A stretch of DNA of 44,019 nt from a virus. The notes under the pieces were generated by a model that saw only the letters and a list, made by a program, of their open reading frames with translations, had not been told where the DNA came from and ran no database searches. The DNA is taken from the IMG/VR virus record IMGVR_UViG_3300047564_003298, positions 1 to 44,019 of that record. One strand, written 5' to 3'. Position 1 is the first letter of the stretch. Each line of letters begins with the position of its first letter. This document shows, piece by piece, positions 1-44,019 of this stretch. Both the position numbers and the translations under genes were made by a program.

Positions 1-3000
1 TCGCCTTTATCACCAGTTCTTGTGAAGGTTATGATGACATTTCCATCATTAGGGAATGTGCTTACTGTATTTGATGTTGCAGCAATTGGAATGTGGAACC
101 AACCAGGAGATGTATCTGTATGCTCGTGGTGATTTCCGACAATATTGAAGAATACAAATTCAAGCAGATTTGCAGAGTTTGCGATCTTCGCAACACCCTT
201 GATGTTTGATGTTGAATCATCAACAGTTTGCAAATAATTCACAATATTTGCAGCATTCTTATCCAAGTAACTAATATTGAGTTCAGTTGCATCAAACAAA
301 CTTGCAGTATTTACTTTCAAATATCCACTGGTTGGATTTGAGTGCGTTGTGTCTGTTGAGAATTTGAAATCAAATGTTGCGCCACCAAATTCACCAGTAT
401 CACCCTTCGGTCCCTGTGGACCTTGAGGACCTTGTGGACCGACGACACCTTGTGGACCTTGAGGTCCTTGAGGTCCTTGTGGTCCTTGTGGACCAAAGAC
501 GCCCTGTGGACCCTGTGGACCCTCTGGTCCTTGTGGACCTTGCGGACCAAACACACCTTGTGGACCTTGAGGACCAACAACACCTTGAGGACCTTGCGGA
601 CCTTGAGGACCATCTACGCCCTGTGGACCCTGCGGTCCTTGTGGACCAACAACACCTTGAGGACCTTGTGCACCTTGCGGACCTTGTGGTCCTTGTGGAC
701 CCTGTGGACCCTGTGGACCTGTTACGCCTTGAGGACCAGATGGACCTGTTGGACCAGAGTTCACAGCAACTTTGATAACTGCTGATGAATTGGCGACATA
801 ATATGTCTTACCAGTTGATTCGTTATGAACGAAACGACCGATGCCAATTTCAGACCAAATATCTCTATCACCACTGATGATCCATGAACCGTTGTTTAGT
901 GTATACAAGTCACCGTTTCTGATGTCAAAAATATCATTTGTATCAGAAGTAAAGTTCAATACGGTGAATGTTGAACTTGCTTGAGAGTATACACCAAATC
1001 CATATGGGCTTTGACCCTTGAACTTATCAAGAATTGGATTGCTGTCCAAATCTAGTGATAGCGTTGTTGCACTATCAAGAGTGGTGTTACCAAGTTGCGT
1101 TGTGGTGAGTGTAAATTGATTGCCAGTGCGAACTGCTTGAATAGTCACACCGTCTGGATAATCCGACCAACCACCAGTAAATGTTACAGTTGCAGAACCA
1201 TCAACTAGTTTTACTGCATCTGATCTGAGATAGTTGTACCAAATTTCCCAACCAGTGATTGTACCACCAGTGTCGCGCAAGGCTGACAAAGTATGTTCAC
1301 GACCAGTAATTGGATCAACATACCAGCCAATAAGAATACCAATTGTATCATTATCAGCATTTGTTGATTTGAGCTGAGCCTTGATTGTATAATTAGCAAA
1401 AGACTCTGGTGAAACAAATCCAATAAACGTACCACTATTCGTGGTGCTCGTGATAACGCCCGTATTTGCATCAAACGACCATGCGTTCAACTCACCTGCA
1501 TTGGCTGGCTGATTTGAAGTTCCGTCGTGAGAGAATCTTGTCCAAGTATTGAAGATCGTTGAATAATCTGTCAATGTATTTTGAGCAGCACTCAATTCAC
1601 CATTTGTTTCAATAAAGTAGCCCTTGACGAGAGTGAAATCATTTTCTCTTGCAAAGGTTGATGTGTTTGCCAAGAATGACACTTGACCTTCAAGACCAAC
1701 TGGAGCAATGTTTGCTAGTTGTTGTCCGTCAAGTAAGTCAGCGTCAAGAGTCGATAGAGAACCGTCATTGCCAGCATGCCATACAGTGTTGCGATTGACC
1801 ATCAAACCATTGTTGCTGACAAGATTGAAATTGACTCTATCATCAGCATCATTAGTCAAAGTGATCGTCAATTCTGTCGCTTCACCGCCAAGAGGATTCA
1901 ATAACTTGATTGTTGCAGTATCACTACCGCCACCAAACGCATCGTTAGGGAATCTAATACCACCGTTATCACCAGCAGCAACATTCAAACTATTGACGTT
2001 TACGTTATGTGTGCTGAGAAGTCTTGATGTTGAGTCAAAAGTTAGATCTGTGCAACCAACTGCAGTACCAGTGCTGTTATAGATGATTTGCTTATCAGAA
2101 CCAGCAACAGGACCAGTTGGACCTTGCGGACCCAATTCACCAGTTGAGCCAATTGAACCTTGTGGTCCAGTTGGTCCTTGTGGACCTTGTGGACCTGCAG
2201 CACCAGCTGGACCTTGTGGTCCTTGAGCACCTTGCGGTCCTTGTGGACCAGTTGGTCCAACAACACCTTGTGGACCTTGAGGACCAGGAACTGTTGACGC
2301 TTCACCTTGTGGACCCTGTGGTCCCTGTGGACCAGTCGGACCATCGACACCCTGCGGACCCTGTGGACCCCCAACGCCTTGTGGACCTTGTGGTCCTTGT
2401 GGTCCTGCTGCACCAGATGGACCTTGTGGACCTTCAACGCCGCTTGGTCCTTGTGGACCAACAATACCTTGTGGTCCTTGTGGACCTTTATCACCAGTTC
2501 TGCCAAAAGAAACTAAAATCTCTTGGTCGTTGGCAAATGAACTTGTAGAGCCAGTGATATGAGTTACATCAAGTTCATAATATCCTGTACGATCTGTGAG
2601 GTCAATGACGTTATAAAGTTCAAATGTTCCAGCATTTGTTTTATCAAAGACTTTCAAGTAGCCTTTGATTGCGCTTGTACTATCATCAAATGCAGTCAAG
2701 AATGTTAGAATGTTTGATCCATCAGCATCAACGTTATCAATATAAACTTTTGTTGCTAATGTTGGTATAGAATTATTGAACTTGAGTTTACCAACGCCTG
2801 GATCAGTGCTTGTAATTGCATCATTGAATTCATAAGCAAAACTAATTCCACCATAAGCACCTTGTAAGCCAATTGGTCCTGATGGACCCATTGGTCCTTG
2901 AGGACCTTGTGGACCGCGTGCACCAATAGCACCTTGTGGACCAGATGGACCCTGTGGACCAACTTCACCAGTCACACCTTGTGGACCCTGTGGTCCAGTT

Positions 3001-5111
3001 TCACCTTGAGCACCTTGAGGTCCTTGTGGACCCTGAGGACCTTGTGGACCAAAGACGCCCTGTGGACCCTGTGGTCCTTGAGGACCTTGTGGTCCAACAA
3101 TTAGACCAGCATCAACCCATTGTACAAGATCGTCATTGTAGACATAAAGATGTCCAATGCTTGTTACAACATAAGCGTCAGCATCATTTGCTGTACCTGG
3201 CAAATCAACAACATTGATTACAGTACCAAGCACATTGATGCCACCACCAGGAACACCCTGTGGTCCTTGTGGTCCTTGTGGACCCTGAGGTCCTTGTGGA
3301 CCCGCAACACCCTGTGGACCTTGTGGTCCTTGTGGTCCAAACACACCTTGTGGTCCTTGTGGACCTTGAGGACCAGTGACGCCCTGTGGACCCTGTGGAC
3401 CAATAAATGGACCAGCATCAACCCAAACAGCTGGATGTGGACAATCATCCCAAACATATAAGTGACCATCTGCGATGACAATATATGCATCACCTGCAGT
3501 TTGGTCAGTGATTGAATTGATTAGAATTGCATAAGTTGGTACTGTGCCGACAAGACGAATGCCAGCACCAGGAATACCTTGAGCACCTGATGGACCTGAT
3601 GGTCCTTGTGGACCAATTGCGCCTTGAGCACCACTTGGTCCTTGTGGACCTTGTGGTCCTGAGAAACCGCGATCACCTTTGACGCCTTGTGGTCCTTGTG
3701 GACCTGTTGGTCCACGTGAGCCTTGTGGACCACGACGACCTGTTGTCGCAGTGACTTCCCATGACATTCCATTATAAATGAATTCAACGGTAACGCCTTT
3801 GAGATCAAGTCTTACAATTTGATCGCTACCTTCAATCGTATTGTCTAATGAGCGAACAAAAAGATTATTTGCAGTCCAATCATCACCATCAGTGACTTGA
3901 ACATATCCACCAACAACTGGCGTATTTGGTAGTGTGATTGTGAATGGACCATTGACGGTTGTATTTGCTACAATACGATCACCATCAACTGCTGTGTAAT
4001 CTAATGAGTGAACTGACCAGTGTTGTAGTGCACCACTTGCGCCTTGAGGACCAGTTGGACCAGCAACACCTTGCGGACCACGTGGACCAGCAACACCTTG
4101 AATGCCTGATGGACCTGTTGGACCTTGCGGACCAGATGGACCAGCAGAACCAACTAAACCTTGTGGACCTGATGGACCTTGAGGTCCAGCAAAGCCTCGA
4201 GGACCAGATGGACCTTGCGGACCAATATCACCTTGAGCACCTTGAGGACCAGCAACGCCAGATGGACCTTGAGGACCAGCAACACCACGTGGACCTGTTG
4301 CGCCAGAAGGACCAGCATCACCTTGAAGACCTTGCGCACCTGAAGGACCGCTTGGACCAGTAGGACCAACAGCACCAGTTGCACCAGCTGGACCTTGAGG
4401 ACCACGAGCACCGCTTGGACCAGTAGGACCTGTCGGACCTTCGTCACCAACTGCGCCTGACGGACCAATTGGACCTTGCGGACCTGCTGCGCCAACTAAA
4501 CCACGTGGACCTGATGGACCTTGTGGTCCAGCAAAACCTTGAAGACCTTGTGCACCTGATGGACCTTCTGGACCCTGAGGACCAGCAATACCTTGAGCAC
4601 CAGATGGACCTTGAGGACCAGCAACACCACGTGGACCAGAAACACCTTGTGGACCTTGTGGACCTGCTTGACCTTGAATACCTTGTGCGCCAGACGGACC
4701 TGAAGGACCAGATGGACCTTGAGCGCCAGCAACACCTTGAGGACCACGTGGACCAGATACGCCACTTGGTCCAGAAGGACCAGACGGACCAGCAATACCC
4801 TGAGCACCAACTGGACCAGTTGGACCACGCGCACCAACAGGACCACTAGGACCTGATGGACCAGAAACACCTTGAGGACCTTGTGGTCCTAAACCGCCCT
4901 GCGGACCTTGAGGACCCGCAGGACCAGATGGACCTTGTGGACCGCCAGAAGGACCTGTAGGACCGAGCGAACCCTGAGGACCTGACGGACCCTGTGGACC
5001 TTGTGGACCAGCAGGTCCACCTGCGCCACGACCAGTTGAGACTTTTACAACTGGTTTCTGTGTAGAAACTTTGATTGTCTGGCCAATAGCCGTGCTGACA
5101 TTCGCTGACAT
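1..5111 (-). CDS. Giant collagen-like tail fibre protein (3' end outside window)
   Basis: An uninterrupted minus-strand frame of at least 1703 codons starts at ATG 5111 and runs off the left edge with no stop. A short head ([17 protein letters not shown]) is followed by six Gly-X-Y blocks at about residues 27-361, 458-517, 570-624, 673-753, 873-1001 and 1453-1574. These are separated by non-collagen domains A to D. Domains B (about 517-570) and B' (624-673) are duplicates (VDAG ends, LYV-D cores). Domains C (753-873) and C' (1574-1703) are also duplicates, both ending in RTGDKG, so a seventh collagen block probably begins at the edge. Domain D (1001-1453) carries a phage-fibre motif, WHAGND followed by LDADLLDG. 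Gly-X-Y repeats are known to form trimeric rods in phage fibres. The start is one base after the stop of the preceding gene. The role as a host-contacting virion fibre is inferred. I am sure of the frame and repeats, less so of the exact attachment site. Confidence 0.9.
390..755 (-). repeat. Collagen-like block 6 (Gly-X-Y)
   Basis: About 120 residues of GPQ/GPS/GVV-type triplets, encoded by near-identical 9-base units (GGA/GGT-CCA-CAA on the coding strand). It follows domain D and precedes domain C'. Confidence 0.9.
2110..2494 (-). repeat. Collagen-like block 5 (Gly-X-Y)
   Basis: About 128 residues of triplets starting [10 protein letters not shown]. It contains a short break ([11 protein letters not shown]) and ends GPTGPVAGS before the long domain D. 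Confidence 0.9.
2855..3095 (-). repeat. Collagen-like block 4 (Gly-X-Y)
   Basis: About 80 residues of mostly GPQ triplets, including GETGPQ, GEVGPQ and GARGPQ. It joins domain B' to domain C. Confidence 0.9.
3241..3402 (-). repeat. Collagen-like block 3 (Gly-X-Y)
   Basis: About 54 residues, almost pure GPQ with GVT, GVF and GVA triplets, ending GVPGGG. It links the duplicated domains B and B'. Confidence 0.9.
3561..3740 (-). repeat. Collagen-like block 2 (Gly-X-Y)
   Basis: About 60 residues starting [10 protein letters not shown] and ending GIPGAG. It contains the few charged triplets (GVKGDRG), which are typical sites that favour trimer register. Confidence 0.9.
4030..5031 (-). repeat. Collagen-like block 1 (longest Gly-X-Y)
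   Basis: About 334 residues of Gly-X-Y with one single-residue slip (GPSGGPQG). It is richer in Ser, Thr, Ala and Arg at the Y position (GPS, GPT, GAR) than the later, nearly pure GPQ blocks. Proline is almost always at X and very rarely at Y. Confidence 0.9.
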
Positions 5112-5112
5112 A

Positions 5113-5448
5113 TTACTGAGTTACCTGAGGGAGAACTGTAATGATTCCTTCGACGATTCTTGTAGTTAGATTCGCAGTGTCTTTCTGTTTCACATCAAAT
5201 AGGTAACGACCAGCCTTTATATTGGACGTTGTAGCAGAGTTCATAGTAAGAGTGACATTGCCATTCGCTGCGCTTACTATTGTGACAGTAAGATTTGCTG
5301 TCACATTTGCGGAATAGTAAGATTTACGAATTGACGACGTAAAGATATAGCCTGTTATATTTAGAGGGCTTCCGTCGTCTTGGGTCAGATCGAGATTATA
5401 GGAGAGATCTGTTCCCTGGTCAAGATCTAATTCTACAAATTGCGCCAT
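5113..5448 (-). CDS. Small beta-rich virion protein (BppU N-terminal-like)
   Basis: This 111-aa protein begins MAQFVELDLDQGTDLSYNL and contains the pattern DDGSPLNITGY, then a stretch of beta-strand-like sequence, then IKAGRYLFDVK and a C-terminal EGIITVLP. A lead-in of the type E-x-D-x-DQG-x-x-x, followed by DG-x-P-x-N-x-TGY and AGRY-x-x-D, is common in short phage structural proteins related to the N-terminal domain of baseplate protein BppU. It is the first gene behind a perfect late promoter (5473-5480), with a GGGGA ribosome site. It lies one base upstream of the collagen-like fibre gene, so it may be a fibre adaptor or base domain (inference). No catalytic residues are visible. Family recognition is from memory of pattern only. 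Confidence 0.7.
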   Translation of the reverse strand: MAQFVELDLDQGTDLSYNLDLTQDDGSPLNITGYIFTSSIRKSYYSANVTANLTVTIVSAANGNVTLTMNSATTSNIKAGRYLFDVKQKDTANLTTRIVEGIITVLPQVTQ

Positions 5449-5472
5449 TTAGGATTCCCCATTTTATTTTCT

Positions 5473-5480
5473 TATTTATA
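5473..5480 (-). promoter_or_regulatory. T4-type late promoter (perfect TATAAATA)
   Basis: TATAAATA on the minus strand, 24 bases upstream of the start codon at 5448. It matches the T4 late consensus in all eight positions. It should drive the 111-aa gene and the giant collagen-like fibre. Confidence 0.8.
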
Positions 5481-5505
5481 AAACGAGGAATGCGCTTTTA
5501 CAAGT

Positions 5506-6312
5506 TCAATCTCCTGTATATTTCTCCAGTTTGAACTTCTTCTTGATCATATAATACTTACGATACCAGTTCCCTTCGTAGAATTTCTTAGGACTTTTAT
5601 GGGAATCTAATTGCTCGACCGTTCCTGGACCAAATGAGGCAGAAAAGTCATCAGTCGTCTTGAATGGAATCACCTGAAGGAGAGGGGTTCCTGCAGGGAT
5701 CGTGAGATCTATCCTTCTCTTTGGTGAGAAAATTACATTGGCAGTCGTAAACTCTCTATAATCCACAACCCCAGGATAAAGATATAAATCTTCAAGATAT
5801 GGACAATGATAAAAAGCAGGGAGCAATAACGCAGAAACGTTTTTCTTTCCGAAGATCTTCCATGGACCTGGCATATTGAATGCTGTTGGTTTGATATCAT
5901 CACCGAATGTAAACAGACCATTTGTTACATCTGTTGACATTGGAAATGGTTCTTTCAGTGGAAGTTCTGGTGGATTTATTTGAATTGGATTCTCAAATGG
6001 ATGAGGCTTTGGCTTTGCTGCCTTATCTGCTAAAGATGTACCATAACGAATTGCAGTGCCTGCTTTGTTTGCTTTGATATGAATGTCAACCCATGCAGTG
6101 ATCAAATAACCCATTCGTGAATAATCGTGCATTCCAGGACATCCTGGAAAGTTATAACTGCCCTGGTCTTTTTCCTGAAACTCTTTGAAGAACGGTTTTA
6201 CGTCTTTCGCAAGAAGAATTGGATAGTGAGTGTAAACCTGTCGACTTGAATCAACAAATTCTAAATCAGGAGTTTCTTTTGAAAAGAAATTGAATAATTT
6301 ATTCATCTTCAT
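5506..6312 (-). CDS. Uncharacterised phage protein, paralogue of its upstream neighbour
   Basis: 268 aa, function not recognised. It shares a layout with the protein encoded just upstream. Residues CPGMHDYSRMGYLITAW align with the neighbour's CLPMLDAMSLGFTIPLA, and both are followed by a D-x-H-x strand. Near the C-terminus both have an AGTPLLQVIPFK or AGTPLVTAIPVK segment. It ends in a basic, aromatic tail (EGNWYRKYYMIKKKFK). No signal peptide or membrane segment is visible. The ATG at 6312 overlaps the end of the previous gene by 14 bases; an ATG at 6306 is possible. The pattern recalls small phage/bacterial families of unknown function such as DUF6065, but I cannot confirm membership. Its position after the oxygenase gene suggests a late, fibre-related role (inference). 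Confidence 0.75.
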   Translation of the reverse strand: MKMNKLFNFFSKETPDLEFVDSSRQVYTHYPILLAKDVKPFFKEFQEKDQGSYNFPGCPGMHDYSRMGYLITAWVDIHIKANKAGTAIRYGTSLADKAAKPKPHPFENPIQINPPELPLKEPFPMSTDVTNGLFTFGDDIKPTAFNMPGPWKIFGKKNVSALLLPAFYHCPYLEDLYLYPGVVDYREFTTANVIFSPKRRIDLTIPAGTPLLQVIPFKTTDDFSASFGPGTVEQLDSHKSPKKFYEGNWYRKYYMIKKKFKLEKYTGD

Positions 6313-7045
6313 GTTTTCTCTTTCTCAATTCCCAAGTATAGTGATGAGTTCTTGTATGCTGAGCCTTTTGAATCTTTTCAATATGCTTCTTCTCACCCGA
6401 AGTCATTGAACGAACTTTTGGTTTACGATTATTGAATGAGCCACGTTTGACTGGAATTGCAGTCACCAAAGGAGTTCCTGCTGGCAGACTTCCGTCGAAA
6501 TCAGGCACAAGCCAAGCCGCAGGAAAGTTTACTTCTTTCGGATATGCATCAGTATCAACATATCCAGCAAGGCAGCGGAATGGCTGATCGAAATGATTCA
6601 TTGGTGGAATAAACAACGTTGACCAACCTGGTTTTGTTTTGATGACCCAACGATTGATGAACTTCACGGGATTACCGTGCTTGACGCCCATCGCTGCTTT
6701 ACCACCGACTTGACCAGCATCATGGAATTCAGCAACAACAATTCCAGGTGGATTTATAATTTCTATTTGAGTGCAGTTGTGATTCGTAGTTACATGAAGA
6801 TCACCAGCAAGAGGAATTGTAAATCCAAGAGACATAGCATCAAGCATCGGTAAACACTTCTTTGCTGTCATGGTTGGATTACCGAAAACGTCGCGCTTGC
6901 CTGCATCGAATGTTGGCGCAAGATCTTTGAACCATTTGGGAAGATACTTCACAGCAGGGCGAGGTTCTGGAATTACGCCATCGAAATCTGGATGGCAATA
7001 GAATTCCATTACATCATTGCCCCAGAACTTGAGCCAATTTTTCAT
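6299..7045 (-). CDS. Uncharacterised phage protein (possible DUF6065-like)
   Basis: 248 aa from the ATG at 7045, starting MKNWLKFWGND. Visible blocks are KKCLPMLDAMSLGF, then GDLHV, then KPGWSTLFIPPMNH, CLAGYVDTDAYP and PAGTPLVTAIPVKR. A C-terminal tail is rich in Lys, His and Arg. A GWS-LF-P-N, then VDTD, then GTPL-IPVK order is seen in DUF6065-type proteins; I offer that as a weak resemblance. I prefer the ATG at 7045 over an upstream GTG at 7063 because it lies one base after the oxygenase stop codon and has a GAGAGG site upstream. It is a tandem paralogue of the next gene. Its function is unknown. Confidence 0.8.
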   Translation of the reverse strand: MKNWLKFWGNDVMEFYCHPDFDGVIPEPRPAVKYLPKWFKDLAPTFDAGKRDVFGNPTMTAKKCLPMLDAMSLGFTIPLAGDLHVTTNHNCTQIEIINPPGIVVAEFHDAGQVGGKAAMGVKHGNPVKFINRWVIKTKPGWSTLFIPPMNHFDQPFRCLAGYVDTDAYPKEVNFPAAWLVPDFDGSLPAGTPLVTAIPVKRGSFNNRKPKVRSMTSGEKKHIEKIQKAQHTRTHHYTWELRKRKHEDE

Positions 7046-7046
7046 A

Positions 7047-7646
7047 TCAATTAGTCCTCTCACCCATGACCCAACATACTAATGATTTACGAACACCAGA
7101 AGTCACTGGAGCGACGCGATGTGGCATGAACGAAGAAAAGAAAATAACATCCCCACGTTTGGGCTTCATAACAATTGGATTATCAACTCGACCATGAGGC
7201 ACTAATTGAAATTCACCACCTTGATAGTCATCTGGATCGGTGAGCAGAACTGATGCGCTAATCTTGCGAATATAATTGGCACTAGTGGTATCCATATCCA
7301 TGTGCCAATCATAATGTTGTTTGTTCTTTGCTTTGTATACTGTGTATTGAAAATTATCAAAACCATCGATGTTATACATGAAATGGTCGTTATTTACTTG
7401 CGAAAGAAGAGCACCAAATTTTTGAAAGATCCAATCTGAGTTTTGATCATGCATGATCCACATGATATCACTGTCGCGAGCTTTTTTGTTTACTGCGCCA
7501 CCAGTGCCGCCGCCGACAGCACCTCTTTGAAACTTTTGCAAGTCTTCAAGATCAACAATCTTGTCACATTCTTCTTCAGTAAAAACGTTTGATGCTACGC
7601 AGTACTGTTGTAATGTCTTAGCGTATTTTTGCACTTTGAATGGCAT
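7047..7646 (-). CDS. 2-oxoglutarate/Fe(II)-dependent oxygenase, prolyl 4-hydroxylase type (copy 1, intact site)
   Basis: 199 aa. The double-stranded beta-helix iron site is complete: H115 and D117 in YDWHMDMD, H176 in FMPHRV, and R186 in SGVRKSL as the likely 2-oxoglutarate ligand. Between them is LLTDPDDYQGGEFQLV, typical of PKHD/P4H-type phage and bacterial enzymes. Such enzymes hydroxylate protein side chains (often proline) using O2 and 2-oxoglutarate. The start at 7646 is supported by GGAG five bases upstream. It follows an Asn/Tyr repeat protein gene directly, the same order seen for the paralogue at 11.7 kb. Its substrate is unknown; the neighbouring repeat proteins and the collagen-like fibre are the obvious candidates (inference). 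Class assignment is firm, substrate is not. Confidence 0.9.
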   Translation of the reverse strand: MPFKVQKYAKTLQQYCVASNVFTEEECDKIVDLEDLQKFQRGAVGGGTGGAVNKKARDSDIMWIMHDQNSDWIFQKFGALLSQVNNDHFMYNIDGFDNFQYTVYKAKNKQHYDWHMDMDTTSANYIRKISASVLLTDPDDYQGGEFQLVPHGRVDNPIVMKPKRGDVIFFSSFMPHRVAPVTSGVRKSLVCWVMGERTN

Positions 7647-7684
7647 AACAACTCCACATTTTGCAGAATAACCAAATTATACTA

Positions 7685-7692
7685 TATTTAGT
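7685..7692 (-). promoter_or_regulatory. Possible late promoter, ACTAAATA
   Basis: ACTAAATA matches 6 of 8 positions of the late consensus and overlaps the stop codon of the 820-aa repeat gene. It lies about 39 bases upstream of the oxygenase start. The paralogous oxygenase gene has a better box in the same position. Confidence 0.4.
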
Positions 7693-10150
7693 CGATCTTT
7701 ACAACTATTTGACCACCTGTTGGCACAACGACTGGATAGTTGGCTGAATCGGGATATACATTTGTGTCTATTGCAGTTGGTGGCACATATGGTGCTAATT
7801 GACCTGCGTTATATCCAGAAATTGTATTTGCTGGTCCTGTGTTATAATTAGCAGTTGCTCCATCGCCACCTGGGAAATATACACCAAGAACATTTGTTGG
7901 TGCGCCAGAAGTGCCAAGAACTGGGAAATTATATGACGCAACATTACCAACGTTATATGTTGCTGCAGTATTGCCTGTATATGATGCTGGATTTCTTGGA
8001 TTATATGTTGCAGGATTTCCTGCATTGTATGATGCTACGTTATTACCAGTGTATGTTGCTGGAACTGGAGGATTATAACTTGCTGGATTGCCAGCGTTAT
8101 AATTGGCAATGGTGTTGCCTGTATAAGTTGCAGGATTTCCTGGATTATATGTCGCAGGATTACCAGCGTTATAATTAGCAAGAGTGTTACCAGAATACGA
8201 AGCAATGCTTCCAGGATTATATGTTGCTGCGGTTCCTGCGTTATATCCTGCAACATTATTACCAGTATATGTGGCAGCGGAACCAACATTGTAATTTGCT
8301 GAACCTGGATTGTATGCTGCTACGTTTCGTGGATTGTACGTGGCTGGCGTTCCAGCATTGTAGTTTGCATTATTTCCAACATAACCAGAAATATTTGTTG
8401 GTGTGTAACTTGCTGGGCTACCTGTATTATAATTAGCATTATTTCCAGTGTACGCTGCGATATTATTGCCAGAATAAGAAGCAGGTGATCCAGTATTGTA
8501 ATTCGCCGAACCAGGATTATATGCAGCTACGTTTCTTGGATTGTAAGACGCAATATTACCTGTATTGTAGTTGGCACTGTTACCAGAATATCCAGCGATG
8601 TTTCGTGGGTTATATGATGCGATATTATTGCCAGAATAAGATGCTGCTGTGCCAGCATTGTAGTTCGCAGATCCAGCATTATAGGCTGCGATGTTTCGCG
8701 GATTGTATGATGCAATATTTCCTGCATTATAATTTGCTGAGCCTGGATTATAGCCAGCCACTGATGGAGAATTATACGTTGCAGCGTTTCCAGAGTTGTA
8801 GTTTGCGGAACCTGGATTGTATACACCTGTTGGATTTCCTGGTGATCCTGGGAAATTGGTGAAATCAACAGTTAGCGTGCCGCCTCCAAGATTTGGAGAA
8901 AACCCAGTAACACTAACTGGACCAGCCGTGGTGTTGAAAACACGATTTCCAGTATTGAATGATGTTCCAGTACCAAAATAAGGGAACACTTCATATCCAT
9001 TCGCATTGTTGTACATTTCCTCATATTCACCAATCATGAGGTATCCAGTATTACTAAAATACATACCAGCTGACCAATTTGATTCAGTTGGAGCATTCAA
9101 ATTTTGTGTATTGCCAGAATATCCAGCGATGTTTCGTGGATTGTATGATGCAATATTTCCAGGAGTGAAGTTTGCGTTATTACCAGAATAACCAGCGATG
9201 TTTCTTGGATTGTATGATGCAACAGTGCCTGGATTATAGTTGGCGCTATTGCCAGAATATCCTGCGATATTTCTTGGGTTATAGGATGCAATCGCTCCAG
9301 GATTATAACTGGCTGCAGTTCCTACGTTATAGTTTGCTGAGCCTGGATTATATGCTGCTACGTTTCTTGGATTATATGATGCGGCATTACCAGCATTATA
9401 GTTCGCACTGTTACCAGAGTATCCAGAAATATTAGTAGGTGTGTATGATGCTGGGCTTCCAGTATTATAGTTGGGAGAACCAGGATTATACGCTGCTAGA
9501 TTGTTACCAGTATATGATGCTGGGCTTCCAGTATTGTACGTCGCACTACCAGAGTTATATGCTGCTACGTTTCTTGGATTATATGTCGCAGGAGTTCCTG
9601 CGTTATAGTTGGCACTGTTGCCAGAGTAGCCAGCAATGTTCGTTGGATTGTAAGAAGCAATATTGCCCGTATTATATCCAGAAACGTTGCGTGGATTGTA
9701 AGATGCTATATTATTTCCGCTATACGAAGCCGCACTTCCTGCGTTGTAGTTCGCGTTGTTTCCAGTATATGATGCGGTGTTATTTCCACTATACGAGGCT
9801 GGATTGCCTGCATTATAGTTGGCGCTATTACCTGTATACGACGCTGGGACTGGAGGGTTGTAAGACGCAGGATTGCCAGCGTTATATGTCGCAGCGTTAT
9901 TTCCAGAATAGGAAGCCGTTGTCCCTGCGTTATACGTCGCTGGACTGCCTGAGTTGTAGGTTGATGCACTGTTCCCAGTGTATGTGGCAATGTTTCCTGG
10001 AGTCGCATTATTACCTGTGCCTGCGCGTCCAGAAACTGAAGCATTGAAACGACCATATGGAATCGTTATGCTGGATGTATTATTGAAAGTGGTTGTGTTT
10101 CGAAATGCCGAACCGATCCAGCTTTTCAACAGGTCTGTGTGTAAGGGCAT
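7688..10150 (-). CDS. Asn/Tyr-rich repeat fibre protein, single-chain form
   Basis: 820 aa, built almost entirely of about 8-residue units of the form x-x-A-(S/N/T)-Y-(N/S/T)-x-(G/N/R), for example NPASYNPG, NIAGYSGN and SANYNAG. The N-terminus (about residues 1-60) is globular-looking and contains PYGR then VSGRAGTGN, shared with the 758-aa repeat protein. A non-repeat insert lies at about residues 345-435 (TESNWSAGMYF onward). The C-terminus, with GVYFPGG and ending VPTGGQIVVKID, is shared with the 516-aa repeat protein. Charged residues are scarce apart from Arg in NPRN units. The composition and regular spacing suggest a fibrous or solenoid virion protein, probably host-facing (inference). 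I do not recognise the repeat family. Confidence 0.85.
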   Translation of the reverse strand: MPLHTDLLKSWIGSAFRNTTTFNNTSSITIPYGRFNASVSGRAGTGNNATPGNIATYTGNSASTYNSGSPATYNAGTTASYSGNNAATYNAGNPASYNPPVPASYTGNSANYNAGNPASYSGNNTASYTGNNANYNAGSAASYSGNNIASYNPRNVSGYNTGNIASYNPTNIAGYSGNSANYNAGTPATYNPRNVAAYNSGSATYNTGSPASYTGNNLAAYNPGSPNYNTGSPASYTPTNISGYSGNSANYNAGNAASYNPRNVAAYNPGSANYNVGTAASYNPGAIASYNPRNIAGYSGNSANYNPGTVASYNPRNIAGYSGNNANFTPGNIASYNPRNIAGYSGNTQNLNAPTESNWSAGMYFSNTGYLMIGEYEEMYNNANGYEVFPYFGTGTSFNTGNRVFNTTAGPVSVTGFSPNLGGGTLTVDFTNFPGSPGNPTGVYNPGSANYNSGNAATYNSPSVAGYNPGSANYNAGNIASYNPRNIAAYNAGSANYNAGTAASYSGNNIASYNPRNIAGYSGNSANYNTGNIASYNPRNVAAYNPGSANYNTGSPASYSGNNIAAYTGNNANYNTGSPASYTPTNISGYVGNNANYNAGTPATYNPRNVAAYNPGSANYNVGSAATYTGNNVAGYNAGTAATYNPGSIASYSGNTLANYNAGNPATYNPGNPATYTGNTIANYNAGNPASYNPPVPATYTGNNVASYNAGNPATYNPRNPASYTGNTAATYNVGNVASYNFPVLGTSGAPTNVLGVYFPGGDGATANYNTGPANTISGYNAGQLAPYVPPTAIDTNVYPDSANYPVVVPTGGQIVVKID
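7790..10030 (-). repeat. Degenerate 24-base tandem repeat (8-residue units)
   Basis: Long run of in-frame 21 to 24-base units encoding A-x-Y-N-x-G-N-type octads. It is interrupted by one non-repeat insert at about 8845-9115. Units differ at synonymous and Ser/Thr/Asn/Ala positions, so the repeat is old and under protein-level constraint rather than recently amplified. Confidence 0.85.
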
Positions 10151-10178
10151 CTATACCAAAATCCATTGCTAGTTTGGA

Positions 10179-10186
10179 TATTTAGT
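10179..10186 (-). promoter_or_regulatory. Possible late promoter, ACTAAATA
   Basis: ACTAAATA, a 6 of 8 match to the late box, lies 28 bases upstream of the 820-aa gene start in a 46-base gap after the glycosyltransferase. Spacing resembles that of the perfect box at 5473. Confidence 0.45.
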
Positions 10187-10196
10187 ATTTGCGGAA

Positions 10197-11159
10197 TCAA
10201 TCGTATCGGTCGGGGATTTCCCAGTCATTCACGACATCTGGAGGCAAAAGAATACTTCTCGAGATGGCTCTATTCTCAAGTTTTCGATTGATGTAGTCGA
10301 CGCCAGAGTATTTTCGATATTCTTCGAAGAAATCATCGCTGAAACTATCCAAGAAAATGCGAAATTCTTTCTTCGACTTTTCTTTATTTCTCTGCAACTG
10401 TTCATGCGAAACAACTTGGCTTACATCTTGTTTCGTGATATATCGATGCGTGTCGATTAGATGATAGCAATGAATCTGCGTAGGCGCGCAGAGTTTATAT
10501 CCTGCAGCGATAGACGCAAGAGTCATATACTGCTCCTCACCCTCAAAGAAGATGCGAGGATTCATTCCGACATTTCTTAGCCAATCGCTATGTGTGAAAA
10601 AGTTTCCAGCAAATAGGTGAATTGTTGGGTGTAAGAAATCTTTAGTCGCCTCTCGAAACTCGCCGTGAGCACCAAGAATATAGTTATCGTGGAAAGACCA
10701 ATATCCAGCCTTTACTGTAATGCTTCCATGACGATCAATAAATGGAGTACCGTCGTCTTGCATTCTGAATGAGCCACAATTCGCATCGATGATAATTCTA
10801 TCGGTTTGATGCTGCTGCATTCCAAGTTTGAAATCATTGATCAAATAACGATCCCAATTCTTATCAAACAGCATATGAGAGTCGACTTGATAATAGAACT
10901 CTTCATCGTCAAGTTGAATTGAATTCAGATGTCTTGCCCAACCGACTCCGTCTGAATATTTGGCATCAATTCTTTTATAGCGAACGTTTTTATTTTGAGC
11001 GAGATCTGGATACTTCGCTTCTAGACTATCTGGGTAGTCAGTCTGTTCAAATACGCCATACGTCACTTTTGTCAGTTGAGATTGCATCTCCATCATATTG
11101 CGTAAAGTTTGGTGGAGAAGTGGGTCTCTGTACGAGACAATACTGACAAAAATCTTCAT
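10197..11159 (-). CDS. GT60-like glycosyltransferase (Skp1 GlcNAc-transferase type)
   Basis: 320 aa from ATG 11159. The fold is GT-A-like. It begins MKIFVSIVSYRDPLLHQTL, a nucleotide-binding strand. The metal-site motif is YYQVDSHMLFDKNWD (D-S-H in place of DXD). A C-terminal acceptor/catalytic region reads NPRIFFEGEEQYMTLASIAAG and then HCYHL. This order (SI-SYRDP, DSHM-F--NWD, FF-GEE) is that of the GT60 family, whose characterised eukaryotic members add GlcNAc to hydroxyproline of Skp1. The preceding oxygenase stop overlaps this ATG (TAATG), and GAGAGG lies upstream, so the start is well supported and the two are probably translated together. No signal peptide; it would act in the cell. 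Donor and acceptor are unknown. Modification of hydroxylated fibre proteins is inference from context. Confidence 0.85.
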   Translation of the reverse strand: MKIFVSIVSYRDPLLHQTLRNMMEMQSQLTKVTYGVFEQTDYPDSLEAKYPDLAQNKNVRYKRIDAKYSDGVGWARHLNSIQLDDEEFYYQVDSHMLFDKNWDRYLINDFKLGMQQHQTDRIIIDANCGSFRMQDDGTPFIDRHGSITVKAGYWSFHDNYILGAHGEFREATKDFLHPTIHLFAGNFFTHSDWLRNVGMNPRIFFEGEEQYMTLASIAAGYKLCAPTQIHCYHLIDTHRYITKQDVSQVVSHEQLQRNKEKSKKEFRIFLDSFSDDFFEEYRKYSGVDYINRKLENRAISRSILLPPDVVNDWEIPDRYD

Positions 11160-11722
11160 TAGCAACCTCTCTTTCCCATCACCCATACGTTCAACGACTT
11201 GCGCGTTCCAGAAGTGACTGTTGTGATTCGTGATGGCATCCATGGAGCATGGAAAACTATGCTGCCCAAATTTGGTTTGATTGGCATCACTTCTCCAGGA
11301 TCACCCGTGCCCATGATCTCAATCTCACCGCCCAAATATTCTTCTGGGTCTGTGAGCATAATTGATGCCGAGATTTTACGTTCCCAATTTAGAAATGCAA
11401 AGTCGACATCGTAATGCCAACCACATTCTTGCCCTTTCTTATATTTGGTATATGCGAATGCATCAAACCCATCAATATCGTACATGAAGAAATCGATATT
11501 GATTCGACCAACCAACGCAGAAAACTTATCAAAGAGCCATTGAGTGTCTTGATTTGGCGGGAGAATCGCGATGTCTGCTTTATTCTTGCCGTTTATCTGG
11601 TCTTTAGAAAACATTAGTTTCTTTTCTAAAGAAGTCACAGCATCAACTTCTTCTTGTGTCAAGAAGTCCGATATGACAGCGAATTTGGATAGAACACGAT
11701 TATATTTGATAACTTGAGGCAT
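11159..11722 (-). CDS. 2-oxoglutarate/Fe(II) oxygenase-like protein (copy 2, distal His replaced)
   Basis: 187 aa, clear paralogue of the enzyme at 7047-7646: shared MYDIDGFD, LTDPEEYLGGE, VTSGTRKSL and WVMG blocks. H103 and D105 are present in GWHYDVDF and R174 in SGTRKSL. The residue aligned with the distal iron ligand is Ser164 (WMPSRI against FMPHRV), encoded by TCA at 11233-11231, two base changes from any His codon. His158 lies six residues earlier and could conceivably substitute. It may be inactive, altered in chemistry, or a substrate-binding partner. The start at ATG 11722 has GGAG six bases upstream and aligns with the paralogue; an upstream GTG at 11734 is less likely. It overlaps the glycosyltransferase start. 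Confidence 0.85.
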   Translation of the reverse strand: MPQVIKYNRVLSKFAVISDFLTQEEVDAVTSLEKKLMFSKDQINGKNKADIAILPPNQDTQWLFDKFSALVGRINIDFFMYDIDGFDAFAYTKYKKGQECGWHYDVDFAFLNWERKISASIMLTDPEEYLGGEIEIMGTGDPGEVMPIKPNLGSIVFHAPWMPSRITTVTSGTRKSLNVWVMGKRGC

Positions 11723-11758
11723 AACGAACTCCACTTTACATGATCAACTAGTATAACC

Positions 11759-11766
11759 TATTTATT
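11759..11766 (-). promoter_or_regulatory. Probable late promoter, AATAAATA
   Basis: AATAAATA matches 7 of 8 positions of the late consensus. It sits 36 bases upstream of the second oxygenase start and overlaps the stop codon of the 516-aa repeat gene. It would drive the oxygenase-glycosyltransferase pair. Confidence 0.6.
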
Positions 11767-13312
11767 CGATTCTTACAACTATTTGTCCACCTGCAGGAAC
11801 TTCAATTGGGTGATCGCGATAATCAATCTCTTGGTTCTCAAAGTAGTAGCTGACTTCTTGCTCATTGACGTATACACCTGGAGCACAAACGCCGCCACCT
11901 GGGAAGTAAACACCAAATGCATATCCAGGCTCTCCTGGAGTTCCAGGAATTGGGAAGTTGTAGGTGCTTGCGCTTCCAGGATTATATGATGCTACAAAGT
12001 TTCCAGAATAACTTGCTATGCTATTGCCTGTGTATGTTGCTGGATTTCCTGAGTTGTAGCCAGAAACAAAGTTGGATGTATATGATGCTGGGTTACCAAG
12101 ATTATATGATGGCGGTGGTGCTGGATTATATCCAGCGATATTGTTTCCAGTATACGTTGCAGGGCTACCTGTGTTATATCCTGCATTGTTACCAGTATAA
12201 CCAGCTAATGTATTTCCAGAGAATCCACCAACAAACGTTGGATTATAATTTCCTGGATTACCAGTATTATATGATGCAGGATTACCACCAGGAGCAAATC
12301 CTGCTGTATTGTTGCCTGTATAGTTACCAGCAGAACCTGAATTATAGTTTACGCTGTTACCAGAATAGTTGCCAGCTGTTGCAGGATTATAGTTCTCAGT
12401 GTTACCAATATAATTTGCTATTGAACCTGTGTTATAATTTGGACCACCAGATCCACCTGCTGGAGTACATTCATAATTGACTTCATAATATTGTAATCCA
12501 CCACTTGTACTATTGATAACACCATTGGTTGTTGCAATTGGTGATGGGCAACTTGCGCTCCATCCAGACTCATAGTTCACATTGTTTACAAAAACCGAAT
12601 ACTCTAAAGGCTCACCTGGAGCACTTACTCTTCTTTCAACTTCATAGAAAGTCGTAGCATTCCAATTTACTCCACCACCACCTGGATTATATCCTGAGAT
12701 GTTTGTTGGGTTATATCCTGAAATATTGGTTGGGTTGAATGTTGCCGCATTTGTTGGATTGAATGATGCCACATTTCCAGGAGTATAATTTGCGTTTCCT
12801 GGAGTAAATGCTGGTGGATTATAGCCTGTGATTGTTGGTGCATTGTACGTTGCAGGATTTCCACCTGACAATACTGGATTGTAAGTTGCTGTGTTATCAT
12901 TATAACCTGCAAGAGATCCTGCATTATAATCACCAGTCCAATTACCTGGTGTCGGCGGACCACCCTCTAATGCGGTATATGTTATGTAAATGTTTAGTCC
13001 AATAGCCGCATGTGGACCTGCTCCTGGATTACCATAAGCAGTAGTTGGGCTTGGCAGCGTTGGCGTTGTCAATAATTGAGGATAATATTGAAATCCAATT
13101 TGAACAGGATCTTCTTCAAAAACTTGAGCAAATCCATTATCATTGACAAAAAATGTTGCGCTCCAATAAACCAATCCACCACCTGACGGTGGATTGTATG
13201 TCATGAAATTGCCAGTATATGATGCTACACCTGTATTATAGCCTGAAAGGTTTCCACCAGTGCTTGGATTGTATGTTGCAGGATTTCCTGGTGAGTAGAT
13301 TTCAGTAGACAT
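11762..13312 (-). CDS. Asn/Tyr-rich repeat fibre protein, C-terminal-type partner
   Basis: 516 aa of the same octad repeats (PATYNPST, NISGYNPT, NPASYTSN) with two non-repeat inserts, at about residues 48-130 (starting VYWSATFFVND) and 225-295 (starting NWNATTFYEVE and ending YECTPAG). The C-terminus, with NFPIPGTPG and GVYFPGG and ending VPAGGQIVVRIE, matches that of the 820-aa protein. The N-terminus lacks the PYGR/VSGR head of the other two repeat proteins. Its ATG overlaps the stop of the 758-aa gene (TAATG), so the two are translationally coupled. Together, 758 plus 516 contain the head and tail that the 820-aa protein has in one chain. It is probably a virion fibre component; the repeat family is unrecognised. 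Confidence 0.85.
   Translation of the reverse strand: MSTEIYSPGNPATYNPSTGGNLSGYNTGVASYTGNFMTYNPPSGGGLVYWSATFFVNDNGFAQVFEEDPVQIGFQYYPQLLTTPTLPSPTTAYGNPGAGPHAAIGLNIYITYTALEGGPPTPGNWTGDYNAGSLAGYNDNTATYNPVLSGGNPATYNAPTITGYNPPAFTPGNANYTPGNVASFNPTNAATFNPTNISGYNPTNISGYNPGGGGVNWNATTFYEVERRVSAPGEPLEYSVFVNNVNYESGWSASCPSPIATTNGVINSTSGGLQYYEVNYECTPAGGSGGPNYNTGSIANYIGNTENYNPATAGNYSGNSVNYNSGSAGNYTGNNTAGFAPGGNPASYNTGNPGNYNPTFVGGFSGNTLAGYTGNNAGYNTGSPATYTGNNIAGYNPAPPPSYNLGNPASYTSNFVSGYNSGNPATYTGNSIASYSGNFVASYNPGSASTYNFPIPGTPGEPGYAFGVYFPGGGVCAPGVYVNEQEVSYYFENQEIDYRDHPIEVPAGGQIVVRIE
11965..13305 (-). repeat. Degenerate octad-coding tandem repeat
   Basis: In-frame 21 to 24-base units encoding A/G-x-Y-N/T-x-G-N octads, broken by inserts at about 12425-12665 and 12915-13185. 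Confidence 0.8.
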
Positions 13313-15588
13313 TAGTAAGTTAGAACCCCATTAGCATAGAAATTTGGGCTAGACTTATACTTATTATTGAATGTATAGACTGTATATGGATAGTTGATTG
13401 AGACAATTGCGTTGATGCGTATAGCATTACCATTCTTGTCTACAAAACTATCTCCAACTTGAACTTGTGCAACTTCCTCCAAAGATCTATATCCTTGCAT
13501 TGTCAAATTTGGATTCATAGAAGCATAACCCTTTCCGATAACGAAGAATGGGTGATCATCAGATGCTCTGATTGCAACGCTATTTTCCAAGATGTACTCA
13601 AACATGACTCTGTTCACACGAGTAATAATTTCTGAAACTTCATTCGTCTCGTGCTGACCTGTTTCTGGATTGTAAGATAGAATTTCATCTCCAACCTGAA
13701 TAGTCTCAATGGTCTTGGTTGAGCCGTCAGCCATTGCAATGAGCGTGTCACCAGCGAAGCAACATCCACCACCGCCACCACCACTTGGTGCTGGAGCGTT
13801 ATAACCAGAAATTGTTGGTTCATTATATGTTGCTGCAAATCCTTCATTATAAGTTGCCACATTACCTGCATTATAAACAGCATTTCCAGCATTATATGTT
13901 TCAGTGCTTCCGCTGTTATATCCAGCAATGTTGTTTCCGCTATAAGTTCCTGCTACACCACTGTTATAGTTTGCAATATTACCTGGAACATAATTTGCGA
14001 TAGATCCAGCGTTATAGCTCCCTGTTGCAAAGTTTCCAGTGTAGTTTGCGATGTTTCCTGTGTTGTAAAGCTGCGCGCCAGCCGCATTGAATGTTGCTGT
14101 GAAGTTTCCAGTATAGTTTGCTGGATTACCTGTATTGTAATCTGCACTTCCTATATTATACACAGCATTACCCACATTGAAGCCACCAATAGTAGTTGGC
14201 GTGAATGATGCTGGATTGCCTGTATTGTAATTCGGTGTTGATGCGCCTGGAGGATTATAACCATTGATTGTTGCAAACGAACAATCAGTAAATGGATTTC
14301 CTGGAGTGAAGACTGCTGAGTTGCCAACAAAGCTGTTTATATTACCAGCGTTGTAAACTGCATTTCCTTGATTATAATTTGCATTATTATCAGTATAAGT
14401 GATTGCATTACCAGCAGTGAATCCTGAAGGATTACCTGTATTATAGTTTGCATTATTACCAGTATATCCACCGATAAAATTGCCGCTATAAGTTGATGGT
14501 GTTCCGACGTTGTAAGCACTTGCTGATCCTGGATTATATCCAGAAATATTTGTTGTATTATATGATGCTGGGTTTCCAGGATTATAAACTAGTGTTCCTG
14601 GATTATAATTGGCAGTTCCAGGCGTTGCTGGAGAACACTCATAGTATATATTATAGAAGTAAACCATTTGCCCACCACCAACAACAAACCCAGGAAAGTT
14701 TGGGAAGTTGCTTGGCGTGACTGCTTCTGCTGTAAATTCAGTTGGGCAACCAACTGATGTTCCTGTTCCTTCAAATGCTATTTGTTGATAATAATAGTAA
14801 CCTTCATCGAAGAAAGTTTCAACGATAACACCATACCAATTTACTGTTGATGGATTGTAGTTTGCAATTCCACCTGGATTATATACTGGCGACATTCCAC
14901 CAAATATATTAGTTGGAACTGTTACAACATTTCCTGCATTATAGGTTGCAGGATTACCAGTATTATAGTTTGCGCTATTCCCAGAATAGGCAGTGATATT
15001 GTTCGAACCACCAACATATGTTGCTGGATTGCCTGTGGTATATGTTGCACTACCAGCATTGTATCCGCTAATGTTTCTTGTATTATAACCGCCAGGAGTT
15101 GCAGCGTTATAACTTGTACCAACACCAGTATTATAACCAGCAATGTTTGTTGCGTTATAACCTGTAATGTTGCCAGCATTATATTGAGCGCCGCCTGTGC
15201 TTCCTGAGTTATACCCCACAATGACTGCAGGATTGAAGCCAGTGCCACAAGGATTATAGATTGCGTTATTACCACCGCTGGCTGGAATTTCAGTATTTCC
15301 AGTATACGATGCTGGGTTGCCAAAATTGTAATTGGCGTTGTTACCAGTATAGGAAGCAGTAAAACCTGGATTGTATGTTGCAGCAACACCAGAGTTATAT
15401 GATGCTGCGCTGTTGCCTGTATAAGTTGCAATATTACCAGGAACTAGACAGTTACCAGATCCACCGCGACCTGAAACGTAAAGACGATTTCTTCCATATG
15501 GAACAAACATATTTCCATATGTGTTGAACACAGTCGACCCACGAGTTGCCGTCCATGTTTTTTCTAATTCATCAATACGTTTTGGCAT
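13312..15588 (-). CDS. Asn/Tyr-rich repeat fibre protein with C-terminal Hint autoprocessing domain
   Basis: 758 aa. The head (about 1-60) has VPYGR and VSGRGGSGN as in the 820-aa protein. Octad repeats run to about residue 600, with a non-repeat insert at about 250-340 (NWYGVIVETFF to YYECSPATPG). After a six-Gly linker comes a Hint domain, residues 609-758. It has CCFAGDTLIAMADG with Cys609/610 as candidate nucleophile, QVGDEILSYN, then S676-D-D-H679 in RASDDHPFFV as the TxxH-like block, then VYTFNN and NFYANGVLTY at the end. Hint domains break the peptide bond before the Cys by an N-to-S acyl shift. The usual C-terminal His-Asn is absent, so N-terminal cleavage or transfer, not splicing, is expected. 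Its stop overlaps the next repeat gene's start. Confidence 0.85.
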   Translation of the reverse strand: MPKRIDELEKTWTATRGSTVFNTYGNMFVPYGRNRLYVSGRGGSGNCLVPGNIATYTGNSAASYNSGVAATYNPGFTASYTGNNANYNFGNPASYTGNTEIPASGGNNAIYNPCGTGFNPAVIVGYNSGSTGGAQYNAGNITGYNATNIAGYNTGVGTSYNAATPGGYNTRNISGYNAGSATYTTGNPATYVGGSNNITAYSGNSANYNTGNPATYNAGNVVTVPTNIFGGMSPVYNPGGIANYNPSTVNWYGVIVETFFDEGYYYYQQIAFEGTGTSVGCPTEFTAEAVTPSNFPNFPGFVVGGGQMVYFYNIYYECSPATPGTANYNPGTLVYNPGNPASYNTTNISGYNPGSASAYNVGTPSTYSGNFIGGYTGNNANYNTGNPSGFTAGNAITYTDNNANYNQGNAVYNAGNINSFVGNSAVFTPGNPFTDCSFATINGYNPPGASTPNYNTGNPASFTPTTIGGFNVGNAVYNIGSADYNTGNPANYTGNFTATFNAAGAQLYNTGNIANYTGNFATGSYNAGSIANYVPGNIANYNSGVAGTYSGNNIAGYNSGSTETYNAGNAVYNAGNVATYNEGFAATYNEPTISGYNAPAPSGGGGGGCCFAGDTLIAMADGSTKTIETIQVGDEILSYNPETGQHETNEVSEIITRVNRVMFEYILENSVAIRASDDHPFFVIGKGYASMNPNLTMQGYRSLEEVAQVQVGDSFVDKNGNAIRINAIVSINYPYTVYTFNNKYKSSPNFYANGVLTY
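13785..15450 (-). repeat. Degenerate octad-coding tandem repeat
   Basis: In-frame units encoding A-x-Y-N/T-x-G-N octads, with a higher share of Val and Ile (VYNAGNIN types) than the other two proteins. Broken by an insert at about 14610-14850. Confidence 0.8.
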
Positions 15589-15594
15589 TGTATC

Positions 15595-16803
15595 TTATCT
15601 GAAGTCTTTTACTGCCAATGTACCAACATACGTTGAGCCACCGTCATACGATGTAAATGTCCAAAGATCTTTACTACTTGATCCTGTAGTTTTTGGAGGA
15701 ATTGCGCCACCAGACCAATAAACAGTATTGGCAAAAGTATAGGTTCTTCCGCCAGTTCCATCTTGGATGATAATAAGCGAGAACGTCACTGCAAGACCAT
15801 TAGATGGTGCATTGGTAAACGTAAACGTCGTTGGTCCATTGAGAGTATACTTGAACCAATTTGATGAACTCAAGTCTACGCTCACTGCACCTGATACTGT
15901 GCTTGAAGAGATAAAGTCTTTAGTTGCCTTGAAGTTTGCAGTGACGTTACCCATGACAACGTTGGCTGGAAGATTATTGTATTCAATTTTCCAAGCACCA
16001 TCTGATTCATGCCAGTGGAGATCAGCATTTGCTGTTCCAATACTTTGACCGCGACGAACACGGAAGTATCCATCACCACCTGAAGAAGAAGTGAATCGAA
16101 GAACATATTTGTCGCTATCGGTCACTGCTGGGGCAAGAATAGGGTCTTCAACAGTCAACGTGCGAATATACGCATTGATGATATTTGCATTAGCAATGTT
16201 CGCAAGATTACGAACAAGTAGATTACCTGTTGCTGTATTACTTGCAACGTTTAGATTATATGCAAATACGTTATTTGTTACGTTCAACGTTCCAGTAACA
16301 TTCACATTTGCAAAGATAAACGTATTTGGGTGAATGTTTAGCGTTGCGGACTGTTCTGTATTTGCAATGTTTACAATACCAGCATTGATTGACACTTTCA
16401 CAACGTTGACGTTTATGATACCATGCGAAACGTTTGAGAAGGTGATGTTAGATCCATAGAATGCAGTGTTTGTATTTACTGTGAATAGATCTGTTTCGCC
16501 CATTCTTCTAAATTCAATGTCGCCAGCGTCGACATAAACATGATTTGTAGAATTGTCTACTTCTATGTTATGGACAGTAAGTGTTCCATCGATATTCGTA
16601 TCGTCTTTGACGTCAAGAATAACACCGCCAGCAGAGTTAGCGATGCGAACGTAACCCTCTGAGATGACAACGTTGCCAAAAGGCTTGACGAAGTCGCCGC
16701 GACAAATTTCGTTCACGTCGTTTGCCATGAGGTTGTCGTTGATACGCCACTGATTGAACGTATTTGACACCGTTGTTAGGTAAACATTTATTGTATTTGC
16801 CAT
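15595..16803 (-). CDS. Tail fibre / virion structural protein
   Basis: 402 aa. The N-terminus (MANTINVYLTTVSNTFNQWR) reads like a phage fibre head. The middle is a long beta-rich stretch of Val/Asn/Thr repeats (about 65-215), typical of a beta-helix shaft. Residues about 225-285 hold RFTSSSGGDGYFRVRRG and ADLHWHESDGAWKIEYNN. The C-terminal 110 residues (VDLSSSNWFKYTLNGPTTF and IIIQDGTGGRTYTF, then TFTSYDGG) match a domain common at the tips of phage fibres. The gene starts one base after the coiled-coil gene. Adhesion or baseplate-attached fibre function is inferred from architecture. Exact T4 counterpart not assigned. Confidence 0.75.
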   Translation of the reverse strand: MANTINVYLTTVSNTFNQWRINDNLMANDVNEICRGDFVKPFGNVVISEGYVRIANSAGGVILDVKDDTNIDGTLTVHNIEVDNSTNHVYVDAGDIEFRRMGETDLFTVNTNTAFYGSNITFSNVSHGIINVNVVKVSINAGIVNIANTEQSATLNIHPNTFIFANVNVTGTLNVTNNVFAYNLNVASNTATGNLLVRNLANIANANIINAYIRTLTVEDPILAPAVTDSDKYVLRFTSSSGGDGYFRVRRGQSIGTANADLHWHESDGAWKIEYNNLPANVVMGNVTANFKATKDFISSSTVSGAVSVDLSSSNWFKYTLNGPTTFTFTNAPSNGLAVTFSLIIIQDGTGGRTYTFANTVYWSGGAIPPKTTGSSSKDLWTFTSYDGGSTYVGTLAVKDFR

Positions 16804-16804
16804 G

Positions 16805-17032
16805 TTATTTCTCGCCGCCGACCGCTTTTAGTATTTGATTGAGCATAGACTTGATATCAGAGACTTCTGATTTCAAATTATTTATTTCTTCCTCGACCAT
16901 CTTTGTTCTTCGCAACTCAGCCATCTTTTGCTGATGCTTTGCGACTGCAGATTTGTTTGTATTCAAGATAGCAAAATTATTCAAATCCTTGACATAATTT
17001 AGATTGTCACTCACCTTTGCCTTTTCTGTCAT
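16805..17032 (-). CDS. Small coiled-coil protein
   Basis: 75 aa from ATG 17032 (MTEKAKVSDNLNYVKDLNNF). The C-terminal half has heptad spacing of Ile, Leu, Val and Met (MVEEEINNLKSEVSDIKSML), predicting a coiled coil, and ends VGGEK. The ATG is preceded by AGAGGG and lies one base after the stop of the 1063-aa gene; a GTG at 17053 is less likely. Small helical proteins in this place of T4-type operons may be fibre chaperones or trimerisation factors, but I cannot name this one. Confidence 0.7.
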   Translation of the reverse strand: MTEKAKVSDNLNYVKDLNNFAILNTNKSAVAKHQQKMAELRRTKMVEEEINNLKSEVSDIKSMLNQILKAVGGEK

Positions 17033-17033
17033 A

Positions 17034-20000
17034 TCAACCCTCTGGGATAGCACTGATTCTAAGGTTCTTGACTCTAGGAATCAATGATTCATCGCTAGTA
17101 ATCAAGCACACTTTGATTTGGAAATTTTTGAATGTTCCACCGATAGGATATGAAATACCGTTTTCGATATAACTGATTCTATTCTCATCTAGAGATGGAC
17201 GGAACTCAAACCCAATAAACGTATTTGGGTTTCTTGAGTAATTGTCTTTGACCTTACTCATCAATTTCCAGCTCTTATCAGAGATTCTTTCTGGATCGTC
17301 CCCAGATAGAACTTTGTAATACACAAGAATATCAGTACCTGTTGGACGAACTGCATCCATGAACACACGCAAGTCACCAGACTCAAAGCCATCTTCAAGG
17401 ACGATTTCGCGTGTGATATACTTAGATAGGATGTTACCGCCAGATTTACCATCTTCACCAGAAGCAACCGCAGATGCCGTTGTACCACCAGTCGTACCAG
17501 CAAAAGTTGGAGCCTGAATAGCGATCGTTGGTGTTGTGGTATATCCGCTACCGATATGAGATAGGACGATTGAACTGATGGTATTGCTTCCGTCAGTATT
17601 TGCGACAGCAAAACCAGCAGCACCAGTACCATTACCGCCACTAATCGTCAGTGCATACAAACCAACATTATATGCTGGATATGGATAGCATCGATTTCTA
17701 AATGAGATTGCTGCAGTATTTACTGAGTTGTTCGTGCTTCCGTGAACACTAATCGAACCTAAAGGATCAGCAGAAGTAGTATTTGAACAAATATACTTGG
17801 CGCCGAAATTGGTGATTGCAATCTTAGTATTTGATAAGCCAGCATTATTGATAAAGAACGTTGCAGCAGTCAACGACAATCTTTCGATGTTGACAATCGG
17901 AGAAACGTCTGCATCAGTCGATGACATTTCAGCAGTCAAGATAAAGCTGTTAGCGTTACCTTGAACAAGTCTGCGGCGATTGATTGAATTCTTAGATGAC
18001 TTATCGGAGAGAGTTCCGAACTCTACTGTCTTGAATGGATCCAGATCAATGCCATTCGTTTCTTGAGCAAGAGTTGCTGAGTAGACACCCTTCAATGAAT
18101 AGTCAACTAATCCAGCTGGGAATTTGAGATCAGCAGAGGTCAACATAACACGATCAAGATCAATGTTTGCAATTGGTGGAGCGTCGAGAGCAAAAGTTAC
18201 AACACCTGAAGTATCGAACACAGCCTTGTTGAGAACAAACATCAAATCTTGATTTTGATATGGCGTCCAGGTTGATGAGTTTTGTGATCGGAAGAATGAA
18301 CCAGCATATGGCTGTTCTGAGATTCTAACCGTTGTCGTGGTTGATGATCCAAGAACATCTGTTCCAAGTTCAGCAATAAACAACTCATAGTCTGGCGAAT
18401 CAGAGCCAACTAGAATAGCATATTCTCTATTTGGTTCCAAGTATACTGGATCATCGAAAGTAAACTTCGTTGCAGTCATTGGATCATTGATATTTGGAAT
18501 ATCAGAGACGTGTACGTCTTTAGTGCTGACGCTCTTTGATGCAAGGTAATTCTTTGTTGGATATCCATTTTGCACTTCTGCAATCTTCACTGTAACTGGA
18601 AGCTGTAGACTTCCGCGTGTGATTGTCTTTGAGTTTTTGAAGTATGTTGCAACTGATGGCTTGCTCTTGAAGAACAAATCAATAGAGGTGCAGTAGATAC
18701 CGTAATCTTGTTTATTTGAATTTGGCTTTGGAGTAAAGAACGTTTGAGCCATACCATCACCAAGAGGAATTCTTGGAATAGTAGAAGCACTTGATCCAGA
18801 TACTGGTGGCTTGACAGGAGTTCCAACTGCAGGGCGATCTGATGGTGATGCAGGAACAACTAGTGAACTGCCTTCTGTTTCAGCGACAGGAGGTAGAACT
18901 GGTGTCGTTTGAATTCTCTGTGTAGTTTGCAAAATACCAGAAGCAGCATACGTTGCAGAAGCGCGCATTCCGTAATCTGGATCATTATATCGAGCTGTGT
19001 CTGTAATCGTGAAGAGACGATTGCCAGTCTTGAATTTGAATCCAGAATAAGATGGGATATGGAAAAGCCCAGCAACTGTTCCGTAAGTATCTACGTCATG
19101 ATTGCCGATAGAATATTTCGTTGTGCTGTCAGGAGAGAAACTCAATGCACTATTCAAAGTTAGATTTGCACCGTTGATACCTGCAACTCTCTTGACTTCA
19201 CCAACACCTGTTCCACTTACAAAGTAAATTAGATTGGCGTTAGATGGATTGTTTCCATTATTTGAATTCACGTGAATAAAATCTGTTGCACCGTAAGTAT
19301 TCGCAATCACGCCAGAGCGATGGATATATGATGATACAGCAATATTTACTGCAACATTTTGAATACTCTGAATCGTATTTCCAGATGAGAAAGTTAGAGA
19401 ATGAACTTTATTAGCATAGAGTGCTTCTGCACTTGGTAAAGTAGCATTCCAAATCTTACAAGGATCTGTATTGCTTGAGTTTTGTGTGAACGAACCTTGG
19501 ATAGGTTCAATTGCGATCATACCTTGTCCAGTGGCATGGAAATAGCGAACAATACCACGGAATGTTGCTAGATCATATCTTTGCGCACCATCAGATGTTT
19601 GATAAACAATATCACCTGGTTTGTATTTGGTGGCGACGACTGAAAGCGCAACACCAACTGGAAAGACATTGGCGTTCACATAGTTTTGCTTTAGATAAAG
19701 TAGATTTGGACCAGAGGTTGAAATGACCGTGGCATATGCATTACCGAGTTGAGGAGAAATAACACCCTCACCAGCATAGTATCTGTCTGCAGTATCAGAA
19801 TCAACTACTGAAACAACGTTTGAGTTTGAGTAGGTAATCGTTGTTCTTGAATTTTGAAAATATAACTGAGCATTTTCATCAAGATCACCGTCTAACTGAC
19901 GAATGGTCACAGTTCTATTGGTTGAGTCATAAGATTGAACCAAACCATTGAATGTGTTGACCGTTGCACTAGTTCCCTGCCATAGAATATCTCCAGGATA

Positions 20001-20225
20001 AACTTGTGCTGCATTATTTCGATCTACTTCAACAATCTTTTTAGCGTCGATGAGAACTCTATTGCCAGCCTGACAGAAACCATTTACAGCAACATCGTCA
20101 AAAAAGATACGTGAGATTTTATATGGCTTTAGATTATTAGCCACAAATTCTATTTCTCGCCCACGAATATATGGGACAAGGTTTGTATCTACGACAACTT
20201 TACCAGTTTGTGTTGTGATCGCCAT
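17034..20225 (-). CDS. Large baseplate/appendage structural protein
   Basis: 1063 aa, not assignable to a single T4 gene. It begins MAITTQTGKVVVDTNLVPYI then RGREIEFVANNLKP, an opening I associate with marine T4-type phage structural proteins downstream of gp8. Beta-rich modules fill the first 400 residues. A Pro/Ser linker lies at about 450-485 (PVSGSSASTIPRIPLGDG). A jelly-roll-like domain at about 495-660 includes QTFFTPK, SIDLFFKSKP and PNREYAILVGSD. A Gly-rich module at about 860-920 includes SHIGSGYTTTPTIAI. The last part (REIVLEDGFESGDLRVFMDA) resembles a carbohydrate-binding-like fold. It sits between the DUF4815 gene and the coiled-coil gene. Role in fibre attachment or peripheral baseplate is inferred. 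Confidence 0.7.
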   Translation of the reverse strand: MAITTQTGKVVVDTNLVPYIRGREIEFVANNLKPYKISRIFFDDVAVNGFCQAGNRVLIDAKKIVEVDRNNAAQVYPGDILWQGTSATVNTFNGLVQSYDSTNRTVTIRQLDGDLDENAQLYFQNSRTTITYSNSNVVSVVDSDTADRYYAGEGVISPQLGNAYATVISTSGPNLLYLKQNYVNANVFPVGVALSVVATKYKPGDIVYQTSDGAQRYDLATFRGIVRYFHATGQGMIAIEPIQGSFTQNSSNTDPCKIWNATLPSAEALYANKVHSLTFSSGNTIQSIQNVAVNIAVSSYIHRSGVIANTYGATDFIHVNSNNGNNPSNANLIYFVSGTGVGEVKRVAGINGANLTLNSALSFSPDSTTKYSIGNHDVDTYGTVAGLFHIPSYSGFKFKTGNRLFTITDTARYNDPDYGMRASATYAASGILQTTQRIQTTPVLPPVAETEGSSLVVPASPSDRPAVGTPVKPPVSGSSASTIPRIPLGDGMAQTFFTPKPNSNKQDYGIYCTSIDLFFKSKPSVATYFKNSKTITRGSLQLPVTVKIAEVQNGYPTKNYLASKSVSTKDVHVSDIPNINDPMTATKFTFDDPVYLEPNREYAILVGSDSPDYELFIAELGTDVLGSSTTTTVRISEQPYAGSFFRSQNSSTWTPYQNQDLMFVLNKAVFDTSGVVTFALDAPPIANIDLDRVMLTSADLKFPAGLVDYSLKGVYSATLAQETNGIDLDPFKTVEFGTLSDKSSKNSINRRRLVQGNANSFILTAEMSSTDADVSPIVNIERLSLTAATFFINNAGLSNTKIAITNFGAKYICSNTTSADPLGSISVHGSTNNSVNTAAISFRNRCYPYPAYNVGLYALTISGGNGTGAAGFAVANTDGSNTISSIVLSHIGSGYTTTPTIAIQAPTFAGTTGGTTASAVASGEDGKSGGNILSKYITREIVLEDGFESGDLRVFMDAVRPTGTDILVYYKVLSGDDPERISDKSWKLMSKVKDNYSRNPNTFIGFEFRPSLDENRISYIENGISYPIGGTFKNFQIKVCLITSDESLIPRVKNLRISAIPEG

Positions 20226-20245
20226 ATTTTATCTCTTACCTAAAG

Positions 20246-23200
20246 TTAATCTCTGTCATAATTGAAATCTATACTATCACTATCAAGTCTTCCAGCACCA
20301 CCGCCACCGCTTTCTGCACCTCTGCCACCATTGGCGAGGACGATTTGTGGTGTCTTGGTTGGATTTGTTGACTCAAATACAACGTCAGGTTCAACTGCTG
20401 CTGTAAATTCTGTAACTGCTGGAACCCATTTCGAATCATCGAACAATCCACCATTACTGAATAGATTACCCGCTGAATACCCTGTTGCGCCAAACGTGAA
20501 GTTTACACCAAAATTGAGTGGTGAAATTCTAAACCAAGGATCATACTCAAGTATGAATTCTGGGAATGATGGCAGATCTGGTAGTACCTGATTTGGTGGA
20601 ACTGGATCCTCTGGGATAATAGGGCGATCTGGACCATCTGGAACAATGACAACAGTATCATCATCTGTAGCAGGTGGTAAATCAGTACCTGGATCCTTCG
20701 CAATCACCACATCAGCATTTGCTCTTGGTGGTGGAAGTGTTGGAGGTGGAGGAGGCTCAACAACCTTTTCGCGGATAACTGTTACAGTCTCAACGATTTT
20801 TTCTGGAACAGTGATCACTTCTGGCTTCAATGTTTCAGATACCCAAACATCTGTTTCTGGTGTCAGAGTAATTGCGCCGTTGAATTGACCAAACAAGAAT
20901 GGTTGTACGGAAACTGCCTTATCAGATGCAAGACTTTGAGTGATTGCTGGAACTTCAGTATAACTCAAGCAAACTGTTTTCTTATTTACAGTCGTGTTTT
21001 CCTTACCGACTGGCTTCAAGCCAAGTGAATAGACCTTCATTGCAGGGATCATAAATCCACCTTCAAGCGCAACATTGAAGTCTGTGCTCTTGTAATCTGC
21101 AATATTGAAGTTTTGGAAGTTTTCACCGACTAGACCATACTTCTCTTTCTCTGTACCATCTTCATATTGAGTCTTGTCAGCCATTGCCAACTTCTCAACG
21201 TTATTCAATGAAGTGAAGAATTCAACTCTCTCAAGACGTTTATCCATTCGAGAGATATCTTTCATCGTATAACGCTTGTTCTCGTTATATTTTAGACGAA
21301 CTTCACGAACATCTGCCACATATGGTGGGAGATATAGTGTGTAAAGTGTCATTGCCTCATCAGAATCAGCAGGTGGAAGTGGTTGCGGAGCAGCCTTACC
21401 CTTGATCACTCTAAATTCTTTATCCTTAGACAGCACAAGTTTATCAATACGTGGTAGATAATAGTCATATGACAACTCTGTTGTTTCATCAGGAGATGAT
21501 ATAGCTGGAACAGTATATTTCTCATCACCATCGCCTAGAATTTGAGTTGGTCTAAAGTCTAGACAATCTCTTAGATTATAAACAATCCCTGTTGATGATG
21601 TATAGATTGGAATTGTTCCATTTTCATATTCTTCTTGAGAATATGAGTCAACAGAGAAGAAAGAAACGTTTGATCCAGTTGCGTAGATATGTTGATAGAA
21701 GTCAACATGGACAAGAAGTTTTGCGCTTGGAGAATCGTAGCCGTCCTTCAAGATCAATTTAGCATGCTCATAACGATCATCTCGCTGACCATAATCGATA
21801 TAGAAGTGATCAGTAATGTCAGTATAGACCGTTGCGTTTGGTAACATTGTAGAGTTACCTGCAATGACCTTACGAACACGAACTACGTCTGGAACATATA
21901 GCGAAATTGAATCGCCTGGACGAACTGTTGTAAATTCTGTATTTGAAACAAAGATCAACCCATTAGCCATGTCAACATTACCATAAGGAATGTTGGCGGA
22001 TGGACTAATTCTCAACTCAATGTTTGTATTGGCGTTTGTGGTAACAGTTGGGTAGTTGAATGACGTGAGTGTATATTCTGTATTGCTGTGTAATACTTTT
22101 CGACGAATCTTATCTTCAGCATCATTTTGTTTTACAAAGACAACAATATCAACTGAATTCAATCCAGTCAGACCAGTATCAATTGACAGTGAGTCGTTTG
22201 TCTTTGTAATATCACCAGCATCTAATTGAAGTATATCACCATTTGATACGCCAGTTTCGGAGCCTCGATCTCTTACGACAACAATTAGATTATCTTGAAT
22301 TGCAGATGTTGAGTCTGCCCAAGGAAGAGTTTCAAATGTAGTCGTTAGACCCTGACCACCTGCAATTTGGAATATACCGCTTCCAGGTGATGTTGGTGGG
22401 CGATTGGTAATAATTTTATTATGAACATAATCACAATTATTGATTGAACCACGTTTTGCGTAGGTTCTTGGCAGTCTGAACACTAAACTTTGTTTCAAAG
22501 TATCTTCGGTTGATGTTTCTCCAGTAAGATACTTGGAATATGCAGAAACATTCATAGAAGAATTTGATACCGTTGCTTGGTTATTTGCGACAATCGGACC
22601 TGCAATAAATGATTCAGCGTGATCTAGTTTGAAGTTGAATTGAACAACGCTTGTTGAATTTGGTACTGCACCACCAACCTTTGCACCATCATCAAACTCA
22701 CGATCGAGTGTAGCCTTTTTAGTTGAACCATTATAGTTGGTAATGAGGCGCGTTTGATTTGTGACATTTGAAGAGTATGAAGTTTGTTTGAATATTTGCA
22801 ATGGGAACGCAGTAGAAGTAGACAAGAAGGTGCTTGTAAACTCAGTATTGACCAAGAACGTATTATTGTTTGGTACGTTTACAACTTCTCTGACTTCATT
22901 ATTGATACGGATCACGTCACCAACGTTGACCTTCGTTTGACCACCACCAGCATCGAGTAGATTGCTACCAACATGAACTTCAAATGTATTGACATTGATA
23001 TTTGCTCTAGAAATGCTTGATAATGCATCGAGGCGCACTGGAAGAACAGTAACAGCAACATTGACGTAAGCATCATTCAAAGCTGAGAAACTGGTTGGCA
23101 GAGTAATTGATTTGGCATTATCAGAAGCAGCAGCGACTGTCGTTACAATCGGTCTCATGTCAATATCTGACAGATACAACTTGAATGCGCCGTTTGAATC

Positions 23201-24475
23201 TGTGTCAGCATTGAATGGATCAGCAGCGTAGCGAATGAAATTTTTCACTCTTGCCGTACCAATTTTGGTGTTTTGATAGGTGTTTGCGTCAGCACCTGTA
23301 CCTAAACCAATAGAAATCTTAGATGTATCAACGCAGTGAACATCGACTTTTTCTAAAGCAGCGATATTGACGAAGCCATTGCTGCTTCCTCGCAATCCAG
23401 TAACATAGATTGAATTTCCGTAAGAAATATCAACATCAGTTTCAACCAAACGTTTGACATCAGCCTCACTACGAGGCTTCTCAACGTTGAGTTTCATTGA
23501 CCCGATTGTTTCAAACTCAAATCCCTTGACGTATGCCTTTCCTGGCTCGATGACGATTGTATATTCGTCGCTATTGATGCCATCTACTAGAGATGCGCGG
23601 AATGGTTTGACGGTATAATCGCCAGACTCATCATATGTTCTACGAGCAAGAGTTTTCTCTAGTTCAGCGTAGACTGGATACTTGACTTGTTTGGTAATCT
23701 GTCCACTCTCGACTCTCATGAGTTCGAAGAACTTGGATTCATCAACCACAGTATCAAGTGGGCGAGTCGTTAGAACAAGACTAAATTGAAAACGATCAGC
23801 ACCTGGAGCCTGATAGTTGAATGATGACTGTGCTGGATCAAGTAGTGTTGTATCGATTTCGCTATCAACAATTTCTTCGTTGATTTCAAGACCGATCTTT
23901 ACGTTTGCTGAAGATGAGTATGCAGAAACAACTGCAGTTTGGTCTAGAACTTTTACGAAGTAGCCATCTGCATAGAACACGCCTTCGTTGATCGAAACGA
24001 TTGTTCCGAGACCGCTTGAGTTTGAACTGTTAGCCTGAGCCTCTGTTGTCTCGCCAGCGACCTTGATAATATCGCTATTGGTAAATTCGTTACCTGTTAC
24101 ATAACGAACCATGAGAGTTGGTTCGCCTTCAAATGGATAGTAAGTTGCAAGAACTTTAGCCTGTACATTTCCAGAAGAATTGCGGATAACGCGATCTTCA
24201 AAATCAGCAACGTCGATATCGATATTATTGTATGTTTTTTCGAGTTTTAGCCACTTGCACTTATTGTCAAGTGTCATATTGCCGCCGATGACTGGAGAGC
24301 CATCTTGGAATACGTGATCGCCGAATTGCTTGATTTGATTCTGTAGGATAGACTGAATTTGTGTAAGTTCACGAGCCTGAACTGCTCTTCCAGGCTTGAA
24401 AAGAACCTTCATATAGTTATTATCTAATGCGTTCTCTTTGAAATCGTCGTAATATGGGTCAATGTTGAATTCCAT
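20246..24475 (-). CDS. DUF4815-type baseplate/tail structural protein
   Basis: 1409 aa. The N-terminal 70 residues (FNIDPYYDDF, then FKPGRAVQARELTQIQSIL and FGDHVFQDGSPVIGG) are the hallmark of DUF4815 phage virion proteins. The remainder is beta-rich, with a module at about 500-560 (VNVGDVIRINNEVREVVNV) that recurs in gp7 and gp8. A C-terminal linker at about 1255-1335 is unusually rich in proline and aspartate (EPPPPPTLPPP, DGPDRPIIPEDPVPP). The end is Gly/Asp rich (GGRGAESGGGGAG). It follows gp8 by 10 bases. In related phages such proteins are virion components near the baseplate periphery; exact role unknown. The Pro-rich linker is one more candidate substrate for the hydroxylase (inference). 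Confidence 0.85.
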   Translation of the reverse strand: MEFNIDPYYDDFKENALDNNYMKVLFKPGRAVQARELTQIQSILQNQIKQFGDHVFQDGSPVIGGNMTLDNKCKWLKLEKTYNNIDIDVADFEDRVIRNSSGNVQAKVLATYYPFEGEPTLMVRYVTGNEFTNSDIIKVAGETTEAQANSSNSSGLGTIVSINEGVFYADGYFVKVLDQTAVVSAYSSSANVKIGLEINEEIVDSEIDTTLLDPAQSSFNYQAPGADRFQFSLVLTTRPLDTVVDESKFFELMRVESGQITKQVKYPVYAELEKTLARRTYDESGDYTVKPFRASLVDGINSDEYTIVIEPGKAYVKGFEFETIGSMKLNVEKPRSEADVKRLVETDVDISYGNSIYVTGLRGSSNGFVNIAALEKVDVHCVDTSKISIGLGTGADANTYQNTKIGTARVKNFIRYAADPFNADTDSNGAFKLYLSDIDMRPIVTTVAAASDNAKSITLPTSFSALNDAYVNVAVTVLPVRLDALSSISRANINVNTFEVHVGSNLLDAGGGQTKVNVGDVIRINNEVREVVNVPNNNTFLVNTEFTSTFLSTSTAFPLQIFKQTSYSSNVTNQTRLITNYNGSTKKATLDREFDDGAKVGGAVPNSTSVVQFNFKLDHAESFIAGPIVANNQATVSNSSMNVSAYSKYLTGETSTEDTLKQSLVFRLPRTYAKRGSINNCDYVHNKIITNRPPTSPGSGIFQIAGGQGLTTTFETLPWADSTSAIQDNLIVVVRDRGSETGVSNGDILQLDAGDITKTNDSLSIDTGLTGLNSVDIVVFVKQNDAEDKIRRKVLHSNTEYTLTSFNYPTVTTNANTNIELRISPSANIPYGNVDMANGLIFVSNTEFTTVRPGDSISLYVPDVVRVRKVIAGNSTMLPNATVYTDITDHFYIDYGQRDDRYEHAKLILKDGYDSPSAKLLVHVDFYQHIYATGSNVSFFSVDSYSQEEYENGTIPIYTSSTGIVYNLRDCLDFRPTQILGDGDEKYTVPAISSPDETTELSYDYYLPRIDKLVLSKDKEFRVIKGKAAPQPLPPADSDEAMTLYTLYLPPYVADVREVRLKYNENKRYTMKDISRMDKRLERVEFFTSLNNVEKLAMADKTQYEDGTEKEKYGLVGENFQNFNIADYKSTDFNVALEGGFMIPAMKVYSLGLKPVGKENTTVNKKTVCLSYTEVPAITQSLASDKAVSVQPFLFGQFNGAITLTPETDVWVSETLKPEVITVPEKIVETVTVIREKVVEPPPPPTLPPPRANADVVIAKDPGTDLPPATDDDTVVIVPDGPDRPIIPEDPVPPNQVLPDLPSFPEFILEYDPWFRISPLNFGVNFTFGATGYSAGNLFSNGGLFDDSKWVPAVTEFTAAVEPDVVFESTNPTKTPQIVLANGGRGAESGGGGAGRLDSDSIDFNYDRD

Positions 24476-24485
24476 GAACTTCTAC

Positions 24486-26519
24486 CTAGAATGAAAGTAC
24501 AATTTTGATCTGATCAATCTGATTATCTACACGAGTAATGTTCGTTCTATTTTCCATATAAATCAAGTCTCCCGTGAAAGGCTTGATTTCGGAATTAGAA
24601 ATTCCCAAAATAGGAGTCGATATTCCAGAAACCGTGCTCTTTATCGGAGAAGAGACTGTAAACGTCCCTGTGATATTATTTATGTAAAGAAAATTATCCC
24701 CTGCAGACCAGTGGGCTACGTTTGCGACGGCATTTGCAGTTTCTATGGAGGAGCCGATATAAACAGTCTCTCCATTTATAAAGTTTGCTGTCACAGGATC
24801 GCTTACAAATAGGCGAGTCGTGGTTCTGTAATTTGTTAGATTTGCGAACCAAGCACTATTTGCGATTAGAGGATTTACGAGCAATCCGACCTGATTGAAC
24901 TTGAACATGTTAGTTGAATCGCTAATCGGAATCTTCGTTCCATCTGTATCGTCATTCAACTCTACGCAGATCATTAGACTATGTGCGCGAAGTTCTTTGG
25001 TTGGATTCGATCCATGACCGCCAGCAGGACCAACTTGAATATCAAAAACAGCATTCGAACGTGCAATACTCATTGTTTGAGTATTTGCCGCATAGATGAA
25101 TGGTGTATTTACAGATAGGCTCGTGTTATTGATTATAGAAACAACGTTCCTAGAAATACCATTGATCGTGATAATATCGTTCACATAAACATTACCGAAG
25201 AATATATTAGCATTCGATGCAGTATTTGCGGTAACAATCGTAGAACCGTCTGTATTCACAGTACCAGAAAGTGTGGCTGATAGTGGAAGTCTATCGGCTA
25301 ATTGATTGTTTGCGGTTATCGTGCCACGTGTATAGTTGTTACCGCCGATCTGCACAGAAACAGAAGTAATGTTTCCGTTCGATACTCTTGCTAAAAGTTT
25401 AGCCGAACTGCCGTCTGTATTTGTGATTGACAAGAAGCTGCCTGTGTTTGTATTACCACCACCAGCATATCCTGAACCACCCCACAAAACGCGAACAATA
25501 TCGACTCTTCCGTCTTCAGCAGCCGCCAGGACAGCGTTATCTGTTACAACAGGCATCCACTTGGAGGTGAAGAACTTTTGCTTCAATCCTGGTGGAATCG
25601 TATACATATACTTCCAGCGATATCCATCGCCAGTTACGATAAACGGATCTTCTGGAAGTTGTCCATCGATATCAATCGTTGGTTCAATCGTCGACGGAGA
25701 GTTATTTCCGTTGAACAGACATTTGAAGATCTGATCTCTGTTGTTTCTAACATAGAACGTATTCGCAACTTGAGGATAAGTATTATCTCGTCTTTGAACT
25801 GTGACATTAGTATTGCTATACGCTGCATTCGCGTTGAGAGAAATAACTTTATTACTGCGAACAGAAACAACTTCTCTTGCATCTTCACCAACAACTACAA
25901 CGTTCCCTCTTCCGACGTTACCGACAAAGTTTGCAGTATTGCCGACAATAATAAGACTATTGCCAAGTAGAGTTAGTGATTGAGAGGAATTGGTATTTGA
26001 GAAAACGCTATTCACGACCAATACTGTGTTGTTCGTTACAGAAACAACGCTCTTAGTTGTATTATTGACGGAGATCAGATCTCCTGGGAAAAGATACGTT
26101 GTGAACGTCGTGCTAGTTCCAGTAATAACATTTGAGTTTGTTGCAACAGAAACAGTGCCACTCAAAATAGTATTGGCGTTTGAGTTTGCTGTGCCTAGAT
26201 TATGATAGTCGACATAAGAGAAGATTTCGATATGATCTTCATATGTGTCATACGTTCTTCCACTCGCCCAGTCGACTCTCGAGATAACTGGCTGCATATC
26301 AGACTCAAAGACTTTCTTCATACCAACCATGCTATAGTAGAATTCATTCTTGCTATTCGTGGTGTAGATTACATTCTCGACATTTGATGCATCTGTTCCA
26401 GTAAACGCTGGGGATCGACCAACCGTGACATAGGTGTTACTAATTTCTGTATTTGACAGATCTTTCTTTAGGCGATCAATTATAAAATTGCTAAAGAGTG
26501 GAGTGATGAGAGATTTCAT
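24486..26519 (-). CDS. gp8: Baseplate wedge protein gp8-like
   Basis: 677 aa, about twice the 334 aa of T4 gp8. It keeps the ends of the family: an N-terminal TYVTVGRSPAF and ISRVDWASGRTYDTY, a central GDGYRWKYMYTIPPG, and the C-terminal LIYMENRTNITRVDNQIDQI followed by LSF, matching T4's IYMENR and NILFTF. The extra length comes from inserted beta modules at about residues 113-185, 185-245 and 385-460. gp8 dimers link the wedge to the outer baseplate in T4. It is encoded immediately after gp7 (7-base gap), as in T4 order 6-7-8. Confidence 0.9.
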   Translation of the reverse strand: MKSLITPLFSNFIIDRLKKDLSNTEISNTYVTVGRSPAFTGTDASNVENVIYTTNSKNEFYYSMVGMKKVFESDMQPVISRVDWASGRTYDTYEDHIEIFSYVDYHNLGTANSNANTILSGTVSVATNSNVITGTSTTFTTYLFPGDLISVNNTTKSVVSVTNNTVLVVNSVFSNTNSSQSLTLLGNSLIIVGNTANFVGNVGRGNVVVVGEDAREVVSVRSNKVISLNANAAYSNTNVTVQRRDNTYPQVANTFYVRNNRDQIFKCLFNGNNSPSTIEPTIDIDGQLPEDPFIVTGDGYRWKYMYTIPPGLKQKFFTSKWMPVVTDNAVLAAAEDGRVDIVRVLWGGSGYAGGGNTNTGSFLSITNTDGSSAKLLARVSNGNITSVSVQIGGNNYTRGTITANNQLADRLPLSATLSGTVNTDGSTIVTANTASNANIFFGNVYVNDIITINGISRNVVSIINNTSLSVNTPFIYAANTQTMSIARSNAVFDIQVGPAGGHGSNPTKELRAHSLMICVELNDDTDGTKIPISDSTNMFKFNQVGLLVNPLIANSAWFANLTNYRTTTRLFVSDPVTANFINGETVYIGSSIETANAVANVAHWSAGDNFLYINNITGTFTVSSPIKSTVSGISTPILGISNSEIKPFTGDLIYMENRTNITRVDNQIDQIKIVLSF

Positions 26520-26526
26520 TTATTCT

Positions 26527-29500
26527 TTAGTTCCCTGTAAGTGTCACGATTTTGAATTTGAGACCGCCGCCAACTAAATTAGGTACAACGTGATATACTG
26601 CATTCGTTGTGTTACCATAATACGCTAGATTGAGATCGATATAGTTAGAAATAACATTATTCACTCTAGCATTTTGAGTTGTTGCTTTCTTCAAGTAAAT
26701 AACATCAGAGGCAATATAACTATATGGAGAATCTACAGTCAATACAGTAGCATTCGAGATATTTATCACTTGTCTAACCTGGTTTTCGATCATGATATAG
26801 TCGTTAGCCATGAGTTGCGTATTGAAGAGAGTATTTGTTCCGACGACCGTTCCGTTATTTGTGAATATTTGAACTGTTCCAGTTTGTGCAGTATAAACAT
26901 TTGCTGTTGCAATATTGAACGAAACATTATCCCCAACCTTGACAATCTCAGAAAGAGCATTGGTATTTCCAGCAACAACAAGGCGAGTATTTGATAGCAC
27001 TTCTAATGCTTGGATTGTTTCAGCCATAATAAAGTTGCTATTGACAACAAAATGTGTGGCATTGGTTACAGATACGACTTCTTTCACCTGCCCAGCGATT
27101 CTAATAATATTGTTTTGAGATATGATTGGTTGTTCTGGGTTTGGCGCCAAGTTACTTGGATACAATCCATCGTATCTTGAATTAGACATTGCTATAACTT
27201 GATTGCCGTCAACATTAGAAGCACCAAGAATACGAAGGAACATTGTGTTACTTGAACCAAGACCCTGACCTCTATAAACAAAGTCTCCGTAAACTTCTAG
27301 TTCTGTGTTACTGTTGATTCTAGAGATTACTCCAGTAATTGGAAGTCTGAGCACTTCAGGAACAACGATGTCATCTGGATCATCATCAATAATCATCAAA
27401 TCACCGACGTTGACTCTCGTATTGGCATAAAGAGAAACATTTGTTGGATCTGGAACCCAAGTCGTGGATGTTCCAGTTACAACGTTTGATCTAGAATTTG
27501 CAACCGCAACAGTAGCAGCTGCAGCGCCCTCAGTTCTATTTCTAGAAAGAATAGCAGTCACATTTGAAGAATACTCAGTTGCTCTTTCAATATCGTTTCT
27601 TGATAGTGTTTTAGAAATCATTGACATTCCTGCAGGATGCGCAATGTTTCTAATTGTTGTTTCGTAATCGACTAAATTCTTCTCTGACTCAATGACGTAA
27701 GAGAAGTTGTGATAGATCTTTCCGTCTTGAAGAACTTTATCCGCACTCACAAAACCATCAGAGTTTAGATAAAATCCATTGAATTCAATCAAACCATTAG
27801 CAAAAAATGCTTTACCTTTCGCCAATCCATTACCATAACGCATTGGATTTGGTAGACCATCTGCAATTACCTGAGGGGGATATTGCTCAGGTGCTGGAAC
27901 ATTCATTGAAAGATTTGAATTACAATAAACGCCATTGGCGCTAATCAAGTCTGTTGTATTGCTAAATGAACCAGAGTAGTTATAAAGTCTCAAAACACCT
28001 GTTTCTTTATTGTAAGACTTGACATTTGCTCTGAATGAAGAGTCAGCAATGCTTGCGCCTTGATAGACGTACTCAGTTTCTGTGAAAACGTTTGCTTCTG
28101 GGATTGGGTTGATTACTGTATCTAAAACCTTCAATGAGACGTTTGGAGTTGCAACGTAATCAAACCCTCTGTAAATAAGTCTCAAGTCTCGGATTCTGCC
28201 GATAGCAGAGGTGTTCACAATATTTTCAACACCATCGCCAAACAAATATCCAATCAATACTGGCTCAACGCCATTTTGTCTTTGTACGACAGCACCTGTT
28301 GCAGTTGTCTTGAATGCGCTATTGACGTATAGGTGAGTGTTATTGATTACGCTCACAACTTTACGAATTTCATTATTGATTCGAATCAATTGACGATTAT
28401 TCGCAGCACTGCTTCCTGCAAACGTTGTTCCAGTACCAATCACCAGATTGCTTCCAACTTGAATATTTGCTGTGCCACTAAGAGTTGTATAACTTGGTGA
28501 CTGTCTTGTTACATGAAGTTCTGGTCTAGCGACGTATCCTTCACCACGATCAGTAATTGTTATTGATGTGATTCTTCCAGCAGAACCTACAGACTGAACT
28601 ACAGCAGAGCCGCCATATCCACGACCGCTGAACGAGATTGTATCACCAATCGCGTATCCTCTGCCTCCATCAACAATTCGAATTTGAGAAATCAAGCCGA
28701 GATCTCTAAATGTTTGCCAGTGAGTTTTCTTTAGTTCTTGCTCATCTTCATAACTATAGAGAGAAGATAGTTGAGTGTCATAGTGAGACTCAATACCCAG
28801 TCTTGGTGATTGTCTAAATCCTGCACCGCCATTGATCACAGAGATCAATGCGATACCACCAGTGTTTTCTGTGACATAGTCAAAGCATTGAACAAGCTGG
28901 CTTTGTGAGTTTGCAGGAACTGAATCGTTTACAATCGAGTTTACGATGAAAACCTTATCAGTATTCTTAGTTTGAATTTGAGATCCAGTGAGTGCGGTTG
29001 CAACACTATCAACACCTTGAAGTTTGACATCATAAATTAGAATCTGGCCAGTATTAGCAGAAGGACCACCAACGCCGAAAAGAACATTGTTTGGCGTTGC
29101 AACCTTACCAGTAAAGCGAGCGTCTAAGAAGTTTGTGCCATTTGCCCAAATTTGCTCAGCGTTTGCATAGAAATCGTCTTTATCTGTTTCTGTTACATTC
29201 AAAATAACATTACGATTGTTCTGAGTGAACGCATCATAATCTGCATCACTGATCACCGTATCAGCCATATAATCGATAACACTACGATCGTATGTAATCG
29301 GAATTAGGAAATCTCTTTGACTGTTTGAAGATGAATCTGTCTGATTTAGAACCGTCACCTGCAAATCAGTGAATAGGTTTGCGCGCGGATCATCACCAAC
29401 GCCACGATAAACAATAACCTCAGTGTTGGAGTAGAGGCGATATCCGTATCCTGGAAAGCGCGTTGTTACTGATTCAATAGAACCAAGAGTGACGTTACCA

Positions 29501-30345
29501 ACAATCGCCACAGCATCGTTAGCGTCACCTGTAATACCAAGACCGCCAGTCACTACAACTGGATCACCAATATTATAAAACAAACCACGACGACGTTGTG
29601 TTGGGTCTGTTTTGATATTTGAATCAATTCGAATGTTAGAGATAGTTCCAATGATTCTTTCTAAGAAAACGCGAGCGACGCCATATTGATCGATATAATC
29701 AATACGAATACGTTCGCCGTTATTGAAATATTGCTTTACGTTAGAGACGTAAATTTCAATGATCTCTTTTCCGTTTGTTTTATCGATCGTTCTGTTTGCT
29801 GACTCAACAACGCAACTTGCGCCAGATTCAGTACCAACAATCAAACGTTTTTCTAATAGATTTACGTCAACGCTCTTATTGCTTTCGCTGACCGTGATTC
29901 GAAATGCTTTTGGTTTCGCCCACTTACCGTCTGATGCGATGAGAATTTCTTCTTTTGGATAAAGAACTTCGATATCTTCAGCAAATAATGCTCTGAACAA
30001 CCACTTGAGTGATTCATCGCTGCCCTTCTTGCTGTAGTATTCTCTTGCGCTCTTTAGAATCTTCTCAGTACTGAGAGCAGTTTGCTCTGGGAAGTATGGA
30101 AGCAATTCTTGTTTGAAGTAGCGAATAAATTCGTCTGGCGTTTCATCAATATCACGATACTTGTCAATGTTCATTGCATGGTAAACAGTGTTACCCGCAG
30201 TGTTAGAAACTCCAGAAGGATTATTGGTTTCTAACCATTGATAATACAACTCAACAAAACGTTGAAATTTAGGGTGATCTGCTCTAATAAAATCAGGTAA
30301 CTGATTCCCAATGAGAGCTGATAATGTTTTTTCAGAAACAGCCAT
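26527..30345 (-). CDS. gp7: Baseplate wedge protein gp7-like
   Basis: 1272 aa against 1032 in T4. The N-terminal region has LPDFIRADHPKFQRFVELYY, then AREYYSKKGSDESLKWLFRA and IEVLYPKEE. This matches the block in the C-terminal half of T4 gp7 (LQDSNFEAFCEAYIQYL, YDFYSTKGIEASYKFLFKVL). The T4 N-terminal half therefore appears absent, and the C-terminal side is extended by repeated beta modules: about residues 640-705, 965-1050, 1095-1150 and 1170-1230. Gly-rich modules (GGRGYAIGD, RGEGYVARPELHV) lie near 555-620. gp7 is the wedge initiator binding gp10 and gp8 in T4. Order gp6-gp7-gp8 is conserved here. Confidence 0.85.
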   Translation of the reverse strand: MAVSEKTLSALIGNQLPDFIRADHPKFQRFVELYYQWLETNNPSGVSNTAGNTVYHAMNIDKYRDIDETPDEFIRYFKQELLPYFPEQTALSTEKILKSAREYYSKKGSDESLKWLFRALFAEDIEVLYPKEEILIASDGKWAKPKAFRITVSESNKSVDVNLLEKRLIVGTESGASCVVESANRTIDKTNGKEIIEIYVSNVKQYFNNGERIRIDYIDQYGVARVFLERIIGTISNIRIDSNIKTDPTQRRRGLFYNIGDPVVVTGGLGITGDANDAVAIVGNVTLGSIESVTTRFPGYGYRLYSNTEVIVYRGVGDDPRANLFTDLQVTVLNQTDSSSNSQRDFLIPITYDRSVIDYMADTVISDADYDAFTQNNRNVILNVTETDKDDFYANAEQIWANGTNFLDARFTGKVATPNNVLFGVGGPSANTGQILIYDVKLQGVDSVATALTGSQIQTKNTDKVFIVNSIVNDSVPANSQSQLVQCFDYVTENTGGIALISVINGGAGFRQSPRLGIESHYDTQLSSLYSYEDEQELKKTHWQTFRDLGLISQIRIVDGGRGYAIGDTISFSGRGYGGSAVVQSVGSAGRITSITITDRGEGYVARPELHVTRQSPSYTTLSGTANIQVGSNLVIGTGTTFAGSSAANNRQLIRINNEIRKVVSVINNTHLYVNSAFKTTATGAVVQRQNGVEPVLIGYLFGDGVENIVNTSAIGRIRDLRLIYRGFDYVATPNVSLKVLDTVINPIPEANVFTETEYVYQGASIADSSFRANVKSYNKETGVLRLYNYSGSFSNTTDLISANGVYCNSNLSMNVPAPEQYPPQVIADGLPNPMRYGNGLAKGKAFFANGLIEFNGFYLNSDGFVSADKVLQDGKIYHNFSYVIESEKNLVDYETTIRNIAHPAGMSMISKTLSRNDIERATEYSSNVTAILSRNRTEGAAAATVAVANSRSNVVTGTSTTWVPDPTNVSLYANTRVNVGDLMIIDDDPDDIVVPEVLRLPITGVISRINSNTELEVYGDFVYRGQGLGSSNTMFLRILGASNVDGNQVIAMSNSRYDGLYPSNLAPNPEQPIISQNNIIRIAGQVKEVVSVTNATHFVVNSNFIMAETIQALEVLSNTRLVVAGNTNALSEIVKVGDNVSFNIATANVYTAQTGTVQIFTNNGTVVGTNTLFNTQLMANDYIMIENQVRQVINISNATVLTVDSPYSYIASDVIYLKKATTQNARVNNVISNYIDLNLAYYGNTTNAVYHVVPNLVGGGLKFKIVTLTGN

Positions 30346-30348
30346 AGA

Positions 30349-32418
30349 TTATTCTACTACTGGATTGATGATTGTTGCGATACTTGCAGGATCAGTTAGG
30401 TCCATCGTCACAATTCTATTTTGTGAAGAACCAAAGACTTTCTTCGAAGGAATAGCATGCACAACCATAGTACCAAATGGATCAGAAACTGAAACTGGTA
30501 GGAAATTGTTGATTGCGATTTGACCTGTTAGATAGTCAATTGTTCCAATATTATCATTGATTGTTTTCTTTACTGGAGAAATATCGTCATAGTAATAAAT
30601 CTTCAAACGACCATTTCTACCCTGTAAACTTACTCTCAATTCTGCACCCACACCACCGCCGCCCACAATTTTTGCGCTCGCTGATGTATAATTTGCACCA
30701 GAATCTGTGATTACAATCTTTCTAATTTGACCATTGACAATGACCGCCTCAGCAGTTGCACCATTTCCATCACCCTCAATTATAACTTGCGGTGTTGTGG
30801 TGTATTCGTTGCCTGGAGACACGACTTGAATGTCTTCAACTCCAGTATAAGATTGAATCACTTCTTCAATATAGCAATCTCTTAGAATTCCTGCATTATC
30901 AAAATACTTGAATGATGGAGTTACTTTGATATGATTTGCGTTAGTTCCCTGCAACAATTCAGTATTGAAGTTCAGAGTATATGATAATGCGCGTGTGCTA
31001 TCAGCAAAGAAACGCTTCTCAAGAGAAACGAATACATCATTGCTCACAATAGAATTATCACAGTCATCGATTGCACGAGAAATTTGAGACACTCTGAAGA
31101 TTGAATTGAAGTTGTTTAGATTTTGATTTGCGAAATTACGAATTGCTGCGACTACTGCTGCATCAACTTCGTTTTGCGTCTTATTAGTCTTGGTTGGATC
31201 GTACCAAACCTCAGCCTTTACATTGACATAATTGTAGTCGGCTGGAACATATTCTGGTGTAACAGTTAGAACACTAAATGGTTTGATAATATCTTTCTTG
31301 ACTGTTTCAATTTCGGCTGCAGTGATTTCGTAGCCACCTAGTGGTTTGGCTGAGAAAAACACCTTACCGTAAACTGGTGGATTATTTTCTTCACCACCCC
31401 AAACGTTCACTGCTTGGAAGTATGGATAATCGCGATTGATCAATGCGATATAATCGTTCTTAGTGACTGCACGATTTTGAGAAATGTATGCCTTCGGCGC
31501 AGTGAATCGAATATTTTCGATCGTTTCTGCTTGTGCTCCTGATGAAGATTCATTTACAAGAGTAACATTTGCTGTAGTATTGTTTAGAATCGTATCAAGT
31601 AATCTGAAGTTTCTCAAACCATTGGCATTCAAACCGCTGGTTACAAGATAAGAAACAACGACGATATTTCCGTTTGTTAGTTTTTTACCAATTATACCAT
31701 CACCGAAGTAGATCTGATATTTGCCATTTCTATTTTCTTCAATATAGTATACACGAGCATCAGCATCAACATCTGTGGCATCTTGAGCGACGATATAAGA
31801 TTCTTGATTCGCATTCTCAGCAGAAACCTGAACTGTGACTTGAAGTGTTGATGTATCAATATTCGTATCAGGAAGTTCAAAGTATTGTTTTGGATTTGTC
31901 TGTTCGTCGTAAGTGAACGTGAAACCAGTTGGTAAGCCTTCTTTGATTTCTAGATTTTCTGCGACGAATAATCCAGTCGTAGTATTTTTCGTAACTACTC
32001 GACTTGATGGGGTGACGAAGATATAGTTTGTGCTATCTTTAGTTTCTGAGATGAATCGAGTAAATCTTGGTATAAGAACGGCACTGTTTGCGTCGTTTTG
32101 AACTGGGGTAATTGTTAGATCGATCGCTGCTCTAGCGGCAACCTTAGAGCGAGGAGTATATCCTAGAAGTTTGGCATGTGAAACGACAGACTGACGAACC
32201 AATGCAGTATCGATAAACATCTCATTGGCTACCATATTCAAATAGTAACCCATGTAGTGAGTGTTATATGCCAATAGATCGAGCAGGACAGCCATGCCCG
32301 AACCCTCAAAGTTGTAATCACTAAACTCAGACTGTGATTTGAGATAGTTCTTTAGATTATCTCTAATAATATCGAAGTCAAGTTCCGCGACCTTGAGTTT
32401 TGAGTCAGAATTTGCCAT
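30349..32418 (-). CDS. gp6: Baseplate wedge protein gp6-like
   Basis: 689 aa, close to T4 gp6 (660 aa). The N-terminal signature is clear: FSDYNFEGSGMAVLLDLLAY, then NTHYMGYYLNMVANEMFIDT and LLGYTPRSKVAARA. The central GKYQIYFGDGIIGKKLTNG is typical of the gp6 / J-like wedge family. Gly-rich modules (SPGNEYTTTPQVIIEG, DSGANYTSASAKIVG) occupy about 545-625. gp6 forms the continuous ring that ties the six wedges together. Its start overlaps the gp25 stop, and gp7 follows three bases later. Confidence 0.93.
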   Translation of the reverse strand: MANSDSKLKVAELDFDIIRDNLKNYLKSQSEFSDYNFEGSGMAVLLDLLAYNTHYMGYYLNMVANEMFIDTALVRQSVVSHAKLLGYTPRSKVAARAAIDLTITPVQNDANSAVLIPRFTRFISETKDSTNYIFVTPSSRVVTKNTTTGLFVAENLEIKEGLPTGFTFTYDEQTNPKQYFELPDTNIDTSTLQVTVQVSAENANQESYIVAQDATDVDADARVYYIEENRNGKYQIYFGDGIIGKKLTNGNIVVVSYLVTSGLNANGLRNFRLLDTILNNTTANVTLVNESSSGAQAETIENIRFTAPKAYISQNRAVTKNDYIALINRDYPYFQAVNVWGGEENNPPVYGKVFFSAKPLGGYEITAAEIETVKKDIIKPFSVLTVTPEYVPADYNYVNVKAEVWYDPTKTNKTQNEVDAAVVAAIRNFANQNLNNFNSIFRVSQISRAIDDCDNSIVSNDVFVSLEKRFFADSTRALSYTLNFNTELLQGTNANHIKVTPSFKYFDNAGILRDCYIEEVIQSYTGVEDIQVVSPGNEYTTTPQVIIEGDGNGATAEAVIVNGQIRKIVITDSGANYTSASAKIVGGGGVGAELRVSLQGRNGRLKIYYYDDISPVKKTINDNIGTIDYLTGQIAINNFLPVSVSDPFGTMVVHAIPSKKVFGSSQNRIVTMDLTDPASIATIINPVVE

Positions 32419-32810
32419 TAGCGTACTCTTTCTAAGAAGAATGTAATTGTAAGTGGTTCGGTTGTATTCTTTATAAAGAATGACATTGTAATATCATAAC
32501 GATTCTCTTCATAATTCGGAGAAGCAACGACTTCTTGAATCTCGATTCTTGGCTCGTAGTTTTTTAGAGTCAAGAAAATCGCATCCTGAATCAAAGAGGT
32601 TGTCACGTTATCAATAGGTTCGAATAGAAACTTCTTCAGATTTGATCCGAGATCTGGTTTGAATGGACGTTCATAGTGAGCAGTTAGGAGAAGATTGCGG
32701 ATCGACTGGGCGATTGCATTCTCGTTTAGTTTCTTAGAAACATCTTTCGTAACTGGATGAAGTCCGAAATCTAAATCGAAATCAGAAAATTTTCTAGCGA
32801 TAAGAGACAT
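32418..32810 (-). CDS. gp25: Baseplate wedge protein gp25
   Basis: 130 aa, same length as T4 gp25 (132 aa). It contains the family's EPR core motif in LKNYEPRIEIQEV and the upstream RPFKPDLGSNLKKFLFEP segment. The fold is lysozyme-like only in name; gp25 is the sheath-initiating wedge core protein in T4 tails and in type VI secretion (TssE). A near-perfect late box lies 29 bases upstream. The gene overlaps gp6 by one base. Confidence 0.95.
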   Translation of the reverse strand: MSLIARKFSDFDLDFGLHPVTKDVSKKLNENAIAQSIRNLLLTAHYERPFKPDLGSNLKKFLFEPIDNVTTSLIQDAIFLTLKNYEPRIEIQEVVASPNYEENRYDITMSFFIKNTTEPLTITFFLERVR

Positions 32811-32838
32811 TTGAACTCGTTGGGTTCTAGTTATTGAT

Positions 32839-32846
32839 TATTTATG
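32839..32846 (-). promoter_or_regulatory. Probable late promoter, CATAAATA
   Basis: CATAAATA, 7 of 8 matches to the late consensus, 28 bases upstream of the gp25 start. It overlaps the stop codon of the preceding gene, and would drive gp25-gp6-gp7-gp8 separately. Confidence 0.6.
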
Positions 32847-34053
32847 CTGGATCGGGGAGCTCTCCAGTAACTCCAGGATATGGATCCACGTAGTTATTTT
32901 CGAGATTTTTAGTGACAGATATTCCTGACAACGAAACATCGAAGTCGAAAGATATGGTGGTTGGGAATCCGACCAGTTTCAAGAATTTGCAAAAATCCAT
33001 GGTAAACCATTGGAATAGAGCACCCAGTCCGATTAGTTTGAAAAACTTATTGATTTTAGCCATAAACTTCTTTAGAAGGTACATTGGCCACTGTTCCGCA
33101 AAGTGTTGAGCGGCTTCTATATTACGATGAATCTTTTCCTCGTAACTTGTGACAAATTCTTCTATGTCTCCGCCTATCAAGTCTAAGAGAGAATATCCAA
33201 AAATCTCAATACTCTCAAGTTTCTTTACTATCTCTTTTCGAATTTCGTTCTTCAATTCTGCAGGTGCATTTTGTATTCTCTGAACCTGAGCGTCGATAGC
33301 ATTTTGAATAATCGATTGTACGTCTAGTGTCAATAGAACAGGGAGGGGTGGCAATCCTAAAGTTTCCCAGATGGTATTGAATTTATCGATCAGTTTAGCG
33401 ATCGCATCGTAGATTATAAGGAGGGCAGCATTCTGTAGTCTCGCCATAATGTAAGAAAATATAATCTCGGCTCTAATGGCTTTAGAATTGACTCCATACT
33501 TCAATCCATCGTAGAGTTGATACGCAGTAGGGAGAATTGAGAATAGAGGATCTACCTTTTCCACAATTTGCGCTTTCAGTTCTGCTCTATATGCTGGGTT
33601 CGAAAAGAGCTGTATAATATCGATAGAAATGCCAAGAACTGGGATCGTGAACGTCAACGGTATAACATTGCTGATAATCTCGATAATTTTCGCTTGAATG
33701 AATAGATGGTACTCTTGACAGAGCGCAGTAATTCGTCGTTCCCATTCTTTGTCTGGAATACTCACACCCTTGTAAACGGGATTCGATACGGAGACAGGGT
33801 AGTTGCCTAAAATTTTCTCAATGCTTTTGATGATCGATCGAACCTGCTCAATTCTCTTTTGTATAGGTTCTATTTTTTCTAATATTCTTCTTCGTGCCTC
33901 GTCCTCGGCTTGCAATGCGGCTTCTCTTACCAATTTTTCTATTTCAACTTGAAGTACCGATGGAAGATTAGCAACCTGAACAAATAGATTGGTCAATGCT
34001 GCTTTGGTCGGCAGCATTGTTCCTTCGCATGGAATAGATAAACTAATCGCCAT
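32842..34053 (-). CDS. Uncharacterised helical protein between gp5 and gp25
   Basis: 403 aa, not recognised. The first 110 residues are highly charged and helical (EIEKLVREAALQAEDEARRR, KIEPIQKRIEQVRSI), predicting coiled coils. The middle alternates amphipathic helices with hydrophobic stretches (IISNVIPLTFTIPVLGISI; NAALLIIYDAIAKL; LGLPPLPVLLTL). The C-terminal part has KKFMAKINKFFKLIGLG, then SFDFDVSLSGISVTKN, and ends in a Pro-rich tail. Its fixed position between hub spike and gp25 suggests a hub or tail-end structural or assembly role (inference). I chose ATG 34053; a GTG one codon upstream overlaps the gp5 stop. Confidence 0.75.
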   Translation of the reverse strand: MAISLSIPCEGTMLPTKAALTNLFVQVANLPSVLQVEIEKLVREAALQAEDEARRRILEKIEPIQKRIEQVRSIIKSIEKILGNYPVSVSNPVYKGVSIPDKEWERRITALCQEYHLFIQAKIIEIISNVIPLTFTIPVLGISIDIIQLFSNPAYRAELKAQIVEKVDPLFSILPTAYQLYDGLKYGVNSKAIRAEIIFSYIMARLQNAALLIIYDAIAKLIDKFNTIWETLGLPPLPVLLTLDVQSIIQNAIDAQVQRIQNAPAELKNEIRKEIVKKLESIEIFGYSLLDLIGGDIEEFVTSYEEKIHRNIEAAQHFAEQWPMYLLKKFMAKINKFFKLIGLGALFQWFTMDFCKFLKLVGFPTTISFDFDVSLSGISVTKNLENNYVDPYPGVTGELPDPA

Positions 34054-34055
34054 CA

Positions 34056-35648
34056 CTAACCACCAGAAGTATTAGATGTGGTTCTTTGTGAAGTAATTTG
34101 AACTTCTTGTAAAGTTTCGGTTTTCGGGAAGATTCGTTTACCAATACTGGTCACAACTTCTTTCACTTTACTTGCTGCCTTCAGATCTGGATCAACATTG
34201 AACTCGATATTCTTTTCAGCAGCCTTCGTCGCAACCGTATCAATTTTACCAATTAGATTATCCTTCAAGTCATTGCGAAGGCTCAAGATATCGCCCTTCT
34301 TCTCGTTGATGCTCACTTCGAAATCAGCAACCTTCTGTGTCAATTCGCCCAATGGTAGTTTATCAACAAAGCCTGAGATAACTTTATCCGCCATTTGACC
34401 CAAGTCTTTGAATGTGTTACCGATAGAAGAAGTGATTCCGCTGAGAGACTTACCAATACTCGACCCACCAGTTTCAATCTTCTTGCCTGTCACTGTGACC
34501 TCTTCTAGTTCATCTGAGACTGCCTTCGATGCGGCTGATGCTGCGTTTGTATTTGCTGCTTCTGCTGCATCTTCGGTAGATGGTGCTGATCCACCGCCAG
34601 TCAAACCAGCTCCAGAGGATGAGGTTGCAGAACCATCCTGCATATTGATTTGAGCAGCTGGGATGTCAACAGTATCACCTTGCAATGCTGCAGTTGCGCC
34701 CTTCAAACTCAACTTCTTATTGGCTGTTAGATTTGCAACACCCAATGCATTGATGTTCATATCAGAAGTTGATTCAGCATAGAACTTCTTGCTCTTCATA
34801 CGAATGTCGCCAGTCACAGAAAGATTATAGTTTCCTGCAACCTCGATGTTCATATTGCCGCCAACTTTTAGATTACAATCGCCGCCTACTGTGACTGAAC
34901 ACTTACCGTCGATGTAGACGTAGTCTGAACCCATGACTACTGTGTAATGATCTTTCTGCACTCTTTCAACGCGATTTCCATCAGCATCAATTTCGAGATA
35001 CGATCCATTTCTGTGAGCAAGATGCACTCTCTCTTTTCCTGGCGTATCATCAAACTCTAACGCATGTCCTGATTCAGTTTCGAGCGCATTATTGTATGGA
35101 TACTGAGGATTGAAAGATGATGGTGGCTCACTCCAAGTCACACCACCAGCAGATTTGATATTCTTCTTTAGATTTTTCTTTCTTGTTGCTATGATCGTTG
35201 ATTCAGATCTGCCTCTAGACAATCGATTGGTTGTTGGCTCTTTTAGATACTTTGATTTTGGATATGCTTCAGCAGCATCGTCTGGCTTCTTGGGGCGTCC
35301 GCTCAACTTTCCTGGATCGCTAAATCCAAATTGATAGTTTGGTTTCTTATCAGGCTTGCCTGGAAGAATGCCGACAATTGCAGGGTTTTGTGCATTATCG
35401 CCATCAATAAAGAATCCGAAAACCATATCACCTTCTTTTGGTGTATATGAGTTTGGGCTGTTCACTGGAAGAACTGGATGAGCCCATGGAAGGCTTTCTG
35501 TTGGAATGCGCTCTTTCTTTTCTGTGTGCCAGCCAAAGCATCGCACACGAACACGACCAAGTTTCTCTGGATCATTGCGGTCTTCAACAACCCCAATCCA
35601 CCAGATAAAACCCTCAAGTCCAATAAAATTTTTCTTTGCGCCTGGCAT
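34056..35648 (-). CDS. gp5: Baseplate central spike gp5-like, without lysozyme domain
   Basis: 530 aa from ATG 35648 (TGATG overlap with the hub gene). The N-terminal OB-fold shows GFIWWIGVVEDRNDPEKLGR, RVRCFGWH, LPWAHPVLPV and EGDMVFGFFIDGD. A linker is followed by GHALEFDDTPGKERVHLAHR and then spike-forming beta-helix repeats of the VgrG/gp5C type: V-x-G-x strands such as YVYIDGKCSVTVGGDCNLKV, GGNMNIEVAGNYNLSVTG. The T4 lysozyme domain expected between OB-fold and spike is absent; that stretch is short and basic. The C-terminal third is Ala/Ser rich and partly helical (DAAEAANTNAASAASKAV), unlike T4 gp5. It forms the tip of the hub with the gp27-like protein encoded just before it. Confidence 0.88.
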   Translation of the reverse strand: MPGAKKNFIGLEGFIWWIGVVEDRNDPEKLGRVRVRCFGWHTEKKERIPTESLPWAHPVLPVNSPNSYTPKEGDMVFGFFIDGDNAQNPAIVGILPGKPDKKPNYQFGFSDPGKLSGRPKKPDDAAEAYPKSKYLKEPTTNRLSRGRSESTIIATRKKNLKKNIKSAGGVTWSEPPSSFNPQYPYNNALETESGHALEFDDTPGKERVHLAHRNGSYLEIDADGNRVERVQKDHYTVVMGSDYVYIDGKCSVTVGGDCNLKVGGNMNIEVAGNYNLSVTGDIRMKSKKFYAESTSDMNINALGVANLTANKKLSLKGATAALQGDTVDIPAAQINMQDGSATSSSGAGLTGGGSAPSTEDAAEAANTNAASAASKAVSDELEEVTVTGKKIETGGSSIGKSLSGITSSIGNTFKDLGQMADKVISGFVDKLPLGELTQKVADFEVSINEKKGDILSLRNDLKDNLIGKIDTVATKAAEKNIEFNVDPDLKAASKVKEVVTSIGKRIFPKTETLQEVQITSQRTTSNTSGG

Positions 35649-36958
35649 CACTTACCCTTCTTTGATAATTTATTCAAGCCTTCTTTTGCGCCTGGAATTT
35701 CTTCAGAGAATGAATCCGAGACTAATTCAACAATCGTCTCAAAAACATCTTCTGAGAATTTATGATTGAGTGCAGCAACAAGGTATTTACCAGTTCTGGC
35801 TTTATCTATTTTCTTGCCGCTTTGATTTCCTGCTTCGAACATTGGAAGTTCATATTCAACAACATCCCCAACTTTGAGTTCAATGTCACCAGGAAGTACA
35901 ACTTTGATTCTGAAGTGATTGAGCATCGTCATATGCAACGCTCTTGGCTGCAACCAAAACTTTATGTCGTTGCTTTTCTCAGAGGCGGTGTCGCTGATCG
36001 CAAGATTTGTTCTAAAGAATCCATCGTATGCATCAAACAGAGTTTGATTCTTAGAGTTCTTGAAACTATTGACTGGCTTGTATTTGTTGATCAAATTACC
36101 TTGCGCTTCTGCGACAAGAAGATTATAATCATTGTATTGATAAGATTGAGAAAAGATGTCAATGCTCATCAAACGAGATGAGAACGCACCGTTTGTGATC
36201 GAACTCATCATATCAAAGTCGTTGACGATCTCAAAATCGTCTACTGAATCTTTATTGACAGATGGGTCTCTATCTGAATTCTTCACTTCAAACTTTAGTT
36301 TCTTATAGGGCTTCTGTTTGATCATTGTTTGCAATGATGTTAGATTGAAGCCATTTTTATTCTCAAAGAAAAAGTAACAAAACTTTTTTTGGTCGTATGC
36401 TCGAGCTGTTGCCCATTGAATTGCTTCAAACGGACGATAGTTTGGGATGATAAAATCAAAGTTTCCTGACGTGAGTTCTAACGAAGCAATTCTATCTGGG
36501 CTGACGGATAGTTCTTTCGTGAGAATATCAAACACAACGTCTCGAATTTTTGCAGACTTATATGCCTTACTGACGAGTATTTGCTGAGAAGAAATTGCTT
36601 CTTCTGAACAAAAGTGTAGAATATAACTCTGACCACCTTCAGACTTTTTAGCAGGAAGGCGATCAGTGACCTTGTAGATTCGAAACATTCTATCGAAAGG
36701 TAGTTTCAATCCAGGCTTATCGATCTTGATCTTTAGATACTCATTGCCCATATAATAATGAGTTGTAAATGTACCATTACCATCGTTGATCAATATACTA
36801 CCATGCATAGCAGGTGAGTATAAGTCTTGGAATATTTGCAACTCAATGAATGTGCCTTTTAGTGGGACAACCTGACCACCCGAGTTGATGAGATCAAGAC
36901 TAATGAGATCATAGTCTTTAGACCCAAGCATTCCATTATCAATTTTTTGACTACCCAT
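35648..36958 (-). CDS. gp27: Baseplate hub protein, gp27-like
   Basis: 436 aa. The N-terminal domain has LIN then SGGQVVPLKGTFIELQIFQD and MHGSILINDG. The next segments (FRIYKVTDRLPAKK, YILHFCSEE) and the C-terminal VVLPGDIELKVGDVVEYELP, then GKYLVAALNHKF, follow the order of tail hub proteins of the gp27/gpD type, with barrels and a late EVVEYE-like strand. Length is close to T4 gp27 (391 aa). It lies directly upstream of gp5, its expected partner, with overlapping start and stop. Assignment rests on architecture and neighbours rather than strong sequence identity. Confidence 0.75.
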   Translation of the reverse strand: MGSQKIDNGMLGSKDYDLISLDLINSGGQVVPLKGTFIELQIFQDLYSPAMHGSILINDGNGTFTTHYYMGNEYLKIKIDKPGLKLPFDRMFRIYKVTDRLPAKKSEGGQSYILHFCSEEAISSQQILVSKAYKSAKIRDVVFDILTKELSVSPDRIASLELTSGNFDFIIPNYRPFEAIQWATARAYDQKKFCYFFFENKNGFNLTSLQTMIKQKPYKKLKFEVKNSDRDPSVNKDSVDDFEIVNDFDMMSSITNGAFSSRLMSIDIFSQSYQYNDYNLLVAEAQGNLINKYKPVNSFKNSKNQTLFDAYDGFFRTNLAISDTASEKSNDIKFWLQPRALHMTMLNHFRIKVVLPGDIELKVGDVVEYELPMFEAGNQSGKKIDKARTGKYLVAALNHKFSEDVFETIVELVSDSFSEEIPGAKEGLNKLSKKGK

Positions 36959-37625
36959 TCAGCATCAACTCTCTAAATTCATTCTCAACTCTTGGCACGA
37001 ATACTGGATCTAGTATTCGAATCTTTCTCTTCAATTCATTTTCTTCAAATTCGTGTTCGTGTATTGAAATGGCTTTATTGCGAGTTACTGTGGTGAGTGT
37101 ATATGATGAATAGTCGCTCACTTCAGTTTTGATAACTAGCGGTCCGCTAGTTAGATCTGGTAATGAATTTGGTGTCAATGCGTTAGTCGTTGGATTGACT
37201 TCAAACTCGCTAATTATAGATTTTTCTATCGTCTCTCCCAATTCAATGCCACCATACGTTGAAGTGATCGTGACCTCTTTCTCATAATGATGAATAGTGC
37301 TTTGTGCCTCTAAAATTGACATATTATATTTTTTCGAAATATACGCATCAAGAGTCGATGACTTTAGTGGCCAATCATAGTTTGGATTTATAATTACGTT
37401 GAATAGAAGAATAATCCAACTTCTATACGCATCACCGTATGCTTTATGAGCGATAATATCTGGTGTATCTTCATCACGAATGAGATACTCGTAAGAAAGG
37501 TTTACGTTTTCTTTTATGTCTCTGAGAAATGCAGTGCGAGCAAGAATGTTCGTAACAGACTGTGGGTTTATAGTATTCTTGTCGAACGTATAGAGAGTTC
37601 TTGGAAAATTCTCGAAGTATTTCAT
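36951..37625 (-). CDS. gp53: Baseplate wedge protein gp53
   Basis: 224 aa from ATG 37625 (MKYFENFPRTLYTFD), a start typical of gp53. RTAFLRDIKENVNLSYEYLI and YGDAYRSWIILLFN, with NPNYDWPL and LDAYISKKYN, are conserved family blocks. gp53 clamps adjacent wedges around the hub in T4. A longer non-ATG frame to 37727 would lie inside gp48 and is rejected. The ATG overlaps the gp48 stop (TAATG), and its own 3' end overlaps the hub gene by eight bases. Confidence 0.9.
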   Translation of the reverse strand: MKYFENFPRTLYTFDKNTINPQSVTNILARTAFLRDIKENVNLSYEYLIRDEDTPDIIAHKAYGDAYRSWIILLFNVIINPNYDWPLKSSTLDAYISKKYNMSILEAQSTIHHYEKEVTITSTYGGIELGETIEKSIISEFEVNPTTNALTPNSLPDLTSGPLVIKTEVSDYSSYTLTTVTRNKAISIHEHEFEENELKRKIRILDPVFVPRVENEFRELMLNG

Positions 37626-38815
37626 TAGTAACCTTCGTCGATAAGTTTCTTGTGCAGGATTTCGACTTCCTTGAATCGAAGCTGTAGTGAAATCTCTACA
37701 GGCATACCATCTTGGAATGCAGTCCACTGACCTGCGCTGCTATAGTTCACATCGATGCCCTGCAACACACAGGTTGAGACTCTAGGTAGATATGGATTTC
37801 TTTTTTGTCCAACCATGAATTCAATATCGAATTCGGAAGGTGGAATGAAGTAACGACCACTAGAGTTGGAAGGAATTTCTGGTGCAGCAAAGAAGCGTAA
37901 TTTTTTTATGATGTCTGTAATCGCTGCCGCTTCTTTTTTATTTCTAGGGACTAATCTGAAGTCAAATAGAAATTCTCTATTTTGAATATTCTTGAACAGC
38001 AACTCGACTTGAGGATTGAGAGCAAGTCCTGCTGAGAATAGTAGGACGTCAGTAATACCAGCACCGAAGTTGCCAGTCTTTTCTGCAACGAGTCCACCAG
38101 CCTCAGCAAGACCACCAGCAGCAGTACCACCTGCGCCAAGACCAAAAGATGGTGTTTGTCCAGTCAATCTTTCTACTGCACCTTCGATCACACTACCGCC
38201 AGCCTGTCCAACCAATCCTGCTTTACCGAGAGCATCCGTTAGACTTACCTGATCATAGTCTGTGACCATTTGAGTGGCAAGTGTGTCTGGCATATACAAA
38301 CAAATAGATGCTGCTGCTCGACGAGTCTTACGACTCAAATCAATAGCACTAACGATAACACCACTCGCAGCGCCGCCTAGTGTTGCTGTTGCACTTCCTA
38401 ATACGAAAGTTTTTCCCGCATCTAAAACGCTATTTTGTTGTACAGCCTCGAATGCTGCCTCAGCTGTACCAATCGCGGCTAAACCAACGCCAATACCTGC
38501 AGCTTCTCCTGCACTAAATGGATTTCTAGATCCAGCACCCTGTCCTGCAGCACGGTTGGTGTCTGCAAACGACATAACCTCAAGCCCACCCTTCATCTCT
38601 TTTTTGACTTGATATTCAGACTTTTGCTGAATACATGGAGTAAATTTCACCCAGTGAAGATTGCGATCTATGTTGCCCATGTCAGATGGGAACTTCATAA
38701 CTTCAAATTCATATGGATTCTTGAATAGAGATTTCGCTGGTCCTGTTGGATCTTTGGTGATCGTAGGTTGAGCGTTTCTTTTAGCGTCTGTTGGAGATGC
38801 TTGTTGATTTGCCAT
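37625..38815 (-). CDS. gp48: Baseplate tail tube cap gp48
   Basis: 396 aa. The family pattern is a short N-terminal disordered region, then SLFKNPYEFEVMKFPSDMG, a long Ala/Gly-rich middle (about 90-250) and the conserved C-terminal domain FDFRLVPRNKKEAAAITDII, FIPPSEFDIEFM, then DGMPVEISLQLRFKEVEILH. T4 gp48 caps the hub and starts the tube. It is the first gene of the minus-strand operon, opposite gp4. Possible start region: ATG 38815 with AGGG eight bases upstream. Weak promoter-like boxes only are seen for this strand. Confidence 0.88.
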   Translation of the reverse strand: MANQQASPTDAKRNAQPTITKDPTGPAKSLFKNPYEFEVMKFPSDMGNIDRNLHWVKFTPCIQQKSEYQVKKEMKGGLEVMSFADTNRAAGQGAGSRNPFSAGEAAGIGVGLAAIGTAEAAFEAVQQNSVLDAGKTFVLGSATATLGGAASGVIVSAIDLSRKTRRAAASICLYMPDTLATQMVTDYDQVSLTDALGKAGLVGQAGGSVIEGAVERLTGQTPSFGLGAGGTAAGGLAEAGGLVAEKTGNFGAGITDVLLFSAGLALNPQVELLFKNIQNREFLFDFRLVPRNKKEAAAITDIIKKLRFFAAPEIPSNSSGRYFIPPSEFDIEFMVGQKRNPYLPRVSTCVLQGIDVNYSSAGQWTAFQDGMPVEISLQLRFKEVEILHKKLIDEGY

Positions 38816-38825
38816 CGAGTAGCCC

Positions 38826-38833
38826 TATAAATA
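38826..38833 (+). promoter_or_regulatory. T4-type late promoter (perfect TATAAATA) at the gp4 start
   Basis: TATAAATA on the plus strand. Its centre lies about 10 bases before the gp4 ATG (38839), so the expected transcription start falls on the start codon itself. It marks the right-hand arm of the divergent region. Confidence 0.8.
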
Positions 38834-38838
38834 GTTGT

Positions 38839-39273
38839 ATGGCTTATAGTGGTAAATTTAGTCCTAAAAATACCAATAAATATTTAGGTGACCCAACGAA
38901 CATCTGGTATCGTAGTCTGTGGGAGCGCCGAGTTATGGTGCACCTAGATGAAAATCCGAACGTGGTTGAATGGTCTAACGAAGAAATTGTAATACCATAT
39001 TTATCGCCTGTGGACAATCGTTGGCATCGCTATTTCCCTGACTTCTTTGTTCGTGTTCTGAATAAGAATGGATTGAGAGAGGCTATGATTCTGGAAGTAA
39101 AACCCAAAAGTCAGTCTCAACCTCCTGTGAAGAAAACTAAGATTACTCGAAAGTACATCAACGAAGTCATGACATGGGGCGTGAACGAAGCCAAATGGAA
39201 AGCAGCCGATGTATATTGTAACGAAAGGGGATGGAAGTTTAGAGTCATCACCGAGGAACATCTAGGAATCTAA
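38839..39273 (+). CDS. gp4: Head completion protein gp4
   Basis: 144 aa, close to T4 gp4 (150 aa). It contains MAYSGKFSPKNTNKYLGDP, then IWYRSLWERRVMVHLDENPN, VEWSNEEIVIPY, and RYFPDFFVRVLN followed by ILEVKPKSQ. The spacing of E, PD and E-x-K recalls the restriction-endonuclease-like fold of the TnsA/gp4 type. gp4 finishes the head and permits tail joining. The start at ATG 38839 has no ribosome site and lies six bases after a perfect late box; an upstream in-frame ATG at 38791 falls inside gp48 and before the promoter, so is less likely. Its stop overlaps the next start (TAATG). Confidence 0.92.
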   Translation: MAYSGKFSPKNTNKYLGDPTNIWYRSLWERRVMVHLDENPNVVEWSNEEIVIPYLSPVDNRWHRYFPDFFVRVLNKNGLREAMILEVKPKSQSQPPVKKTKITRKYINEVMTWGVNEAKWKAADVYCNERGWKFRVITEEHLGI

Positions 39274-39824
39274 TGGCAACTTCTCTCTTCGATAAGGTTT
39301 CGGCTCAACTTCGCGCGCAGGGCATTCAGCCAAGAACATCAGCGGCTCAGGCTTGGCTCCGAGAGAAGGTTACAGCCCTTCGAATGCCAACGAATCGTTC
39401 TAACATTCTCAACGACGCAAAGAGAGTTTCGGGTAAAACTTTCGTTGGTAGAATGTATTTCTATCACTATGATCCCAAATTCAAAGACGTTCTTCCTGTG
39501 TGGGACAAGTTTCCACTCGTGATTCCGATGGAGACGTACTCGGATGGTTTTCTAGCCATGAATCTTCACTATCTAGACCCATACAATCGCTTGGCTCTTC
39601 TCGATAGACTCTACGATTTCGCAAACAACGATAAATATGACGATACGACTCGACTAAATTTGTCATATGATCTTTTGGCTTCGTCGAGACGATACAAGTT
39701 ATTTGAACCTTGCATAAAGCGATATCTTTTGACTCATATTCGTTCGTCTATCATTTATATCGAGCCAGATAACTGGGAAACTGCTATATTCCTACCAACC
39801 GAAAAGATGATCTATAAAAAGTAA
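39273..39824 (+). CDS. Conserved T4-type assembly protein (possibly gp2-like)
   Basis: 183 aa. Notable are an N-terminal helical part (VSAQLRAQGIQPRTSAAQAW), then GRMYFYHYDPKFKDVLPVWD, FPLVIPMETYSDGFLAMNLH and YLDPYNRLALLDRLYDF, and C-terminal FLPTEKMIYKK. I recognise the block MYFYHYDPK--D-LP--D-FPLV as conserved in marine T4-type phages but am unsure of the name. Placement right after gp4 would fit the DNA end protector gp2, whose gene neighbours gene 4 in T4, but this protein is much shorter than T4 gp2 (274 aa). Function left open. It overlaps both neighbours at TAATG junctions. Confidence 0.8.
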   Translation: MATSLFDKVSAQLRAQGIQPRTSAAQAWLREKVTALRMPTNRSNILNDAKRVSGKTFVGRMYFYHYDPKFKDVLPVWDKFPLVIPMETYSDGFLAMNLHYLDPYNRLALLDRLYDFANNDKYDDTTRLNLSYDLLASSRRYKLFEPCIKRYLLTHIRSSIIYIEPDNWETAIFLPTEKMIYKK

Positions 39825-40561
39825 TGTTCAAAGTATCCGACTTTATCACGCATTTCAATAAGCACTCAGACTTTGCGAAGACATCTAAATTCGAAGTCTT
39901 GATTGCACCGCCACCATTTCTCTCAGATCTACCAACATATGATCTACGCTTTCAGTGCGAATCTACTGAACTTCCTGGTTACAATGTCAACACTGTTGAG
40001 AATAGACAATATGGTGTCGGTTCTCCAGTTGCATCTGCGCCAGTAGCGTTCGCTGATATAACACTTACGTTTATCTGCGCTGGTGATATGTGGGAGAAGA
40101 AACTTTTCGATCGCTGGATGAATAACGTTATTCCCATCAATAACTATAATCCTCGATACAAAGAAGAATATGTGACCTCGAAAATTGAAATCAATCAATA
40201 TTCTGAGGTTGCTGATACTGCGAATATGCAATCGCAGAAGATATACTCTGCGATCTTATTCAGCGCGTTTCCGATTTCTATTGGTGCTCTATCTCTAAAC
40301 TGGGCTGATGATGGCATTCATCGTTTGCCAATAACGTTCAAGTATGATTATTGGCTACCTGGCAATTTCAATCCAGCCAAGCCACAAAGTCAACAGAGTG
40401 GAAGAGAAACACCAAATGGCTCAACGCCACCTATCACTGGAGATCGAGGACAGCCAGTAAGAACTGTGCCTTCCGCACCAAGAGCAGTAAATCCACTACC
40501 ACCATTCAGTGGTGGTCGTGGCGGAAGATTTGCTGGTGGTGGAGCAAGTGGAAGTTTTTGA
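39824..40561 (+). CDS. gp54: Tail tube family protein, probable gp54-like tube initiator
   Basis: 245 aa. The N-terminal part (FAKTSKFEVLIAPPPFLSD, LRFQCESTELPGY) and the FADITLTFICAGDMWEKKLF stretch are characteristic of the T4 gp19/gp54 tube fold, as is IYSAILFSAFPISIGALSLNW followed by ITFKYDYW. The C-terminal 50 residues are Pro/Gly-rich (PPFSGGRGGRFAGGGASGSF). Length exceeds a plain tube protein (about 160 aa), and the setting among hub genes favours the initiator gp54, which caps gp48 and nucleates tube growth. A bare gp19 cannot be excluded. Confidence 0.75.
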   Translation: MFKVSDFITHFNKHSDFAKTSKFEVLIAPPPFLSDLPTYDLRFQCESTELPGYNVNTVENRQYGVGSPVASAPVAFADITLTFICAGDMWEKKLFDRWMNNVIPINNYNPRYKEEYVTSKIEINQYSEVADTANMQSQKIYSAILFSAFPISIGALSLNWADDGIHRLPITFKYDYWLPGNFNPAKPQSQQSGRETPNGSTPPITGDRGQPVRTVPSAPRAVNPLPPFSGGRGGRFAGGGASGSF

Positions 40562-40583
40562 TTTTTTTATGGAGTGAATAATT

Positions 40584-41318
40584 ATGCCTTTGCCAAAAAT
40601 AAACCATCCAATTTATGAAGTGTACTTGAAGTCATTAGACAAGAAAGTAAAGTTTCGCCCATTTTTAGTCAAAGAGGAAAAGGTTCTTCTTATGGCGAAA
40701 GAATCAGATGATCTAGAGGACATCGTCAAAGCAATCAAGCAAATTATCAACAACTGCGTGATTGATGATATTGATGTTGATGCACTACCAACGTTTGATA
40801 TTGAGATGTTCTTTATCAATCTAAGAGTGCAATCAGTTGGCGAAAATGCCGAGATGATGTATACTTGCAATAATCTCGTAGTGGGTGAGGGTCCAGAAGC
40901 AGTTGAGTGTGGAAATAAAATTGAATTTTTGCTCGATATCAAGAACGTTTCTTTCTCAGAGACAGAGAATCATACTGATAACATTCGTCTCGGAGAAACT
41001 GTTGGTATGAAATTGAAGTACCCAACCTTACAGTTCAGCCCAGATATGCTAAATGAGCAGTTTGAGGATGGCGGATATACGTTTATTTCTCAATACCTAG
41101 ATTACATCTATGATTCTGAGCAGATCTATAAAAAGGATGAGATTTCAGAGGAAGAACTAAAAGAATTTATCGACAACCTCACCATTGATCAAGTGAAATT
41201 GATCAGAGATTTTTTCACAACGTTACCTCAAGTTGTGTTGAATCAAGATGTTACATGCCCTAAATGTAAGCACGTGCATCAGTTGAAGGTGGAGGGACTT
41301 CTAAATTTTTTCGAATAA
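40584..41318 (+). CDS. gp26: Baseplate hub subunit gp26-like (T4_baseplate family)
   Basis: 244 aa. It begins MPLPKINHPIYEVYLKSL, then FRPFLVKEEKVLLMAKES, which is the typical opening of the T4 base plate family. Two cysteine sites, YTCNN with VECGN at about 93-113 and CPKCKHVH near the C-terminus (about residue 230), look like zinc-binding pairs. GGAG lies upstream of the ATG. The gene ends CTAAATTTTTTCGAATAA; within it is a -1 slippery heptamer that would join a gp51-like extension. In T4, gp26 acts in hub assembly and is present in few copies, if any, in the virion. Confidence 0.88.
   Translation: MPLPKINHPIYEVYLKSLDKKVKFRPFLVKEEKVLLMAKESDDLEDIVKAIKQIINNCVIDDIDVDALPTFDIEMFFINLRVQSVGENAEMMYTCNNLVVGEGPEAVECGNKIEFLLDIKNVSFSETENHTDNIRLGETVGMKLKYPTLQFSPDMLNEQFEDGGYTFISQYLDYIYDSEQIYKKDEISEEELKEFIDNLTIDQVKLIRDFFTTLPQVVLNQDVTCPKCKHVHQLKVEGLLNFFE
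41303..41309 (+). other. Putative -1 ribosomal frameshift site
   Basis: A AAT TTT fits the X XXY YYZ heptamer in the gp26 reading frame, three codons before its stop. The -1 frame is open from 41270 to 41512 and encodes a gp51-like sequence without an ATG or ribosome site near its beginning. Confidence 0.6.
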
Positions 41319-41512
41319 TCTTTGGTTATGATAACTTGGTGAATTACTATAAGACAAATTTCAATTTGATGCAACATCATAAGTATTCGCTAACTGAATT
41401 GGATAATATGGTTCCGTGGGAGAAGCAAATTTATGTAAAGATGCTCATGGAGTATATCAATGAGCAAAATGAGAAACTAAAACTCGTTCAACAACAAAAG
41501 ACTAGAAGATAA
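41309..41512 (+). CDS. gp51: gp51-like extension, probably made by -1 frameshift from gp26
   Basis: Read in the -1 frame after the slippery site, 67 codons follow: RIIFGYDNLVNYYKTNF, NLMQHHKYSLTELDNMVPWE, KQIYVKMLMEYINEQNEKLK. This is the pattern of the small hub-assembly (gp51) or tail-assembly chaperone C-terminal proteins seen after gp26 in T4-type phages. The first ATG is only at 41369 and would leave 47 residues; a GTG at 41339 is possible. Neither has a good ribosome site, and the conserved-looking sequence begins upstream of both. A frameshift product would be 309 aa. The stop overlaps the next gene (TAATG). Confidence 0.6.
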   Translation, partial: FRIIFGYDNLVNYYKTNFNLMQHHKYSLTELDNMVPWEKQIYVKMLMEYINEQNEKLKLVQQQKTRR

Positions 41513-43974
41513 TGGCTGAAGAAATAAATCCAAAAGAACTGGCTTCCCAAATTCGTGGTTTGAGAAGAACACCGAAGGGGAGAAGAATTCTTCAGCAAGC
41601 CATGCGTGAAGCAGGAATGGGTGGCGGTGGCAGCGGCACTGATTTAGATAAAGAAGCCAACAAAGCATTTAGTGCTGCAAAAGAATCTGCAAAAGCAGAA
41701 GGAAAGGGTTTCTTCGGTCAAATGCGTGCTGGTTTCTCTGCAGCGAGAGAAACTGAAGAACAATATCAGCTCGCTACAATGGGAACGAAAAAGAGTCGAG
41801 AAAGAATACTCAATATGTTGGGTATTGATGTTGGCGATGCATTTAGAAAAACGTTAGAGAAAAAAGGCACTCAAGAAGAAATTGAGAAAGCCAAACAACG
41901 TTTTGGCATGGACAAAAAGAAAAAAGATAAAAAAGAAAAAGATGACAATGAACAGGGCACAGAGCGTGGTGCAGGTGTTGCAGGTGGAAAGGCATCTCGT
42001 CATTTGAATCTAATTCTTCGTAATGTCTTAGAACTCAAAAAGATGGTTCGCAAAGTCGAATCTGTTTTGACAAAACCAAAACTCAAGGCAGGATTCGAAT
42101 TTGATCCTAGATTGGGCGCAAAAGGTGGATATCGAAGCACTCGCGGAGAAAACAAAGGTAAAATCGTCAGCGCCAAGGAAGCACTGGCTGCACCATCAAT
42201 ATCTAAAAAAGAAAAAGATGAAGCAGCCAGAACTGCTAGAACAGAGGCACTTTCAAAAGCAATTCTAGCTGATGAAGATCCAATGATCAAAATTCAAGAG
42301 AGCGTTGTAGCAATCTTGAAGAGTCTCGGTGAAGATACTGTATCAGTTCATAAGAAGTTGGATCAATTGAAGGGTGAGATAGATGATGCTGGTGGTGGCT
42401 TCAACCCATTAGATTTTCTGCGTCGTGGGGGTGGAGGTAGAAGAAATCGTGGCAGAAGACCATCGCCAAAGAAAACTACAAGCCCTAAGAAACCAGGTGG
42501 TCCTGGTAAGATGGGCGGCAAATTCGCCAAAGGTGCAGCCAAAGCATTGAAATTTATTCCAGGTGTTGGTGCTGTTGTTGCAGGTGGTATGGCTGCATAT
42601 GATGGTGTGACTGGATACCAAAACGCTGGTGAGATCCTAGATCTAGAACCTGGTCAAGAAGCAACAACTGGACAAAAGTTATCTGCAGCCGCAGGAGGTA
42701 TTGTTTCTGGGCTGACGTTTGGATTGGTCGATGAGAAGAGTGTTGCTAAAGGGATTGCAAATGTAACTGGAGCAGGTGCACCAAAACCAGCACCAGCACC
42801 AGCACCACGTCCTGCTCCTGCGCCACGCCCAGCACCAGCACCAGCGCCAAAATTCAAACCTGGATCTGCTCCAAGTGGTGGTGGGGCTCAACAGCCAGCA
42901 AAAACACCTAGCACTGTCGCTAACATATTTTCTGGTCCTTCTCCAAAACTAGATCAAGTTACAACAAAGCAGAGTGGAGTTGACACTGCAGGCATTCAAC
43001 AAGGAATGCAAGATCGCGTTGCAAGAATGGCAAAGGTCTTCAAAGAAGTAACTGGAAAAACACTTTTGATCACATCTGGATATCGATCTGATGATAAGCA
43101 GATGAAACTATGGACAGCGAAATATAATTCTATAAAAGCTGCGAATCCAAATGCGTCAGAAGAACAACTGATTCGAATGACTCGTAAATGGGTTGCATTA
43201 CCAATTGCTTTAGGTGGAAAGGGCAGTGCACATAACCGTGGTACTGCAGTTGACATCAATAGTAAAGGCGCTGCCTCAATTGATGCTATAAATGGAATGA
43301 CATATAATGGTCAAAAAGTTTCAACGAATTCATTCCTTGCGATGTTTGGATTGGCAAGACCTCTTGGTCATGAACCATGGCACGTTCAGCCACTAGAAGG
43401 TGCACCTACTCCAGATAATCCAGACCCAAATGCTAAACCAATGGTTGCTGACAGTAAAGGTAAGATGATCAACCTTGAAACTGGCAAGGCAGAGGAAATG
43501 CCAAAAGCAGAGCCAATGACAGCACAACAAATTCCACCAGTATCAGAATCTGGTGGTGAGGCTGCAGCACCAGTACCGCCACCACCAGCGGCTAAACAGC
43601 AAGCGCAACCAATGGCTGCTTCAGCAGCACCAGCACCTCAACCTGTCGCTGCACCTGCTGCTGCTCCAATGGCACCTGAGGTCACTCCAAGAGTTGCAGC
43701 CACTCCAAGTGTGCAGCCAGTATCAAGTCAAAGTGGATCAGCAATTGGTCAGCAATCATCTCAGTTAGAAACATCTAAAATGGTTGCTCAAACACCAGCA
43801 CCAGCGGCACCTGTGGTTGTCAACAATCAATCTGGTGGCGGAAAGGGTCCATTGCCACAACCACCAGCACAATTACAAAAAGCATCTGCAAGAACTTCAG
43901 AGAGCACATTCCAGCGTGCATTGGCGAGAGACTTCGCCCATCCAACTGCGTTCACAACGATTAGTATGATATAA
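41512..43974 (+). CDS. Tape-measure-like tail protein with M15 (VanY-type) peptidase domain
   Basis: 820 aa. Residues 1-140 are helical and basic (PKELASQIRGLRRTPKGRRI; KKKKDKKEKDDNEQG). A hydrophobic segment at about 345-365 (LKFIPGVGAVVAGGMAAYDG) could enter a membrane. A Pro/Ala linker (PAPAPAPRPAPAP) at about 423-448 leads to a peptidase domain at about 490-630: LLITSGYRSDDKQM, SAHNRGTAVDI and GHEPWHVQP. This gives the H-x6-D and W-H zinc ligands of M15/VanY enzymes, which cut peptidoglycan cross-links. The last 200 residues are low-complexity Pro/Ala/Gln, ending LARDFAHPTAF. It stands where T4-type operons carry hub/tape-measure genes after gp26 and gp51. A tail-borne cell-wall enzyme is inferred, which would compensate for the lysozyme missing in gp5. 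Confidence 0.82.
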   Translation: MAEEINPKELASQIRGLRRTPKGRRILQQAMREAGMGGGGSGTDLDKEANKAFSAAKESAKAEGKGFFGQMRAGFSAARETEEQYQLATMGTKKSRERILNMLGIDVGDAFRKTLEKKGTQEEIEKAKQRFGMDKKKKDKKEKDDNEQGTERGAGVAGGKASRHLNLILRNVLELKKMVRKVESVLTKPKLKAGFEFDPRLGAKGGYRSTRGENKGKIVSAKEALAAPSISKKEKDEAARTARTEALSKAILADEDPMIKIQESVVAILKSLGEDTVSVHKKLDQLKGEIDDAGGGFNPLDFLRRGGGGRRNRGRRPSPKKTTSPKKPGGPGKMGGKFAKGAAKALKFIPGVGAVVAGGMAAYDGVTGYQNAGEILDLEPGQEATTGQKLSAAAGGIVSGLTFGLVDEKSVAKGIANVTGAGAPKPAPAPAPRPAPAPRPAPAPAPKFKPGSAPSGGGAQQPAKTPSTVANIFSGPSPKLDQVTTKQSGVDTAGIQQGMQDRVARMAKVFKEVTGKTLLITSGYRSDDKQMKLWTAKYNSIKAANPNASEEQLIRMTRKWVALPIALGGKGSAHNRGTAVDINSKGAASIDAINGMTYNGQKVSTNSFLAMFGLARPLGHEPWHVQPLEGAPTPDNPDPNAKPMVADSKGKMINLETGKAEEMPKAEPMTAQQIPPVSESGGEAAAPVPPPPAAKQQAQPMAASAAPAPQPVAAPAAAPMAPEVTPRVAATPSVQPVSSQSGSAIGQQSSQLETSKMVAQTPAPAAPVVVNNQSGGGKGPLPQPPAQLQKASARTSESTFQRALARDFAHPTAFTTISMI

Positions 43975-43997
43975 AAAAAGGGGGACCGAAGTCCCCC
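43973..43997 (-). terminator. Rho-independent terminator with UUCG loop (minus strand)
   Basis: On the minus strand: GGGGGAC, UUCG loop, GTCCCCC, then seven T. It stops transcripts entering from the right, and directly abuts the stop codon of the M15 gene on the plus strand. The plus-strand reading has no T-run, so it is one-directional. A second small hairpin (GAAAAC/GTTTTC) lies at 43999-44017. Confidence 0.85.
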
Positions 43998-44019
43998 TGA
44001 AAACATCTACGGTTTTCTA

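What the first reader, a model, noticed from the sequence alone, without database searches (positions are those of the whole stretch)
5506..15588. Hydroxylase plus GT60 glycosyltransferase island flanked by repeat fibres
Two 2OG/Fe(II) prolyl-hydroxylase-type genes and a GT60-like glycosyltransferase lie among three Asn/Tyr-Pro repeat proteins and beside a giant collagen-like fibre. GT60 enzymes in eukaryotes attach GlcNAc to hydroxyproline made by a prolyl hydroxylase (Skp1 pathway). The second oxygenase stop and the GT start share bases, so the two are probably co-translated. Inference: the phage hydroxylates and then glycosylates its own receptor-facing fibres, for stability, surface masking or host adhesion. 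I know of no description of a phage pathway of this kind.
Basis: partly seen in the sequence, partly recalled or inferred. Interest (0 to 1): 0.88.

Follow-up and report, generated by a model that had tools for sequence, protein, structure and literature searches.

The report
Phage fibre hydroxylation-glycosylation gene cassette
Uncultured phages carry a conserved set of genes beside an unusual repetitive tail-region protein: an oxygenase, two accessory proteins and a sugar-adding enzyme, which probably hydroxylate and then sugar-coat that protein, in a way so far known mainly from eukaryotes and giant viruses.

Summary
The genes are real. Two 2OG-oxygenases, a PF11397/GT60-type glycosyltransferase (GT) and three Tyr-Asn repeat proteins lie beside a collagen-like fibre in a T4-like baseplate/fibre operon. 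These are the key: 28 non-redundant viral contigs carry a strictly ordered, mostly overlapping cassette oxygenase-DUF6065a-DUF6065b-GT. Searching with only the repeat protein's C-terminus (37 loci) or N-terminus (45 loci) recovers the oxygenase directly downstream in every locus whose flank reaches that far. So the repeat protein is the likely substrate. The GT model is closest to polypeptide GalNAc-transferases and keeps an invariant D-x-H motif. DUF6065 has a dUTPase-like fold. No cultured phage was found to carry the cassette.

The parts
13312..15588 (-). Tyr-Asn repeat protein A, with the conserved N-terminal domain of the repeat family; C-terminal Hint (intein-like) domain
11762..13312 (-). 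Tyr-Asn repeat protein B (conserved C-terminal domain, no N-terminal domain); start overlaps the stop of protein A
11159..11734 (-). 2OG#2: 2OG-Fe(II) oxygenase homologue that lacks the distal Fe-binding His (Ser/Ala in all six orthologues); predicted pseudoenzyme under purifying selection
   Evidence: PF13640 6e-9
10197..11159 (-). PF11397/GT60-type glycosyltransferase; ATG overlaps 2OG#2 stop (TAATG)
   Evidence: AlphaFold pLDDT 91.3; Foldseek
7688..10150 (-). Tyr-Asn repeat protein C with conserved N- and C-terminal domains, directly upstream of 2OG#1; most likely substrate
7047..7646 (-). 2OG#1: 2OG-Fe(II) oxygenase with intact H115-x-D117...H176 and Arg for 2OG; the likely hydroxylase
   Evidence: PF13640 2e-16
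6299..7063 (-). DUF6065a: dUTPase-like (beta-clip) fold protein, always next to the oxygenase in the cassette
   Evidence: PF19541 4.5e-9; AlphaFold pLDDT 81; Foldseek
5506..6312 (-). DUF6065b: divergent paralogue of DUF6065a, third gene of the cassette
   Evidence: phrog_7084 2.7e-14
5113..5448 (-). 111-aa protein like L-shaped tail-fibre assembly factor; conserved downstream neighbour
   Evidence: phrog_3304 1.9e-17
1..5111 (-). Collagen-like (GPQ) fibre, runs off the record; neighbour, probably not a substrate of a collagen-type P4H
15595..16803 (-). Tail-fibre-like protein, upstream neighbour
   Evidence: phrog_9017 2.3e-16

Best explanation
This is a dedicated post-translational modification module for a repetitive fibre-like phage protein. 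The Tyr-Asn repeat protein is made first. The 2OG oxygenase (2OG#1 here), with the dUTPase-fold DUF6065 proteins as partner or scaffold subunits, hydroxylates side chains along its repeats, most likely Pro. The GT60-type enzyme then adds a sugar, probably GlcNAc, to the new hydroxyls (or to neighbouring Thr/Ser). In the window's clade two such cassettes seem to have merged. One kept 2OG#1-DUF6065a-DUF6065b. The other kept only a probably dead 2OG#2 plus the GT, and 2OG#2 may now position or stabilise the GT. Shown: the genes, their strict linkage to the repeat protein, the predicted folds, the active-site conservation and loss. Inferred: catalysis, order of steps, residue, sugar, and the role of DUF6065. 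The benefit (stiff, protease-resistant or altered adhesive surface) is a guess.
For: Linkage: of 39 DUF6065a clusters (90% identity), 32 have the oxygenase immediately upstream and 32 have DUF6065b immediately downstream; 25 of those 32 then have the GT (seeds came from the cassette, so the sample leans towards it). Independent test: scanning with only the repeat protein's C-terminal 62 aa gives the oxygenase next door in 36 of 37 loci, the exception being cut by the contig end. With only the N-terminal 52 aa it is 41 of 45, the other four being cut by the fetched flank or contig end. 28 non-redundant four-gene cassettes; 86-93% of junctions overlap; genes co-vary in divergence (r 0.67-0.81, p 0.0005). 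The GT model's top matches are nearly all polypeptide GalNAc-transferases (best E 1.6e-10), and D-x-H is invariant in 25 GTs. The oxygenase's nearest solved relatives are PKHD and prolyl-4-hydroxylases. In window repeat protein C the repeat core (about 710 aa) has no Lys and almost no Asp, His or Cys, leaving Pro/Asn/Tyr as hydroxylation targets. In L022 a second fibre with a similar N-terminus has its own DUF6065-oxygenase pair, and its Pro sits at the collagen Y position in 21% of triplets. Sulfotransferase-like genes sit in some cassettes, two of them without a GT, as if another group capped the hydroxyl.
Against: No protein or glycan data exist. Pro context varies between repeat families (YNPRN, YNPGS, ANQP, VPGN, NGPQ) and many window units have no Pro. 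GT60 includes Thr-directed enzymes, so hydroxylation need not be a prerequisite. The dUTPase-like fold of DUF6065 has no obvious place in protein modification. A few cassettes lack the GT (L168, L175, L215, L216). That the repeat protein is in the virion at all is inferred from position.
Confidence: 0.66

Rival explanations
1. Two independent modifications of the same repeat protein: the oxygenase hydroxylates Pro or Asn for stability, while the GT60 enzyme adds sugar directly to Thr/Ser, as T. cruzi GT60 enzymes do.
For: GT60 includes the T. cruzi polypeptide alpha-GlcNAc-transferase (PMC6939170). Repeats are 7-26% Thr and 2-12% Ser. Some cassettes keep the oxygenase but have no GT, so hydroxylation is useful alone. 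Nearest GT folds are Thr/Ser polypeptide GalNAc-transferases.
Against: No cassette-type GT was seen without the oxygenase; 2OG#2 is translationally coupled to the GT in the window clade.
Confidence: 0.2
2. A DNA or nucleotide hypermodification cassette: oxygenase oxidises a base, GT glycosylates it, the dUTPase-fold pair handles the nucleotide pool.
For: DUF6065 has a dUTPase-like fold. Oxygenase plus GT is a known recipe of phage DNA hypermodification (own knowledge). DUF6065 of haloviruses lies next to a ribonucleotide reductase gene.
Against: The oxygenase is PF13640 (P4H/PKHD type), not Tet_JBP. The GT belongs to a peptide-modifying family. The cassette sits in the fibre region directly behind the repeat protein. 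A 173-kb phage with the cassette encodes separate Tet_JBP and dUTPase genes some 40-50 kb away.
Confidence: 0.07
3. The enzymes act mainly on the giant collagen-like fibre (collagen-type prolyl hydroxylation and glycosylation).
For: The fibre lies two genes from DUF6065b and is a frequent neighbour of the cassette.
Against: Pro is at X (168/262) and almost never at Y (3/262), the collagen P4H site. Several cassette loci have no collagen-like gene within the fetched flank, whereas the repeat protein is next to the oxygenase in nearly all.
Confidence: 0.07

Closest known systems
Skp1 prolyl-hydroxylation/glycosylation pathway (PhyA/Phy1 + Gnt1, GT60) of Dictyostelium and Toxoplasma
   Same: Prolyl-hydroxylase-type 2OG enzyme paired with a GT60-family transferase (PMC6939170)
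   Different: Substrate is a repetitive phage fibre-like protein, not Skp1; adds a dUTPase-fold pair and a pseudo-oxygenase; acceptor unproven
Mimivirus L230/R699 collagen lysyl hydroxylase and glycosyltransferases
   Same: Virus hydroxylates then glycosylates its own fibrous protein (PMC9546862)
   Different: Lys-directed, different enzyme families, eukaryotic virus; here the core of window repeat protein C has no Lys
Chlorella virus PBCV-1 prolyl 4-hydroxylase
   Same: Virus-encoded P4H-type enzyme, hydroxyproline in viral proteins (Eriksson 1999, cited in PMC9301287)
   Different: No GT60 partner or DUF6065 known to me, not a fibre cassette
Glycosylated virions of mycobacteriophages
   Same: Phage-encoded GTs modify virion proteins (Freeman 2023, cited in PMC12619734)
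   Different: Capsid and tail-tube C-termini, no hydroxylation step known to me
Cyanophage 2OG-Fe(II) oxygenases (phrog_61)
   Same: Same broad oxygenase family, common in cyanophages
   Different: PHROGs files them as moron/auxiliary metabolic genes; none found with the DUF6065/GT cassette

Membership tests
GT60 / PF11397 glycosyltransferase | Profile match above curated cut-off | tested here: met
   101.7 bits against 21, E 7.6e-29
GT60 / PF11397 glycosyltransferase | GT-A fold with metal-binding D-x-D/D-x-H | tested here: met
   D93-x-H95 invariant in 25 sequences; fold closest to GT-A polypeptide GalNAc-Ts
GT60 / PF11397 glycosyltransferase | UDP-GlcNAc:polypeptide transferase activity | not testable with these tools
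   needs enzyme assay
2OG-Fe(II) oxygenase, prolyl-hydroxylase type (2OG#1) | HxD...H iron triad and basic 2OG-binding residue | tested here: met
   H115, D117, H176, R186
2OG-Fe(II) oxygenase, prolyl-hydroxylase type (2OG#1) | Hydroxylates peptidyl proline | not testable with these tools
   nearest solved relatives are PKHD hydroxylases and P4Hs
2OG-Fe(II) oxygenase, catalytic (2OG#2) | HxD...H iron triad | tested here: not met
   distal His is Ser or Ala in all six orthologues; 64 of 74 distinct homologues keep His, another 4 could not be read by the motif search
Collagen P4H system | Collagen substrate with Pro at Y of G-X-Y | tested here: not met
   3/262 Y-Pro in the window fibre
Skp1 pathway | Skp1 as substrate of hydroxylase and Gnt1 | not tested
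   Skp1 was not searched for; the gene linked to the enzymes is the repeat protein, and Skp1 is a eukaryotic protein
DUF6065 (PF19541) | Match above cut-off, gene 6299-7063 | tested here: met
   36.6 against 26.6 bits
DUF6065 (PF19541) | Match above cut-off, gene 5506-6312 | tested here: not met
   no Pfam match; related through phrog_7084
dUTPase / dCTP deaminase superfamily | Beta-clip dUTPase fold | tested here: met
   essentially all 50 listed PDB matches are dUTPase/dCTP-deaminase, but E about 1e-3 at best
dUTPase / dCTP deaminase superfamily | dUTPase sequence profile (PF00692) | tested here: not met
   no PF00692 match; only a G-x-V-D-x-D stretch resembles motif 3 (own reading)
TET/JBP-type DNA modification | Tet_JBP oxygenase in the cassette | tested here: not met
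   oxygenases match PF13640, not Tet_JBP; Tet_JBP elsewhere in one phage

The most novel reading that the evidence does not exclude
A widespread, self-contained bacterial-virus system in which every repeat-fibre gene travels with its own modification crew (2OG hydroxylase, a dUTPase-fold heteromer turned into a hydroxylase partner, and a GT60 transferase, with sulfotransferases in some lineages). It would make extensin- or mucin-like hydroxylated glycoprotein fibres, with a pseudo-hydroxylase serving as the GT's subunit in one clade.
Probability: 0.45. Interest if true: 0.88.

Novelty: new variant of a known kind. Interest (0 to 1): 0.78.

Why it matters
Sequential hydroxylation and O-glycosylation of structural proteins is known from eukaryotes and giant viruses. 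A conserved, overlapping operon for it in tailed phages would show that phages tailor their own fibres chemically. It would give a first functional context to DUF6065 and to phage GT60 enzymes, and help explain why aquatic phages carry so many '2OG oxygenase' genes. The cassette is small and testable in E. coli, and could supply enzymes for making hydroxylated, glycosylated repeat proteins.

Tried and rejected
Searching named phages for the cassette: GT only in jumbo phage XacN1 (24% identity, no cassette); DUF6065b and a typical cassette GT none; DUF6065a only in haloviruses and two Synechococcus phages, without oxygenase beside it. The repeat protein gave no tblastn match, possibly hidden by the low-complexity filter. 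DUF6065b in 84,980 genomes: one hit on a 4.4-kb MAG contig. Rhizobial megaplasmid DUF6065 genes stand alone, no functional clue. PDB sequence search with the GT found nothing real. A fixed modification motif was sought in the repeats; none is universal beyond Tyr/Phe-Asn plus Pro somewhere. UDP clean-up as DUF6065's role was set aside because DUF6065a accompanies the oxygenase even where the GT is absent. The first C-terminal alignment (A8) was too diverse to scan with. No structure was predicted for the repeat protein (the two jobs went to DUF6065a and the GT).
Full report
OBSERVATION. The window is a 44-kb virus record (IMG/VR) with a T4-like baseplate and tail gene set (baseplate wedge subunits, hub/lysozyme, tail tube cap). 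On the minus strand, in transcription order: tail-fibre-like protein, repeat protein A, repeat protein B, 2OG#2, GT, repeat protein C, 2OG#1, DUF6065a, DUF6065b, an L-shaped-fibre-assembly-like 111-aa protein, and a collagen-like fibre running off the record. Both oxygenases match PF13640 and the GT matches PF11397 far above cut-off. TAATG joins 2OG#2 to the GT.

Between 5506 and 7063 lie two related proteins of the DUF6065/phrog_7084 type. They are the common thread of the system in other phages.

THE CASSETTE ELSEWHERE. A GT scan gave 10 viral loci. Six are close relatives with the same island; three more (two of them assemblies of one phage) with the GT at 40-43% identity carry 2OG, DUF6065a, DUF6065b and GT in a row behind a repeat protein (L011 has one extra gene between repeat protein and 2OG). 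A profile scan and a DUF6065 scan extended this. Clustering at 90% gives 39 DUF6065a groups: 32 have the oxygenase immediately before and 32 have DUF6065b immediately after; 25 of the latter are followed by the GT. The seeds came from the cassette, so two independent tests were made with the repeat protein alone. Its C-terminal domain recovers the oxygenase next door in 36 of 37 loci and its N-terminal domain in 41 of 45; the exceptions are cut off by the contig or flank end. Across 28 non-redundant cassettes 86-93% of gene junctions overlap and the four proteins diverge together. More distant phage GT60 homologues (below about 32% identity) do not carry the cassette.

THE REPEAT PROTEIN. Its N-terminus (L-x-K-T-W...TFNAPGN..IPYGR) and C-terminus (LGVYFPGG...YPDN..YPV.VPPGGQIVVKIE) are conserved. 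The middle is wildly different between phages (YNTNYNVAYPIANQP, YNTVPGNPNPPNPTNYPY, FNIVPGNATG, NGPQNFNAPT; window YNPGN/YTGNN), but is rich in Tyr/Phe-Asn, Pro, Thr/Ser and Gly/Ala and poor in Lys, Asp, His and Cys. Window spacing of Tyr is mostly 7-8 residues. With no Lys in the core of repeat protein C, lysyl hydroxylation there is excluded; Pro or Asn remain. Pro is favoured because of the P4H/PKHD kinship of the oxygenase.

THE OXYGENASES. 2OG#1 keeps H115-x-D117...H176 and Arg. 2OG#2 has Ser or Ala instead of the distal His in all six orthologues, while 64 of 74 distinct homologues keep it and four could not be read. It is still under purifying selection (median dN/dS 0.09), as expected of a retained pseudoenzyme. 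Its clade groups, with moderate support, with the oxygenase of L019 (86/82), whose GT is also the nearest outside relative of the window GT (52%). I infer that the 2OG#2-GT block came from a second cassette that lost its DUF6065 genes, while the 2OG#1 cassette lost its GT.

THE GT. AlphaFold gives pLDDT 91. The nearest solved folds are nearly all polypeptide GalNAc-transferases, consistent with a peptide acceptor. GT60 contains both the hydroxyproline-directed Gnt1 and the T. cruzi polypeptide enzyme (PMC6939170; that the latter acts on Thr is from own knowledge), so the family alone does not settle the acceptor.

DUF6065. The model (pLDDT 81) matches dUTPases/dCTP deaminases throughout the PDB top 50, at modest E-values (about 1e-3 at best), and viral dUTPases among the annotated viral hits. 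DUF6065a stays with the oxygenase even where the GT and DUF6065b are absent (L215, L216), and a DUF6065-oxygenase pair follows another fibre in L022. I therefore read it as an oxygenase partner, by analogy with the PDI subunit of collagen P4H. This is inference.

THE COLLAGEN FIBRE. Pro at X 168/262, at Y 3/262. Across 52 proteins with G-X-Y runs only three rows exceed 10% Pro at Y, and all lie within two genes of an oxygenase; two of the three rows are the same L022 fibre. So the GPQ fibre is a neighbour, probably not a target.

DNA-MODIFICATION RIVAL. Considered seriously because oxygenase, GT and dUTPase fold together suggest it. Against it: the oxygenase and GT families, the constant position behind the repeat protein, and a 173-kb cassette phage that carries separate Tet_JBP and dUTPase genes far from the cassette.

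NOVELTY. No paper in the library mentions DUF6065, and the literature searches made showed no phage hydroxylation-glycosylation pathway. Those searches cover open-access full texts only, and most results were judged from titles and abstracts. Viral precedents are PBCV-1 P4H (cited in PMC9301287), mimivirus L230/R699 (PMC9546862) and mycobacteriophage virion glycosylation (cited in PMC12619734). No cultured phage record matched DUF6065b or a cassette-type GT. Hence a new variant of a known kind: known chemistry types, new assembly, new setting, with an unexplained component.

Noticed in passing
window 13312-15588 (C-terminal ~150 aa): Hint/intein-like domain at the end of repeat protein A (CCFAGDT...NFYANGVLTY) without the terminal His-Asn, so possibly a Hedgehog-like cleavage/transfer rather than splicing. 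The next gene encodes a repeat protein with only the C-terminal family domain and starts M-S-T. Found also in L003 and L008, replaced by other tails in L004/L005.
   Followed up: partly
L004:5847-8575, L005:2-1769: In relatives the genes upstream of 2OG#2-GT contain long polyproline tracts (EPPPPPPP), a classic prolyl-hydroxylase type sequence.
   Followed up: no
L022:1864-6958: A 1245-aa GNPGNPG fibre with a similar N-terminal sequence to the repeat family, followed by its own DUF6065-oxygenase pair; Pro at collagen Y positions.
   Followed up: partly
L128:7338-7961, L131:1860-2552, L120:1602-2309, L133:6738-7388: Sulfotransferase-like genes (PF03567; weak in L133) inside or beside the cassette; L120 and L128 have no GT. 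Suggests sulfation as an alternative cap.
   Followed up: partly
L039-L096: PF11397/GT60-like genes are common in viral contigs (582 or more matches), many in large phage contigs without this cassette.
   Followed up: partly
L013, L017 (haloviruses), L178, L179 (Sinorhizobium plasmids): Stand-alone DUF6065 genes: in Hafunaviridae between a ribonucleotide reductase and the tail-adhesin operon; in rhizobia beside greA.
   Followed up: partly
contig of L126 (173 kb): This cassette phage also has Tet_JBP and dUTPase genes elsewhere, so it may modify its DNA as well.
   Followed up: no

What the first reader, a model, noticed from the sequence alone, without database searches (positions are those of the whole stretch)
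11762..15588. One fibre architecture split into two coupled genes at the Hint domain
The 820-aa protein has both the PYGR/VSGR head and the GVYFPGG...GGQIVV tail. The 758-aa protein has only the head and ends in Hint. The 516-aa protein has only the tail and starts at an overlapping TAATG. The break falls exactly at the Hint domain. Either an element insertion split an ancestral gene, or the Hint thioester rejoins or links the two chains.
Basis: partly seen in the sequence, partly recalled or inferred. Interest (0 to 1): 0.75.

Follow-up and report, generated by a model that had tools for sequence, protein, structure and literature searches.

The report
Phage fibre gene split at Hint cap
In one small group of uncultured phages, a gene for a long spike-like tail fibre has been broken into two neighbouring genes, and the first piece now ends in a self-cutting protein module of the kind found in inteins; relatives still carry the unbroken gene, and some carry the break with a different end module, so the module probably caps the first piece rather than gluing the two back together.

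Summary
The 758-aa protein has the fibre head and ends in an intact-looking Hint domain (residues 609-758). The 516-aa protein has only the tail and starts at an overlapping TAATG. The 820-aa paralogue has both ends.

Relatives settle the direction. All 50 distinct complete head+tail proteins found are unsplit and none has a Hint. The sister clade has two unsplit copies at the same site. The split occurs in one well-supported clade (100/100), in the first copy only.

The Hint is not what defines the break. Five contigs (window included) have the Hint. One (L004) has the break, doubled, with Pro/Gly-rich 'EFESEV' ends. One (L014) has a different, Hint-like but unproven cap. Caps look exchangeable at a poly-Gly linker.

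The Hint keeps the thioester-forming residues and is under strong purifying selection (dN/dS 0.04), but lacks the C-terminal His-Asn. The partner chain has no conserved N-terminal nucleophile. Rejoining the chains is therefore possible but not favoured. Best reading: a fibre divided into proximal and distal chains, whose proximal chain carries a self-cleaving or conjugating BIL-type cap. No activity was tested. New variant of a known kind; interest 0.5.

The parts
13312..15588 (-). 758-aa proximal fibre chain: head, YN-rich repeats, one inserted globular module, poly-Gly linker, C-terminal Hint
15364..15588 (-). Head domain (residues 1-75), shared with the 820-aa paralogue and all unsplit relatives
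   Evidence: profile hits E 3e-43 here and 2e-41 in 820 aa; head alignment and tree
13765..13782 (-). Poly-Gly linker (GGGGGG) before the cap; the apparent exchange point for caps
   Evidence: a similar ...GYNAP..GGGG junction precedes different caps in L003, L017 and L014, and Pro/Gly-rich linkers precede EFESEV in L004
13315..13764 (-). Hint domain with preceding Cys (residues 609-758). Predicted nucleophile Cys610 (second of CC); block B Ser-Asp-Asp-His 676-679; ends GVLTY, no His-Asn
13310..13314 (-). TAATG overlap of the 758 stop and 516 start; likely translational coupling
   Evidence: same overlap in L001, L002, L003, L017
11762..13312 (-). 516-aa distal fibre chain: no head, YN repeats, two inserted modules, tail; contains no lysine
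11765..11989 (-). Tail domain (last 75 residues) with a Cys (VCAPG) found only in the split clade
7688..10150 (-). 820-aa unsplit paralogue (second copy, 'B'), head to tail
   Evidence: its head groups with the B copies of the sister clade
15595..16803 (-). 402-aa tail fibre protein directly upstream; marks the same genomic site in relatives with an unsplit copy
   Evidence: (PHROG tail fibre)

Best explanation
The first ('A') copy of a duplicated head-to-tail fibre gene was divided in the ancestor of this clade into translationally coupled chains: a proximal chain that keeps the presumed virion-attachment head (758 aa) and a distal chain that keeps the tip (516 aa). This works like the division of the T4 long tail fibre into separate half-fibre chains. 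The proximal chain received an exchangeable C-terminal cap after a poly-Gly linker. In the window the cap is a BIL-type Hint domain that should form a thioester at Cys610 but cannot cyclise Asn. The most likely outcome is N-terminal self-cleavage (by water or a small nucleophile), releasing the 17-kDa cap and leaving a proximal chain ending ...GGGGGGC. The two chains then meet non-covalently, or through disulphides, end to end. Shown: the split, its derived state, the predicted Hint fold and its conserved catalytic residues, the selection on it, and its absence in a sister lineage with the same break. Inferred: assembly of the two chains into one fibre, thioester formation, cleavage.
For: 50 of 50 distinct complete head+tail proteins are unsplit and lack a Hint, while heads without tails and tails without heads sit together in one clade (one further head-only protein, L112, is a short, distant case outside this clade whose tail is not detected). 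The split clade is monophyletic 100/100 and sister to phages with two unsplit copies after the same 402-aa gene. The 820-aa head groups with the second copies. The break is homologous with and without Hint: the distal or middle ORFs start MST[EA][IF]Y.PGN in window, L002 and L004. Hint fold: 6y75 Z 23.2, 2lwy Z 20.3. Cys, the block-A Thr, DDHP and C-terminal strand residues are invariant across eight phage Hints. dN/dS window-L002 is 0.04 in the Hint against 0.075 in the 402-aa gene, 0.105 in the repeats and 0.20 in the distal chain. The domain stops two residues after GVL in all five Hint contigs. By the literature, B-type BIL domains lack the C-terminal motif and can cleave at their N-terminus (PMC7765530).
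Against: No biochemical evidence that the Hint is active or that the two chains share a fibre. The split pair is about twice as long as an unsplit A copy (about 1120 aa without Hint against 500-778), so two tandem copies that each lost one end is an equally simple history. Whether the Hint preceded or followed the split is unresolved, since L004 may be basal (support 74/96). The Hints of the window and L003 groups are far more diverged (about 50% identity, dS mostly saturated) than neighbouring genes, so they may be separate acquisitions.
Confidence: 0.5

Rival explanations
1. Hint-driven chain joining: the thioester at Cys610 is attacked by the N-terminal amine of the 516-aa chain, giving a peptide bond and a rejoined head-to-tail fibre.
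For: The chains are coupled (TAATG), adjacent, and complementary in head and tail. The window and L002 tails have no lysine, so the N-terminus is the only amine. A BIL domain can ligate without nucleophilic side chains (Aranko 2013, title cited in PMC7664689).
Against: No C-terminal His-Asn, no C-intein part on the tail, and no conserved N-terminal nucleophile (Ser in some, Ala in L003/L017). L004 has the same break and no Hint. Lysine is rare in all these fibres, so its absence from the tail says little.
Confidence: 0.12
2. Hedgehog-like conjugation: the thioester hands the proximal fibre's C-terminus to another nucleophile (a lipid, sugar, polyamine or another virion protein).
For: As in Hog domains, only the N-S acyl shift machinery is kept. 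Unrelated phage structural proteins also end in Gly-rich plus CC-Hint without (L083) or with (L084) a terminal HN; L084 is a GP38-like adhesin.
Against: There is nothing C-terminal of the Hint that could bind a substrate, unlike the sterol-recognition region of Hog. No substrate is known. The fold is closer to BIL (Z 23) than to Hog (Z 17).
Confidence: 0.15
3. The Hint is a stable, uncleaved structural cap or docking domain, like the other caps at the same place (Pro/Gly-EFESEV in L004, the unassigned cap in L014).
For: Caps look interchangeable at one site. The L014 cap lacks Cys and the block-B His if it is a Hint at all.
Against: Catalytic residues are invariant in all five Hint contigs and in unrelated phage Hints, under strong purifying selection.
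Confidence: 0.15
4. Two different fibres: 758 and 516 no longer belong to one fibre but are separate adhesins, derived from two tandem copies that lost opposite ends.
For: The combined length is about twice an unsplit A copy and there are three inserted modules, against one in the 820-aa paralogue. L004 and L014 have three pieces rather than two.
Against: The distal piece has no head in any of seven contigs, so it probably needs a partner. The head and tail pieces are always adjacent and in order where both are complete.
Confidence: 0.2

Closest known systems
Bacterial intein-like (BIL) domains, B-type; solved BIL structures 6y75 (BIL2 of Tetrahymena BUBL1) and 2lwy (Clostridium thermocellum)
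   Same: Fold (Z 23.2 and 20.3, 25-28% identity), thioester-side motifs, non-conserved host protein, C-terminal motif missing as in B-type
   Different: Sits at the very C-terminus of a phage fibre chain, followed by a separate gene; activity untested; the 6y75 construct carries a terminal Asn (title C1A-N143A), which is absent here
PT-HINT (pretoxin Hint) of Rhs/polymorphic proteins
   Same: CCFVAGT start and DDHPFF block; these repeat-rich Rhs-type proteins are the nearest non-intein cellular matches (L174-L176; ORFs read)
   Different: PT-HINT is followed by VHN and a C-terminal domain; here nothing follows
Hedgehog Hog/Hint
   Same: Thioester half only, no terminal Asn; fold Z 16.9 (1at0)
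   Different: No sterol-recognition region; lower structural similarity than BIL
T4 long tail fibre (gp34 to gp37, from general knowledge)
   Same: One long fibre built from separate proximal and distal chains with the attachment domain on the first and the tip on the last
   Different: T4 uses no Hint; homology was not tested; here an unsplit paralogue and unsplit relatives exist

Membership tests
Intein (cis-splicing) | N-terminal Cys/Ser nucleophile and block B T/S-x-x-H | tested here: met
   Cys610 and SDDH 676-679; conserved in relatives; NCBIfam intein N-terminal region above cut-off
Intein (cis-splicing) | C-terminal His-Asn and a C-extein with +1 nucleophile in the same chain | tested here: not met
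   Ends GVLTY or GVLVG then stop; no C-extein
Split intein | Complementary N- and C-intein parts on two chains | tested here: not met
   The whole Hint fold lies on 758; 516 starts with fibre repeats
B-type BIL domain | Hint fold with intein motifs except the C-terminal one | tested here: met
   definition from PMC7765530
B-type BIL domain | N-terminal autocleavage | not testable with these tools
   Needs protein expression
Hedgehog Hog domain | Hint followed by a sterol-recognition region | tested here: not met
   The protein ends with the Hint
PT-HINT | Hint between a repeat protein and a C-terminal domain that it releases | tested here: not met
   The CCF start resembles it and Pfam PT-HINT matches at E 2e-4, below cut-off; no C-terminal domain
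Multi-chain tail fibre (T4 long tail fibre type) | Separate chains forming one fibre in the virion | not testable with these tools
   Only gene order and complementary ends are known

The most novel reading that the evidence does not exclude
The Hint of the proximal chain covalently ligates it in trans to the N-terminus of the distal chain, rebuilding a gene-split phage fibre at the protein level without Asn cyclisation.
Probability: 0.1. Interest if true: 0.85.

Novelty: new variant of a known kind. Interest (0 to 1): 0.5.

Why it matters
It gives a natural before/after series for one adhesin: unsplit relatives, a split with a Hint, a split with another cap, and an unsplit paralogue in the same genome. 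That makes it possible to test what a self-processing Hint does on a virion fibre, a place where no function was described in the papers searched here. If the Hint cleaves, it is a new way to mature a fibre's C-terminus; if it conjugates or ligates, it is a new chemistry on phage particles.

Tried and rejected
Chain fusion by frameshift or readthrough: the distal frame is open for only about six codons upstream of its ATG in the window (522 against 516 codons), the L003 distal frame appears to have a TAG just upstream (sequence), and no slippery site is visible by eye; rejected as unlikely. Split intein: rejected (whole Hint on one chain). Mobile element insertion with a homing endonuclease: the Hint is 150 aa with no endonuclease, GC 0.39 like its neighbours; not supported. 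L014 cap as a degenerate Hint: G-D motif, TP at block B and terminal THN look similar, but hhalign gave probability 7.9, the AlphaFold model is poor (pLDDT 46), and the only PDB sequence hit for its relative in L165, to a DnaB intein, has E 0.17; left open. Isolated phages: no match to either fibre protein in 50,697 phage records, although low-complexity filtering may hide the repeats. A chemically special meaning for the lysine-free tail: rejected, lysine is rare in all these fibres. The AXH (Ataxin-1) Pfam hit scores above its cut-off, but fold search ranks BIL/inteins first and no AXH entry is in the rows shown, so it was treated as a cross-match.

Full report
What is there. The window is a 44-kb virus record from a T4-like contractile-tailed phage: upstream genes match T4 gp8 and a phage baseplate wedge family, and the 1063-aa gene matches genes of cyanophages, Rhizobium phages and others. 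On the minus strand the order is 1063 aa, 402-aa tail fibre, 758 aa, 516 aa, 2OG oxygenase, PF11397 glycosyltransferase, 820 aa, 2OG oxygenase, DUF6065 protein, 268 aa. The 758, 516 and 820-aa proteins are made of tyrosine-asparagine-rich repeats (GNIASYNPGN...). 758 and 820 share an N-terminal head; 516 and 820 share a C-terminal tail. The 758 stop and 516 start overlap as TAATG.

The Hint. Residues 609-758 match Hint/intein families. The AlphaFold model (pLDDT 86.9) is closest to BIL2 of the Tetrahymena BUBL1 locus (6y75, Z 23.2, 1.6 A over 140 residues), then the Clostridium BIL (2lwy, Z 20.3), then inteins and the Hedgehog domain (Z 16.9). Across eight phage Hints the Cys (second of Cys-Cys in six of them), the block-A Thr, the DDHP of block B and residues of the last strand are invariant. 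The domain ends GVLTY or GVLVG, just where His-Asn would stand, as described for B-type BIL domains, which can cleave at the N-terminus (PMC7765530). Between the window and L002 the Hint has dN/dS 0.04, lower than the 402-aa gene (0.075), the repeats (0.105) and the distal chain (0.20). So it is maintained, and the residues for thioester formation are kept; activity itself is inferred.

The split is derived. Searches of IMG/VR with the 758-aa protein, the glycosyltransferase, the 402-aa protein, the DUF6065 protein, the Hint and the tail gave many loci. Among them, 50 distinct complete proteins have head and tail together, none with a Hint; this count includes the unsplit second copies of the split clade. 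A tree of four neighbouring proteins places all split loci that could be included in one clade (100/100), sister to a clade whose members mostly have two unsplit head+tail genes right after the 402-aa gene. The 820-aa head falls with the second copies of those phages (branch supports 87-89), so the duplication is older than the split and only the first copy was split. The tail of the split type was found in six contigs besides the window, all in headless ORFs.

The break does not depend on the Hint. Five contigs (window, L001, L002, L003, L017) have head-Hint / TAATG / tail. L004 has three ORFs: head ending in Pro-rich and Gly-rich sequence and EFESEVV, a middle piece ending the same way (EFESEVT), and the tail piece. 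L014 has three pieces whose first two end in or carry a different cap that resembles a Hint in outline but could not be shown to be one; a close relative of that cap ends a protein of a 342-kb virus contig after a poly-Gly run (L165). The start of the second ORF in L004 is homologous to that of the window's distal ORF (MST..Y.PGN). The two Hint groups (window and L003) differ far more from each other (about 50% identity, synonymous sites mostly saturated) than their neighbouring genes do. Caps therefore seem to be exchanged at the poly-Gly linker. Branching inside the clade is not well resolved, so whether the first cap was a Hint is open.

Mechanism. The most likely reading is a fibre divided between chains, with the attachment head on the proximal and the tip on the distal chain. 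The Hint would act as a removable or conjugating cap of the proximal chain: N-S acyl shift at Cys610, then hydrolysis or attack by a small nucleophile, leaving ...GGGGGGC. Rejoining with the 516-aa chain would need attack by its N-terminal amine. The missing His-Asn, the lack of a conserved N-terminal nucleophile (Ser in some, Ala in L003/L017) and the Hint-free L004 speak against it, but do not exclude it. The split clade also has its own conserved cysteines in head (47, 114, 436) and tail (476) that unsplit relatives lack at those places; they could form disulphides and are present in L004 as well.

Comparison and novelty. It works like a B-type BIL or a Hog domain without its sterol region, and its sequence start resembles the PT-HINT of Rhs-type proteins, but it fails defining features of inteins, split inteins, Hog and PT-HINT. 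Two of the three phage papers read on Hint domains describe an intein or Hint in terminase or another enzyme, and the third reports none in its own phage and mentions terminase inteins in relatives; no description of a Hint on a tail fibre was found in the searches made, which cover open-access papers only. I rate it a new variant of a known kind, interest 0.5.

Noticed in passing
window 5506-11734: Fibre gene, prolyl-4-hydroxylase/PKHD-like 2OG oxygenase, DUF6065 protein, 268-aa protein and a PF11397 glycosyltransferase (a GlcNAc transferase family that, from general knowledge, includes the enzyme modifying hydroxyproline on Dictyostelium Skp1) form a cassette. 39 of 50 unsplit fibre genes have the oxygenase within 300 nt downstream. 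This suggests phage-encoded hydroxylation and glycosylation of the NP-rich fibre repeats; no paper on it was found.
   Followed up: partly
window 6299-7063: The DUF6065 protein has relatives (about 35% identity) in haloarchaeal tailed viruses such as HF1, there too near tail genes.
   Followed up: partly
L083 7644-8465; L084 7011-8459; L165 4624-6405: Unrelated phage proteins also end in a Gly-rich run followed by a Hint (CC start in L083 and L084; L084 is a GP38-like adhesin) or by the unassigned Hint-like cap (L165).
   Followed up: partly
window 13315-13764: The Hint matches the Ataxin-1 AXH family in Pfam above its cut-off (E 6e-11) and Ataxin-1 chains in the PDB by sequence (E about 1e-5); a possible evolutionary link or a contaminated profile.
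   Followed up: no
L003 and L017: Their 402-aa genes are nearly identical (dS 0.03) but the adjacent split fibre differs strongly (dS 0.4-0.85), a sign of recent fibre exchange.
   Followed up: partly
L079 26-4138 (also L080-L082): A protein with two apparent Hint domains (the first with Ser in place of Cys) is followed by a row of genes that look like four 2OG oxygenases (three recognised by profile).
   Followed up: no
L004 8001-11635: Two successive fibre pieces end in the same acidic motif EFESEV after poly-Pro/poly-Gly, and the distal piece starts with a basic segment plus Gly linker; possibly docking ends.
   Followed up: no
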